A stretch of 61,029 bases of DNA from assembly GCA_000310025.1 (NCBI GenBank), contig FN649746.1:2089378-2150406 (forward strand). Direction: 5' to 3'. The translations under genes and the position numbers were made by a program. Each line of letters begins with the position of its first letter. Position 1 is the stretch's first letter. Shown one piece after another: positions 1 through 61,029 of the stretch. The notes beneath the pieces were generated by a model. The model saw only the letters and a list, made by a program, of their open reading frames with translations. It made no database searches and had not been told where the DNA came from. This DNA comes from Ectocarpus siliculosus (taxonomy: Eukaryota > Sar > Phaeophyceae > Ectocarpales > Ectocarpaceae).

Positions 1-641
1 GGGAAACAATTTGGGCGCCGGGGGGGGGGGGGGGGGGGGGGCGGCTGTCCACAAAAATAGTGGTTCTCGGCTCGGCTCGGTTGCCATGGGACGGCATGAC
101 CATCGATGGGACGGCTTTTCCACCGAAAGACCATTGTGGGACGGAACATTGGTAGACAGAGAGACAGCTGAAACGACAGCTGTCGTGGGACGGGTCGAGA
201 CCGTTTCGAGGTTCCTTCAAGTTCCTCGGAAGCAATTGTGCCGATAGGTCGGATATCGGCCGTCACTTGCCAGGAAAGTGGTTTCGGTTTCAGGCGGGCA
301 CACCCGAGCGAAGGAGCACATCACAACCATACGAAACACCCTGACCGAAAGATGCCTCGCACGATAGTACCAACCCCCCCCGTACGAAACAGCAGTGGCA
401 GACGACATCCACTACCGCGCACAGCAACTCATCATCCGTCACATCAAGTGCTGCGTCGACATGAGACACTTCCCCCCGGGCACCAGAAACACACAACAAC
501 CTTACCACCCCTGCCTTCGGCAAAGCAGGAAGGAACGATCGATGGCCTCGGTCCTGTGGGAACAAACGCTCCGTCCTGTCGAGGATGGGTGCTCGATGGT
601 CAAACAAACCCAGGCATGTTACGCCCCCCCCTGATCCCCAC
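1..641. other. Left edge without a resolved gene
   Basis: Positions 19-40 are an almost pure poly-G tract. Around 518-606 is one copy of a dispersed repeat that recurs at 29935-30020. The downstream exon of the SH3b-like gene should be on the minus strand here or beyond the edge, but I could not fix its splice sites. Confidence 0.4.
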
Positions 642-1693
642 CTGATGTAGTCTCCTTCCATCCCGGTGGCCATTACGAGCGAATCCTTCCCGAACACCTT
701 GCCAAGCTCCGCGGCGCCGGCCTTCGGCTGTGCCCGAACCACCAAACTCACCTGAGACAATAAGGAAACACGGACGACACGCCGTGGGGTGAAGCGATAC
801 AGCAGTAGAAGTCCGGGTTTTGGGCCGCTATTGGGCAAGGGGAAAACAACGGCCATATATAGGGCACCCGGCACTATTCAGAATGTGAGACAGCTTGAAT
901 CTTCCATCTGTGCCAAGCGACTTCACCGACCTTCACAACCTGCCTTAACTAAGCAGTCAAAAACAGGGACCTCTACTGTAGCAACAGTCGGGCCTGTACA
1001 TACCATGAATAAAAACGTAAAGAAGCGTCTGTCTAGACGCAATTTGGGACACAACCAGAAAAGCGGAAACTGTCTGTTTGTTGGTACAACCTTTAAGATG
1101 AAACTGCTATCTCGCCGCTACTTGGGGCACGAGAGTTTTCAAGGCAGAGTCCGTTTCTTCACCCTGAACGCAGTTGACACGTAACGTTCGGCAGCCGACG
1201 CGGGACGTGAGAGAGGGAGTCCCCAAGAAGGCCGACGCAAAATCGCAGATGGAACATCGGAACGGGCCAACCACAACAAACTACCGCCAGCGCTATCACC
1301 CAGATCCAACCCAACTTAGAGGTAAAACATCTACTCTATACGTGAGGCGTCAAACCCACGGTGGCTACCCTCCCGAGGCGCCGTGCAGCTCCTCGAAGGA
1401 CGCTGGTACACGTAATGTTTTTTAAGCGGGGACCCCCGCTCCCCCCTCCCCCATCCCACAGGCGGTCAAAACCTAACCAACAGCAGACGCCCCGATTCTC
1501 TCACCGCATCCGGCAGGTCAGTTGCAAACTGGTAGAGAGCGGGAAACGAGGTCGGCACGACGCAGGACGCGTCCGCCCACCCCAGCGTCCCGCCGCCGTG
1601 GCCGCCGTCCTCGCTGTCGGCCTCGAGAAGCAGGAAGTCTCCCTGCTTTTCCACCGCCCTCATGTGCACGCCCCTCGTGGCGGTGGCGATTTG
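642..1693 (-). CDS. Partial gene with SH3b-like repeats (two internal exons visible)
   Basis: Two exons read on the minus strand: 1693..1505 (63 codons) and 751..642 (36 codons plus 2 nt). Both begin after a CAG acceptor and end at GTGAGA and GTGGGG donors, and the phase-0 junction between them fits exactly. The first exon ends an SH3-like unit, with GDFLLLEA followed by LGWADASCVVP. The second opens another, with LVVRAQPKAGAAELGKVFGK and then MATGMEGDYI, resembling the SH3b pattern of VRxxPS, a G-D pair and a GW end. SH3b repeats usually bind peptides or glycans; no function is inferred here. The 5' exons lie at higher coordinates and were not found, and the 3' end leaves the window at the left. 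The GC-rich exons stand out from the AT-richer flanks. That this is a gene is fairly likely; the SH3b label is tentative. Confidence 0.5.
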
Positions 1694-2576
1694 CTGGCGT
1701 GCCGGCCGCCCAAAACGGAAACAAAGTAACAACAAACGAAAGACACTGACATGTTCAGTGCATATATAGGCCAGACCAGACTCAAGACAAGCCCAGTTAC
1801 CAGCTAGATCTTGCTCACCAGTCACCGAAAATACTTCGACACACCCCTTCGATTGCGGTACACTGTATTTTCTCGAGCGGGTAGCCTGTCTTCGATTGTA
1901 TCTGTAATCTTTATGTTCGAAGAACAAAGGGTTTTGGGCGACGAGGTCTCTATTATAGCGTGCTAACACTACAAACGACCAGCCTCCTCCAGAACGACTG
2001 CGGGACAACGCAGCCCCAGCAGCACAGCGATAAGGCGTTATTACGCCGGCGAAGCACAAGCTAGACGGGAAACTTGGTCGAGAGGTTGTCCTTAGCCTTA
2101 GCAAGCCCCAGCTTCTTCTTGGGCCAAGTGCACCAACACATGCTCCTTCTGAAGCGATTAGGTCGCGATATTTATCGTGTGGACTCCGCCGAAGAACCGA
2201 CCGTGCCCTGCCTTCCTCCCTACAAGGTGCCGCCTCAGCCAGTGGCTTTGCCAGTGGCTCTAGCCAGTTGCTTGGTCTTATTTTCGAACTGCAAAGCTGC
2301 CTGTTACATACGCCCTTCCTGGGCTTCTTGGGCGGGGCGGTTAGGTGCCCCCAGTGTTAACCCTCACCGGCGTGCAAGCGGTGAGCGTAGAGAGCAGCAA
2401 CGGCAACAAACCGCTCGTCTCATCTACTCGCCGGCCCCGCCCCTTAACACTCCAAACTCCTCCCCTTGTCTCGTTTCAAAGACGCCCATTTACTCGCCAA
2501 CGTTCTCATCAACTCGCGAAGCCCGCAACGTCTGTACTTCAAACCCCTCCCCTAGGCTCAAAAGACACTCACGGCT

Positions 2577-2930
2577 GTGGGCCCGTTGAGTGGGGGCGTT
2601 TCGAACAGCGGGAGCTCATCGAAGTCATCCGAAATTCGCACGCCCACGGACGCCACCGACATGATGCCCCCCGCTGCTCCCGGTGCCGCCGCCGCGGGTG
2701 GTACTGCCGTGCGTGATACTTCTGCGAGCGGCAGCAGTCAACACGCAACGCACGGAAATGAGAGATTCGTCAACAGCAGGCAGCGGAGGGAGCTTCTCCA
2801 TGTGAAATCAGAAAACGCTCGTCGTTTCTTCCCGCGGGAGGTGGAGAGTTTCTGCACGCCGCTGCGAGATTTTGAAGGAGAGCTGCCTGCGCATGTTGGG
2901 TGTCAGGACGAATCGTCTCGTGCCGAGTAG
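2577..2930 (+). CDS. Possible small hypothetical protein, 117 aa
   Basis: An open frame from ATG at 2577 to TAG at 2928-2930 encodes a Ser/Thr/Ala-rich N-terminal half and a charged C-terminal half (FVNSRQRRELLHVKSENARR, then FFPREVESFC). The composition is more protein-like than the surrounding shadows and the stretch is GC-rich. There is no recognisable domain and no supported flanking exon. It could be an exon of an unseen gene or chance. Confidence is low. Confidence 0.2.
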   Translation: MGPLSGGVSNSGSSSKSSEIRTPTDATDMMPPAAPGAAAAGGTAVRDTSASGSSQHATHGNERFVNSRQRRELLHVKSENARRFFPREVESFCTPLRDFEGELPAHVGCQDESSRAE

Positions 2931-4242
2931 GTATATTGGCACCTCGCGTCCGGACCTCTTTTACTTGATTAGCTGAACAGCAATCGTAGCCAAGTACAGC
3001 AGCAACCTAGCAACGTTACTGCCGCAAGTGAAACTCCAGACACCACTGCTGCTGTACAACCACATAACACTCCGCCGCGCCTCCGATGGTCGATAACATG
3101 AAAATGGACATGACACGGAACACTATTATAATATCTCTAAAACGGCCGTTGAAGACGGAATGATGCAATGGATACCTGGACGGAACATCACGGCGGTTCT
3201 CAAAACCATGCTATTACTGTATTACCTTGTTGCACGGGGCGGCGTGCGGTAAGTTCTGCTGTTGCGTGTTCTGCTATGAAGAGAGCATGAGCAAAGTACA
3301 TACTGCTGTGTGCAGCGGCATCACCACTGGCGGGGGCATCTTCCCAAATAGACAGGCCGACAGGTTATTGCGTGGCCCGTACTCACTGCCACAGCCGCCT
3401 GGCTCTGTGTGCTGTGCAAGGCTATCGGTAGGGAAGGTCACTTCACCGCAACAATTGTGGTGCAGTCCTTCCAGCACAAGTCAGGAGGCCCTGTACTGCA
3501 GTTGAACGAGTCACTGCTGTGTGATGCAATCACGGGGATGTTGGGCGACCCATCGCGTGACACAGCAGCATCACCACAACGCAAAAGATACCCAAACGCT
3601 ACCTTTTCTAGGCCGAGAATTCACCTCTACACGGGGTCAGCTTTCTCCCTCCTTTCTCTCTCTGCGGGTTGGCTGCTGTCTGCAGCAGCAGGAACGGTGA
3701 TGATGGGCATTGACACACCGGATGAAAACAGCCAAACGGCTGGAGAGAGCTTGAGACAACGGCAAGAAGACTCACAGCTGCAAGGGAATCTCATATTCCT
3801 CCCGGGCCACAGAACTTACCACACCTCCAGGCGTTCTCTTTCCCACTTTCGCACGTTGACTCTCCTCCAGCCGGGGCACTCTCCCTCGCCCCTTTCGGCT
3901 CCTCTATGCATGGGTATCCGGCCGTGGACAGAAGCTAGGGGGGGACTTGCGAACCGAAAAAAGAACAACGGGGACATGTTCCTGTTTGCGTGCCCCCCCC
4001 GGAATCTGGTTGGTGTTGTGGTTGCACATCGCACATCCATAGCTCCACTAGTGCTGTCTCAGCCAAAGACTTCCGCGTTGATGAGACATTTCTCATACGA
4101 AGGCCGTCCCTGTCTTCGCTGACATTTTCTCAAGCTGTTGGAGGTGCTCTCGACTCCGTGTTGAGCTCTATTTCCAGCAGTAGTCCAGATTTTCTGGGCA
4201 GTACAGAGGGGTATAGCGCCGGACGTCATTGGTAGTAGGAGG
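2931..4242. other. Intergenic stretch before the RBM5-like gene
   Basis: No gene can be supported. The stretch should contain the promoter and 5' UTR of the plus-strand gene starting at 4243. I see no clear TATA box. Confidence 0.4.
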
Positions 4243-7200
4243 ATGGATTACGGGCGGAGGGATGCAGATCGCGGCAGCCGGGGGCGCGACGGGGATAGGA
4301 GGGGTGGCCGAGAGAGAGGGTCCCGAGACGACAGCCGCGGCAGCAGCAATCGCCGAAGCACGGGAGTGCCAGCCTATGGGACGGCCTACAGCGAAGGCAC
4401 ATCCTCCTCCTCCTCGAGAGGAGAAGATCGTCGAGGCGGCCGTTCCCCGCGAGACAGAGACAGCAGCAGGAGGGGCGGCAGCAGAGACAGGGGCAGCAGC
4501 AGCAGCAGACGAGGGAGGGGGAGCAGAAGCAGGAGCAGAAGCAGGGACGAGAGAGGAGGACAAAGGTGATGGTGTGCTTGCGGGTGGACGCGCAACACAC
4601 ACGAAAAAGGGCAAAGCGATGCACTGCAACCCAAAATCCGAAAAGAAACCATGCAGCGAGGCAAGCAGCCCAGCCGGGCAGGCAGCGGCGGCGGATCTGC
4701 TGCAGTGCGTCCTTGCGGAAACGGGGCGTGGGGGGGAAGGGGAGAGAGCTCCGGTTAACGTTGGGGGTCATCTCTCCCTCTTCCTCCCCCCCCCTCCCTC
4801 TGCTGCTGCTGCTGGCTTCGCCGAGACGCAGAGACCAAGCTTTTCAACAACTAAAATCCTTTGATGACTGCTGCCGTTCCCGCACGACGCACGATCTCTT
4901 TTCGACTTCCGCCGCTGCTGTGCCGGCTCGGCGCGGGCACGTCGAAAACGATGGTCGCGTCTGCCTCAAAACCCAGATCGGACAGAGCGAGAGGTCGAGC
5001 AAGTGGTGGTGGAGGAGGAGGGGGTGGTTGGGACACTGCTGCTCGAACCGGCGACCGTGGCCCACGCACTGGTAAGACACTCTTCGATGCTAAATGTTTG
5101 CTGTAGGTATGCATGCAAGATTTGTTTGCCTACAGCAGTATTATAGTACATGTAGAGTTGATGGTGCTCTCTAAATACCTGCTGGTGGTAGCAGGGGTTT
5201 GCACCCACGCCGCTCGGACACTCGGTTACGAAGTGCCTTCGGGCGTGAAGAGTTTTTCTTGTGCCAACCGATAGTATACTGCCCGCGGGCTTGTGCGGCG
5301 TATCGCTGCCGGGACAGCCATTGCCGTGCGCATGCTGTTTATTGTATGCAACACCGAGGGCGAAAACAGCCGGCGGGGCGTCTTGGTTATTTTATCCCTC
5401 GGCCGCTTCTCGTGTCCACCAAACTTTCTCAGTCGCAGAGGTAACAGCAAGGAACACGTTTTCCACCCCGTGTCGCAAAAGATGATACCGTGCAGCGTGA
5501 AAACAAGCCCACCGCACGACCTTGTTACGTGAAACTGCTGCTGTTTTGGTGCTCGGTCGTCAAAGACGTTTGTTCTGTCAGCTCCCTCCGGATGTATTGC
5601 TTATCGATCTGCAATGAACAAAACACCGGGCCGTGCGCCAAATTTACGGCAAAACGGTGTTCTCTGCCCGCTAGCGCTCCGTTTTCGTCTGGCAACAGCC
5701 GAGGCTTGTTTGGGCCATCGTCTATGTCATGGACACTTGAAGATCGCTCGAAGCGTTCGTACGAACTCTGTTCAGTTGCCGCCTAGAATGTACTTAGCGA
5801 TTTTATGTTCGCGCCACAGCGCCACGAAACGGTCAGCATGGCCGGGCGTTGCATGCTGTGGTAGGGTGTGTGCGTATGAGCCGTTGGTGCTGACCGGTGT
5901 CGTCATTGCCCGTTCGGTACGCGAATACCCTGTTGTGTACGGCGTTGTCGAGGCTCTACCTTGGGTTGTTATTCGAGGGATGTTATTCGAAGGAAGGGTG
6001 CAAGTCTGCGATCAGTTGTACACCTTGCAACATGCCGATTTATCTCAGATGTGACGGGTCCCAAGGCAAAAACCTTGGTCTGTCGTTTGGTATTTTTTTC
6101 CACGCATCATACGGTCGCCAGCAAAGAACTTGCGCGGCATTTCGTTGCTACTTGGCTGGCTGTGTATCGAACATGGGTATGTTCTTCGGGGAACAGGGGT
6201 AGTTCGAGGGAAGTGCCGGTCTGCCGGGTAGCTGCATGGATGCTTGGGTGGACTACTGCTGCGTTTGCGCTCTTCAAGCAGCTGGTGTGGAAAGACGATG
6301 GTGATTCTTTTGCATGCTTGTTGTGTTTTCCGCGGGGGTGTTTTTGTTGTAAGGGAATATAGCCGTGAGCCGTCGTGGCGTCATCAGCGCTGATTCGGGC
6401 GCCGTTCACGTTTGATGGCATTGCCAACCCGCTTTACCTGTGTGGCCGTCGAGTTCGTAGTGCCCTGTGCCTCTCTCCCGCACCCATCAGCATCTCCACC
6501 TTATACCAATCCAATCCCTACTCGCAAACATGCCGGTGGCATCAGGTTCCCGTTCCAGCGGTGACCGATACACCGCCCCAGGTGGTTCTGATCGGGGCTT
6601 CTTTGCGGAGGACGCCAGATCGGAGTTGAATCCAGCCAGTCGGAAGAGAGCAGACTGGGAATGCTCTAAGGTTTGTGGCGAACGCGTGCGGGTTGGTATC
6701 CAGCTGTAGGGCAACGAGAACAATGGTCACGTCATGAGCTCTCAAGTCTCGGTATATTGTGGCATCCGACTGTTTGGGGGAACGCTCGTGGGTTGTTGGT
6801 TGTGAGAGTTGGGACCTTGAAACAGTTCAAGTTGAAAGCGGGTATCGAGAAGAAAGGCTGGGGGGGGGGGGGGGCAGAGGGCCAAGAAATCTTCGGCGTG
6901 AACACGTCTCGATCTAAGAGTATCATCTCCCGTGCAGAATTTGCTGCTAGGTTGTAGTACGCCGCCAGTGTGACCCCTCATCTTTTTTTTTCTTTGCGTG
7001 TTGTTCCCCCCCCCTCGAAATCACGTGTGTTTCCGTCCAACACACGTGCCTCTGTGCTCCTTGCTCGTTGACTATCAGTGTTCTACCCTGAACTTCGCGC
7101 GACGAGATCGGTGCTTCGGGTGCGGCGCTGCGATGGGCAAAGGCTACCGCACCACGATACCCACTAACGTGTTGAGAGTTTCGGGCTTGCGTCGGAGTAC

Positions 7201-10200
7201 CACCTCTGAACAGGTGCGTTTGCCGTTGGTGTGCTTGCTCGGGGACTGCTTTTGGTTGTGCTCTCCGTTTGTTGTTGTTGCTTGTATGGAAGTGTTGCTC
7301 TTGTCAAGACGTTCGCTTCTGGACATGCTGGGGTTTCCCTGGTACTGTGACATGCTGCCTGTCTGCATCCCTTTCCCCTTGCGATCTTGAAATGGCTCTT
7401 TTTCGCGGTGCGCACCCGGCTCAGTGGCACACACACAGCTAGCAAGACCATATTTTCCATGCGAGCGACACCATACACCTTTCACATTTCCTCCGTCAGT
7501 TCACCCCGTTCTACTAGCCTTACCCACCGCGCATACTCCCCCATACGCGCACCAATCTATCGACTTCAGATAGCGAGACCTTGTCCATTTCCTCCGTCGT
7601 TTCACTCCGCTCTACTAGCCGCACGCACCGCGCATACTCCCCCGATCAATCGACTTACAATAGCGAGTACATCGCCGTGCTTACTCAGGTCGTACTCGCC
7701 CTGAAGCCCTTCGCCCCTGTGAAGGACGCCCACCTCGCCGTCCACCCGACCACGAACGCCTCCCTACGGGCATGCCACGTGGAGTTCCAGTCCGTGGAGC
7801 ACGCCCAGCACACGCTCGACACCGCCTCCGTCGAAGGCGACGGCGGCCTGACGATCGAAGGCGAGCCGGCCTCGTTATCCTACGCCGCCTCCGGCGCCGC
7901 CCCGGCCTCCGCGGCCGCCGCCCTTGCGGCCTTGTCAGCGGACAATGAGGAAGAGGAGGAGGAGGGGAGGATAGTCGCCCCGGTGTCGGCCTCCTCCGTC
8001 ACCGCCCTCAAGGCCTTCCAGGGACGGCAGAACGCCGCGCGGCTGGCGAAGCTCGAGGGCGGCGAGGCCGCCACCGGCGGCGGCGGCGGCGGCGCTGCTG
8101 CTGCCGCCGCTAGCGGGGCAAACTCCGAAGCCGCGGCGGCGAGGGCGAGGCGGGCGCGCGTGCACACGGGCTCGGGTGCCGGGATGGGCTCCCTTGCGCT
8201 TGCGTTCGGTGGCGGTGGGCCCGGTAGCGGAGGGGTCGGCGGTGACGCCGGCGGCGGTGGCGGCAGGGGGGCGATGGCGGTAGTGACTCTGGGAGGGGCT
8301 GCCGGGAGCGAAGGAGCTTCACCGGAGGTAGATCGTCTGTGTGTTTTGCACGATGCAGAGGTAGAGATCATCTGTGGTGTCTTTTTGGTCGTGGATGTCC
8401 CGGGAGAGTGACGCGAGGGGGGGAGAGTTCTTGTTTTTTTTTGTCCTCGTAGAGTTTTGCTGTTGCTTTTACCGTGGAACGGTACCGCGTGCTTCTACCG
8501 TGGAATAGTGCCGCGTGCTTCTAATGTGGAGCAGTGCCTAGTGCACCAATCCAGCCAGGCTCGCTTCCTCGAGTCTCTGACCAGCGTAGCCGGGCTTCCT
8601 CAGTCGAAAGGAAGTGATGCAGATCGTTGCGGGGGGTAATGAACCAGGACCGAGCTTGTGTGCACCCCTTCCGTCTGACGCCACGCGGAACCCCCGTGTG
8701 TCCCATGTTTCTCGCGGGACGGATGGAGCGACCCAGGCGGTATGCGCGGCGCTGCAGAAAAAGCTTAACCCTCCGGATTGGCCACCGCCCTTCGAGGAAG
8801 CAGGAGCAGCGTACCTTTTCGACGGGCCGAGCGGGTGAGTACACTATTGACTTTTTCATGTATGCCCTCACATTGTCTCAAGGAAATTGTTGGGGGTCAT
8901 GTTGCACAGATGTGACGTGCCTCATAAAAACCCCTGGTCAAAGAACGTTTTTCACTTTGCTCAACAACCAGAGCGCACCCCCCCCCCCCACCTTCCCACT
9001 CGAGATTCTCCTTTTCACCGTATTTTGCTGAGTGCCCCTTGCTCCCCTTCGCCGGCAATCCCCGCTGTCGCTGCTGCTAGTTACTTTTACGAGTCCACAA
9101 CCGGCGTGTACTACGACCCGCGGAGCAAGCTCTACTGCAAGGGCATGGTCTGGTACAGCCACACCCCAGGCCAAGACCCCGCCTTCAACCCCGTCTCACA
9201 GCAGGGGGGGACAGATGCGCGAAGTTCCCTCGCCAATGGCGCCTCCGAGGGTGTGTCGGTTGGCGATGCGACAGCGGCCTCGGCGGCGGCGGCGGCGGGG
9301 GGGGGGGGCGGCACCGCTACGAACGCGGGAGCGCCGACGAAGGCCCTCGCGGGCGGCAAGCGCGTCGGCGGTGGTGGATGGAAGAAGTCGTCTTCGCGCC
9401 TCGCGTTCGGGTTCAAGGGCGCCAAGCTCGCCAAGGCGGCGGCTGGCGGCGGCGGCGTCGGGGCCAGCGGCGTCCTCGGTGGCGCTGACAGCGACAGCTC
9501 GGGAGACGATAGTGGTGGCGAGGTGGCGGCGGGGGTGGGCAGGGGGACTGTCGGCGGTGGGGTGGGGGTCGGGGGAGCCTTGGCGAAGAAGCGGCAGCTT
9601 GAGGACGTGTCCAAGTGGAACGCGAGGAAGCTGGAGGTGCGCTCGACTAAATAGGCCTGGGGGCGTGAGGATGCTTCTTTTTTTTTAGCTGCGCACGTAT
9701 GTACCTCTTTCACAACGAGGGTTTCTTTTGGCACGTCATGAACTGCGCACGCAACGCAAGACCGATTTCCCAAAGGAGAATTCCGGTTGCACGTACAATA
9801 TAGGAGGACCTCAAACCGTATTTTTGTTGGCCCGTGTTAGAATACCCTAAGAGGTCGGAGTGAGCAGGAGAGGGGTGCGAGTAGGAGAGCTGAACGGACG
9901 GTTTGGTTTTGGATGTGGTAGAAAAGTCGTTTTACTGGAGTGGAAAATCATCATCAGCAAGGTGCTGGTGCTGGAATTCCTTGCTGATGACGATTTTCCA
10001 CTCCAGTAAAACGACTTTTCTACCACATCCATCCCAGCCGCCTCTTCAGCTCTCCTACTCGTGCACCCTCTTGCCGACTCTGTCCTCTTCCCCCAAGCCC
10101 AACACATGGAACACACGTTCCTCCTGACAACATGAAACCATCTTGCTGATAAAAAACATTGAACAAAATGTAGACACCCTGAAATTTCTTCACTGCTGTC

Positions 10201-12240
10201 CCTGGCCAAGGTTCTCTGTCTTCTCCCCGGGATAACACGAAGCATCCCGGCATGGGGTTGCAAACCCCGTCGAACTGCGAATACTTGGCTGTCGCCTGCG
10301 CTACGATGTGCGCGACGCTGTTGTTGTCGTGGTTGGGGCTTGGTTTGATCCCCCTTGGATCGATGGCGAGGGTTAGGTACCCGCGGTGGGGTTGGTTGTC
10401 CGCGAGCCTGGCTGCGCGGAGTTGCTCTTGAGTGGCTATTTAGTTTGAAGAATGGCGGATTCGGCAGTACTAGCAGAAGCGTTTTGAACACGTTAATGTG
10501 GGCAACCTGTTAGTGCGGTGCGCATGTTTTTTCATGTCTGCATGCTGAACGTGGCAGCCATCCAAACACTGGTGCTATGTTACCGCAAGACCACTTCCTG
10601 GCGCGGGGATTGCTCATGTGGCCAGGGACACCATCATTGCCCATCTACCAGTAGCCTTGGCGAGGATATAGGCTTTATTTTTGTAGGGGGTACGCGGTTG
10701 GGTTTAGGGTTAGGGTTAGGGTTCCGAAGCCCACCTTTCTACTTCGTGGGTTAATATTAATAGTTCAAGTATCTAGTATTAATAGTATCCTCGCGAAGAT
10801 GGTCACTATCTACCCACAAGCCTGGCGGATCCCCGCCCCCCTCCCCCCCCCGAAAAGTCGGAATCGATTATGTAGCAGATTGAGCAGCGAGCACTGCACG
10901 GCGGTATTCGTTGCTTGTTCCTGTCGCTGCCTTGGATTGCTCTGCGCGTGTTTCACCTCCCCTCCCCCCCCCCCCCCGGCGCCCTTCTAATCTCACGGTG
11001 CCCCCAAACAACAGGCGCAACAAGGAGAAGGAGGGGGCGCCAGCAACGGCACCAAAGCTGCCGCCCAGCCTTTGCACATCGCTCCAAGGCGCCAGCAGCA
11101 GCCGTCTGCACCACAAGCCACGATCTCCTACGACCCACCCGCCCCGCTCTTGCCCCCCTTGCTCCCCGAAGTGACTCCCCCACCTCGTGCGACCTCCGGC
11201 GGAGCTCGGATTCTCGAGAGAAAATCAAGCGGTGTCACAGACTCGGGGGGTGGCGGGGGAGGAGCGGAGGAGGCGGGGAGAAGGCGCGTGGTTCCGGATG
11301 CTCCTCCTTCCGGTGCTGGCGGACGGGGGGGGTCCGGGGTTGGGGAGAGTGATCCGACGGTCGTGGTGGCGTGTCTGGTGAGCTCGATGTTTAGGCCTCA
11401 CGTGCGCTGTTATTAGTCAGTTATTTTTGTGCTTCTTGTCGTCGAGTACTGCTGCGCGGCATTCTCCGAAGCTAGGATAATCCCGTAGTTTTTTGCCGTG
11501 GGTTTGGTGCTATTGTATTGTGCCTATAGGTTTGTTTCCCTCACAAGGGGGTGCTACTATTGGCGTTGACTTTTTCGAACAAGGGCTATGTGCTTGTTGC
11601 TTAATGTCAGGTGGGTGGTGTCCCGTTGCCGCGCTGCCTTGATATCTTTCTCGTGTAGGTTGATGGACGCAAGATTGGCGGCTTGGCGGGAGCAGATTAG
11701 ACGATGTATTGCACTCACCGGCTTTTTTCTGAGTAGATGCACCTTCGAACCCCCTTCTTCGCAGAATTCCTTCTGACGTGTTTGGTGTGACCCCACCCCT
11801 CCGACCTTACTGCAGCGCCGATTCCGTGCCGGAAACCAGCAAGTGGAGAAAGTACCCCCTACCCCCCACTCCCCACCGCTGTACTATACTTCGCAGCAAT
11901 TTAGAAGCCGAAATCAAACCATTAGACTGTAGTCAGCAATGGTTTGGATATCGGCTTCTAGAAAATAGTCGTGGGGTACGAAGGACTCCCTGTCCTGCTA
12001 GTCGCACAATTTTTTCCCGCGGTGCGCGTTGACAACTTGTTGCACCTTGTTCGCTGTATCGCTACATATGCGCCGCAGCTCTGCCGCAGGTCGTTTGGCT
12101 CGTCGGAGATGCTCCGCAAGCACGAGAAGAAGTCAAAGCTGCACAAGGAGAACCTCGCCGCAGCAGCAGCGGCGGCAAGGGGAGGGGACGGGGGAGGCCT
12201 GCAAGCGTCAGGGGTTGCTGTCGGTGGCGGCATTCGATGA
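4243..12240 (+). CDS. RBM5/RBM10/SUA-like splicing factor, 8 exons, about 833 aa
   Basis: Exons: 4243..4565, 6559..6670, 7079..7213, 7689..8327, 8623..8834, 9081..9636, 11015..11377, 12079..12240. All introns are GT-AG, all phases match, and the sum is 834 codons. Residues 1-108 are an Arg/Ser/Asp/Gly-rich RS region that starts MDYGRRDADRG. A RanBP2 zinc finger follows, W141-x-C143-x2-C146-x10-C157-x2-C160, including NFARRDRCFGC. An RRM spans about 175-250 (RNP2 VLRVSGL, RNP1-like RACHVEF). An OCRE block is at about 455-500 (DWPPPFEEAGAAYLFD, YFYESTTGVYYDPRSKLY). The C2H2 finger is C779-x2-C782-x12-H795-x6-H802. The domain order is that of RBM5/RBM10 and plant SUA, U2-stage splicing regulators in the nucleus. 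The first RRM and the C-terminal G-patch of those relatives were not found. Ala/Gly-rich linkers are long. Exon 5 could start at 8737 instead of 8623, as both keep phase. Family assignment is strong; exact ends are less certain. Confidence 0.85.
4566..6558 (+). other. Intron 1 of the RBM5-like gene
   Basis: A 2-kb intron with donor GTGATG and acceptor TTCCAG. It starts after the second base of a codon (AG) and the next exon supplies C, giving Ser108. A missing N-terminal RRM would be expected here. I read all three plus frames and saw no RNP1/RNP2 pair. The stretch contains a TACAGCAGTA motif at 5131-5140. Confidence 0.5.
7482..7670 (+). repeat. Tandem duplication of about 90-100 bp just upstream of a 3' splice site
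   Basis: Two adjacent imperfect copies (about 7482-7580 and 7582-7670) share TTTCCTCCGTC, TCTACTAGCC, ACCGCGCATACTCCCCC and ATAGCGAG. They lie at the end of the intron that precedes the RRM exon starting at 7689, so the branch-point/polypyrimidine region may be duplicated. Confidence 0.7.
9874..10067. repeat. Intronic fold-back hairpin, 52-bp near-perfect stem
   Basis: Positions 9911-9962 are the reverse complement of 9979-10030 with only about one mismatch, around a 16-nt loop. An outer pair (9874-9896 with 10045-10067, around AGTAGGAGAGCTGAA) extends the fold. It sits in the 1.4-kb intron between the OCRE exon and the exon at 11015. It could be a young MITE/fold-back element or an inverted-repeat small-RNA precursor. 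Confidence 0.85.
10699..10723 (+). repeat. Short interstitial telomere-like repeat
   Basis: One TTTAGGG unit followed by TTAGGG units (GGGTTTAGGGTTAGGG) lies in the same RBM5-like intron. It is only about three and a half units long, so it may be chance or a double-strand-break repair scar. Confidence 0.5.
11901..11960. ncRNA. Candidate miRNA-like hairpin in an intron
   Basis: The arm 11901-11922 pairs with 11939-11960 across about 22 bp with one mismatch and compensating single-base bulges, leaving a 16-nt loop. The size and imperfection resemble an algal or plant miRNA precursor. It lies in the last intron of the RBM5-like gene (11378-12078). No expression evidence is available, and a tiny MITE is the alternative. 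Confidence 0.4.
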
Positions 12241-13950
12241 ACTTCGGTGTATGCTCCGCTCTTCGTCGACCCCCCTGCAAGGCGTGCGCCCCCTTCGGTA
12301 GATGGTGGAATGGCTGCTGTTTCTCTCTCGTTGTGGGTGACCAAGTCTGCTTGCGGTTGGGACTGCTGTGTCGTTCGAAGCAATAGGTTTCAAGTTTTAT
12401 CCTGCACCTGTTGCAGGCTGGTGTTGGTGTTGTCGTGTCGCGGACGTAGAAGAATTGAGAGGGACTATATGTGAGGCTTCGTAGGGGTGGTATTAATAGT
12501 CACCCTCATCGGCTGTATCACAGGGGTCAACCTCACCAATGCCTATTATGCTGCATCGACGATAAGGACTTAGTTTTCGCGCGCGGTTTGGGCTAGACTA
12601 TACCATAGGTAGATCATACTCCGAATGTTGTCGAAAATCTCATGGAACGTTCATCATTGCAAGGTATTCCCAGACGTGTCGTTGACGGTGCATGCACGCA
12701 AGATTGTCCCAGTGGTGTGCTGTTTTCGGACTGCCAGCTGTGTGTGGGGGTGGGGTGGGGTTACGACTTTCTTTGCCTGCAAAACGATGATAGATTACAT
12801 AGCGCATGCAATACGGGTTTGAACGCGTCTCACCAGTTGAACGAAATGAGCCCCCCGCCGCCGCTCAGCATGCCCTTTGGGCACGACATCAGTTTGTGGA
12901 ATTTGCATTGGAGACCAGGTGCCGTACAAGTGTAGTTGCTGCCCACTATTAGCCCCTGCCCGGAGGAGCCTATCATCGCAGGGAATTGTTCTCATTACAT
13001 GCGAGCAATCCGATTCCGAAACTCTGTGTTGTACCGTCCGTGGTATTGAAATCTGCAGGATGTGCCCTTCACTCCTTGTTGTGAAGATTTAGGTTTTCGT
13101 CTACAGCAGTACAGCAGCATATAGTCCGGCAGTACATGGAATGCCGACAACACCAGCGAGGAAACAGTGAACAAATGAACGGGATACCACCACACCATTG
13201 TTTCTTGTTTGAAAACGCGCGACCTGTTTGTTGCTAAGTCATCCTGGACTCTTTTGATCTGTGGAAACATGCATGATGGATCTTGTGTTGATTGAAAACA
13301 AAATGTAAAAAGATGCGGCGGGTTGCCGAGCTGGGTGGGCAGTGCGTCTCCATACTGTCTGTGTGCCCCCTCGACCCTCGACTCTCGTCTCTCCTCTCTG
13401 CGAGTCTCTCCTCCGCATGTTTCTCCTCTCGCCTCCATTCTTGGTGTGGCCACACCACCTTCCATTCCGCTGAAGAAACACCCCTCTCCCCAAGAAAGGG
13501 AGAAAACTGGAAAACGGACTGGATGCGCTGCGGAGATACATAAAGATTTTACCATCACAGCGAAACCGGCTCTATTTCTCTGTTTGGAACCGCATCGCTG
13601 CCACACAGCTGGGCTTGGAGGGTATGGCATCGGCGCAGCAGAGAGGACGTACAAGGGCGCGGGGAGCGATGAAGGAAGCAAGCATGTTTTCGGCTCGCGC
13701 CGGCCGAGTCTCCTCCTCCTCTCCCCGAGAACCGTCCCGGATGGGATGGATCACTCTACCACGTACGCTGCAGGAGCTAGTTGCGGACGAGAGACTCAAC
13801 AACAACATCGGATAGCGGTCGTGTTGGCCGACACTGAAGAGCACAACGTGCTCGACCTACAACAGCTTCTGTGGCAGCAGAACCCGCACCAGTGCCGAGG
13901 AGCGGTGGCGATGTTGGTGGTGCTACGTCAGGAGCGTTGCCTATACGTCT
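12241..13950. other. Spacer between the RBM5-like gene and the tandem family
   Basis: No gene is supported. It must hold the 3' UTR of the upstream gene. A doubled CAGCAGTACAGCAG motif is at 13101-13120. Open frames at 13323-13952 and 13615-13815 may include decayed 5' sequence of copy 1, but I cannot align them with copies 2 or 3. Confidence 0.4.
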
Positions 13951-14259
13951 GAACGAGCCGGATCGTCAAAGCTCGTCCCAGAGGGTGTTGCTCCTGCCGA
14001 GGAGGGCGCGAGCGATCAAGCCATGCGTTTGTTGAAGCGCATGAGGCCGGACGAGCTTAGAAAACTCAGCAAGGCCGCCACTGCGCTGTAAAAAACCAAG
14101 CTCGAGGACGGCATAAAGGTGTGTGCACCGTGCCCCTTGATTCCGAGGGGTTGTGTTGCAACAGTATATACTACTGTACGTGTAGTTTGAATATCCGGTC
14201 CAACTTAGGCTGATCGCCAAGTACTCCTCCCCCCCCGCCCCCCGCATATGTACCTACAA

Positions 14260-14470
14260 TAGAGCCTGCGGCCGCCGCTGCTGCTGCTGCCGCTGGCCTC
14301 CAGGCCCCCTTTCTCGGCAAACCCTTCCTCGCCACCGCCGCCGCCTTGGTTGGGGCTGATGTTCAGGGGCCGCTTTCTCACGCCCGGGTGCTCGTCGTAC
14401 TCCCCGGCCCGTTTCGGCGGCCCCGTCCCCTTGGCGTGGCCGCCCTTGGGTGGCGGTCTCTTCGCGGTAT
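14260..14470 (-). other. Coding-like open stretch of unknown origin, opposite strand
   Basis: On the minus strand this GC-rich segment reads through without a stop as a basic, Pro/Gly/Lys-rich peptide (AKRPPPKGGHAKGTGPPKR, then EYDEHPGVRKRPLNISPNQ). It lies inside intron 1 of pseudogene copy 1. No start, splice site or homologue was recognised. It may be an exon of an unseen antisense gene, a captured gene fragment, or chance in GC-rich DNA. Confidence 0.25.
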
Positions 14471-14479
14471 GGGAGGAGG

Positions 14480-14480
<1 letters not shown>

Positions 14481-14528
<48 letters not shown>

Positions 14529-14600
14529 CTGTCTCTCTCTCTCTGTCTCTCTGTCTCTATCTCTGTCTCTATCTCTGTGTGTGTGTGTTTCTCTGTCTCG
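14481..14600 (+). repeat. CTG microsatellite followed by CT/GT-rich microsatellite
   Basis: About 15 consecutive CTG/GCT units are followed by TCTC/TCTG units and a short GT run. The tract lies in intron 1 of pseudogene copy 1 and creates spurious Leu, Ala and Cys runs in the overlapping frames. Confidence 0.95.
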
Positions 14601-16077
14601 CTACCACATCGTTCGGCTGTTTTGAGGCTCGTATGGTACGTACATCAGCAATGCAGCAGTAGCCTGATCAGAACACAAAGAAGTATTATGCGGTAACGCG
14701 GCACAAAGCCTCTTGTGCAACGGTACGGAGGCGCCCTGCATCTCACACGCATCACCACATGCCCTGCTTCGTTGTGCTTCCTGCGGCGCGATCCCGTTCA
14801 CGCGCCCAACTTCAACTACTGTCTGTCCGAGCTGCACCCTTCTTCTGTAACAGACATACAGTAGTCTGCCTGTGCAACCGCAAAAACAATTGCATCCGCG
14901 TAGATCATGGCCCCCATTGCTACAGCATTCCGGTAATGTCCAAGATGCGCGATGTATGTCTCTCTTGCCTCGATGCACGCAAGCTAAGTTCGCTCACAAC
15001 AACACACACAGTTTTGGCTACACCGCCTCCTCGCCATCATCCATCCCCTTGCGAGGTTAAAACCCGTACCGCTGCCCGTATGCCCGCTCGCGCAGGTTGC
15101 AGCTTTCGTAGCGAAGAACGACAACTTCGTCGAACTGGATGCTGACTGCTACATCTGTCTAGAGCCCCTTCTGAACAACATCGGCTCGACCCAGTACGAG
15201 TCTTGAGCTGGAGGTGCCGATGCAGGGTGCCTCCGAAGGCGCACTCGGGGTGCGTGTTTTCCAAGATGTGCCACACCGGTGACGGGAAGGGTGTGTGCGA
15301 CATGTGCGGCTCCCCGATGGTGTTCGAGAAGACTAGGAGGAAGGGCACGCAGGCCACGCTACGGTGAGGTCGCAGTCGCAGGTTGCTCTGGCACAGCAGT
15401 GCTTGCTATTCAAGGACGGGCACGGTCCAATATGGTGCTGAAATGGCAGGATTTTTAAACCGAGAGCAGCGGAGATGCAACTTTGAGGAGACATAGAGGA
15501 CCAATGCGTCGTCTTCCCCATCTCAGAGGACCACACTAAATACCCTGAAGCGAACACATGTGGGATGTCGATGCCCCCCCCCCCCTGCTTTGCCGTTGGT
15601 TGGCTCTTGTGGGAGATGTAGACTGCCAACATGCGCCCAACGATGATTCTGGTGTGTTCGTACTGGTGTTGATGATCTGCTTCGTCAGGCTGTTGAGAGG
15701 TTGAGGATAGACTGTACCCCGACCTACATAGATCAAGCGATCGGTGTAGTTATGACAGGTTGGATGGATGCCCCACACCCCCCTAAAGCCTAAGCAGCCA
15801 AGATCCCAGACAAGATAAATGTACATAGGACATGTTAAGAGGCACCATGGCAGACTGGTAGTCTAGTGGTCATCGTGCCTCTCAACGGGACATGAAAGTA
15901 GGTGCTTCTGCTGCTCACGAGAATCGCGAAATGACTCACCAGAGAGGACAAGTGGACATGGGGGCACTGGTGGACACCTTCTAAATTGTTTTCGAAGCCC
16001 CAGAATGATGTGCACACCTGCAAGAGAGCCGAGTACACGCGAGTCTCGACCGAGGCCGCTTGACCGAAACCTGTGTA

Positions 16078-16170
16078 CTGTTGTTGTTGTTGTCTTCACA
16101 TTAAAAACCGTTCCGTTCTCTCTACCCAGTCCAGACTTTCTTCTGTCCGTACTAGTCTAACACTTGACGG
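16078..16170 (+). repeat. Dispersed repeat, related to 19705-19812
   Basis: A TTG run followed by GTCTTCAC, AACCGTTCCG and TGTCCGTACT occurs here and again at 19705-19812 in intron 1 of copy 2. The two copies look like fragments of one mobile or duplicated unit carried through the tandem array. Confidence 0.6.
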
Positions 16171-17958
16171 GATCGGTTCCTGGGGTCACAGGTTAACTAA
16201 CCCAGAAAAGTATTCGAAAATAAACGCCGCAGTTTTTCTTGTTCTCGCCGGGACACTTGTTGTTTCCCGATCGTGCAGGTTTCACCGCGACGAGAAACGA
16301 GCGGACGCTGACGACTCCAGCAGCGACAGCGACACGGAAAGCGGGGAGGACAGCAGCATCGCTGGACGAGGAGGAAGATGGCAACGATGGTCTTCTAGAA
16401 TTTGAACAGTTATAGGACAAGGATGATACGGGGTGGCTGTAGGTTTGCCACGCCAGCCGTGTCAGCGTTAGCAGGAAGAAAGGAAGATCCCACGACAACG
16501 GCTACGACGACGGCGACAACTGGCTGGGAAGACTGCGAGGGACAACACGACTCAAGAGGTCACGGCTTGGTGATATCTGTACGGACAGGAACCGTCATCT
16601 GCTGTTGCATTGCCTTGTTTCCCCTGGAGTATGACGTGTGTTGGTGTCGAGTACAGCACATGCTACCGTCGCATGGTATCGAGTCGAGGCTTGGGGTAGT
16701 GTTCTGGTTGTCGACAGCGACGAGGCGTTGCGTATAGATTATTGCGAGCAGTGCGTTTCACGCCAATGCGAAGAAAGATCTGCCGTTGACCTCTGGACGG
16801 AGAAGATCATATCGAGCAAACTCGGCTTGGATTGTTCAATCCATCTTGTCGCTTGCGTAGGGCGCAGGAATGAGGGCAGTATAGGCAAGGAGTGAAGGGG
16901 GAGGAGCGTTTTATATTAGCTGCTTGAGATAGACGGACGTGACCAGTCCCAGGGGAGACATCTCTAATGTTGAATGTCTGTACTGATTGAAATATGCGTG
17001 CGCTTGAGAGAGTTTCGCGCGTACCATGACAAGAGCCAGCTCATAGATCGCAGCAAGCTCGTGGATTGCAGCGAACGAGCCCGGTAGAGACCGGAACGGG
17101 GAAAGAGCCAATGGACACAGATACAAATGGTGTGGGTGGGCCTTGACGAAACACGCAGGGTACATCCAGTGGGTGACCACCGGATGAGGCAGGCATTTAC
17201 TGCTGTGACAAACCTAAACAAACGTTGACTCCTCTCGAACCCGCTCAAAGAGGCTAGAATCCATGCACTCTGAAAGAAAGTCGTCTACTGCGTGCATACG
17301 AGTTACTATGCTGAAATAGACCAAGCTATGTATCTCTCTGTATTGGGAGATACCGGGTTCATTGGTCTTGAGTGCAGTATAGTCGGCAGCAGAGGCGCAG
17401 AGGCGCAGAGGCGGCAACTCGTGGTTCGGAACCATTGTTGTTGTTGTTGCTCAAACTTCAAGTGACAATCCTACCGTGTATTCAGCCGCGCGTGTTTGAG
17501 TTTGCAAATTATCGGTTGATAATCCCGAAAACGCTTATTGTTCATTTAGACCCACCTGCTACCGGGGTAGTGAGTAAGGTGGGGAGCATGCATCTTAGGA
17601 AAATAGAAAATAGGTGTGATCGATTTGGATTTCATCAGCGTGGTGCGGACGAATTGGATTTCAGCCGTTGGGCGGGGGGTAAACCGTGAAGTGATACCAC
17701 GTACCCCCCGTTAACGACCCCTGCACACATACTTGCACCACAACGGCAACCGCTTTGATCCGAACAGCAGTCGAGAAACACACACGCCCGACACACCTCC
17801 CGCGAGGTACCGCAGCTCTCTGCAAGGGAGCGGAGAAGAACCCGAGGAGCTGGGTGCGGTTGGTTGAGAAGACGGCTGCTACGTGTTACCCGTCACAGCA
17901 GGAGCACAGCGTTTTTTCTGTTTTTTACTTCATACAAGTAAATAGCATACAAAGTAGC

Positions 17959-20900
17959 ATGTCAACAGCAATAGCAGCAGCGAGGCAGCAAAGGAAGCGG
18001 CCGCCGCCGTCGGCTAGCGAGGAGGCAATCCGCCTCATGAAGCACATGAAGCCAGCCGAGCTGAGAAAGATCAGCAAGGCTGCCATGATTCTGGAGAAGA
18101 GAAAGCTGGAGGACAACAAAAAGGTGGGTAGGTGCGATTTTCGGAATGGGACAAACAGAAGCGGAGATTTTGTATTGTAAGGGTGCTTCTTATCGACCAA
18201 TAAAACACGAAAAAAAAACGAAACCATGTTTTCTTGAACACATATGGAGGCGTTTTTCCCCGAAAGCGTGAAAAGAAGGAGCCGGGTTTTTTTGGGGCTT
18301 GCTACTTAAACGAATTCGTGTTTTTGACAGAAGCATCGGACAAGCGCACCGCGGGCGCTGTAACATCACTGAGAACGCTAGATAGAAAGACCTGCCAGAC
18401 TCACGTCCAGGTCTGTTGTGGAGATGGACAAGCGGCAGAAGCGGCGTTCAGTCCGTTCTTGGCCCAAAACTAGGCATTGCGTGGTGCTCTCGTCTTCAAC
18501 TGCTGCTGTTGGTGCTGTTTTTTTTTTTCAATCACACATAACAAACACGGAAACAGTAGAACGAGTACAGCAGCAGCACCAAGACCTCCAACGCGCTGAT
18601 TCCTTCGGTTCGGCTGTCTATATGATACCATCTCCCGGCGCCGTGCTGCTTCGTGGGTATTGGGTGCTTGGATGCTGCTCAATAAAGTGTGTGAGAGACG
18701 TGTGCCACCTCACCAAAATGCCGTTGGAAAAAATGCGGCGAGATGATCTGCTTTTGGTCGGACGCATCAACATCAATCCACGGCACCACGCAGCAGTAGA
18801 GCAACAGGGCCTCCGACACGCAAATTCTTTCGGATTGGCCATCTATATGATGCTGGCCGTCAGCGCGGCTGCCGCCCTATGATTGTTGAGCTCGTCTACC
18901 TTTGGGCAGGTGGTGGTCAAAGATGGGAGTCGCAATCGTGAAAAATGAGCTGGCAAACTGAAGAAATCGCAAGCAACACCCAGGTGGCGACACTCTGCCC
19001 TGCGTCTGTTGTTGCTGAAAACTGAAAACAGCAGGCCAGGTGGACGGGATCTTTCTAAGTGTGTTGTCCTCTGTGTCGGGTGCTGCTTATTGCGCTTTCA
19101 CCGCTGCTCTATGGTGAGCATTACCATGTCAACCTGTTGTGTGTCGAGCAAAACGTGTATTCAGGGAAGGAAACGAACTCTTCGCGATGACATCACGATT
19201 AGAACAAGGGAAAAATAATCGGATCTTCTTTTCACCGTTCCGTGAAAAAAGCGTTTTTTTTGTGTTGCGTTAACAATAACCCTAAGAGCAATCTGCTGTG
19301 CTCTCTGTGTCCGGTATGCGTACCACCACGTGTCTTCGTGTTGTGTTGCAAATGACCAACCTCCGCCTGTGGACTGCCCCTTGCCTGGGGCTGGAACAGC
19401 CTATGGTCGTAGAATACCCGTAGACCACTCTGCAAGAGCGGATACACACCAACCGGGGCCTCGTCAAAGGGATTGAGCTGTGGGCGACCTCGCTGTAAGC
19501 TCGGTACATTGTAATATTTAGAGTTCACACTACGACGCCAACGGCGGCGGCATGTATCTACAGCAGTGTCTTCTCCAAGGCTTCGTCGTAGTGGACGCCG
19601 GAACCAAGCAGCATCGGAAGTCATTGTGGGAAACCCTTGGAAGAGTTAAGGGGCTGTGCCCGGCGTGGCTTCGAGCAAGAGCACTAGGAGGAGAATCGTG
19701 TTCGTGAAGAAATGTTGTTGTTGTTGTTGTTGTTATTGTTGTCTTCACGTTAACAACCGTTCCGGTGTCCGCTCAGTACCTTCTAATGTCCGTACTGCTC
19801 CAACTCACGCGGACGCCTTCCGTGGTCACAAGCAAACTGCACCCACAAAAGGGGGGGTACACCTTTCTAAAATACAATGGACACCAGAAAATTTCCTCTG
19901 AGGTGCGATGTATGTAGTTATACACAACCACAGCAGCGAGGAAACACAAGCAAGCATCGACCAACTCGCGTGTCATAAATTGTGATGGAGCAGGGGGGGA
20001 GGGGAGGAAAGCCCGAGGCTTGCAAGGGCTGTTACACGTCTATCACCGGGGAGGCTCAAAACGGCATTGGTCAACATAGAGGTTTGCAAGGTCGGGAGAT
20101 CCTGCGTAAACGCAGGGGGGGGCTATGGGCGGGGGGAGGTTGCGAGTCATGAGGCAGCAGCAGCTACGCGAAACATTGACCGTGTTTAGGAAAAAGGCGA
20201 TCAGGGTGGATAGTCTGTACTGCGTGTTCTGTACTGCGTGTTCTGCAGCGGGTGCGTCGAGGGTGGGCAACAAGGCGTGGGGCTGGCGATCGAAGAATCG
20301 ATACGCATGTCGCCAAAGAACACCCTTTGAATGATGAGCACCAAACCGTCAGCCGTTTTGGTAGGGTCCATACGCACCAAAATGGAAACTAGCGACCATG
20401 ACATGGAACGAGGATTCTCTCACAACCTCAACAGCTCGGTGCAAACGGATCCCAACAATCTCGTACGTATGGATGCAAGGAGAACCCAATCCCAACGGCG
20501 TCATCGGGGACCGTGCTGGCGGGCGACTTGAAGCGAACGGACTACGTGCTGACACGCTCACGCGCGTTGGCCACGAGCGCGATACGCGGCCTTGCGCCTG
20601 CTAACGATATCGGCTGGGAAAAGCGGACTAAGACGTGACATGGCTTGGAAATTATTCGGCCCCAACCGCAATACTAGAAAGAACAAGAGGTCATGGCGAC
20701 GGAAGTGGTAGTTCGACGACGTTTCCGCGAAGATGACAAGCTCCATGTGGGCCTGGTGTTTTCGACGAAGAGACGGGGACGAGCCCGAGACAACGGTGGA
20801 ACGGGCCGAGGAGGACGGAATGGGGAACGAAATACGCCGACGATGCTGGGATCGTGTCCAGATCGCCAGCAGGGGTCCCTAGAATGATGACGGTTATGTC

Positions 20901-23900
20901 GTGGAATTTTGTGGTGTTTTTGACTGAAGTGCATCGACAGGGTTGCAGAAGAAGACAAAGACCCTCCTGATTCAGGCACTGGAAAGGTATAGAGGCCTAC
21001 GGAGGCGCTAACATCAGCTCTGCCGGCGCTAGGGATCACGGAAGCCGAACTGAAAGTGTGGAACCCGGTATTTTGAGTTCGTAACCCGGACGGCCTTGTC
21101 AGCGAAGACGCCGATCGTAGGCACAAGGTGGACCGCCGCGCCAGAATCGCTTGGGGATGCTTCGCAAAGTTCTCCTTGGAACTCATCGATCCGCCAAGCG
21201 CGCCAATGAGGCTCAACCTTCGGATGCTGCAGGTAGAGACGCAGAAGGGGGTGCTGTACGCGTGAGAAGACGGGGCACAAATTCCCCCCCGAGTCACGGG
21301 CATCGCCGCGTTCACGGCATTCAACGCCACATACCGCAAGCTCAATATATCGGAGGCAGAGTTGGGAGGGACTTCTGGGCAGCCATAGCTTCTGTTTGCG
21401 GGGGGCAATGCTGGACAAGGGAGACAAGCGACCACCAACGCGGCTGTTGTTTGGGAAACCCCAAAACGGGGCTACCCGCCCCACCCCGCCGGCCATCGCG
21501 TGCAGTAACAGGTAGACAGCCTGGTGGACGAATTCCAAAGCCTGTCGGAGCTCTACACAATTCTACGCCGCCAAACGGCGGACAAATGAAGCCTATCTGC
21601 TCGCTTGAAAACGGCAGGCGAGGTGCCGGGAGGACGGAGTACCGTGCTACAACAGGTGTTTGTTGGAGGTGGGCCGTTTTCTGGGCCCCACGAATCCAAG
21701 GCCAAGAGATAAATCGAGCAGATAAAGTGCTGGCGAATCTGGAGAACGGAATCTCAGAGAGGGATTTAGAGCATTTAGTTTCTACACAGAGGAGCTATTT
21801 GGTGTAAACGGCGGTCGGCATGATACACGAAGGGGGTTGGTACGTGTGTGATCTGATGATTTAGGAGCCACGGAGTCCCCTGTGCATTGGGCTCTCATGG
21901 CTCACCTCTGCTCGGGCTCCGTGCATGTCCACATGGCTGATGCCCTGAAACCAGGACAAGTGCGTCTCATTATCCGCACCCGGATCGGTTCTTAGGGTGT
22001 TAAACGTCTGGTCACCCACCGAACAATTGAACAGGACCATCTCCATTTTATCTCCCTTTTCACCGTCGTCGATTACTCTCGCTCGCGATTCGGGGCCCCG
22101 CGCCCACTGGGGGCGCGGGGGGCATTCTAGTCTCGCAGTTTGGTCCCTAATTTGGTCCTCTGTTTTCATTATTCTCCGCGTCGGGCTTGTTTTTTGTCAC
22201 TTTATGGATGGGTTTGGCCTGGTCCCTTGTCTTGAGTTTGACGTCATTTGCGTTTTGTTTCTCTCCCGTATCTGTCGAGCTTTTTGTCTAGGTGCAGCAG
22301 TAGCGTCGTGTGGCCCGCCCGTGTTGCCTGACCGCCCTCACACCCGCAAACCTGGTTGCTTGAGGGGTGTTTGCCTGGTTCGTGCCAAACCCAACGTAGA
22401 GCTCACTGTTACAGGGTGGGCTCGTGGAGATATTTGCTGTCCAGGGCGGGACGGGCTCGTCTCGTGCATGATTTCCATGATTCAATTTGTTTGCGGCTGT
22501 GTTCATTTTGTTGCGCCGGTGTACGAAGTTGAAGCCCGTTGTAACTATCCCGTGGGGTACGGTTGCCTGGTCCGCTAACACAGAATCCGGCGATGTCTCG
22601 TATTCCTTGCAACACCTGCAATAGTACAGTGTTCTTCTGCGCAATCGGTGGGACACACTCTGGGCCTGTTATTCCAGAGTTTTAGGTCAGCATGAGGCAA
22701 CGGAAATTCGATTTTTTCCTTGGCACAGCAGTGAGGAAGAGGGGCTCTCGGGCAGAGGCCAGAAAGTTGTTTTCATGTGGAGAGAGCAATAGTACCGACT
22801 CTCAAGTGCTGGAAAATTACTAAATAACGAACACCCGGAACACCTTTTTCTGTTTGAGGAGCACGGCATGATGACCCAGGTAGACTCAGCAGGGTACATG
22901 GGCTCGGGGGGTATCGCGATGGCGCTCCCCCTCAATTTTTCGTTTTGCTGTGTCTACAGCCAACAAAGGCTCGGTTGGAAAATTTGCGCCTGGTATGGGC
23001 TTGGACGGAGGTGTCTTGCGCGGGCGCGGTACAGCATGAGTTGTTGCTGAGCTCCGGCGGTTCTGGAAATGCTTCAGAGTTTGTTGAAGGTCTTCGTTGA
23101 TGCCTTCCCAGGCTATGAGGAGCGGTGCTCAAGTATTGTTAAATCTGCCAGTGCAGATCGCCTATTTTAGAGTTCCTCTCTCGAATTTCTCTCTTGTCCG
23201 TTTCTTGGTCCCGAAGGAAGTTTGACCGTGCTGCGTGAATAGACGTAGAACAGCTAAAGCTACGAGCTTGCGGGCGGTGAAGCTTGCAGATGATGTTGTA
23301 AGTGTTCGGCCGATACCCTTCTACGCGGCAAATGTTTGAATGATACCCTGCCTATGTGGACGCCGGACACAGCAGCAGCCTAGGATGATCGATTCGCACT
23401 TGGATGATGTCAGCGGATGAATCCGCGAAGGTCAGGATGCACGGCTGTTCGAGTTTGCTTTTATCGAGACTATCTGCTAAACAGCATGGGCGTCGTAACC
23501 ACGCTTTTCACTCTGCGCCCACTCTGCTCGCGCAGGTTGCAGCTTTCGTGGCGAAGAATGACAACTTTGTCGAGCTGGTGGGCGATTGCTACATCTGTTT
23601 AGAGCCCCTTCTGAACAACATCGGCACAACCAAATTCGGAGTGGTCAGCTGGAGATGCCGCTGCACCGTACCTCAGAAGGCGCACTCGGCGTGCGTGTTC
23701 TCCAAAATTTGCCACGTGGCCAACTCGCAGGGTACATGTGACATGTGCGACTCCCCAATGATGTTCGAGAAGACCAGACGGAAGGGTACCCAGGCCACAA
23801 TACGGTGAGGTTGCCGTTCAGCAATGGCCGTTTCTGACATGAGGCTGGTTTCGGCCATGCTGTAAGGATGGGGTGGATTTCCAATGTCGTAGGTGCGGAC

Positions 23901-24741
23901 ATGGCGGGACGCCTTATCCCCGCAGTCGAGACATATCGAAAGTGCCTTCCGTGATGTTTTATTACATGATAGACGCTTCCAATGACACTCCATAGAACGG
24001 AAGTTGGAGATCTTGATTTGTATGAGTTGTGCGAATAAGGCCCTTTGTAATTACGTGGCCAATGGCTTTTCTAGCGTGTGCCTTCAGTGTGAACGAAGGC
24101 TGGGGAGTTGGCTTGGGGGCGTCCTTTCTGTCGACGGTGTCATGTAGTCTGTTGTCGGACGGACAGTGTTCCCTGGTGCCGGGGCAAAAGTGCCCCCACG
24201 AGGAAACATCCCGTCCTACCAGATCGCGCCACATTGCACAGTTCCATTTCTTTTCTTCAAGTGATTCCATCAGCAGCGACAAGCTATTCTACGCCTCAAC
24301 AAGACGATCCAACAATGCCACAGCACCGCCAGTAACCGACGCAACTCTAACGTCGGTATCCAATGTATTTGAGCTACGTTAGGCCTACTGCTGTGGGTCT
24401 CGAAGGCGAGGAGATCACGCCGAGTGAAGAGTTGTTGTATGCGGCGTCGAAACTCCTCGAGCGACACCATCATGTTTTCGTTACTCCTGCGCATGACCCC
24501 TTAGGCTAAAGCTGGCTGGCTACATATTCTGCTCGATTAATAATTGCACAGATTTCACCGGGATGAGGAGCGGGCAGATGACGCCGACCCAAGCAGTGAC
24601 AGCGAAGAGGGGGAAAGCAGCGGCAGTGAGAGCCTTTCCGACGTTAGCAACGAGGACAGCAACAGCAGTCTCAGTGGCAGCGATCTCAGCAACAGCGAAA
24701 GCTCGAGCGGATCTGACAGTAATGAAGAGGATGGCGACTAG
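17959..24741 (+). CDS. Copy 2 of the tandem family: RING-CH-like protein, 3 exons, 207 aa
   Basis: Exons 17959..18123, 23536..23804 and 24552..24741 join in phases 0 and 2 to 208 codons. Exon A gives a basic helical region (EEAIRLMKHMKPAELRKISK, then AAMILEKRKLEDNKK). Exon B gives a C4HC3 finger: C73-x2-C76-x19-C96-x-C98-x6-H105-x2-C108-x14-C123-x2-C126. This resembles RING-CH (RINGv) spacing, where x7 before His is usual. Exon C adds R145-FHRDEERADDADPSS and a Ser/Asp/Glu tail to residue 207. RING-CH proteins are normally E3 ubiquitin ligases, often membrane-bound. No membrane segment is present here, so a soluble ligase or a non-catalytic zinc fold is possible. The start is the first ATG in frame with the motif. 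Intron 1 is 5.4 kb and carries a retroelement relic. The gene model is confident; the function is open. Confidence 0.7.
18540..18880 (+). repeat. Imperfect local duplication in intron 1 of copy 2
   Basis: Two related blocks (about 18560-18650 and 18780-18870) share CAGCAG, a GATTCCTTCGG/AATTCTTTCGG core and CTATATGAT. They lie in one open frame, 18418-18882. No protein domain is recognised, so I treat this as a duplicated non-coding segment. Confidence 0.4.
21067..21264 (+). mobile_element. Relic of a non-LTR retrotransposon reverse transcriptase (3' part)
   Basis: After an in-frame TGA near 21073, a 62-codon open stretch reads VRNPDGLVSEDADRRHKVDR, then RARIAWGCFAKFS, and ends with MRLNLRMLQVETQKGVLYA and TGA at 21262. 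This matches the thumb-side pattern of LINE reverse transcriptases (LGSLVSEDG, a run of basic residues, RIAWACF, then a Leu/Lys-rich helix ending LLYG). No catalytic FADD-like motif or endonuclease is visible nearby. It lies in intron 1 of copy 2 and is a dead fragment. Confidence 0.5.
22091..22121. repeat. Short GC-rich hairpin
   Basis: CCCCGCGCCC and GGGGCGCGGGG pair around a four-base loop. It is the tightest small hairpin in the intron and its role is unknown. It may be a fragment of an adjacent mobile element. Confidence 0.5.
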
Positions 24742-26399
24742 TTAGCGCGATTACATTGACGCGGGAAACATTTTGTTTCGGATGTGTCTGCAAGGGGCAG
24801 GACGCCATTGCGCCGAAGTGCAGGCGTCATTTGGTATTGAGGATAGTCGAAGGTGCAACTATGATGTTGCCGAGATGGGGAAGCGCAGTCGACACTTCCA
24901 GCATGTAAATCTCTGCCGATACAATGGGGAAATTCCTGTGTAATGGTGCACCCTACAAACTTTGATTTGGGTCATTCATTTCATATGCTTGTAGACGGAA
25001 AGGCACAAGGATGAAGCAATTGGAGAGTCGGTCAAAGAGAATGGAGGTTACCAAAGATTGGTTCCCTGAAGTAGCGACCCTTTACCCTCTTTGCTCCCCT
25101 CCGGTGTACCATGCATGACAAGGAGTGATGAACGGGGTCGAGACCAGGACAGTTGAGTCCGAACACCGAGTATGCGCCCAAGATGGTGGGCGAGACCGAA
25201 CAAAGAGGGTCCAGAGAGGAGGGCGTGAGACACCCGCGGTTTTCTTTTTTTGTGATACTCGGTAAACGGTGGTGGGGGGAACGTGACAGCGCCTAACGAT
25301 GAGGGCGAGTTGCGGGAGGATAACTTTCGGCGATGCACAGGCGATGTGGTGTTCATTAGCTTCGCCGTGCAGCGCTTTGACTTACCGGTGGTGAGGAGTA
25401 CGTTCAGTTCAGAAACACGCTGTTTTGTGGTCGATGTCGACGTCGACAAGCAAGCGTTGTTGCTCGAGGTGGAGTGCTCGCAGGAGGAGTTGTTGTTTTC
25501 GCGTTTTTTCTGCGTCGTTTTGGCAGTGCTCTTGGTGGGACGGTTTCCAACATGTATGTACACCGGGCCAGTGTTCCACAGACAGCAACATCAGTTCTCG
25601 CGTTGTTGTCGTGTTGTTTCTTGCGACCGTGTAAAAACCAATTGTTTGCCCCCTTGATGGTGTGGTGGTGGTGTATATCCGCATTTAATTTGAAATGCTC
25701 ATGTAGATGGTTGGTTCTGGAAAACCGAGATAATACAATGGCAGCGATGATGATGACCAGATTCCTTTCTTCTTTCGCCCGCAGGGAGCAGCACCAAGAA
25801 ATATCCAAGGGCGCCAAATCCAAAAGAATTGGGCAGTATGGGAGCGCTGTGGACACCGGCGAAACAAAGAAAGGCTTTTAGTAACTGCTTTTCGCTTGTG
25901 AAGTCTACAACGGTTTCTATTGGCTAGATACCTCTCGTACCGCTGTACAGACAAAGCTGGACCTCGTTGATTTGTCTTCGGCCAACGGACGTGTACTTGG
26001 TGTGGCTGTGTGCTTTGTCAAGACACAAAGACACCAAGCATATCCGTGTACATGACACGATGACCGTGATGAAAGAACATGTATGATTCGATCCGCATCG
26101 ATGCCGCCGCCCGGTGGGAGGGAGGCGGGGGTGCTATTTCTGAATGATGCTGCGGTGCCCCCCGGTCCGCCACGGTGGTTAGCCACATACAAGCCAACAC
26201 CCACGTGACTCGTGTAGCGAGCACACGTCGTTCCAGGAAAGACATAGCCCACTTCAAGAGGATTAATTGGCACCAAAGAAGCTGGGGTGGTCACCGTTGC
26301 GGAAAAGGTGCTCAACAGACTTCGGACGACCTTTTCTCCTCTTGGTTGCCGTTGGGGTAATTCCGTAATTCCTCCGCGAGCTGCGTACAGCAGTAGTTC
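24742..26399. other. Spacer between copies 2 and 3
   Basis: No gene is supported on either strand. A TACAGCAGTA motif sits at 26386-26395, immediately before the start codon of copy 3. Confidence 0.45.
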
Positions 26400-29300
26400 A
26401 TGAACCGAGCCGCCGCACCCGGCGTTCCCAGCTCCCACAACAGCATTACAAGTATGTCATCCACGCGGGGAGGGCTACGGGGAAGGGTGCGGAGGCAGGA
26501 GTCGACCGATGCGGAGCCTGATGTTGACCGTCGCACTTCATCCTCCTCCGTGATATCAGTGTCGTCGCGCGTGGCCGCGATCTCCAATAGGAGGGTGGGG
26601 CCTGGGTTCGTGCTGGGAGCACCGGGTCCACGTGACGCAACTCGTCCCCGTGTGCAAACGCGTTCAGGGGGTGGGCGGGGTGGTAATACCAGCGCCGATG
26701 CTAGCGTCCTGTCAGGTTCTGAAAGGGCGGCTTCTGAAAGGGCGGCTTCTGAAAGGGCGGTCGCGATCATGCGACGGCGGGAGGCGAATCGGTTGCCGCC
26801 GGCGCCGGCTTTTGCCCCACCCCAGCCGGTAGAGGGTCCCAGGGAGCAAGCCTTGAACCTTCTGAAGCGTATGAGGCCGGATGAGCTCATGGCGATAGGC
26901 GAGGCCGCCACTGCGTTGGCGAAGAGGAAGATGGATGACAGGAAAAAGGTGTGTGTGTTTGCAGCTGCTGGATGTTTCGCCTATTCTTTTAGCATGTCTG
27001 TCGAATCGCGTCCAAGACACGCATTTACGGAGTTCCGGATTCCCTGTGTGTATGGTCTGCAGTCTACAGCAAGTAATCCGTACGTCCTTAGCATTGACCG
27101 CGCTACATAACCGGTTTACCCAATGAAATATACGCCAGTGTTAGCGGGTGGAATCAGGGCGCTGGGAGGGATCCCAACATCGAGAAATGCGCAACACGAA
27201 CGCCAAAGCAAACCTCTCAAATACTAGAAATACTGGAAGTATTTATGACCTACGCACCACAGCTCGACACGTATTCTTTCCCGAACCTAGGCACTGCTGA
27301 TGCAGAGAGCGGAGGACAGCAAAATGGTCATGTCAAGCCCAGCCGAAGCCAGGATATCACTGTATGCCGCATCTCCCAATTTGATGGTCGTAGACTCCAA
27401 AGATCCAGCAGTCATATTGTCAGCAGCCAGACAAACTCCGCAATATGGGTCCTTATCATCTATTCTGACGCCAGTCTACACACAGCTCGGTGTGTGTGTG
27501 TTTCTGAAGTGCGTCCGCCGGGTACACACCAGGAGGAAGGAAGAAGGAAGGCCACGAAGCTTGCTATTTTTTCTATATTTTCTTGCCGCACTTTCCTCCG
27601 TACGAAGAAGACACGAGAGACAGCAGTCCGCCCTCTTCTTCCTACCTCCCAACGACTCTTCCCGTCGCAATCCTGCCCCACATGTACTGCTCTGAATGAC
27701 CGGAAACACGTGGTGTGTCGCCGCCGGAGTGATAGGTCGCAACCTCCCAAAAGAGGAGGTCGGCCACCATTGGTTGTAGGAGCAGCCGCGTTTACCCGCT
27801 GACAAATGAGAATAGTCAAGTTCGCCAGTCTCACAAGACAACAACGACAGCGAACGAGAGACATGCCTGTGATCCGCGCCTCGGGTGAGAGATCAACCAC
27901 GGTTGTTTCAGCAACCCGAGTGGTGCCAGGCCGTTTAGTCCGCGGCCAGGAATGTCGACGGGAGTTACAACCTCCGGTTTGGCAGTTCAGAGCATCAGGA
28001 TCTGTGGGTTGTGGAAGTCAACATCAACAAGCGCTACTCTTGTCGTGTGGCCCGCCTGTGGTACATACAGCGTAAACATTGTTATGCAGTCAAGTACGCT
28101 CCGAAGTGCTTTTGTCTGACTACATATCTGTGCACCAGCACCTCACCCAAAGATGCTGCTGCACCTGTTGCTTAGTCTTCATGAGGTCGTTGTTGTTTGA
28201 CACGTGTGCTACTCGTGCTTCTATTCTCGTTCTTGTCTGCACGTGAACTGGATTCCTAGTATACAGAGTAGACGTGGATACACACAACAAAGAGGGGGAA
28301 AGACTGCTTCACCCTTCTCGCGTTGATGCATTGGAGGCAGGGACGACAGGAGGATATGTTGAGAATTATTCCTGTGTTACCCCGGCTGGTTCGTCAAAAA
28401 ACCACTGGAAGATTTCGCTGGCGCCCAAAACAGATGGGACTCCTGCAAGCACAAGAGTAAACGAGCATGTTCGGTTAAAACCCCGGTCAGCACGATATCA
28501 CGAGTGTTTGATTGAGATGGTTTCTTGCGGTCATCTTTGGGCAACTTGCTCTCGCGCCCACGTGGTTTTTCTGGCTCATCTGAGGCTTGTCTATGCACCA
28601 GCAGCACGAATCTCATTCTCGCCGTAGGTGCCACTTAACCGACACCACCGGGTGAGCGTGTTCTTCTGGCGATGAACTGGTCGCGGATTTGATCGGTCTT
28701 TCTTTCCGTCTGAGAGATCAGGCACACGTTGCCGAAGTGTTCTTCGGGCCATATAGGAACCCTCGGCTTTAGCCTTGAATTAACCAAGATTCAAGAACAA
28801 CGCATTCAACGCGCTACGTCCTGCTTGCTGCCATCCGATCCCCGCTTGCGTTGAAAGTGAGAGTGTGCCTTCGTTGGCATCTCCGAGATTCACCTGAATG
28901 GTCACTACAGTCGGTGAACCTTTCCCGGCAAACATCTTCGGGCGGTACAACATTGTTCATTAGATATTTACTGGTCGCATGTGCGTCACTACCCGTCGGA
29001 AGACCCTGGTTGCCACTCTGCGTTTTGTATTCATGAACCCCGCCCTCGTGGCTTCATCTTCCCTCCGTGAAAATGTACACAGATCGCGGCGTTCGCTGAA
29101 AAGCACGACAATTTCGTCGAGTTGGTGGAGGACTGTTATATCTGCCTCGAGCCGCTCCTGAACAACATCGGCACGACCAAGTTCGGAGTCGTGAGCTGGA
29201 AGTGTCGCTGCACCGTGCCTCAGAAGGCGCATTCGCGATGCGTCTTCTCCAAGATCTGCCACGCTACCAACGGGCAGGGAAAGTGCGACATGTGCAACTC

Positions 29301-30651
29301 CCCCATGGAGTTCGAGAAGACTACGCGGAAGGGCACCCACGCCATGATAAGGTTAGGGAGATTCGCAAAGTGGCACTGTCGCCGACACAACAGCGCTGTG
29401 TATGCTACTGATACAGTGCCGTCTGGTAGCTGACGAGGGGACACGCTTGTCGCAAGAGGAGATGGTGATGGGGTTCCAGTAGCTGGCATGGCATTCGTCG
29501 AAATTTACAACGAGGAGGAACGAGGGCGCCAGCTTTGCTGTCGAAGGCACGCCTCCAACAAAACTTGGGACCACCAGGAAAAACACGCGTCCCCCCCCCC
29601 CCCGATTTGTTAGATGTGCATGATTCCCCCCATGCTTGATCAATGGAGAAGTCTTTGCCTCAAGACGTCGTGTGTGTCAGTAGTTCTGGGTGGCGTCGGT
29701 GGCTACCGATCGTGGTAACCTTTAGCGCGTGCGTGTCTGGCTGTTACTGCTGTCCCCCAAAAGAGCGTCTACCGTAAGAAACTGAGAGATGGCACCCCCC
29801 CCCCCCGCCCCTACACCGATGTTCAAATCTCGACTGGCTCCGCAACCAAGATTGTGCCAACACCAACAATGGTGGTTTTGGAAACTTCTCATCGAGGGGT
29901 TGGTCGGGCTCTTAACGCACCCCCTTGGTTGTGGCAAAGCAGAAGGAACGATTGGCCATCGGTGATCGGTCCCGTGGGAACAATGCCCCGTCCTCTCGAG
30001 GACGCGTGGTCAATGGTCTAACCGCTAAGGCCTGCGAAACATAAGAGTACGCCCCGTTGGTTGTGGAGCAGCCGAGGTCTGCACGTCGGTCCAGGGGGAG
30101 TACCATATCTCCGCCTCTTTCGGTATTCCAACCTCGGCAATCGCTTCTACCAAGGGCCGTACTCTTGCAAGTCGGCGGCGAAACCACGGTAATTTTTTCC
30201 CACGGATGAGATACACTCCTGCGCATTGGCTGGCTGTTGCGCTGGCCGCCTCTGCACAAGGGCAAGAACGGCGGGGCGTGAACCTTGGTGCGAAGCTATG
30301 GTCCCCACGAAAAGAATTCCGCTCGGTCGCCGCCGTTGGTGTACGCTACGTTTGTACAGGTTTCACCGCGACGAGACGGACAAGGACGCCGCCATCAGCA
30401 ACGAAGAGGAGGAAGAGAGGGAGGAGGAGGAGGAGGAGGATAGGGAGAGGGAGGGCGATCAAGAGGAGGAGGAGGAGGAGGAGGAGAGGGACCTGGAGGG
30501 AGAGCAGGAGCAAGAGGAGGAGGAGGAGGAGGAGGAGGAGGGAGGGGAAGTACCCCAAGTGTTTGTGAGTCTTGAAGACCAAGAGTTTGTTGACGAACGC
30601 GAATCACCCGTCGCAGACGATTTCGACGGAACGGGGTGGTGGGCGTCGTGA
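26400..30651 (+). CDS. Copy 3 of the tandem family: RING-CH-like protein, 3 exons, 369 aa
   Basis: Exons 26400..26948, 29083..29351 and 30360..30651 join in the same phases as copy 2 (0 and 2) to 370 codons. Exon A is much longer (183 residues). A Ser/Arg-rich low-complexity region with three in-frame 15-bp repeats (ASERA units, 26710-26760) precedes the basic helix QALNLLKRMRPDELMAIGE. Exon B is 269 nt, exactly as in copy 2, with ligands C201, C204, C224, C226, H233, C236, C251 and C254. Exon C opens FHRDETDKDA and becomes almost pure Glu encoded by a GAG/GGA microsatellite (30400-30545). It ends in a non-repetitive stretch, FVSLEDQEFVDERESP, before TGA or TAG at 30649. The finger differs little from copy 2 while both ends diverge strongly. 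The open frame through the repeats argues for a functional gene. Confidence 0.7.
26708..26762 (+). repeat. In-frame 15-bp tandem repeat, about 3 units
   Basis: The unit GGCTTCTGAAAGGGC is repeated inside exon A of copy 3 and encodes Ala-Ser-Glu-Arg-Ala. Its length is a multiple of three, so copy-number changes keep the frame. Confidence 0.85.
29935..30020 (+). repeat. Dispersed repeat, second copy of 518-606
   Basis: This block shares with 518-606 the ordered pieces GGCAAAGCAG/GCAAAGCAG, GGAACGAT, CGGTCC, GTGGGAACAA and CCGTCCT, and the CGAGGA and GGTC segments. A shorter match (GGTCAATGGTCTAACG) is at 35709-35726. It is likely a fragment of an interspersed element. Confidence 0.6.
30400..30545 (+). 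repeat. GAG/GGA microsatellite inside an exon
   Basis: A purine-only tract is interrupted by a few AGG, CAG and GAC triplets. In frame it encodes the poly-Glu tail of copy 3. Confidence 0.95.
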
Positions 30652-31006
30652 AGCCTTAAAAGTGTCTTCCTGGGTGCTTGGCGCTCGCTGGTAATCGGTC
30701 AGGCAGACCAGACATCGTCAGGGGATGGCCTTTGCCACGGTGTCTCGCGTGTGTTGGTACTCGTACGGGTTGTGGCGTTCGTTGTGTTTCCGTGAGGATA
30801 AGCGGTGCATGGAGACCGGTGTTCTTGGTTGGGGGGGCGTGCGGGTACAGGGTCCTGCCGGGATCATCCACCGATGTTTGTCAGGCGATACTGACGAGAG
30901 GGGGAATCGAAGGTGCCGTTGGTTTCGGGCGGTGGAAATATGCTCGGGGGAGGGGGGGACGCCGATTCAGCGCGTGCGCGGGGGGTCGGGGGGGGGGGGG
31001 GGGTTC

Positions 31007-31106
31007 NNNNNNNNNNNNNNNNNNNNNNNNNNNNNNNNNNNNNNNNNNNNNNNNNNNNNNNNNNNNNNNNNNNNNNNNNNNNNNNNNNNNNNNNNNNNNN
31101 NNNNNN
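31007..31106. other. Assembly gap of 100 N
   Basis: Exactly 100 unknown bases. They are flanked on the left by a long poly-G run (about 30980-31003) and on the right by several poly-G tracts (31200-31262). The round size suggests a placeholder of unknown true length. Confidence 1.
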
Positions 31107-33331
31107 AAAGCCCACAGCTCGGCGTGCCGAAGGTTTGGGGTTGTGGCAGTACAGAGGTACAGCAGCAGTGGATAGCGCTGTTTGCGGCGGCGCAAATAAC
31201 CCGGGGGGGGGGGGGGAAATCTCTACTCCGCGCCCCCCCGGGTGTGGGGGGGGGGGGGGGGGTTACAAGCGGGGGGAACTGGTCGTTGGCTTCGGCCTGA
31301 CGTGTCTTGTTGGAGGAATAGCACGACATCGTCAGTGCTGTTTTAATTACGCCGGTTGTGCAAAGTGGTTTCCGGGGTGAAGTTGAGGGTTAATTAAGGG
31401 ATGCCCCTGGAGGCAGGCCTTGTTGTCGTCGTAGCCGTTGTGCCCCAATTCTTGGTGGTCTAGAGAGGAGCATTCTTCGCGTCTCAGAAGGGACAAGCAT
31501 CGGGGATTGGGGTGCATTTCAGGTTAACATTCGTTGGTTGCTCGGGACGTGATTCGGCGAAGTGAAAAGTCTATGTAGGTGTATGTAGGTGTTGTGGGAG
31601 GGAAGGGGCGGGAAGGTCTCTTGGGCGTCATAAAAGATACTCCTTCGCACCCCCTGCGTCAGAGAGATATATATGTATTGATGTTTACCAAATGTTTCGG
31701 TTGTGTGGCGGTCTCAGAGCTGCATGTCGCCTGAGTGTCAACGTTGTCTGGTTTGGGCAAGAGGGCTGGTGTTGGAGCTCGCGCCCATGACGTTGAGTTT
31801 GCAGCCGCCGCTGCTGCGCTTGGGGTCTCCGCTCGATATTAGTTCGTAGCAGTTCGTAGCAGGACTGGTAGCCCTTTTCCGTTCACATCATATATTCAAC
31901 ACTGGGGCGTGTTTCGGTTGGTTTCCACTCTCTCCGGAAGGAACGGGCCTACGTGCTATTACGAGAGTATCTCATCTGCGTCTCCCCCCGAGACATTTGC
32001 GAAAAGGTTTTTTGGCGTTGAGAGCCAAAGGAAGATCCGCCTATTTTCCTCCTCTAGCATAGCATCGTCAAATTGTATGGAATTGTCAGCATTTGTCGTG
32101 TTGGTCCTTTGTATGGCGTTGCCCGAAGGCCCCGGGACGCTATTTTACGGCAACAATGGGCAATGGAATCGTGGTAAGCGACTCCGGCGGCGCATCCCGT
32201 GAGCTAACAATTGCCTTTGGCACCGGTGCTGCATTAGTATGTACGGTGCCAACGGCTTTGGGCGTTATTTGCTTTTGGCGAGCACTGGGGGAGGGGCTCC
32301 TGAACGGTGGGGGAATTGGAACAACCAGGCAGGCTTGAAAACACCTATTCAGCCGGTCGCAGTTGGAGTTGACCGCCAATAAACATTTCAAGAGAGATGG
32401 ATAGAAAGAGAGGGGGATCGTGCTGTCATCGTGAAAAAATAAGTGCACAACAATATTTGGGCTTGTCTATCCGTTGAAGCTTCCAATTGATAGTTTCCAC
32501 CGTGGCATCAAAGGGTATACTCGAGGTGCAGCAAATTCGCAGCCAGCCGTGACGCACGGGCTGCTTGCCCAAGTCCACAAGCGATGTGACTGCAATGTCG
32601 TGGTACCTAATTTGGAGTGGATGGGACCTGTCGGTGTTGTTCCAACAGTGGATGTTGGCAAAATATTAGCCCGGGGCGGCCTCGGCTGAAGCCCTTTTTC
32701 TTGAGCTGCCAAAGCTGTTCCAAGAGTGAAAATAGGAAAACAGAACGCTTGAAACCCCCGGCCTCGACTCTGCCAAGCCGTGCTAAACCCTGCGCGGTTT
32801 CAAGAACAACTGTCGGTGGAAGATCAAGCACCCCCTTCGCACTCGCTGTCCTGTGTGCCCGGCTTGGTATGGAAGCCTGTGCTTGTGTCGTCGATGCACA
32901 TTCTTGTTGAGGTCGGGTCGATCTGCAATGTTTTCGCAAACCTGTACACCTTTCGTGTTCCGGATGACGAAGGAATGTGCCGACAAGACGAGGTCAAAAT
33001 TTCCTCAACTTTGGCGCAGGAAGCCCAGCGGACAACCGTGGAAAAATTCAGGATGTTGCAGGCACGCAATGAGCTAACGCCCAGGGGGAACCGCCCGATG
33101 CTAGGCGCCGCCACATGTTGAACCTCTCATTCTGCGCTCCCATTCCTAGAACCGAACTCTCAGAAGCGACAAAGAGACAGCGTGACCCAACGAGTAAAGG
33201 GCCGGCTACGGCTACCAGTTAACCCACGGGATCTCAACTGTTCAAAAATGCCGGAACCAACACAGACGAGGGACAGCCTGTCAACCTCTCCAGATCCATC
33301 CGGTGCCTGAATTCTGTGGCAAAGGTTTGGC
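31107..33331. other. Gene-poor stretch right of the gap
   Basis: No exon is supported on either strand. Poly-G runs sit near 31200-31262 and a short tandem GTAGCAGTTC-type repeat is near 31846. Open frames at 31909-32202 and 32780-33121 show no domain and no consistent splice context. Confidence 0.4.
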
Positions 33332-36300
33332 TCAGTAACCGACGTCTTCCATGTCTTCGTCGAGCATGCCGGTGAACTCTGCGACATCGTCGAGTGACAG
33401 TGTTACCGCTCGCAGATCTTCGTAGACCTGGCGAGCAACGAAAAAAATCGGCACGTGCCCCGAGAGCAGCGAAACACGAGTGCGTAAGCATATGGCGGCC
33501 GGGGTCGATCAGTCGCTGCCCGCACGCTGCAAGCAGATATCGAAATGTCAATTTGAGGTGTGTATCGTTCGAGCATATGCATGTGAGAAGAAAATCTCGG
33601 CCTTCGAATGTGCGTAGACACCTGCTTGGAAAATGGGTATTGACAGATGCGAGGCAAGAGACGACTTGCAATCAAAGCACAACAGAGTAGTCTTGACGTT
33701 CCGCGAATAAAGAGCACGGAACAGCGCGTACCAAACGGCCCGCCCACAAGGTAGTCCAACGCCTTTGAAGTAGGGATTTCAACGGTACTTCTGACCCCAC
33801 CGTCCAAGGTTGCCACAGCTAGCTGTACCGGCCTGCCCCCATACACTTGAAAGGCTAGACTAGGCACAAAGCCGGAGGAAATCAAGCAAGCAGTCATTCA
33901 TTCCGATTCCACCGGCAGAAAAAGCCAAATCCTTCGCTTGCAACGCGAAGCCAAATTCCAACAGTCGTCCTTCCGACTTCATCCGCAACGGTAAGCCTTA
34001 TTCTGTACAGGAATCCCGTAGGTAACAACCACATCCCCACAGGAGAAAAACAAAACTTTTCAACAACCGGTGGACAGATGCCCATCAGGCTCCATTCACC
34101 CAAGCCCTGCACTGACAACGCAAGCCATCACCGGGGGGGACAGGGGACCCACCCGCCTTACCTGCACAAGGGCCGTCTCCTTCTCCTTATTCTTGGCGAG
34201 CAGCTTCCCCGTGGCCCCCTTCTCCGCACCGCGGACGACGATAACCTTGCCGCCTCTAGCAGGCAGCACCGTCTCTAGGTGTCGTTCTTTCACGCCTGTT
34301 GCGTGCACGTTGGAATGTACCAGTCCCCCGTGGCCATCGAACACATCAAGGCAGCGGGCAGCAGAGAAAGAGAAAGTGGGCAAGTTTAGGGTAGTGTGCA
34401 ACGGGATGAAGAATGTATACAGATTTGTGAAAAATTACTCTGCGGCGCGCTGAGGTTCGCTGGGCTGTTCGAGTCAAAAACGTCACCTGTTGAGGTTTGG
34501 GGAAACGACACAAGGCAGCTGACAATCAGCTGTGGGTAGGCTGCAGCAGTTTTCATCTTACATCACATGACACTGCGTGCTCTCATGAGCCCACTCGGGA
34601 TGATGGATCCGTTGTAGAGACTACAAGGTGGAAGACGCGGCAACATGCCCTCGGCGAAACGGTGGAACGCGTCAGTCCATTGCACTCCACCGAGTGCGCA
34701 ACATCGTGCCAGCACTACTGGCGACGCTTGTCGCACGGCTAAAAAACAAAACCAACCGTGTCGCCGTTGCTGCCGCTGTAAACCCGCGCCCAACACACAA
34801 GACAGCGTACCGACCACAGGGCGCAAAAGCAACAGATGCGTGTTTCGGGACTAGATATACCTGCAGTAAGAAATGTGCTCATGCCGAAAAGGGTCGCGTT
34901 CGGAGGGAGTGTTGACAGCTTCTCCCGAGACCCATCATTCTTCAGTATTGGTAACTCTCCCATGTCCTACAGACATTGACTTCCGAAAAGTTACCATTAA
35001 ACGTGTGATCAAAAGTAACCGTTAACGGTATATAAAGACTGAGCCCATAAAAAAAAAACATACAAGAAGCATTTCACAAAACGAAAACGCGCCAAACAAG
35101 GTCTGATTTTGTATGCTTCACCTTCGAGAACAAGCTCGCCGAGGTCCATTCGAACGGTCGCCTGCCCGGCACGCGGCACATCCACCACCCTCCCCTTCCC
35201 CAGATACGCCCGCCCCCCGCCGTACGACTTGTGGATGACTCGCACCCGAATGTTGGCTCGCAGCCAGGCCGGCGGCCCGGACTGCTGACCGCCATTGCCG
35301 GCGTTACCGTTGCTGTATCGGCCTCTCTCACTGTCCCCATCATCGCGGCGGCTTTTCTTAGCGGGGATGTCATCCCGGCGTCCCCTCCCCCCGTCATCGT
35401 CGTCTCTTCGGCCGTCGCGTCGGCGGTGTCGGTCGTTTTCCTCGTCGGAGCGGCGGCGGCGGGGTGACGGGGAGGATCTCCGGCCGTCGCTGCTCCGCTC
35501 TCGCTTGCTGCTGCTGCTGCTGCCCCCGCTTTTCTTGTGCTTCTTCTTGTCCTTTTTGTCTCTTCGCTCTCGACGGCCGTCTTCCCTGCAGCCACAAGCC
35601 GCACGCGGGAATGGTAAAGGCAACGGAATTTCCAAGTTTTTTCTACGAAGCGCGAACGTAGGTGAGCGAATCAACACCTCCGTGCCCGCGGCTTTGTAGG
35701 GATGCGAGGTCAATGGTCTAACGACTACAGCATGCACGAGTATGAGTAAACTCCCAGGCAGGCACGTGTGTGTCGATTAACTCGGAGCATGTGCTTGTGC
35801 GCCTCGCTGAATCAACCGAGTTCTCAACTAGGCGCTTTTACTCGCAGATAATTCCGGTTCCAAGCATACAGTACCACCCTCCATCAAACAAGCTCCAGTT
35901 TAGGCTCGTGTACATCAAGCATTGCTCAGCACTACCCGCCTTCTCTTTTAGAGCGATCGCTAAAAACGACCTTGCGCTTCAATCCTTCCGGTCGAACCGG
36001 ACCACGCAACTCCACCACTGGTGCACACCCCTGCCGGATGTAAACCTTGCACCTAGCAGTACGGGAGAAGTGGCCCACACCGACCGTGGGAGGCGATGCC
36101 ACTGTTCGATCCGATACTATCCGACGAGACAAAACTGACGTTGTAAAAATATTGCTGGCACATGAAGAACATGGATGGAGGAAAAGAAGGAAATCATTTT
36201 CCGACACCGATCACGCAAGCCTCGAGAGGATGCTTCGCGAGCAGAGTACTCCGACGCGCAGCCCACCCACCTCTCGACGCTACCGCTGCTCCGGCTCCGG

Positions 36301-39300
36301 CTCCGACTCCGACTCCGGCCCCTCTTCCCGCCGCCACTGCTGCTGCGGGAAGAACGGTCCTTGTTTTCGGAGAACGGCCTTCGCGCCAACTCGTCCTCGG
36401 AAACGCGCGTCGCGGTCGACTTGTCCACGAGAACCTTCTCGCCTGTGTCTTCCATCCTGAACAAAAAACGAAATACCAGAGAGAGAGAAAGAGAGGGAGA
36501 GAGAGAGCGTGTACCAAGATACGAGGGGGCCGTCAGAGAAAGAGGAAGGGGGGGGTCGGCCGGGTCTTCCACCCAGAACAAAAACATAGAACAGAGAGAG
36601 AGAGAGAGAGAGAGCGCCAAGTTACGTGGGGGCCCGCAGAGCAAGTTGGAGGGGTGGGTTGTCGTGATAGGTGTCTTGAGCTACACTGGACGGTGGGCGG
36701 CCACACAGCAGTGGCAACAGGTTCGTTCGTGTTGGTGTCCTCGAATTATCAAGTATCGGGTGTCCTAGAGTTACGGCGGTACCACTGAGGCTCTAATGAT
36801 GAAGAGCAACCTGGCGGCGCGGCAGAGTAGGGGATGCGTGGTCGTCTGGTTCTGCAATGCGCCCGTTTTTGACACACGCTTCCACTCGGGCCACGGCGCG
36901 CCTTCTTGAGAATCATGGTTATTTCTGCTGAAAATGAAACGTCAAATCTTTGCTTTGCACTACCACTACAAACAGGGCCGGTTCGACACAAACGGTGCCC
37001 ACTTCTCCCCCTGTACAGAAGAGAAGGTGACCATACCCACGAACCAGGCGAATATTGACAAAAAAGGTTTGCGTACAAGAGCAGAACCAATTGAACATTA
37101 TGGAGCATTCAAACACTAAAACATGGAGCGAGCAATGCTACCGTGTGGTTTTGTAGATACGTGCGTACCTCGCCATCCACAAAAGTGAGCAAGCAACCGG
37201 AACGGTAGGTTCAATCCACGACATGATTCTGGAACACGAAACATGCTAGTCCCATGATGCACATGACAGCGTACAAACATACCAACCGATTGGTTGCATG
37301 AGCAGGTACCATCAAATGCACAGCGATGGTTAGTCGCGAAATGCGGTCGGTGCATGTGTTTCTACGCTCGTTGACATTGTTGGGGCTTTCATACTTCATC
37401 GCTCGAGGCAAGGCTACTTGTCTAACACCCGCGTTGCGTAGCCACCAGATTAGCATACCTCACGGATATCTTGTTCAGCCCGGGCACCCCCTGCGTCTTG
37501 AGCACCATCGCTCGAGGCCGGCGCCTGCCCCTCTCTCCCCCTCCTTCCGACAACTCCACTACGTCCATGACGGCTAGCTGCGCAGCCGCACTTGGCCGTG
37601 ATGCCCGCAAGCGCTCCTCCTGAACCTTTTTCTCCCAAATCTGATTAGGTGTGTAGCGCAGGGAGACACGATGATGGACGGGGTCACCGCCGATTCGCAG
37701 AGACAGAGAGTACCGGGGGGGGGGGCGAACGATCCTCAACGCTGCTTGTCTGCCCCCCGAGAGTGGCAGAGGGGGAAAATAGCATTTTTGGGGGTGGGAC
37801 TAACTCCCAGGAGAACGTTGTCCTCGGCACTCATGCTTGAACAACGGATAGAAAAGCGCGAAACCCCATTGGATGTCGTATGTTCGTGACCATCGTAAGT
37901 ACGCACGACGTCACACCAACAATGCGGTTGACACTAACGTAGCCCTGTTTTAAACGGTACTGGTTGAGGGTCAACCGATCCAAAGGGTTATGGTGTGTGC
38001 GTCCCTCCAACCTCGATGCAATCAAGAAATGACGTCACACCTTGAGGCGTTCCGCGTCCGATGACCTCGGCTTCTCTCCAGGCTTCTTTGTCCGCGGCCG
38101 TTTCATCTGTGGATTAGATTTGCGGAGGCGCGCAGCAGATGGAAAGAAAAGTAAGCAATGACGCCGTGCAACTAACACAAACGCGGAAAGGTAATTAATA
38201 ATTAAGGTGACCGGCTTGGTTGTATCGCGGAACCGGCGGTGAGACAAGGGTCAGGAGGGGGGGGGGTCACGCGCGGCGAAGACGTCGGGGCAACTGTAGT
38301 AGGTGTTCTGACAGGCTACCAGCGTTATGCTCTGAAAGGGATTGTAGAGTTTTAGCCAAAGCAGCAACGAATCCAGAACCAGACGAACAAGCCCACAACT
38401 TCGTCACCACAAGCGTGGCAAACACGCACGTCAGTACCCACGAAGGTGTACTACGGCCAACGCTGGTGTACCAGGTGTGGTATCGACGAAGACAGCTCCG
38501 GTAAACCAAACAACGATCAGGTATTACTCGTGTGCAAATGCAAGACTGAGGGAACATTGTGCCAACTAGTAGACAGTCACATAGAAGAGCCCGGGCAACA
38601 TGCGGCATGCATTGCGATGCCGGCTCTCGCAAGACGTCAACCCGTCGGCCACTGGAAATCCTGAAGGAATCGGTGGCTCGAAAACAACGATGAGACATAC
38701 CGCAGACACCCCCCGAGCCCCCCATCCCCCAATCGCCACTAAAACTAGAGTTCTCATGTCCGTGCCAAACCCGTTCGTTGCTCTTCCCTCTTCCGGCAGG
38801 GGAGACGCGGCAAAAACACTGAGCCCACCCTCCCGCGACGCTCTTGCACATCTTGATGCACACACGGCATTCGTACAAACCACAACAGCTGCACCACAGC
38901 AATTCAACACGACGAACACGACGTTCCTTCACCGCCATACCAGCAGCGACGACGACGCCGAAACAAGACTCGCCCATGGCAAACAACACGTCGGCGATCC
39001 GTCTCTTGCCTCGCCTCTCCCCTCACCTCCTCTGGGGGCTTCGGCTGCGCCCCCAACCCAAGCCTGTGATGCCTAGGTTCAATATCCTTGGACAGATCCG
39101 GCCCGCCTCCGCCGACTCCGCCGCCGCCGCCGTCTCCTTCTGGCCCCTTCCACCCCATCCCCCGGAGCAGCGCCGCGCCGAACTCTGCGACCGGAACGTC
39201 GACGTAGGCCTTGCTGCGAGCGCTGAAGTCCTCCGCGCGATGCCCTAGGTCGTGCCTAAACTTGGCGTCCTCCCCGTCCACCTCCATCAGCCCGGGGATC

Positions 39301-39911
39301 ATGTTCTGCTCCAGCAGGCCAGTGTTCCTTTTGCTGCCGGCGGCGTCGGGTGTTGTCTTCGCCGTTGCAGCGCCGTTGCTGCTGTCGCCTTCGCCAGCGG
39401 CAGGGTTCTTGCCGATCATGCCGATTACTCTGTCGGAGTCGAGGCCTAGCCCAAAGGCGTCGGCGCTAGACCCGTCGCCGCGGACGGATTCCTTGGCGAT
39501 GGCTTCAGCCGCTAGCTGATCGAGAGATTTCTCGCCTGCCGGCTCTTCTGCCGTGGGTGGGCGTTCGGCTGCCGTTGCTGCGGGCGGAGGAACAGACCCG
39601 GTAGCAGCAGCAGCGGCGTTGCTGCCGTTAGCCCAGGGGTTGGAAGCGAGGGCGATAACGCGGGGGCCTCTGTCCACGACGACCTCTTTCGTGACGACCT
39701 TGCCCCCGCCGATTCCTGTCACGTAGTCCCGCTTGCCTCCCCTCCCCCCTGCGTCCTCGTCATCGTGGGCTACGCCTATCGCCGAAGTGGAAGACTTGCT
39801 GCCGCCGCTGGTGGCGCGATCTGGTCCCTTGGCCGACGTAGCAGAGGAGGAGGATTGCTTAGGCTTGCCCAAGGACATGGAGAAGCCCTTCTTGGGCTTA
39901 GAGCTCGCCAT
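33332..39911 (-). CDS. GPKOW/MOS2/Spp2-like spliceosomal G-patch and KOW protein, 7 exons, about 670 aa
   Basis: Exons in transcript order: 39911..39027, 38106..38041, 37640..37459, 36456..36271, 35585..35122, 34295..34162, 33427..33332. All introns are GT-AG, every phase matches, and the total is 671 codons. Residues 235-288 hold the Spp2/GPKOW G-patch, YVDVPVAEFGAALLRGMGW then HHRLGLGA. It is followed by a basic linker (MKRPRTKKPGEK). Residues about 340-400 match the second half of KOW1 (RAMVLKTQG, KISVRMEDTGEKVLV). An RS/RD-rich region leads to WLRANIRVRVI, then KOW2 ETVLPARGGKVIVVRGAEKG and ETALVQ. The C-terminus is TLSLDDVAEFTGMLDEDMED. Family members bind the helicase Prp2/DHX16 through the G-patch and work in the nuclear spliceosome. 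A glycine-rich insert replaces the usual GEGIG after MGWK, and the first half of KOW1 is not recognisable. Exon 3 placement is the least certain. Confidence 0.88.
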
Positions 39912-40355
39912 GATGGTGTCGTGATTTAGGGTGGCAATCCACACACAACTTCTCGTCCTCGCCCGTACAGCAGTATCCCCCTGCTCAGGATTGCAGGCTG
40001 AGAGTGCTGGGTGCCGGGCAGACCCCCCCCAAAAAGGAATGAAAGAGTAGAGCTGCGTGGAATCCCACTGGTGGAAGCCACACAGTAGACACCAACTACG
40101 TTTCACTCTGAAAATAGAGGCAGGATGGCAGAGACGGTTCCACGCAGGCGCCTGCTGCGCGGGCCTGTTGTGCTGCTGGTCAGTGGTCGGCTCTCGTATT
40201 CGTCTCTGGAGCTCCGCAGGGTGGAAAGGGGTATCTTGGTACCCGCGGAGCCCCCAAATCTCCGGAGAAGCTTCGCGGCAGATCGTGGGGTTGCTCCGCA
40301 TTTGACGGCTTCCCGGCGTGCTGGTTGCACTCGCACTGCACACATCGCCTTCATT
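39912..40355. promoter_or_regulatory. Candidate shared (bidirectional) promoter region
   Basis: This interval separates the start codon of the minus-strand GPKOW-like gene from the first ATG of a possible plus-strand gene. It carries a TACAGCAGTA motif at 39965-39974. If the plus-strand gene starts instead at the in-frame ATG at 40125, the interval shrinks to 213 bp. This is inferred from layout only. Confidence 0.25.
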
Positions 40356-42563
40356 ATGAAGAACAGCAGAACACAAGTTGCTGGGATTACGGCACGACTG
40401 CAGCCGCCAGAGTGGGCCATCTTCATGGTGGCCGTAATCGCGGACCTCGTCTCTGCTGCCGGACTCCTTCCCGCCGAGCGCCTCTCACTCTTTCGAGGTC
40501 TGGCGGTGTTCTTGCTGTACAGGGAGTGGGCGCTGGCTTTCGCCTGCGGCTTCGTTCTACCCCGGGTCGTGCCCTTGATCGCGGTGTGCTTCTTGAAGCA
40601 GAAGTGGAGGGCGTTTAACGTGAGTGTGAGGCGAACACGATGTTTTTTCAATTTGGTTTTGTTCTCTGGAGATACAGCAGTGCTGTTTGTTTACACGAGA
40701 GGTGTTCTGCCGGGAGAGCAACTTTTTCCTACCAAGGGGACCGACCGCCCAACATCCCAGGAACGGGAACATGAATTTTGGGCCATGCTCGCAGTTTCGA
40801 CCTGTGCCCTGCGGTGTTGCCATCTGTACCATCCGGAGTAATGCGATATATTCATCTGCAATTCAACGTGTGTTAATTACTCAATGAGAGAAGGGTGCAG
40901 CCACTCCCTAAAAAACTGTGGTTACAACCTCTGAAAAGAGGCGCTCTACACGTTCCGCCTGTATCAGAAGTACATTTACTTCTTGCATTCGTCACAAGGT
41001 TGCCAGCTGGACCAACAGGGCATGTCACCACCAATCATCCAACCGACGAGATGCTCACCGCCGTTGAAAGCAGAAAACGGGTACGGAGAGTGGGACTTAC
41101 CGGTGCTTCGTATGCTACAAGAGTACAAGTAGTCTACAGTTTTACGGTAGTTCCAGCATCGTGGCTTCAGCGAACATACGCCACGCATACCATGTGTTCT
41201 CGGGGCACGCAAGCTGCGAGGGCAGATTTAAATATCTTTACGTAGGACCCACACGTGCTTCGCCTAAACATTCTAAGACTTGTTGGGTCGCCGGTAACGC
41301 ACATGCGACAAACCGATCTCGGAAATGAAGCTCTTCGCCACAACTGGCGGGAGTCGGCTCCTTCGGCAAACTATTGTGACGATTTGCCTCTCTCTCTGCG
41401 CCTCCACCAAAACAGGCCTCCGCCCAGGAACGGTTGAACGCCTTGGTTGCGACTGCGAACGAGTGCGCAGGGCTCTCGACCAATGTTCCGCAAGCAGGCA
41501 TGGGCGGGAACACATCTGCCCATCGAGAAAGTCGGCATACTCAGGAAGGGGAGGTGAGATCGGCTGAACAGCTGTGGCGGCTGCCGGCGGTATGTCGACA
41601 TTGGCTCGACGTGGGGACCTTGTGCTGAATATCGTGCAAATGACGGGTCCTGATAGGCAACTAAACAATGCCTGCTTGCTTTGCTCTGAGGCAAGGGCTC
41701 TCTATTTCTACCGCGAAACGAACGGAGAGGAATAGCGTGCACATCAGGCTGCGATTCGTGTTGCCCATCCAGCTGCCCAATGCGAAACACTTACCTCGCT
41801 GCGCAGTGCACTATTCTCCCTGGACATGTTGACGCAATCAGAGGGCGACCTAGCTGCGTTCAACGAACGGGCTCGACATAAGCACCGTTTGCCAAAGAGT
41901 AGCACGCTGCATATTGCATACTTCAAGACACCACACACCACGGGTCGATTCGGCACTTCCGATAGCAGGATGCAGTATTTTACATTCGAAGGGCAGCGTC
42001 GGCCGTATCTTTCGGCGAACGATTCCGACACCTCTTCCCGGTAACCTCCGTGTTTTCCGCAGTATCGAGCTAGGATATTCGGTCGAAGGGGCACGATGTC
42101 TGATGCGAATCACCTCCACGGAATCTTGCCCTTGCTAGGCTTACAGCCGGAATAATAGGAACAATACGGGTATGATGTAATCATGCCGAACCTAGCTCAG
42201 CGGTGCATCATTCTTTACAGTATTTATAACGTAATAAGACACAAATTGTCTTAAGACATCCTGCCCATTCTGACTCAGCAGAACATTAGGGGCCGGATTG
42301 TGTACCTCTCTGCATACATCAACCCACCTGGTGGGGCTACCGATGCGTGGGCCCTGCGCGTAACCTTTCGTTGGCCTTGACACATGATATCTTTCGTCTC
42401 GTTCACCTTGATCGACTCGCAGGTTAGCGGGTACGACGTGTCTTCCGTGAGCGGTGAAGAGGTGGTGGAGCTAAGCTCGTGGGCAGCAGAAACCACGAGT
42501 GTTGGCCATGGCAACAGCAGCAGTAGTGGAGCAAGAGTGCGGCAACGGAATCCACTGCGATGA
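40356..42563 (+). CDS. Possible small membrane protein, 2 exons, about 134 aa
   Basis: Exon 1 (40356..40619) ends at a textbook GTGAGT donor in phase 0. Exon 2 (42423..42563) starts after an ACTCGCAG acceptor and stays open to TGA. Exon 1 encodes two hydrophobic stretches, WAIFMVAVIADLVSAAGLL and FACGFVLPRVVPLIAVCFL, joined by a charged loop with RLSLFRG and YREW. Exon 2 encodes an acidic then Ser/Arg-rich tail (SGEEVVELSSWAAETTSVG). The frame is also open upstream to an ATG at 40125. I do not recognise the family. The pairing of the two exons rests only on splice phase and composition. Confidence 0.35.
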
Positions 42564-44209
42564 CCACCACTCGATTCATGACACACCAGAGGGGAGTCAC
42601 AGGCTTCCCGTCGGAATTCGGAGCGAAGGGCTGTTTCCCCACGGCCGCCGCCGCGGCCAGCGGCAGCCTCAACCGATGGGAAAGTCGCTTGAAGAGGCTG
42701 TCCACGGGCACGAGGCCGTGAAAGTAGCCTTGGCTTTGAATGTACAGTTTTTAGCCGGTAGCTCACACCTGAAACATGGTACCTTTTGGGGAGGGTGTTG
42801 GTTTTTCGCTGCCGGAGTGCTACGAACAAGGTACTTAACGCAGTGCTTGATTGTTTGGTGGTGTAGTGTTGGCAGTGGCGGCAAAGCACAATCGCCTTGT
42901 TTATTTTGGAATACAGCAGTAGCAGAGTCACACCGCAGTCGAGGCTTCGATGGTAATACAGATATCACACATGTATTGCAGCACAAAGCACCCTAGACGT
43001 TGATGGATGAGAGCATGTCTTCGACCTCGAGGTGGCCTCTCCTGGGTAGGAGAAGGCACGGAAACAGCACATGGCCATGCACTTTGTTCAGTACAATGCC
43101 GAGACCTGTTACCGAAAGCGGGTCCAGCATGCTCTTCATTCCGTACCGCCTAAGCATCGTGTGCATGCCATCTCCGGACCAAGCGATACCCATGCTGCAC
43201 TCCAAGGCATGGCTCTCTACGACCTAGACGCCGTAAATGTGTCTCAATTTTTGTGTGCAAGCAAAGATGCGTAATTAGTTAGTGCGATGCAAAGCTCCTA
43301 GCGTAACCGTGCACGCGATGTGTATGTATCAGTTTCAAAATTTGGAAAAGAGACAGATGAAATACCCCTTTCCAATGCCCGATGAACCGACAGTAAGTTG
43401 CAGACCAGCCTAGATCTACGCGTCTGATGTACCATGGTGTACTTGTAGACTCTGCCCGATTTCAGGCGTGCGTACAAGTGGAATCACAGCTCATAGACCC
43501 GGACACAATCGATTTATCCTTGTGACCCTGACAGCATCGATTTGTCCTTGGTCAGCCGTGGCACGGTCGATGCCACTGGAGTAGACACACGCAGGCTGGC
43601 CACGCCTGTAGCCAAAGCAAGAAGACGAACAGACGAGGCACGTGGTGCAAACAGTTGCTTTGGGAATAGGGTTGTTATCGGCACCAAACCTCTCCCGTCT
43701 TGTCGGAGGTTAGAGTAGCGATTGAGAGAGCATGCCGGTTCAAACCTGCAACGTGATTCGCGTTCGGTACTCGTATGTCCTAACGGTAACGTAGTGCAGG
43801 GAGCTACGCAATGTAAGGGTGATGGTTCGCCCTCCGTTTGACTATCGTGGTCGAGGTGATAGCCTGTTATGGCAGTCGAAGCACCCTCAGGCGTTATCAG
43901 CATGCCGACGACGTAAACTAAACGATAGTGCGTTGTGGCCACCTATGTTGGCCAACGGCTCTATCCCTCGGCGAATATCGTGCTCGGTAGTCCTCTATCG
44001 TGCTCTCAAGCGCAACGCCCTGCGCCCTGTCCTGGTTGTTCCTTATTATAGTCTGCCAGGGTAGCGGAGGTGTATGCATAATGCCTAACTGCATACCAGC
44101 AGCCTGCCCGGCGTATTGGATTTCATGAACTCGTTTTTTTCCCGACAATAATAATATCGCTATATACAATTAGTTGCTGGAATGGGACGGAAAACTCGTG
44201 GGGTAGGCA
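42564..44209. other. Gene-poor stretch
   Basis: No gene is supported. A TACAGCAGTA motif lies at 42912-42921. The open frames here lack domains and credible splice partners. Confidence 0.4.
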
Positions 44210-45010
44210 ACGGATCAGTGTTGCCAGGAGTTGAATGGAGGCACGGTGGTGCTATAGAGGGAAGGTGAGGTGAGACGGAATGACTGGCTTGGGGGGTATA
44301 GTCTAGAGGGCAAGGTAGGGTGTATGGCCCAAAGCTCGAATTGAGGCGCGACGATGTGACGGGGAGAAGGGCGGGGCGTCAGATTGGTGTGGCCAGGGGC
44401 TATGTCGGATGCAGCCGTGCGTGGCAGTTGGATGGACTAGACCGGACGCGGGGTGGGGACAAGGGGTCGGTGTAGCCAAGAGGTCGGATGGATGCGCGAC
44501 GGTATGATGGGGCCCCGCAAGTAGTGAGTGCGTAAGGAGGAGCTATGGTGAGTACCACCACATAGGTGGTGGGGCGGAATGAAGTTGGCCTGGGGTATGG
44601 GGCAAGAGGTAGGGGGAAAGAATCGATTTGGGCGAGGATCGATGTCAGGCGCAGCCAGGCAGGTGGGTTAAAAATTGGCATAGGGTATGGGGGCCAAGGG
44701 TGATGGGTCACCGGGTGCTAGAATCGAGTCAAGACGGGGACTACGGTGGTAAGGGGTGGGTTCGGCGTGGAACAATGTCGGGCGCAGCCAAGTGGGAGGG
44801 TTGGATTTGTAGGGCCAAGGGCTCGATGTAGCCAGGAGCTCGGGTGGATTCGAGGCGGTATGACGGGCACAACGGCGAGGAGCGACGTCAGGTGCAGCGA
44901 CACAACTGGATTTACTGGGGAAGACGTGTGGGGTATGGGGCAAGGGATCGGTGAAACTAGGAGCTCGGATGGATATGATGGAGGGAGGGCGGGGCAAGAG
45001 CTGGGTTTGG
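44210..45010. repeat. Degenerate purine-rich tandem-like repeat region
   Basis: Related phrases recur at irregular spacing: GTAGCCAAGAGGTCGGATGG (about 44475), GTAGCCAGGAGCTCGGGTGG (about 44828), AAACTAGGAGCTCGGATGG (about 44955) and an older version near 44220. Each is followed by a variant of GGTATGATGGGG. The strand is strongly GGT/GGG-rich, giving Pro/Thr-rich shadow frames on the minus strand. It looks like an old, decayed minisatellite. Confidence 0.6.
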
Positions 45011-46136
45011 CGTTGATGCTTGTTGCAGGATGCACGTACCCTTCTGGCAAGTGCTGTCTTCATTCGTTTTACCTATCTGAATGCTCTGCTTGGAGCCGCA
45101 TCGATTTATTATTGCAACCTTTGTACTAGTCCTTCAAATTTCGACAGCGGTGCTTGTGACTGATAAACACCCATACACGGCGACATCGTGCCCGGCAGTG
45201 CCACTACGTTTCCCTAGCCAGCACACGTGTTCAGCCTCCCATGCAATGACTCAAGTGTTCCCGGATGAAATGTACACCAGAGCGCACTCGACGAGAAAAA
45301 CGAAAACATACATACATACACGAATGGATGTCTACCCTACAATAGGTTCGAAGCAATACCTAAGTGCATCTGTCGTCACGAAAACAAGTTCTACCCTTAG
45401 TTACCCTGGTCGGTCAACCCGGGATATCGATAATATAGCTTACTCTACTTTACGGTTACGAAGGCACGCTAGATACAGGAAGAGCCAATGACCCGAAACG
45501 TCCGAGTACTTCCCTACGGGGCTTGGCTGTATCTCTATCATGGTGACCTCGAACTGTCCCCTGCCAGCATCTATTCTATCGACAGCTTGCCATCCACAAC
45601 TACACTAAATACATGCGCAATCAGGTACGATCGGCCAATACAGGAAATGGTTCTACCCTCTGCTATACAGTAGCCCACAACTTCGAAATAGGATTTTCCT
45701 GAGGCAGTTCGAACTAATATCACGATGGTCCTTGGCTTTCGCGTATGTCTTGTCTATGATATTATTGTCTTCCCGGTACGTCATATATCTTAACCCATCG
45801 GCCACCACTCACTGCTCCTGCCTGCCATCGGTATTGGTTCGCTGAACTGCGGGCCTACAACCTGGACCACCTGGAGGAATAACTCCACGGCAAAGACGTG
45901 CCGTCTCATTCCTATCGCAAGAGAACTTAGATCCCTTCAGCTAAATTATGCCTCATCAACAGCGAAACCGTTGTCTGGTCGCACACTGGTCGTGCGCACT
46001 GATTCCTAGTGTTACTGGCTGCCCTGGTAGCCTTTACTGAGTGCCCGATGACTTACGGACACGCTCAAGCTACGGGGGAGACATTGGCAACCTAGACGGC
46101 CAGCTACGCCTGGAACCCTCTACGTGATCATTCCAG
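45011..46136. other. Gene-free stretch downstream of the lipase stop
   Basis: No coding signal is visible. It would include the 3' UTR of the minus-strand lipase gene. Base composition is more balanced and AT-richer than in the exons. Confidence 0.4.
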
Positions 46137-49100
46137 CTAGATGCGCCGGGCATCGTCGAGCCTCGCGGCGTGCTTTTCATCCATGGCCAGGAGGATAGTG
46201 ACAATTTCGGCGAAGATCTCGGCCCCTGTGGCAACTTGCAGGGGGTCCAGCGTCCAGCCGATGACGCCGATGTGGTCGAGGGTGTGGTGCTTCGATAGAT
46301 ATACGCCGGGCTGCATATCCTCGACTGTAGTGAACTCGCCGCAGAATTCGTCTGTGCCCAAACCAAGCCGCGGGCATATCTGACCTTGGACGGATATGAG
46401 GCCATCGTTGGAGCGCCACCCGTCGAAGGCATCGTCGGTGAGCTCATACCAGCCGATGAGGAGGGAGAACGGCCAGAGCAAGATCGACATGCTGCTCTGT
46501 GGTACATACGCCCCGGAGAAAATGCTAGTCGTGTCGGTCGAGACGGGGCGTGAAGCGTTCCCGACATAGCTCACGTAGAACGTGTTGTTCGACACCGGGT
46601 CGCCTTGCAGGTTGAGTTCCTGCGCGCCCTCCAGGCCGGAGACTCCAGCGTGGTCGCCCCATTCCGGATCGTTGTAGATCGGCAACGATGATATTTCCTC
46701 GATGCAGTCGTTGACAGCAGACACGTTGGCGGCGGAGCAGTTTATCCCGAGGTAGTCGAAATCAAGGTCGTAGATTCCCTGCTCAGCGAGGTCTTCGCCA
46801 ATGAGCCCCTCAACGATGAAGACGACCCTCTTCAGGAGCTCCAAAAACTGCCCCCCGAAGGCATCCACTAGGAGCGTGCCGTCGATGGGGCCATTGAGTG
46901 ACACGAGCCCGCTCACGACATCGATGTGGCCACCTTGATACAGGGGGCTCAGGTCGTCGGTCGGAGTGGCAGCCTTTTCCGCTGCGCTTCCGTCGCGCCA
47001 GTAGATCTCGCATTGGCGGACGGTCGTGGCTCCCTGAGGGTGAAACCGCAGAGGTAACCGGTTTCAAAGATGCGGAAGGTGAAACCAACACACGAGCATC
47101 GATCGAATCGGGCGCCGTTAGGGAACAAGTAGTTTCCCTTTCTCCGAGCTCATAATAGACCTTGGGTGCACTGTCTACGACATTTGTTCTAAAACCACAG
47201 ACACACGCACACTACAGTAGTATCCACAAATAACCGGATCGGATTCCATACGGCGGTGAAGAGCACATGCAGTAAAAGGTCCTCATGCAAAGATGCCTCT
47301 CGGCGAAATATTTGGGGCGAGCGAGGCGAAAACAAAGTGAGTCGGCGAAACGACTTGTAGCCGTGAAATATGGGGGGTGCTTTTCGTCTCTCGTTCTTAC
47401 CACAATTTCTGGGGTTATTCACTCCATCGTCTCGGTGGTCTAGTCGTAACTTCAAAACCCCACGGGGTGAAAAAATTACAACTTTGCTGGTGAAAGCGAA
47501 AAAGGAAGCTGAAAAGCCCTTGTTAGTAACAAACTTCGACGTTAGCACCGTCGACGAGGGAAAGGGACGGCTGGACCCTCCTCGTGAAAAAAAAACAAAC
47601 TCAGCCCGCACCGCAGGAGAAAGGTTGGGCACGAAAACATAAATAAATAGAAGAAAATAGCCCTGGTGTTTACCCCCTCCAGTGTGACCCTGGATGGTTG
47701 TAGTTGTACAAAGAGAATACACTGGAAGGTGTTGTACACGTCTTACCATGATAAATGGGGGGACTGTCGCCATAGTACATAGGAAAAAAACGCACACACA
47801 TGCGTTGCAAGCTGTTATCCTGTCTACTTCGTTCATCGGTGCAGAAATATGTGCCGTGACCTGCATGTTAAATTTTGAGACAAATTTTGAACCGAAGAGA
47901 GGAAGCGACTCTGTTGAGCTTGAGGGTGCCCCCTCCTGGCGGCGACTGATGAAACAAAAAGGATGGTGGCATTTGGTGCCACCCTACCCAACGTTTCCTC
48001 TCTATGTGCTTGCTTATTGCTTCGACAGTGTGCACAAATGTACATGAAGCTCTCGGCGATCAACAGGCTATAAGGGAGCGCTTAGACAAAACGTCCCTCG
48101 CTCCTCCCTCCGGAGAGGAGTAAGCCCGGTCCGGCTCATTTATTGCCAGGCTTTTGAGATGGATGCGGCGATCGGATGATGCTATGGTTTGGAGCAACCT
48201 CCATGATCATCTGTCCTCGGGGACTATCGCCGTTGCGGTACATCGTGTTGCCGGGCAGTATTGAATCCATGCTCCAGCGACCAGAGGACATCCCACATGT
48301 TGATGTAGAACAGCATAGAGAGGAATCCACGCGAGTTCCGGCTGACGAGCATAGTGTCGCAACAAATCGAGGGCTCTCTGAAAAGGATGTCGGTCACTAC
48401 GTCTGCGGTTCTGCTGACGAACGTCTTCATTGGACCCTTGCTTAACTACATACATCGTTTTGGCTAGTCTGTGGCGGGAGATGCTCATTCAACAATTATG
48501 TGTCTGAGAGAAAACCAACCGACTGGGGATCGATCTGGGATCTCGAACGCCACTCCTCGCGGGAAGAGAACCAAGTACTTTCTGCAGGGCATTGTTTTTG
48601 AAGAACGGAAATGTCATCGCCTTTTTAGGAACGGAATGTTACGAAAAAATCAAAGTTCCCAAACTTTTGCGCAACTTTTTTCATGTACGGTCACTATGGG
48701 CGAAAAAAGCTGCGGAAAAAGTTTTGAAACCTTTTCTCCGGAAATGCAGGTTTTGTCGCGACGAAGGTTTCGAGCAAACGCTACGCGGCGAGACTGCCGC
48801 GAATCCACGTCAAGCTGCTACCCCTTCCACACACGTAGACCCCGTCTCCAGCTTCGATTACGAGGGCTGTGTTCACCGATATCTTGACGATTACCTAACG
48901 AGTTGGTTCATGAATGGTATCCGGGAGGAGGTGATACTGTACGATGGACTGTTGGGCGGTGCCAAGGTTTGGCGCCGCTAGGTGCCGAAGAGGTTTTTGC
49001 CGCCGGACGACCGTCAACGGCCGCGATCGGCTAGTTCCAGTTGGGTGTTTTTGACAGCCACGGGTGGTGGTTTGGTTTTCTACCGATACCTTTCCGAAGC

Positions 49101-51193
49101 AGGAAGCAACAGCACTAGCAAGGCCATTCGGCGGGAGGTGGCTCTCTGCTCCATCAATCATGCCCAAGGTTTGGTGCCTTGGGGTATCGTTCACGTCGCG
49201 TCGGGACAAAAATCATTGGTTGACCCTAGAATACCCACGTCAGAGAGCGGTTGGTTCAAGTTCGCGGGGATTGTGTGCTCATGGTTTCGTTTTCCAGCGA
49301 TAACTTTTCGACGGAGGACGCAAACAGCAACAGCAACGCCACTCGGAGGGAGGTAGCTCTACCCAGCATCTTTCTTTCTGGTACCAGGTTGGATGCCCTG
49401 GGGTATTGTGAGTGAGTGTGGAGAAAAAAGGGTTCCAACTACCCTCTCCCGCACGCTCTTGGCCCGTTTCTTCGCGGGGTGATACGAAGTACATAGTGTG
49501 CACGCTTCTCCTCGCCGTTGCTAAGAAAAAAAAAATCACACCTCCGCATTCCGCCAGTCCCGTGCACAAAACTTTCTTCGTCCCATAGTGAGCGTGCACC
49601 AAAAGTTCAATTGACAAAAGTTCCCGATCAAAAGTTGTTTCCGACCCAAAGTTGCTGTAAGACTGGCAGCATTTTTGCAACTTCCCGCTCCCATAAAAAA
49701 GCGGTGTTATAAGTGCTTGTCTACGGCACCACTCAAACCCTTCGAACACATCAAAAATGGGCAAGAATTACTGCTGCGTTGTGTTACCGGGGGCCCAGCC
49801 GCCATATACAAGCCGTCGTTTGACCCAGACCGACATGTGGTTGCCGAAACACGCCCAGAGAATTTAGTCACACAGCGTCACTTCGGCGGTGTTGTAGACG
49901 GATAATCTCCGACACCGCTCGACTCTTTGAAAACGCCTCCATTGAGCACGAAGCTGTGTACCCTGGGTGGTGTTCCCACGGCCCCCAGCTGCCGTACAAA
50001 CTGTCGCTTGGCTGAAAATATAGGTGATTGACGAGATGTATATAGGTTTTTCGGCCGCTGTCCAAGTCGTTCCCTACCGCCGAACACAACACCACTACCG
50101 TGATGTACTATCTATCCGTTTTCGATGCATGACATTACCGCCTAAACCTGCTACCCCATGTCAAAGTAGATTGCCGCGGACGGTAGGGTGTCGGATGGTG
50201 GCTGAGTGGGCAGAATCCTCGACTCGTCCACGATGCGGACAATGTTTGAAAATAACACATGATGGAGTTCGATGCCATACGTGAAGTTGTTTTCGGCATC
50301 TGTTTGTTCGTTTTAATTCTCTCTTCTCGATTTTGGTTCTTTCGTTGTTGGTCTGACGCACTTTGATTGATTGTTGGTTAACGAGGGATATGTCATGTAC
50401 ACGTAATTTTCCAACCGCGACATTTCCGCCGTTTGCAGTTTAACCGCGTCCGTCCTCCAAACATACTCAATGTAGTTACTCGAGAAACGAAAACCCCTTC
50501 CACTCCATCAAGCACTTGTCGCCGGAGGACATTACCGCCTCGGAATCGGCGCCATGTTTTGGTTTTGTCGCCGCCGCCAATCGTCGTTACCGCCAAAAAA
50601 CGCAAAACCGCCTACGGCCGAAAAACAAAGCACCGCCGTATGGCGTTGCCACCGAAAACTCTTTCTCGTATCTCCCAACCCCGTAACCGTTTTGAACATC
50701 TCCATGTCCGCCCAAAATAAACATGGTACTGCTGCAGCGGTAGGATACGGTACGGTCCAAGACCAGGGAAAAAGGTTCTCACCAGTGAGTGGGCCACGAA
50801 GTACGTTCTCATGTTGCCAGGCACCAGAAAGTCCGGGATGAACCCTGTGTAGTTCTTGTCTCCATAGCGGTCGTGCTGGACGGAGATGTTTGTGCTGTGT
50901 TCAAGACCATGGTCGGCATATCCGCCCACCAGCTGGGCGTGCAGCTGAGCGCACGTATCGTGGTTGCTTCCGAGGATCACCAGCGCTACCGTGTGAACCT
51001 TGAAGCAGCCGCTATCCTCCAGCACATGACCGTGCTTGATATGGGGAAGACCAAAGACTTCGTCGGGACCCCAGCCGAGTATACCATGGACGAGCACGAC
51101 GTTGGCTATGGGTGCGTTACACTGTGGCACGATGGGCGCTGGCGTCTGAGCCGTCACGAGCTCCTTCACCAATAGCAGCGGAAGAAGCCACAT
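46137..51193 (-). CDS. Secreted triacylglycerol lipase-like alpha/beta hydrolase, 2 exons, about 435 aa
   Basis: Exons 51193..50783 and 47033..46137 join in phase 0 to 436 codons. The N-terminus MWLLPLLLVKELVTAQTPAP looks like a signal peptide; an in-frame ATG at 51277 would lengthen it by 28 residues. The oxyanion-hole strand is NVVLVHGILGWGPDE (about 31-45). The nucleophile elbow is A134-H-S136-L-G138, the catalytic Asp is probably D347 in RSNDGLISV, and the catalytic His is H391 in HHTLDHIGVIGW. VSLNGPIDGTLL matches the post-elbow strand of bacterial-type (Staphylococcus/Geobacillus-like) lipases. Several NxT/NxS sites fit secretion. It would hydrolyse ester bonds of lipids outside the cell or in a vacuole. 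The 3.75-kb intron splits AHSL from G. Donor GTGAGA and acceptor CCCTCAG are both good. Confidence 0.82.
49068..49412 (+). repeat. Imperfect tandem duplication inside the lipase intron
   Basis: Two blocks (about 49070-49192 and 49278-49412) share in order GGTTT(T)CGTTTTC, GATACCTTTCC/GATAACTTTTC, AGCAACAGCA, CGG(C/A)GGGAGGTGGCTCT and TTG(G)TGCC(T/C)TGGGGTAT. Translation of both gives a related RREVAL peptide, but no long frame survives. It is probably a duplicated fragment of a repeat. Confidence 0.55.
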
Positions 51194-53780
51194 GTAGATC
51201 AGAACCTGAGCAGGATCCAGAACAGGAAACAAAGCACGACAACGGCGCAGTGCCGGCGTGGTGATTTCAGACGTCAATATTATACGCGTACTTACTCCAA
51301 TGATGGTGTAAATCCAGTATCCGGCGGTCGTCGTTATTGGCTCTTCACTGCAAAGACTTCAACAATGGAACCCCGGACTGCTGCCTCCCATCGTGTTGTG
51401 TACCATCTCTTTTGTGAACACAACGCGCGCTGATAGAGTACTACAGACGTACAAAGGGCACGCGAACATCGGGAGAAACAGCAGGTGTTGCTGTCAGTAA
51501 ATGGTGTTGCTGTCAGTAAATGTAACGGTACAGTAGTACACATGTGCAAGCCAGGCCTTGAGCAACATGCCGAGTGCCAAGCGTTCTTTCTCGCGAGACA
51601 GACCAAGATGGAACTCTTTATAGGGTCGCGTCGAATCGCACAGCTTGAAACTGCGCGTGTATCATGCAACATGTGCTTGCGATATAACGAATGACATGCT
51701 AGGTCGTGTGTAACAAGACGCGTCTACCGAACGAAGCCGCTCACCATCAGTCCCCCGCCCTTGAGTATCTTCATCTTGTTGATCAGGTTAGGTCCGCACT
51801 TTATTCTACGTGTCGGAGGGTGAAAGACGGCTTTGTGTGAAACAGGAAACAGGTGTGGGACAGATGGTCTCACATCGTTCCAAAAAGACCGTGTTTCCGA
51901 AATGAACGTTTTTTTTTCCTGTTCTGGAGAACGCGGGATGAGGCGCATAATATCTTGCTGTGCGAATTGTTTGCTCAGGTGATTGCTGCCCGGCGTTCCG
52001 CGCCCAACAACTTGCTGCCTGCTCCGGAAGATAGTACTTGAGACATCGAGCCAATCCAGCGTTCATGAACCAGCACCGGCTTTGGGGCTACTAATGCTAT
52101 ATCCGTAGTATGCAGACGGAGTTTATTCCCGGTTCAACTTGCGTGCGGTGTGAAACACGTGTCACGGCGTTACTTCGGAGCAGTATACAATGTATGTAAA
52201 TAGTTCCACGTGCCGTGTGACGCTTCGAAAATTACAGTATTCGTTCAGAGTTCCGAGAACGATGGACATGTCGCGTACGAAACACAAAAAAAAAACTCGC
52301 ATCCTTGCTTCACTGCGGATAGATCAGAGGACACCGGGCGTTCTCTCCCGACGCGTGGTGCAACCTTAGGACGGAGGATGTGGACCCACCGCGTATATGA
52401 AGAGGACGCACGGACATCGTTCCGCAGACCACGGGACATACATTCGTTCTGCTCAAGAGAGGTGATGATCACCTGCGGCGTATTTTGTTACGTTCAGTGC
52501 GCGATTTGTCCGCGATTTCTTGGTGCGCAGCTGCGCAGCCTGTTTACATTGTGCCTCTTTCTCTTTCTCCGTACTTGTTTTCTTACGGCAGAGTACAGAC
52601 GTACACGCCTACCATGCTGTCGCGGACAACGATCTTATCTGTGGAGCTCCGGCTACATGCAAACGACATCCTAACCACGCTACCGCGGACGGGCCCTAAT
52701 GTTGCCCCGTGGGCGATAACTTCTTTGGATGGAGGCAGCGCAGCACCACCGCAACTAATCTTGTGCGGCAGCTTGCTGAATTTCATTTTTTCTGGTGCAC
52801 GACAACATCATCATGGCCGTTAGGGGTCGTGTCTCACCCGCGTGTTCATTCGTTTCATGGAGTGAGTTGTGAAAGCTGCTTGTTGCCGACCGGCAACTTT
52901 GGCGACGAACCTTTGGTGTTTGTTGTTGCCCCCATAGTGCAAAATCCATTTATGTGGGTGTAAAGATATATGTAGACTTGCGTCGTCGCCGAACCTTTGC
53001 CGTTGCTGAGAGGGCTGCCACGCGAGAAACTCTTGTGTTGGGGCAATCCTAACCGTGGCCAATGCTCGGTTTCAGCTGTAGTACGTTAGAACATACAACA
53101 CTCGCAAGCACTTCATACCGTAGCTCATGTTCCACGCGGGATAACCACGCTGACTGTTGTTTGGTACACATGTGTTGAGTACGTTCATCAATCGATAACA
53201 ATTAAGTCGTAGGGGATGCAAGCGAGACCGTGACGGCGTTGACAGTTGTCAAGTACGCAGGCCTCTCTTTTCACTCTGAGTGTTGATATCGTTCTTGTAT
53301 TCCGATCCTGAGCGTCGCAGAGAGGGCGGGCAAGATGAATCGCGAGTTTCCTTCCAAGTACGACGTACGACCTATCCGAATGAAGCAATTCTAGTTGAAG
53401 CCTTCGCGCCATAATCCACGCCCTCGACCGCTCACCGCGCATGCATGTGGCGGTCGCACGAGGCGGCTTCCAGCGAATCATGGAACGTCGGAAGTACGAC
53501 CGACCAGTTGGTCTCACGACGACACATGCTACCTCATTCATTCCTAATATCCACCAGTTCTGGATCGTTCACAGTACCGCTGACTCCTTGGCGCCACAGT
53601 CGCTCACCTCGATGTGCGTTGCGGTTTTGGCCGAGGAGTCGGAGATTGTCCCTATCCTTGGGGCGCGGGGATGATGCGACGCAAAAACGAAAGAAAAATG
53701 CCCGCATGCATTTGGCTTGCAGACCACTGGTATTTAAACAAGCTTCCGCACAACACATAGATGGTTGGGTCAGCGTTGAC
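51194..53780. other. Gene-poor stretch upstream of the lipase
   Basis: No gene is supported. A 19-bp unit containing GTGTTGCTGTCAGTAAAT is present twice in tandem at about 51483-51521. The lipase promoter should lie immediately right of 51193 or 51277. Confidence 0.45.
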
Positions 53781-53979
53781 TGTTGGGTAGCGGGTGCTTA
53801 CCGTCAGAGGCTGTGGACAGAAGGTTGACTCAAGACCTTGTATTAAAAACGAGTGAACAGCAGGGCAAGAAACCCTGCACACCAGAAGGGGGTACGCCCT
53901 TCCAGCAACACATACCAACATGATAACAAACCCCCAGATCTCCGTAGAGATCCGTATCTAGTGCTGAGTACACCCAACA
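53781..53979 (+). repeat. Terminal direct repeat, left copy (LTR-like, 199 bp)
   Basis: It begins TGTTGGGTAGCGG and ends GTACACCCAACA, so its own ends are the short inverted repeat TGTTGGG/CCCAACA, as in LTRs. It is highly similar over its full length to 55848-56047. Confidence 0.8.
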
Positions 53980-54911
53980 GCCCCCCTCCTCGGTACTAGA
54001 TAAGATCTACTCTTCTTTTCCTCTTATGGCGGAACTTGGCCGTAACAACCTCAAATCTCAAATATAGGTAATCCATCGTCCCAATTCGAAACAAATCTCC
54101 CAAGATAACGTTGTCCTCCGAAATCATTGATTTCCTAATATAATTCCATAATCCGAAATCCGTTGAGTCTTCAACGTCAAATAATTTTCCTTTACCCATA
54201 TAGTACCAGTGAACAATATATCCCCTCAAGACAGTACTCCCACTACGTCTCAAGATGTCAAAACACAAGAAATTATCCTCAGGAAGTATCAAAAATCCTC
54301 AAACAAAACCAGGTTTTAACTGATTGACCAAGAAACACAATGAGCCTTTCGGAAAGCACAAAGACTCCAACCATTGCTTACCAATACATGCCAAATCCTT
54401 CCTCCAGAATAAATATTAAGTGAAAAACCAGCCTCTACTAACGAGTAAAGAATCCATTCGTCGGGAAACATCAGGGAAAATCTTCATCAGTAGTTGCGGC
54501 TTAGCATATCAACGAAAATATGTCCAACAGCCCCGGGAAATGCAAACATATAATGGGGGAGAATATCACTTCGCCACGTAAAACGCGGAGAAATATATTA
54601 ACAGCAATTGCACACCAAAACACATTCTTCAATGAACCCTAAAATACCCTTGTTGTTTTCAGCGGAATTCAAACAACCCCTCGTGTTGTGAATCACGAGG
54701 CACCAAAAAGCCCCATAGAAAACCATGAGTCTTACCCCCATAGCCCACAGGCCCTTTCCAGTAACCAGGAGTCGTTTATCATTCCTAAAACATGTGCAAT
54801 ACGCGAAACCTTCTCGTGCTGCTACAAGGATCATGGCACAACACTCTCCTCCCCCATTATTCTTGATAGCAGCACGGCAATAACGTTGTTCGCACGCTCC
54901 ACGAGCACGGA

Positions 54912-55815
54912 ATGCCCACAGACAAAGACAGCAGCCCGCAGGCCCAAAACACGGAAAGAACGGTAGTAGTTCCGAGCACCGAAAACACACCGAAACACAA
55001 ACATAGCAGCCCGCAGGCCGGAAACACTGAAGTAACGGTGGTTCCTACCATCAAGAACGCACCGACAGAAAAAGATAGTGGCCTTCAAGCCGAAACACAG
55101 AAAGAACGGTGGTTCAGAGCATCGAAAACGCACCGAAAGAAAAATATACCGGCCCGTAGGCCAAAAACACGGAAAGAACGGTGGTTCCGAGCACCGAAAA
55201 CACACCGAAACACAAACATAGCAGCCCGCAGGCCGGAAACACAGAAGTAACGGTGGTTCCTACCATCGAGAACGCACCGACAGAAAAAGATAGTGGCCTT
55301 CAAGCCGAAACACAGAAAGAACGGTGGTTCAGAGCATCGAAAACGCACCGAAAGAAAAATATACCGGCCCGTAGGCCAAAAATACAGAAAGAACGGTGGT
55401 TCCGAGCACCGAAAACACACCAAAACACAAACATCGCGGCCTGCAGGCCGAAAACGCAGAAATAACGGTGGTTCCAACCATTGAAAACGCACCGACAGAA
55501 AAAGATAGTGGCCTTCAGGACGAAAACACAGAAAGAACGGTGGTTCAGAGCATCGAAAACGCACCGAAAGAAAAATATACCGGCCCGTAGGCCAAAAACA
55601 CAGAAAGAACGATGGTTCCGAGCACCGAAAACACACCGAAACACAAATATAGCGCCTGCAGGCCGAAAACGCAGAAATAACGGTGGTTCCAACCGTTGAA
55701 AACGCACCGAAAGAAAACTAGTGGCCTTCAGGCCGAAAACATAGAAAGAACGGTGGTTCAGAGCATCGAAAACGCACCGAAAGACAAATGTAGCGACCCG
55801 CAGGCCGAAAATACA
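54912..55815 (+). repeat. 72-bp tandem array with a three-monomer higher-order repeat
   Basis: About twelve monomers each carry ACGGTGGTTC, a GCCCGCAGGCC-like core and an ACGCACCGA or ACACACCGA segment. Landmark positions near 55098, 55177, 55249, 55320, 55391, 55463, 55536, 55608, 55678 and 55750 give a 71-73-bp period. Three monomer types (cores near CAGCCCGCAGGCC, GTGGCCTTCAAGCC and CCGGCCCGTAGGCC) alternate A-B-C, giving a period of about 216 bp repeated roughly four times. 72 is divisible by three, so all frames stay open and show periodic peptides, but no start or promoter is visible. Confidence 0.9.
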
Positions 55816-55847
55816 GGAAAGCACCCGCTACCCAACACGATATATCG

Positions 55848-56047
55848 TGTTGGGTAGCGGCTGCTTACCGTCAGGGGCTGTGGGCAGAAGGTTGACTCAA
55901 GACCTTGTGTTACCAGTAAGTGAACAGCAGGGCAAGAAACCCTGCACACCAGAAGGGGGTACGCCCTTCCAGTAACACATACCAACATGATACACGAAAC
56001 CCCCTAGGTCTCCGTATATCCGTATCTAGTGCTGAGTACACCCAACA
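55848..56047 (+). repeat. Terminal direct repeat, right copy (LTR-like, 200 bp)
   Basis: It is a near-identical partner of 53781-53979 with the same TGTTGGG start and CCCAACA end. The bases just to its left, 55820-55847, form a palindrome with its beginning around CGATATATCG. Confidence 0.8.
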
Positions 56048-56551
56048 CTGATCACAAAAAATCAAAAACCATGTGCAAATACATCTATTCGTTGGCTTCA
56101 TGCCAGCTTTGCTCTTCTTCGCGTCAGCCTGCCCTTGCCACTTTCCTCTCCGGTCTCCCAATTCCACGCCGTTGGCGGTTGGGGGCGGTGAAGAAAAGAC
56201 CCCCTCGCCCTTCTGGCCTAAAAGATGCCACACAGAGAACGAACGACTTCTCGCCCGGCCGCTCCCCATGTTTCTTTCCTTCAACTCGAGCGAAACAAAC
56301 GTTTGCCGAGCCCCCCCTTTCTTCGTCGGGCTTCTCTAACGCTCCTCCTCCGGTGGCTGCAACTGCACGACGAGTAGTTAGAACCCACTATGATGTACAG
56401 CGAGAGATAATGGTAGGTGAAACTCTTCGGGTCGTGCCGACTGAGGTTTTTCTGGTTGCAGTCCTGTTACCGCACGCATTGGATTTTGTCACTCTTGTGC
56501 CTAGCATTGTGTTTGCACCATTGTTGTGTTATCTCGTTGTCTTGCCTTGGC

Positions 56552-57099
56552 GCGCACGACGCGTCCGATCGGAGAATGTCCTGGGTACGCTTTATCGTCA
56601 GTCGGCAGTCGGGGTTATGTATTCTACTTGATATGTTTTGATTTGTCGTACCCACCATCAGACCACAAGTCTTTGGTGCAACCGCTCCCTTCATTCTCCC
56701 CGCAGGGTTGTGGTAGCGTGTAGGCCCACCGCAGTGTAAAGTTGGGCATCTGCAAGCCCATGTACTGGTCGCGATCCTTCGCTTATCGTGCACGCCGGTA
56801 GGGCAGTCCAATTCTTCTCGCAGAAGGATGCTAAACGAGCTCAGCACAACTTGCACAAGAGACAGATTGGTTGTCCCGAAGAAGGAGTGGACGGCCCTAC
56901 CGACGTGCACGATAAGTGAAGGATCGCGACCGGTACATGGGCTGGCAGATTACTAACGGTTGCACCAAAGACTTGTGGTCGATACCAGGGTGATGGTTGG
57001 GTACGACAAATCAATACATATCAGTAGTATACATAACCCCGACTGCCGACTGACGATAAAGCGTACCCAGGACATTCTCCGATCGGACGCGTCGTGCGC
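56552..57099. repeat. Large palindrome / fold-back element, about 550 bp
   Basis: The left arm (56552-56820) and right arm (56877-57099) are imperfect reverse complements. The outer ends are GCGCACGACGCGTCCGATCG and its complement. Matching inner blocks include TGCACCAAAGACTTGTGGT, CGGTACATGGGCT and CGGTAGGGC. A central loop of about 55 bases has no partner. There is no open frame, so this looks like a fold-back (hairpin MITE) transposon. Confidence 0.9.
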
Positions 57100-59051
57100 T
57101 TTTTCCCGGCGGTGCACGGCTTCAGCCATTAATCCCGCACCTCGTCATTGGCCGCGGACTGGACGGAAATATGTGAATGGCCGGGGCGGTGAAAAGCAGC
57201 GGTGGACAACATCAGACGCGCGTGATGCGCAAGGGTACGAGGCAAGAGTGGATATTTTTGTCTAGAACAAGAACCCCAACTCATTCCTCGCGTGCGCGTG
57301 GAAACGATAGCACTGTATGGAATTTCTACTCATCGCCCCGACTAACGTGTGGTTGACGAGCTAAAATTGTCCCTTTCTCATGTCTGGTGTAGACATTCAA
57401 GTAGAAATCAAGGCGACCCTTTGAGAACTTGGGAAGTTTCAACCGCGCCGTCTACAGTATGAGCCTGCGTCCCCAACGTGCCCCCAGTGACGAAGGAAAA
57501 TGAGACAAGACCCAACAAGCATCGTCAACCGAAACGAAGTGAGTCGGGATACCGCCGTGAAGTACGAGAGATGAGCATTCCCATCCGATCCCGCGTGAAA
57601 CAAACGTGATTACCCAGAGCTCGTGGGCTTCTCTGCATCTCAGATCCGTCTGCCCCTCCCCTCTTCCGAGAGCAGCTGTGGGCTGCTCCCCGCGTACCGT
57701 AAACGACCCGGCAGCTTCGTCCTGGGTGCCGCCCAAGGCACTCAGTGCGCATCGAACGGAGTTTCCGGCTGCCCAGCACTGACATTAGCCAAAGTGAAGG
57801 GATCGAGAAAAAACAAAACACGACGAAAAGAGAGCAGCCAAACAACGGAAGAGACGGGTAGACAGCGCACGAATAGCGCAGCTCTACCAAACAAAACCCT
57901 CACAGGTCCTTTGTCACTCCATCCCCCGTGCATGACCCACGGTAGTTGGGGAGGCACGGCACGGCCACCGGGAGGTAGGACGTTGCACAGAACATACCGG
58001 CCACGCCGGCAACGATCGCGTTTGGCGCCTCGTGGAGCACAATGGCTTGGGGTTTTGCTGGTAGACGTCGTGGAACGCGAAGATTGCCAAGCCGATGACA
58101 AAGCGGAGAAGCGCATGGGGCAGAACGCGGGAAACGGCGGGGGGGCTTGCTGTTCCAACTCTATATTTTGTCCGACCTCTACTCGGCACATTCTATGCCG
58201 TAATGATGGAACTGACAGTACGGATGAACTTTGAACTAGAGAACAGGACGACAGCACGAAGCTACTGGTGTGACAAATGGAGGTTAAAGAAACTGGGACA
58301 AACTACAGTAACAAGCTACAGCGAGAAACAGAATGGAGTTCAGGACCGAAGAAGGCTAGAAACAGCAAAATCAGCAAGGGGACGATGTCCCAAAAGAAGG
58401 AAACCGCATCAGAACAGAACTACAATGCATACAACAACTCATGCACATCGCTGAACATATGCATCTCGGTCGGCAAACAGCGCACGGGTTGGAAATCGCG
58501 AGACCGACGTATACATGGGCGTGAATAGCACACCGTGCCATCAAGCAGGCCATCGGTGGGGCTGTCCCGAAACCACTCCGCGGAAACTGCTCGCCCATTT
58601 CGTATGTTGCGTCCAGTTTCCGCTTGGCGAAAACCGCCGTTTCCCGGTCGCGGTAATCACAACACGGTTCGGTTGTTTCATCGACGACGTATGCATACAT
58701 GTGCGGCGAATAGCAGTTGTTAAACACCAAACCACTTTGCACGAAACGCAACAGAAGGATGACGCGTCAAGAGAAACGAGGGATGAGGTTTTGAGGTAAG
58801 AAGGCTCAGCCTATTGAACACGACGGGGATGATTTGGGGCCTGGCGATGCAATACCCTGCGCTAGTCGTTGCGGCAGCCAATGCGTCTTTCACAACCGAG
58901 AACCAAAGAGAGCGACTCGATTCGCACCACGCAACGAACGCCATTCTTACGGGGAATGATGCGTCGAAGGTCTCACAAAAACGGACGTCTTGAGTCTGAA
59001 CTTGTCAAAACGTTTGTTCTTCACGATCGTTGGTGTGTTGTGGTCGTCATA
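57100..59051. other. Gene-free stretch
   Basis: Open frames at 57623-58234 and on the opposite strand have no domain, and their codon composition does not differ from the flanks. Nothing else stands out. Confidence 0.4.
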
Positions 59052-60035
59052 TGCCCCCAACATCATGGACCAATCAAATCCTCAATCACATAGTACCCGA
59101 GGTGCCTCTCCCTGGTTTCCCGTGGCACTTCCATCGCCCTCGGTACCGTCAACGACTCTGCCGAACCGCAGGGAGTGGAAGAGCACCAGATCGCCTCCCT
59201 GGTGAGGTGGAGTCGAGCAATGCGGCGAAAGTCGCGAATCGAAGGTTTGCAAGGATCGGGCAGGTCGTTGGTTCTCAAGACATGAAGTTGCTGCAAACAA
59301 TGCATGCTCTTCCACGCCAAAACGGCTCCCTTCCACCTCTATTATGTCCCTAACATCATGCACGAATCAAATCCTCGATCACAACGTACCGGAGGTACCT
59401 CTCCCTGGTTGCTCGTGGCGCTTCCATCACCCTCAGTACTGCCAACGGCTTTGCCGAACCGCAGGGGCTGGAAGAGCATCAGCTCGCCTCCCTGGTGAGA
59501 TGGAGTCGAGCAATGCAGCGACAGTCGTGACCCGAAGGTTTCCAAGGAACGGATAGGTCGTTAGCTCTTGAGACATGGAGTTGCTGGAGGAACAAATTCA
59601 TGTTCTTCAAACGCCGTGTCTCAAGAACTAACGACCTATCCGTTCCTTGCAAACTTTCGGTTGACGACTTTCGCGGCGTTGTTCGACTCCATCTCATCAG
59701 GGAGGCGATCTGGTGCTGTTCGAGCCCCCGCGGTTCGGAAGAGCCGGTGACCGTGCCGAGGGCGATGGAAACGCCGCGGGCAAACAGGGAGAGGCACCTC
59801 CGGTACTTTGTGATTGAGGGTTTGATTGGTCCATGATGTTGGCGACATATGCCAAATAGAGGTGGAAAGGAGCAATTGGCGTGGAAGAGCATGAATAGTT
59901 TCCAGCAACTCCGTGCGTCAAGAACTAACGACCTGTCCTGTCCGTTCCTTGCAAACCTTCGGTTCACGACTGTCGCTGCATTGCTCGACTCCACCTCACC
60001 AGGGAGGCGAGCTGGTGCTCTGCAATTTAAGGACT
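59052..60035. repeat. Cluster of direct and inverted copies of a 270-300-bp repeat
   Basis: Two direct copies (about 59052-59345 and 59346-59605) are followed by an inverted copy (about 59610-59865) and a partial second inverted copy (about 59880-60035). Shared landmarks are ATCATG(G/C)AC, CCTCTCCCTGGTT, GCCGAACCGCAGGG, TCGCCTCCCTGGTGAG, TGGAGTCGAGCAATGC and AGGTCGTTAG. The cluster can fold into a large hairpin centred near 59607. It has no coding capacity. Confidence 0.9.
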
Positions 60036-60064
60036 CCGTCAGCACCTTACGAGAAATCAAAGTC

Positions 60065-60098
<34 letters not shown>

Positions 60099-60429
60099 GC
60101 ACTTAAAAAGGAAACTGACGGAAGGGCACCGCCAGGAGTGGAGCCTGCGGGTTAATTTGACTCAACACGGGGAAACTCACCCGACACCGAGGAGTTTGTA
60201 CAAAGGGTTGGGTTCCCCGCGCTTGACAGCAGCGCGGTCGTAAATTACGGCGATGACGAATGGGCGCTCAGTGGCAGAGGCAGCGGTGCAGTGCTCCCCC
60301 CCTCCCCCGCCTTTTTATCTCCCTCTCTCTCTTCTTCTCTTGCAAAAAATCTCCTGACTGGTGCTTCCCTGTTGGAACACAAAGTTCCTTCGAAAACATC
60401 CGCCGCAGCTGAAGCGTTTGTGCGGAATA

Positions 60430-60572
60430 AAAAAACACCTTTAGTGCCTGTAGCAAATGCGGGCCCACGACGCCCGGGAGGACCGGCCAAGATTCGCAGC
60501 CCGTTATGAATGTTGGTCGGTCCTCCGGGATATCGTTGGCCCGCCTCTGCTACAGGCGCTGAAGGTATTTTT
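60430..60572. repeat. Hairpin with about 62-bp imperfect arms
   Basis: Positions 60430-60494 pair with 60510-60572, including GCCTGTAGCA, GCGGGCC and CCGGGAGGACCGGCCAA with their complements, at roughly four of five bases. The loop is about 15 nt. It may be a small fold-back MITE or a long small-RNA precursor. Confidence 0.8.
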
Positions 60573-61029
60573 GATATACCGCACATACGCCACCCCTCGA
60601 AAGGAAAAGCACCTCCCGCTAGCAGTACGTGGCGTTTCAGGTAGAAGCAGTGGGCTCGAGAAGTTGAGTGCTTAATCCACCCGAGAATCGAGTGACAGGT
60701 TTCCTGTATCCTGCTTCGCTTTCTGTTGTTCCCCCAAGCCCCTGATTGCTCGAATTCTGCAGTATCTTTGAAATCCCAGCACTTGTTTTGGTTGTTGTCA
60801 GTCGTTTCGTATGATGGTGTAATTGTGTACACGATGCCCAGGGGCACACTCTATACTGCAGAATGCATTCAATAAGCGGCCACCTGCTCTTTGGATGACC
60901 TTGTGCTACTGCTGGCTACTGTAGCGGCTGCTCCAGTTGGCGTCGCGTACTTGTGTTCCCCCGTCCTGTTTCTAGGACGTTGCTGACGTCGCTGAAAAAC
61001 GCAATCTTGGGTTTGAGTGGCACACGACC
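60573..61029. other. Right edge without a gene
   Basis: I see no coding or structural signal beyond a CTACTGCTGGCTACTGTAG stretch near 60905. Confidence 0.4.

What the first reader, a model, noticed from the sequence alone, without database searches (positions are those of the whole stretch)
13951..30651. Undescribed tandem gene family: basic helix + RING-CH-like finger + acidic RFHRDE tail
Three head-to-tail copies share the same three-exon plan, the same intron phases (0 and 2) and an almost invariant 269-nt central exon. That exon encodes C-x2-C-x19-C-x-C-x6-H-x2-C-x14-C-x2-C. The spacing is close to RING-CH, but the central spacer is one residue short and no membrane helices follow. The upstream helix (LLKRMRPDEL) and the downstream RFHRDE motif are fixed parts of the family. 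I recognise no described family with this combination. It may be a lineage-specific E3 ligase or a zinc-binding adaptor, expanding in place.
Basis: partly seen in the sequence, partly recalled or inferred. Interest (0 to 1): 0.85.

Follow-up and report, generated by a model that had tools for sequence, protein, structure and literature searches.

The report
Small tandem zinc-finger gene family
Three neighbouring copies of a gene (two apparently intact, one broken) encode a small protein with a basic helix, a zinc finger resembling a type often found in ubiquitin ligases, and an acidic tail; it matches no family in the libraries searched, and what it does has not been tested.

Summary
The core observation holds: three head-to-tail copies share a three-exon plan, GT/AG introns in phases 0 and 2, RFHRDE at the start of exon C, and a central exon with C-x2-C-x19-C-x-C-x6-H-x2-C-x14-C-x2-C, exact in copies 2 and 3. 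Corrections: copy 1 is broken (TAA in exon A, 1-nt frameshift in its 268-nt exon B). Exon B is conserved, not nearly invariant: copies 2 and 3 are 82% identical in protein, dN 0.107, dS 1.52. Two intact copies, one pseudogene and one frameshifted relic (contig C66) do not look like active expansion. A conserved extra Cys-His pair was missed. No usable match was found in Pfam, NCBIfam, PHROGs, PDB, viral or prokaryotic collections; RINGv membership is not supported; AlphaFold was uninformative. Best reading: a soluble, divergent RING-CH-like finger between a basic helix and an acidic tail, acting as an E3 or as an adaptor. Shown: ligand pattern and purifying selection. Inferred: splicing, zinc binding, fold, activity. 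Lineage restriction could not be tested. Modest interest.

The parts
14008..14118 (+). copy 1, exon A helix part (ASDQAMRLLKRMRPDEL...), with in-frame TAA at 14089-14091; true start of the exon not determined
15096..15363 (+). copy 1, exon B, 268 nt; 1-nt deletion near 15197 shifts the frame, TGA at 15204-15206: pseudogene
16279..16405 (+). copy 1, exon C remnant, RFHRDEKRADADDSSSDSD..., to the first stop
17959..18123 (+). copy 2, exon A (55 codons, ATG at 17959), basic helix; donor AAG|GTGGGT
23536..23804 (+). copy 2, exon B, 269 nt, C4HC3 finger plus extra Cys-His pair
24552..24741 (+). copy 2, exon C, RFHRDE plus Ser/Asp/Glu-rich tail and stop; spliced protein 207 aa
26400..26948 (+). copy 3, exon A from the most upstream ATG; alternative starts at 26454 and 26769
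29083..29351 (+). copy 3, exon B, 269 nt, C4HC3 finger plus extra Cys-His pair
30360..30651 (+). copy 3, exon C, RFHRDE plus Glu-rich tail and stop; spliced protein up to 369 aa

Best explanation
A small gene family whose protein has three modules: a basic helix (exon A), one compact zinc-binding finger of RING-CH-like C4HC3 order (exon B), and an acidic, probably disordered tail that starts with RFHRDE (exon C). Most likely the finger is a divergent cross-brace (RING-type) domain that binds two zinc ions and works as a protein-docking surface in the cytosol or nucleus: either as a soluble E3 that recruits an E2, or as an adaptor that has lost E2 binding. The helix and the tail would supply partner binding. 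Shown: exon structure by sequence, ligand pattern, purifying selection on exon B, charge layout, no hydrophobic stretch long enough for a membrane helix. Inferred: splicing, helix, zinc binding, cross-brace fold, location, ubiquitin activity. My split: cross-brace zinc domain about 0.7; active E3 about 0.35.
For: Exon B differences between copies 2 and 3 fall 9/11/38 by codon position (chi-square against equal thirds p 1.3e-6), with dN 0.107 and dS 1.52. None of the 16 amino-acid changes touches the 10 Cys/His (chance of that alone is 0.12, so weak). The ligand order CxxC...CxC...HxxC...CxxC is that of the yeast Doa10 RING-CH sequence, and the ends look alike by eye (CDMCDSPMMFEKT here, CDICHYPIQFKT in Doa10). 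Charges: exon A +9 and +15, exon B +3 and +2, exon C -18 and -42 in copies 2 and 3. The C66 relic reads in one frame from the finger into an exon-C-like stretch (0 of 2000 shuffles reach the score against copy 1, but p 0.06 and 0.2 against copies 2 and 3, and no clear support at DNA level), a hint that B and C form one coding unit.
Against: No RING or RINGv profile hit; the only Pfam hit of exon B alone is zf-RING_Vps41 for copy 2 at E 0.31, far under its cut-off; copy 3 has none. A profile of 11 host RING fingers scores Doa10 at E 3.8e-4 but copies 3 and 2 only at 0.048 and 0.21, filters off, database of 3. With Cys and His held fixed, similarity to Doa10 is marginal (p 0.058 and 0.034), and host RING fingers reach similar p (best 0.018 and 0.034); hhalign gives about 10% probability over 15-16 columns to both. 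The Trp of Doa10's CLLEW is Lys here. The extra Cys-His allows other zinc assignments.
Confidence: 0.45

Rival explanations
1. Zinc-stabilised nuclear or chromatin/RNA-associated adaptor without E3 activity: the basic helix and finger bind nucleic acid or a partner, the acidic tail binds basic proteins.
For: Strong charge split between basic exon A and acidic exon C; 8 CK2-type [ST]xx[DE] sites in copy 2's tail, though only 3 in copy 3's; Lys at the RING-CH Trp position; no RING profile hit.
Against: No match to a nucleic-acid-binding domain at a usable score in Pfam or PDB (the best PDB hit is a BCL6 zinc-finger chain at E 4.6); acidic tails are common and unspecific.
Confidence: 0.3
2. A true but divergent member of the RING-CH (RINGv) E3 family that lost its membrane helices.
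For: Ligand order and the CDxCxxPxxF end match Doa10.
Against: The RINGv search of the whole genome does not list exon B among 14 matches up to E 10 (19 candidates scored); spacer 6, not 7; no CLxxW; no membrane helix.
Confidence: 0.12
3. A different zinc fold that uses the extra Cys-His pair (10 conserved ligands).
For: C59-H60 kept in copies 1-3.
Against: Three related copies show little; the pair is lost in the C66 relic, though that copy is frameshifted.
Confidence: 0.1
4. No functional genes: all copies are decaying relics.
For: Two of the four copies found are broken.
Against: Copies 2 and 3 keep open frames and splice sites, and low dN/dS at dS above 1.
Confidence: 0.03

Closest known systems
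RING-CH (RINGv, PF12906), e.g. yeast Doa10 (PDB 2m6m, 8pd0)
   Same: C4HC3 ligand order, C-x-C pair, H-x2-C, final CDxCxxPxxF stretch
   Different: spacer 6 instead of 7, no CLxxW, no membrane helices, extra Cys-His pair, no profile match
RING-H2 (zf-RING_2, PF13639)
   Same: CxxC ends and a CxICLE-like start, as in some of the host's own RING fingers
   Different: C-x-C-x6-H-x2-C instead of C-x-H-x2-H-x2-C; no CPxC; exon B is not among 44 host matches at E<=0.001 (120 candidates scored)
zf-RING_Vps41 (PF23555)
   Same: the only Pfam hit of exon B alone: copy 2, E 0.31, 11.1 bits
   Different: far under the 30.3-bit cut-off, absent for copy 3, and exon B is not among 18 genome matches up to E 10 (27 candidates scored)
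PHD finger
   Same: C4HC3 order (recalled)
   Different: C-x-C third pair, where PHD has 2-4 residues (recalled); no Pfam PHD match
EsV-1-7 domain family
   Same: a brown-algal expanded family with a repeated motif (one passage of PMC7457493 seen); cysteine-rich (recalled)
   Different: no repeated motif noticed here; the sequences were not aligned

Membership tests
RING-CH / RINGv | match to the RINGv profile | tested here: not met
   no RINGv hit at E<=10 for exon B (HMMER filters on); not among 14 listed genome matches (19 candidates scored)
RING-CH / RINGv | C4HC3 ligand order with C-x-C | tested here: met
   copies 2 and 3
RING-CH / RINGv | seven residues between the C-x-C pair and His (as in Doa10; general rule recalled) | tested here: not met
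   six in copies 1-3, five in the C66 relic
RING-CH / RINGv | Trp four residues after the H-x2-C cysteine (seen in Doa10; a review calls a Trp of this class catalytic, passages of PMC4897099; that it is this Trp is my inference) | tested here: not met
   HSxCVFSKICH: Lys there in copies 2 and 3
MARCH-type membrane E3 | transmembrane helices after the finger | tested here: not met
   largest 19-residue Kyte-Doolittle mean 1.03 and 0.87, at the start of the finger itself
RING superfamily (cross-brace) | two zinc ions in a cross-brace fold | tested here: inconclusive
RING E3 ligase | E2-dependent ubiquitin transfer | not testable with these tools
   needs a bench assay
Tandem gene family | homologous copies with shared intron positions | tested here: met

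The most novel reading that the evidence does not exclude
A protein family not described so far, whose finger is a zinc fold of its own: ten conserved Cys/His with an extra Cys-His in the last loop, set between a basic helix and an RFHRDE-led acidic tail, acting as a soluble ubiquitin-ligase module restricted to this lineage.
Probability: 0.15. Interest if true: 0.5.

Novelty: new variant of a known kind. Interest (0 to 1): 0.3.

Why it matters
It adds a small, conserved family with no profile match to a genome in which standard RING profiles do find other genes (44 zf-RING_2 matches at E<=0.001). If the finger is a cross-brace that profiles miss, automated annotation undercounts such proteins here. 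Otherwise the matter is ordinary: to my knowledge (recalled) many lineages carry a few divergent RING-like genes.

Tried and rejected
Transposon or repeat origin of exon B: rejected, the genome searches list only four places with clear similarity, although such counts are lower bounds. A fifth place, C15:5390959 (E 0.38 with the C66 query), was read; it shows RWRCYCSYPDAHLACFL, part of the same order, and I did not count it. Viral or prokaryotic origin: four scans of viral contigs and one of genome contigs found no relative; they need a near-exact stretch of about 8 residues and would miss distant ones. Fold: uninformative (the viral structure library was not searched). Profile comparison with host RING fingers and Doa10: no significant match. 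C66 as a processed retrocopy: left open; intron 2 seems absent, but no exon A adjoins it and an AG stands at the exon-B start. dN/dS by YN00 failed, and the 2-versus-3 dS of the first 99 bases could not be computed. RNA families in 13000-31000: 0 matches. tRNAs in the window: 0. Paper searches: none of the listed titles is on this family: 3 papers; 3; 5; 10 of 22 listed; 8 of 65 listed; searches returned 0 papers. Only passages of two papers were seen.

Full report
What is there. Three copies lie head to tail on the + strand. Models: copy 2 exons 17959-18123, 23536-23804, 24552-24741 (207 aa); copy 3 exons 26400-26948, 29083-29351, 30360-30651 (up to 369 aa); copy 1 exon A ending at 14118, exon B 15096-15363, exon C from 16279. 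All six introns start GT and end AG, the first in phase 0 and the second in phase 2; lengths are 977/915, 5412/747 and 2134/1008 nt. The arginine codon of RFHRDE is split by intron 2 in each copy.

Copy 1 is broken. Exon A has an in-frame TAA (14089-14091), and exon B lacks one base, which brings TGA at 15204-15206. Its pieces still look constrained (second part: dN 0.15, dS 0.79 against copy 2; 0.18, 0.54 against copy 3), so the loss is probably recent. An assembly error is not excluded, though two lesions make it unlikely.

Is it more than chance? Exon B matches between copies with E from 3e-58 to 1e-75. At E<=1e-4 the introns share only about ten bases at exon edges and one short dispersed repeat. 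Copies 2 and 3 differ in exon B at 9, 11 and 38 first, second and third codon positions; dN 0.107, dS 1.52 by NG86 (a dS this high is rough). Exon A is less constrained: dN 0.36, dS 1.27. A relaxed C4HC3 pattern is found in six frames only in exon B of copies 2 and 3, and in 0 of 100 shuffled windows.

How large is the family? Searches of the window's genome with exon B of copies 2 and 3 list the three tandem copies and one further place, C66:197814-197993 (48% and 44% identity). Exon A queries up to E 10 find only the three tandem copies. The exon C query of copy 2, up to E 1, finds only itself (acidic sequence is hard to search). These counts are lower bounds. The C66 copy is, read by eye, frameshifted before the CxC pair and without the first Cys; it also lacks the extra Cys-His. 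Its frame runs on into NFHHAAGAADADSSGG and a stop, which resembles exon C of copy 1 (0 of 2000 shuffles reach the score), less so copies 2 (p 0.06) and 3 (p 0.2), and not clearly at DNA level (p 0.31, 0.05, 0.45 for copies 1, 2, 3). Intron 2 thus seems absent there.

The finger. Compared with yeast Doa10's RING-CH, the order and the end (CDxCxxPxxF) agree, but the spacer before His is one short, and Lys stands where Doa10 has the Trp of CLLEW. Passages of a MARCH review (PMC4897099) speak of a catalytic Trp in this class and of Trp residues beside the E2-binding surface; that this is the Trp in question is my inference. E2 binding is therefore doubtful.

Known families. Pfam at E<=10: copy 2 exon B hits only zf-RING_Vps41 at E 0.31, copy 3 none. 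At E<=1 the full protein of copy 2 has no hit and that of copy 3 four, all under their cut-offs and mostly on the acidic tail (best E 0.028). Seven pieces gave only two weak hits, to bacterial flagellar families, for the exon A-B piece of copy 2. NCBIfam (copies 2, 3), PHROGs and PDB (copy 2): none; a PDB search with alignment A1 gave one chain at E 4.6. In the same genome the RINGv profile lists 14 matches up to E 10 (5 over the cut-off) and zf-RING_2 44 at E<=0.001, and this exon is in neither list. A profile of 11 host RING fingers scores Doa10 at E 3.8e-4 but copies 3 and 2 at 0.048 and 0.21 (database of 3). With Cys/His fixed, exon B resembles Doa10 at p 0.058 and 0.034, and the 11 host fingers at p 0.018 to 0.88; over 24 comparisons nothing stands out.

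Structure. AlphaFold on exon B with five rows gave mean pLDDT 57.7, and on a 70-residue core of copy 3 alone 40.7. This neither supports nor refutes a cross-brace.

Verdict. A real, small tandem family with purifying selection on a RING-CH-like finger. Membership in RING-CH is not supported; working like a RING-type docking domain is the most likely reading.

Noticed in passing
G000:C66:197814-198056 (L005 2315-2557): Frameshifted relic of the family in which the finger reads straight into an exon-C-like stretch, so intron 2 seems absent.
   Followed up: partly
window 38907-40484, - strand: 526-aa open frame with a G-patch_2 domain (E 6e-13).
   Followed up: no
window 46140-47063 and 50615-51358, - strand: Open frames matching parts of the lipase-like C-terminal domain Lip_C (E 1.2e-12 and 6.3e-7), profile positions 108-345 and 5-111: perhaps exons of one gene.
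   Followed up: no
window 54920-55821: Tandem array with a 72-bp unit and a higher-order 215-bp unit, about 4 copies at 93% match.
   Followed up: no
window 16079-16210 and 19728-19851: A repeat shared by copy 1 intron 2 and copy 2 intron 1 (71%).
   Followed up: no
G000:C15:5390959-5391057, - strand (L009): Weak match (E 0.38) to the C66 finger: RWRCYCSYPDAHLACFL with the same CxC-x5-H-x2-C order as the relic.
   Followed up: partly
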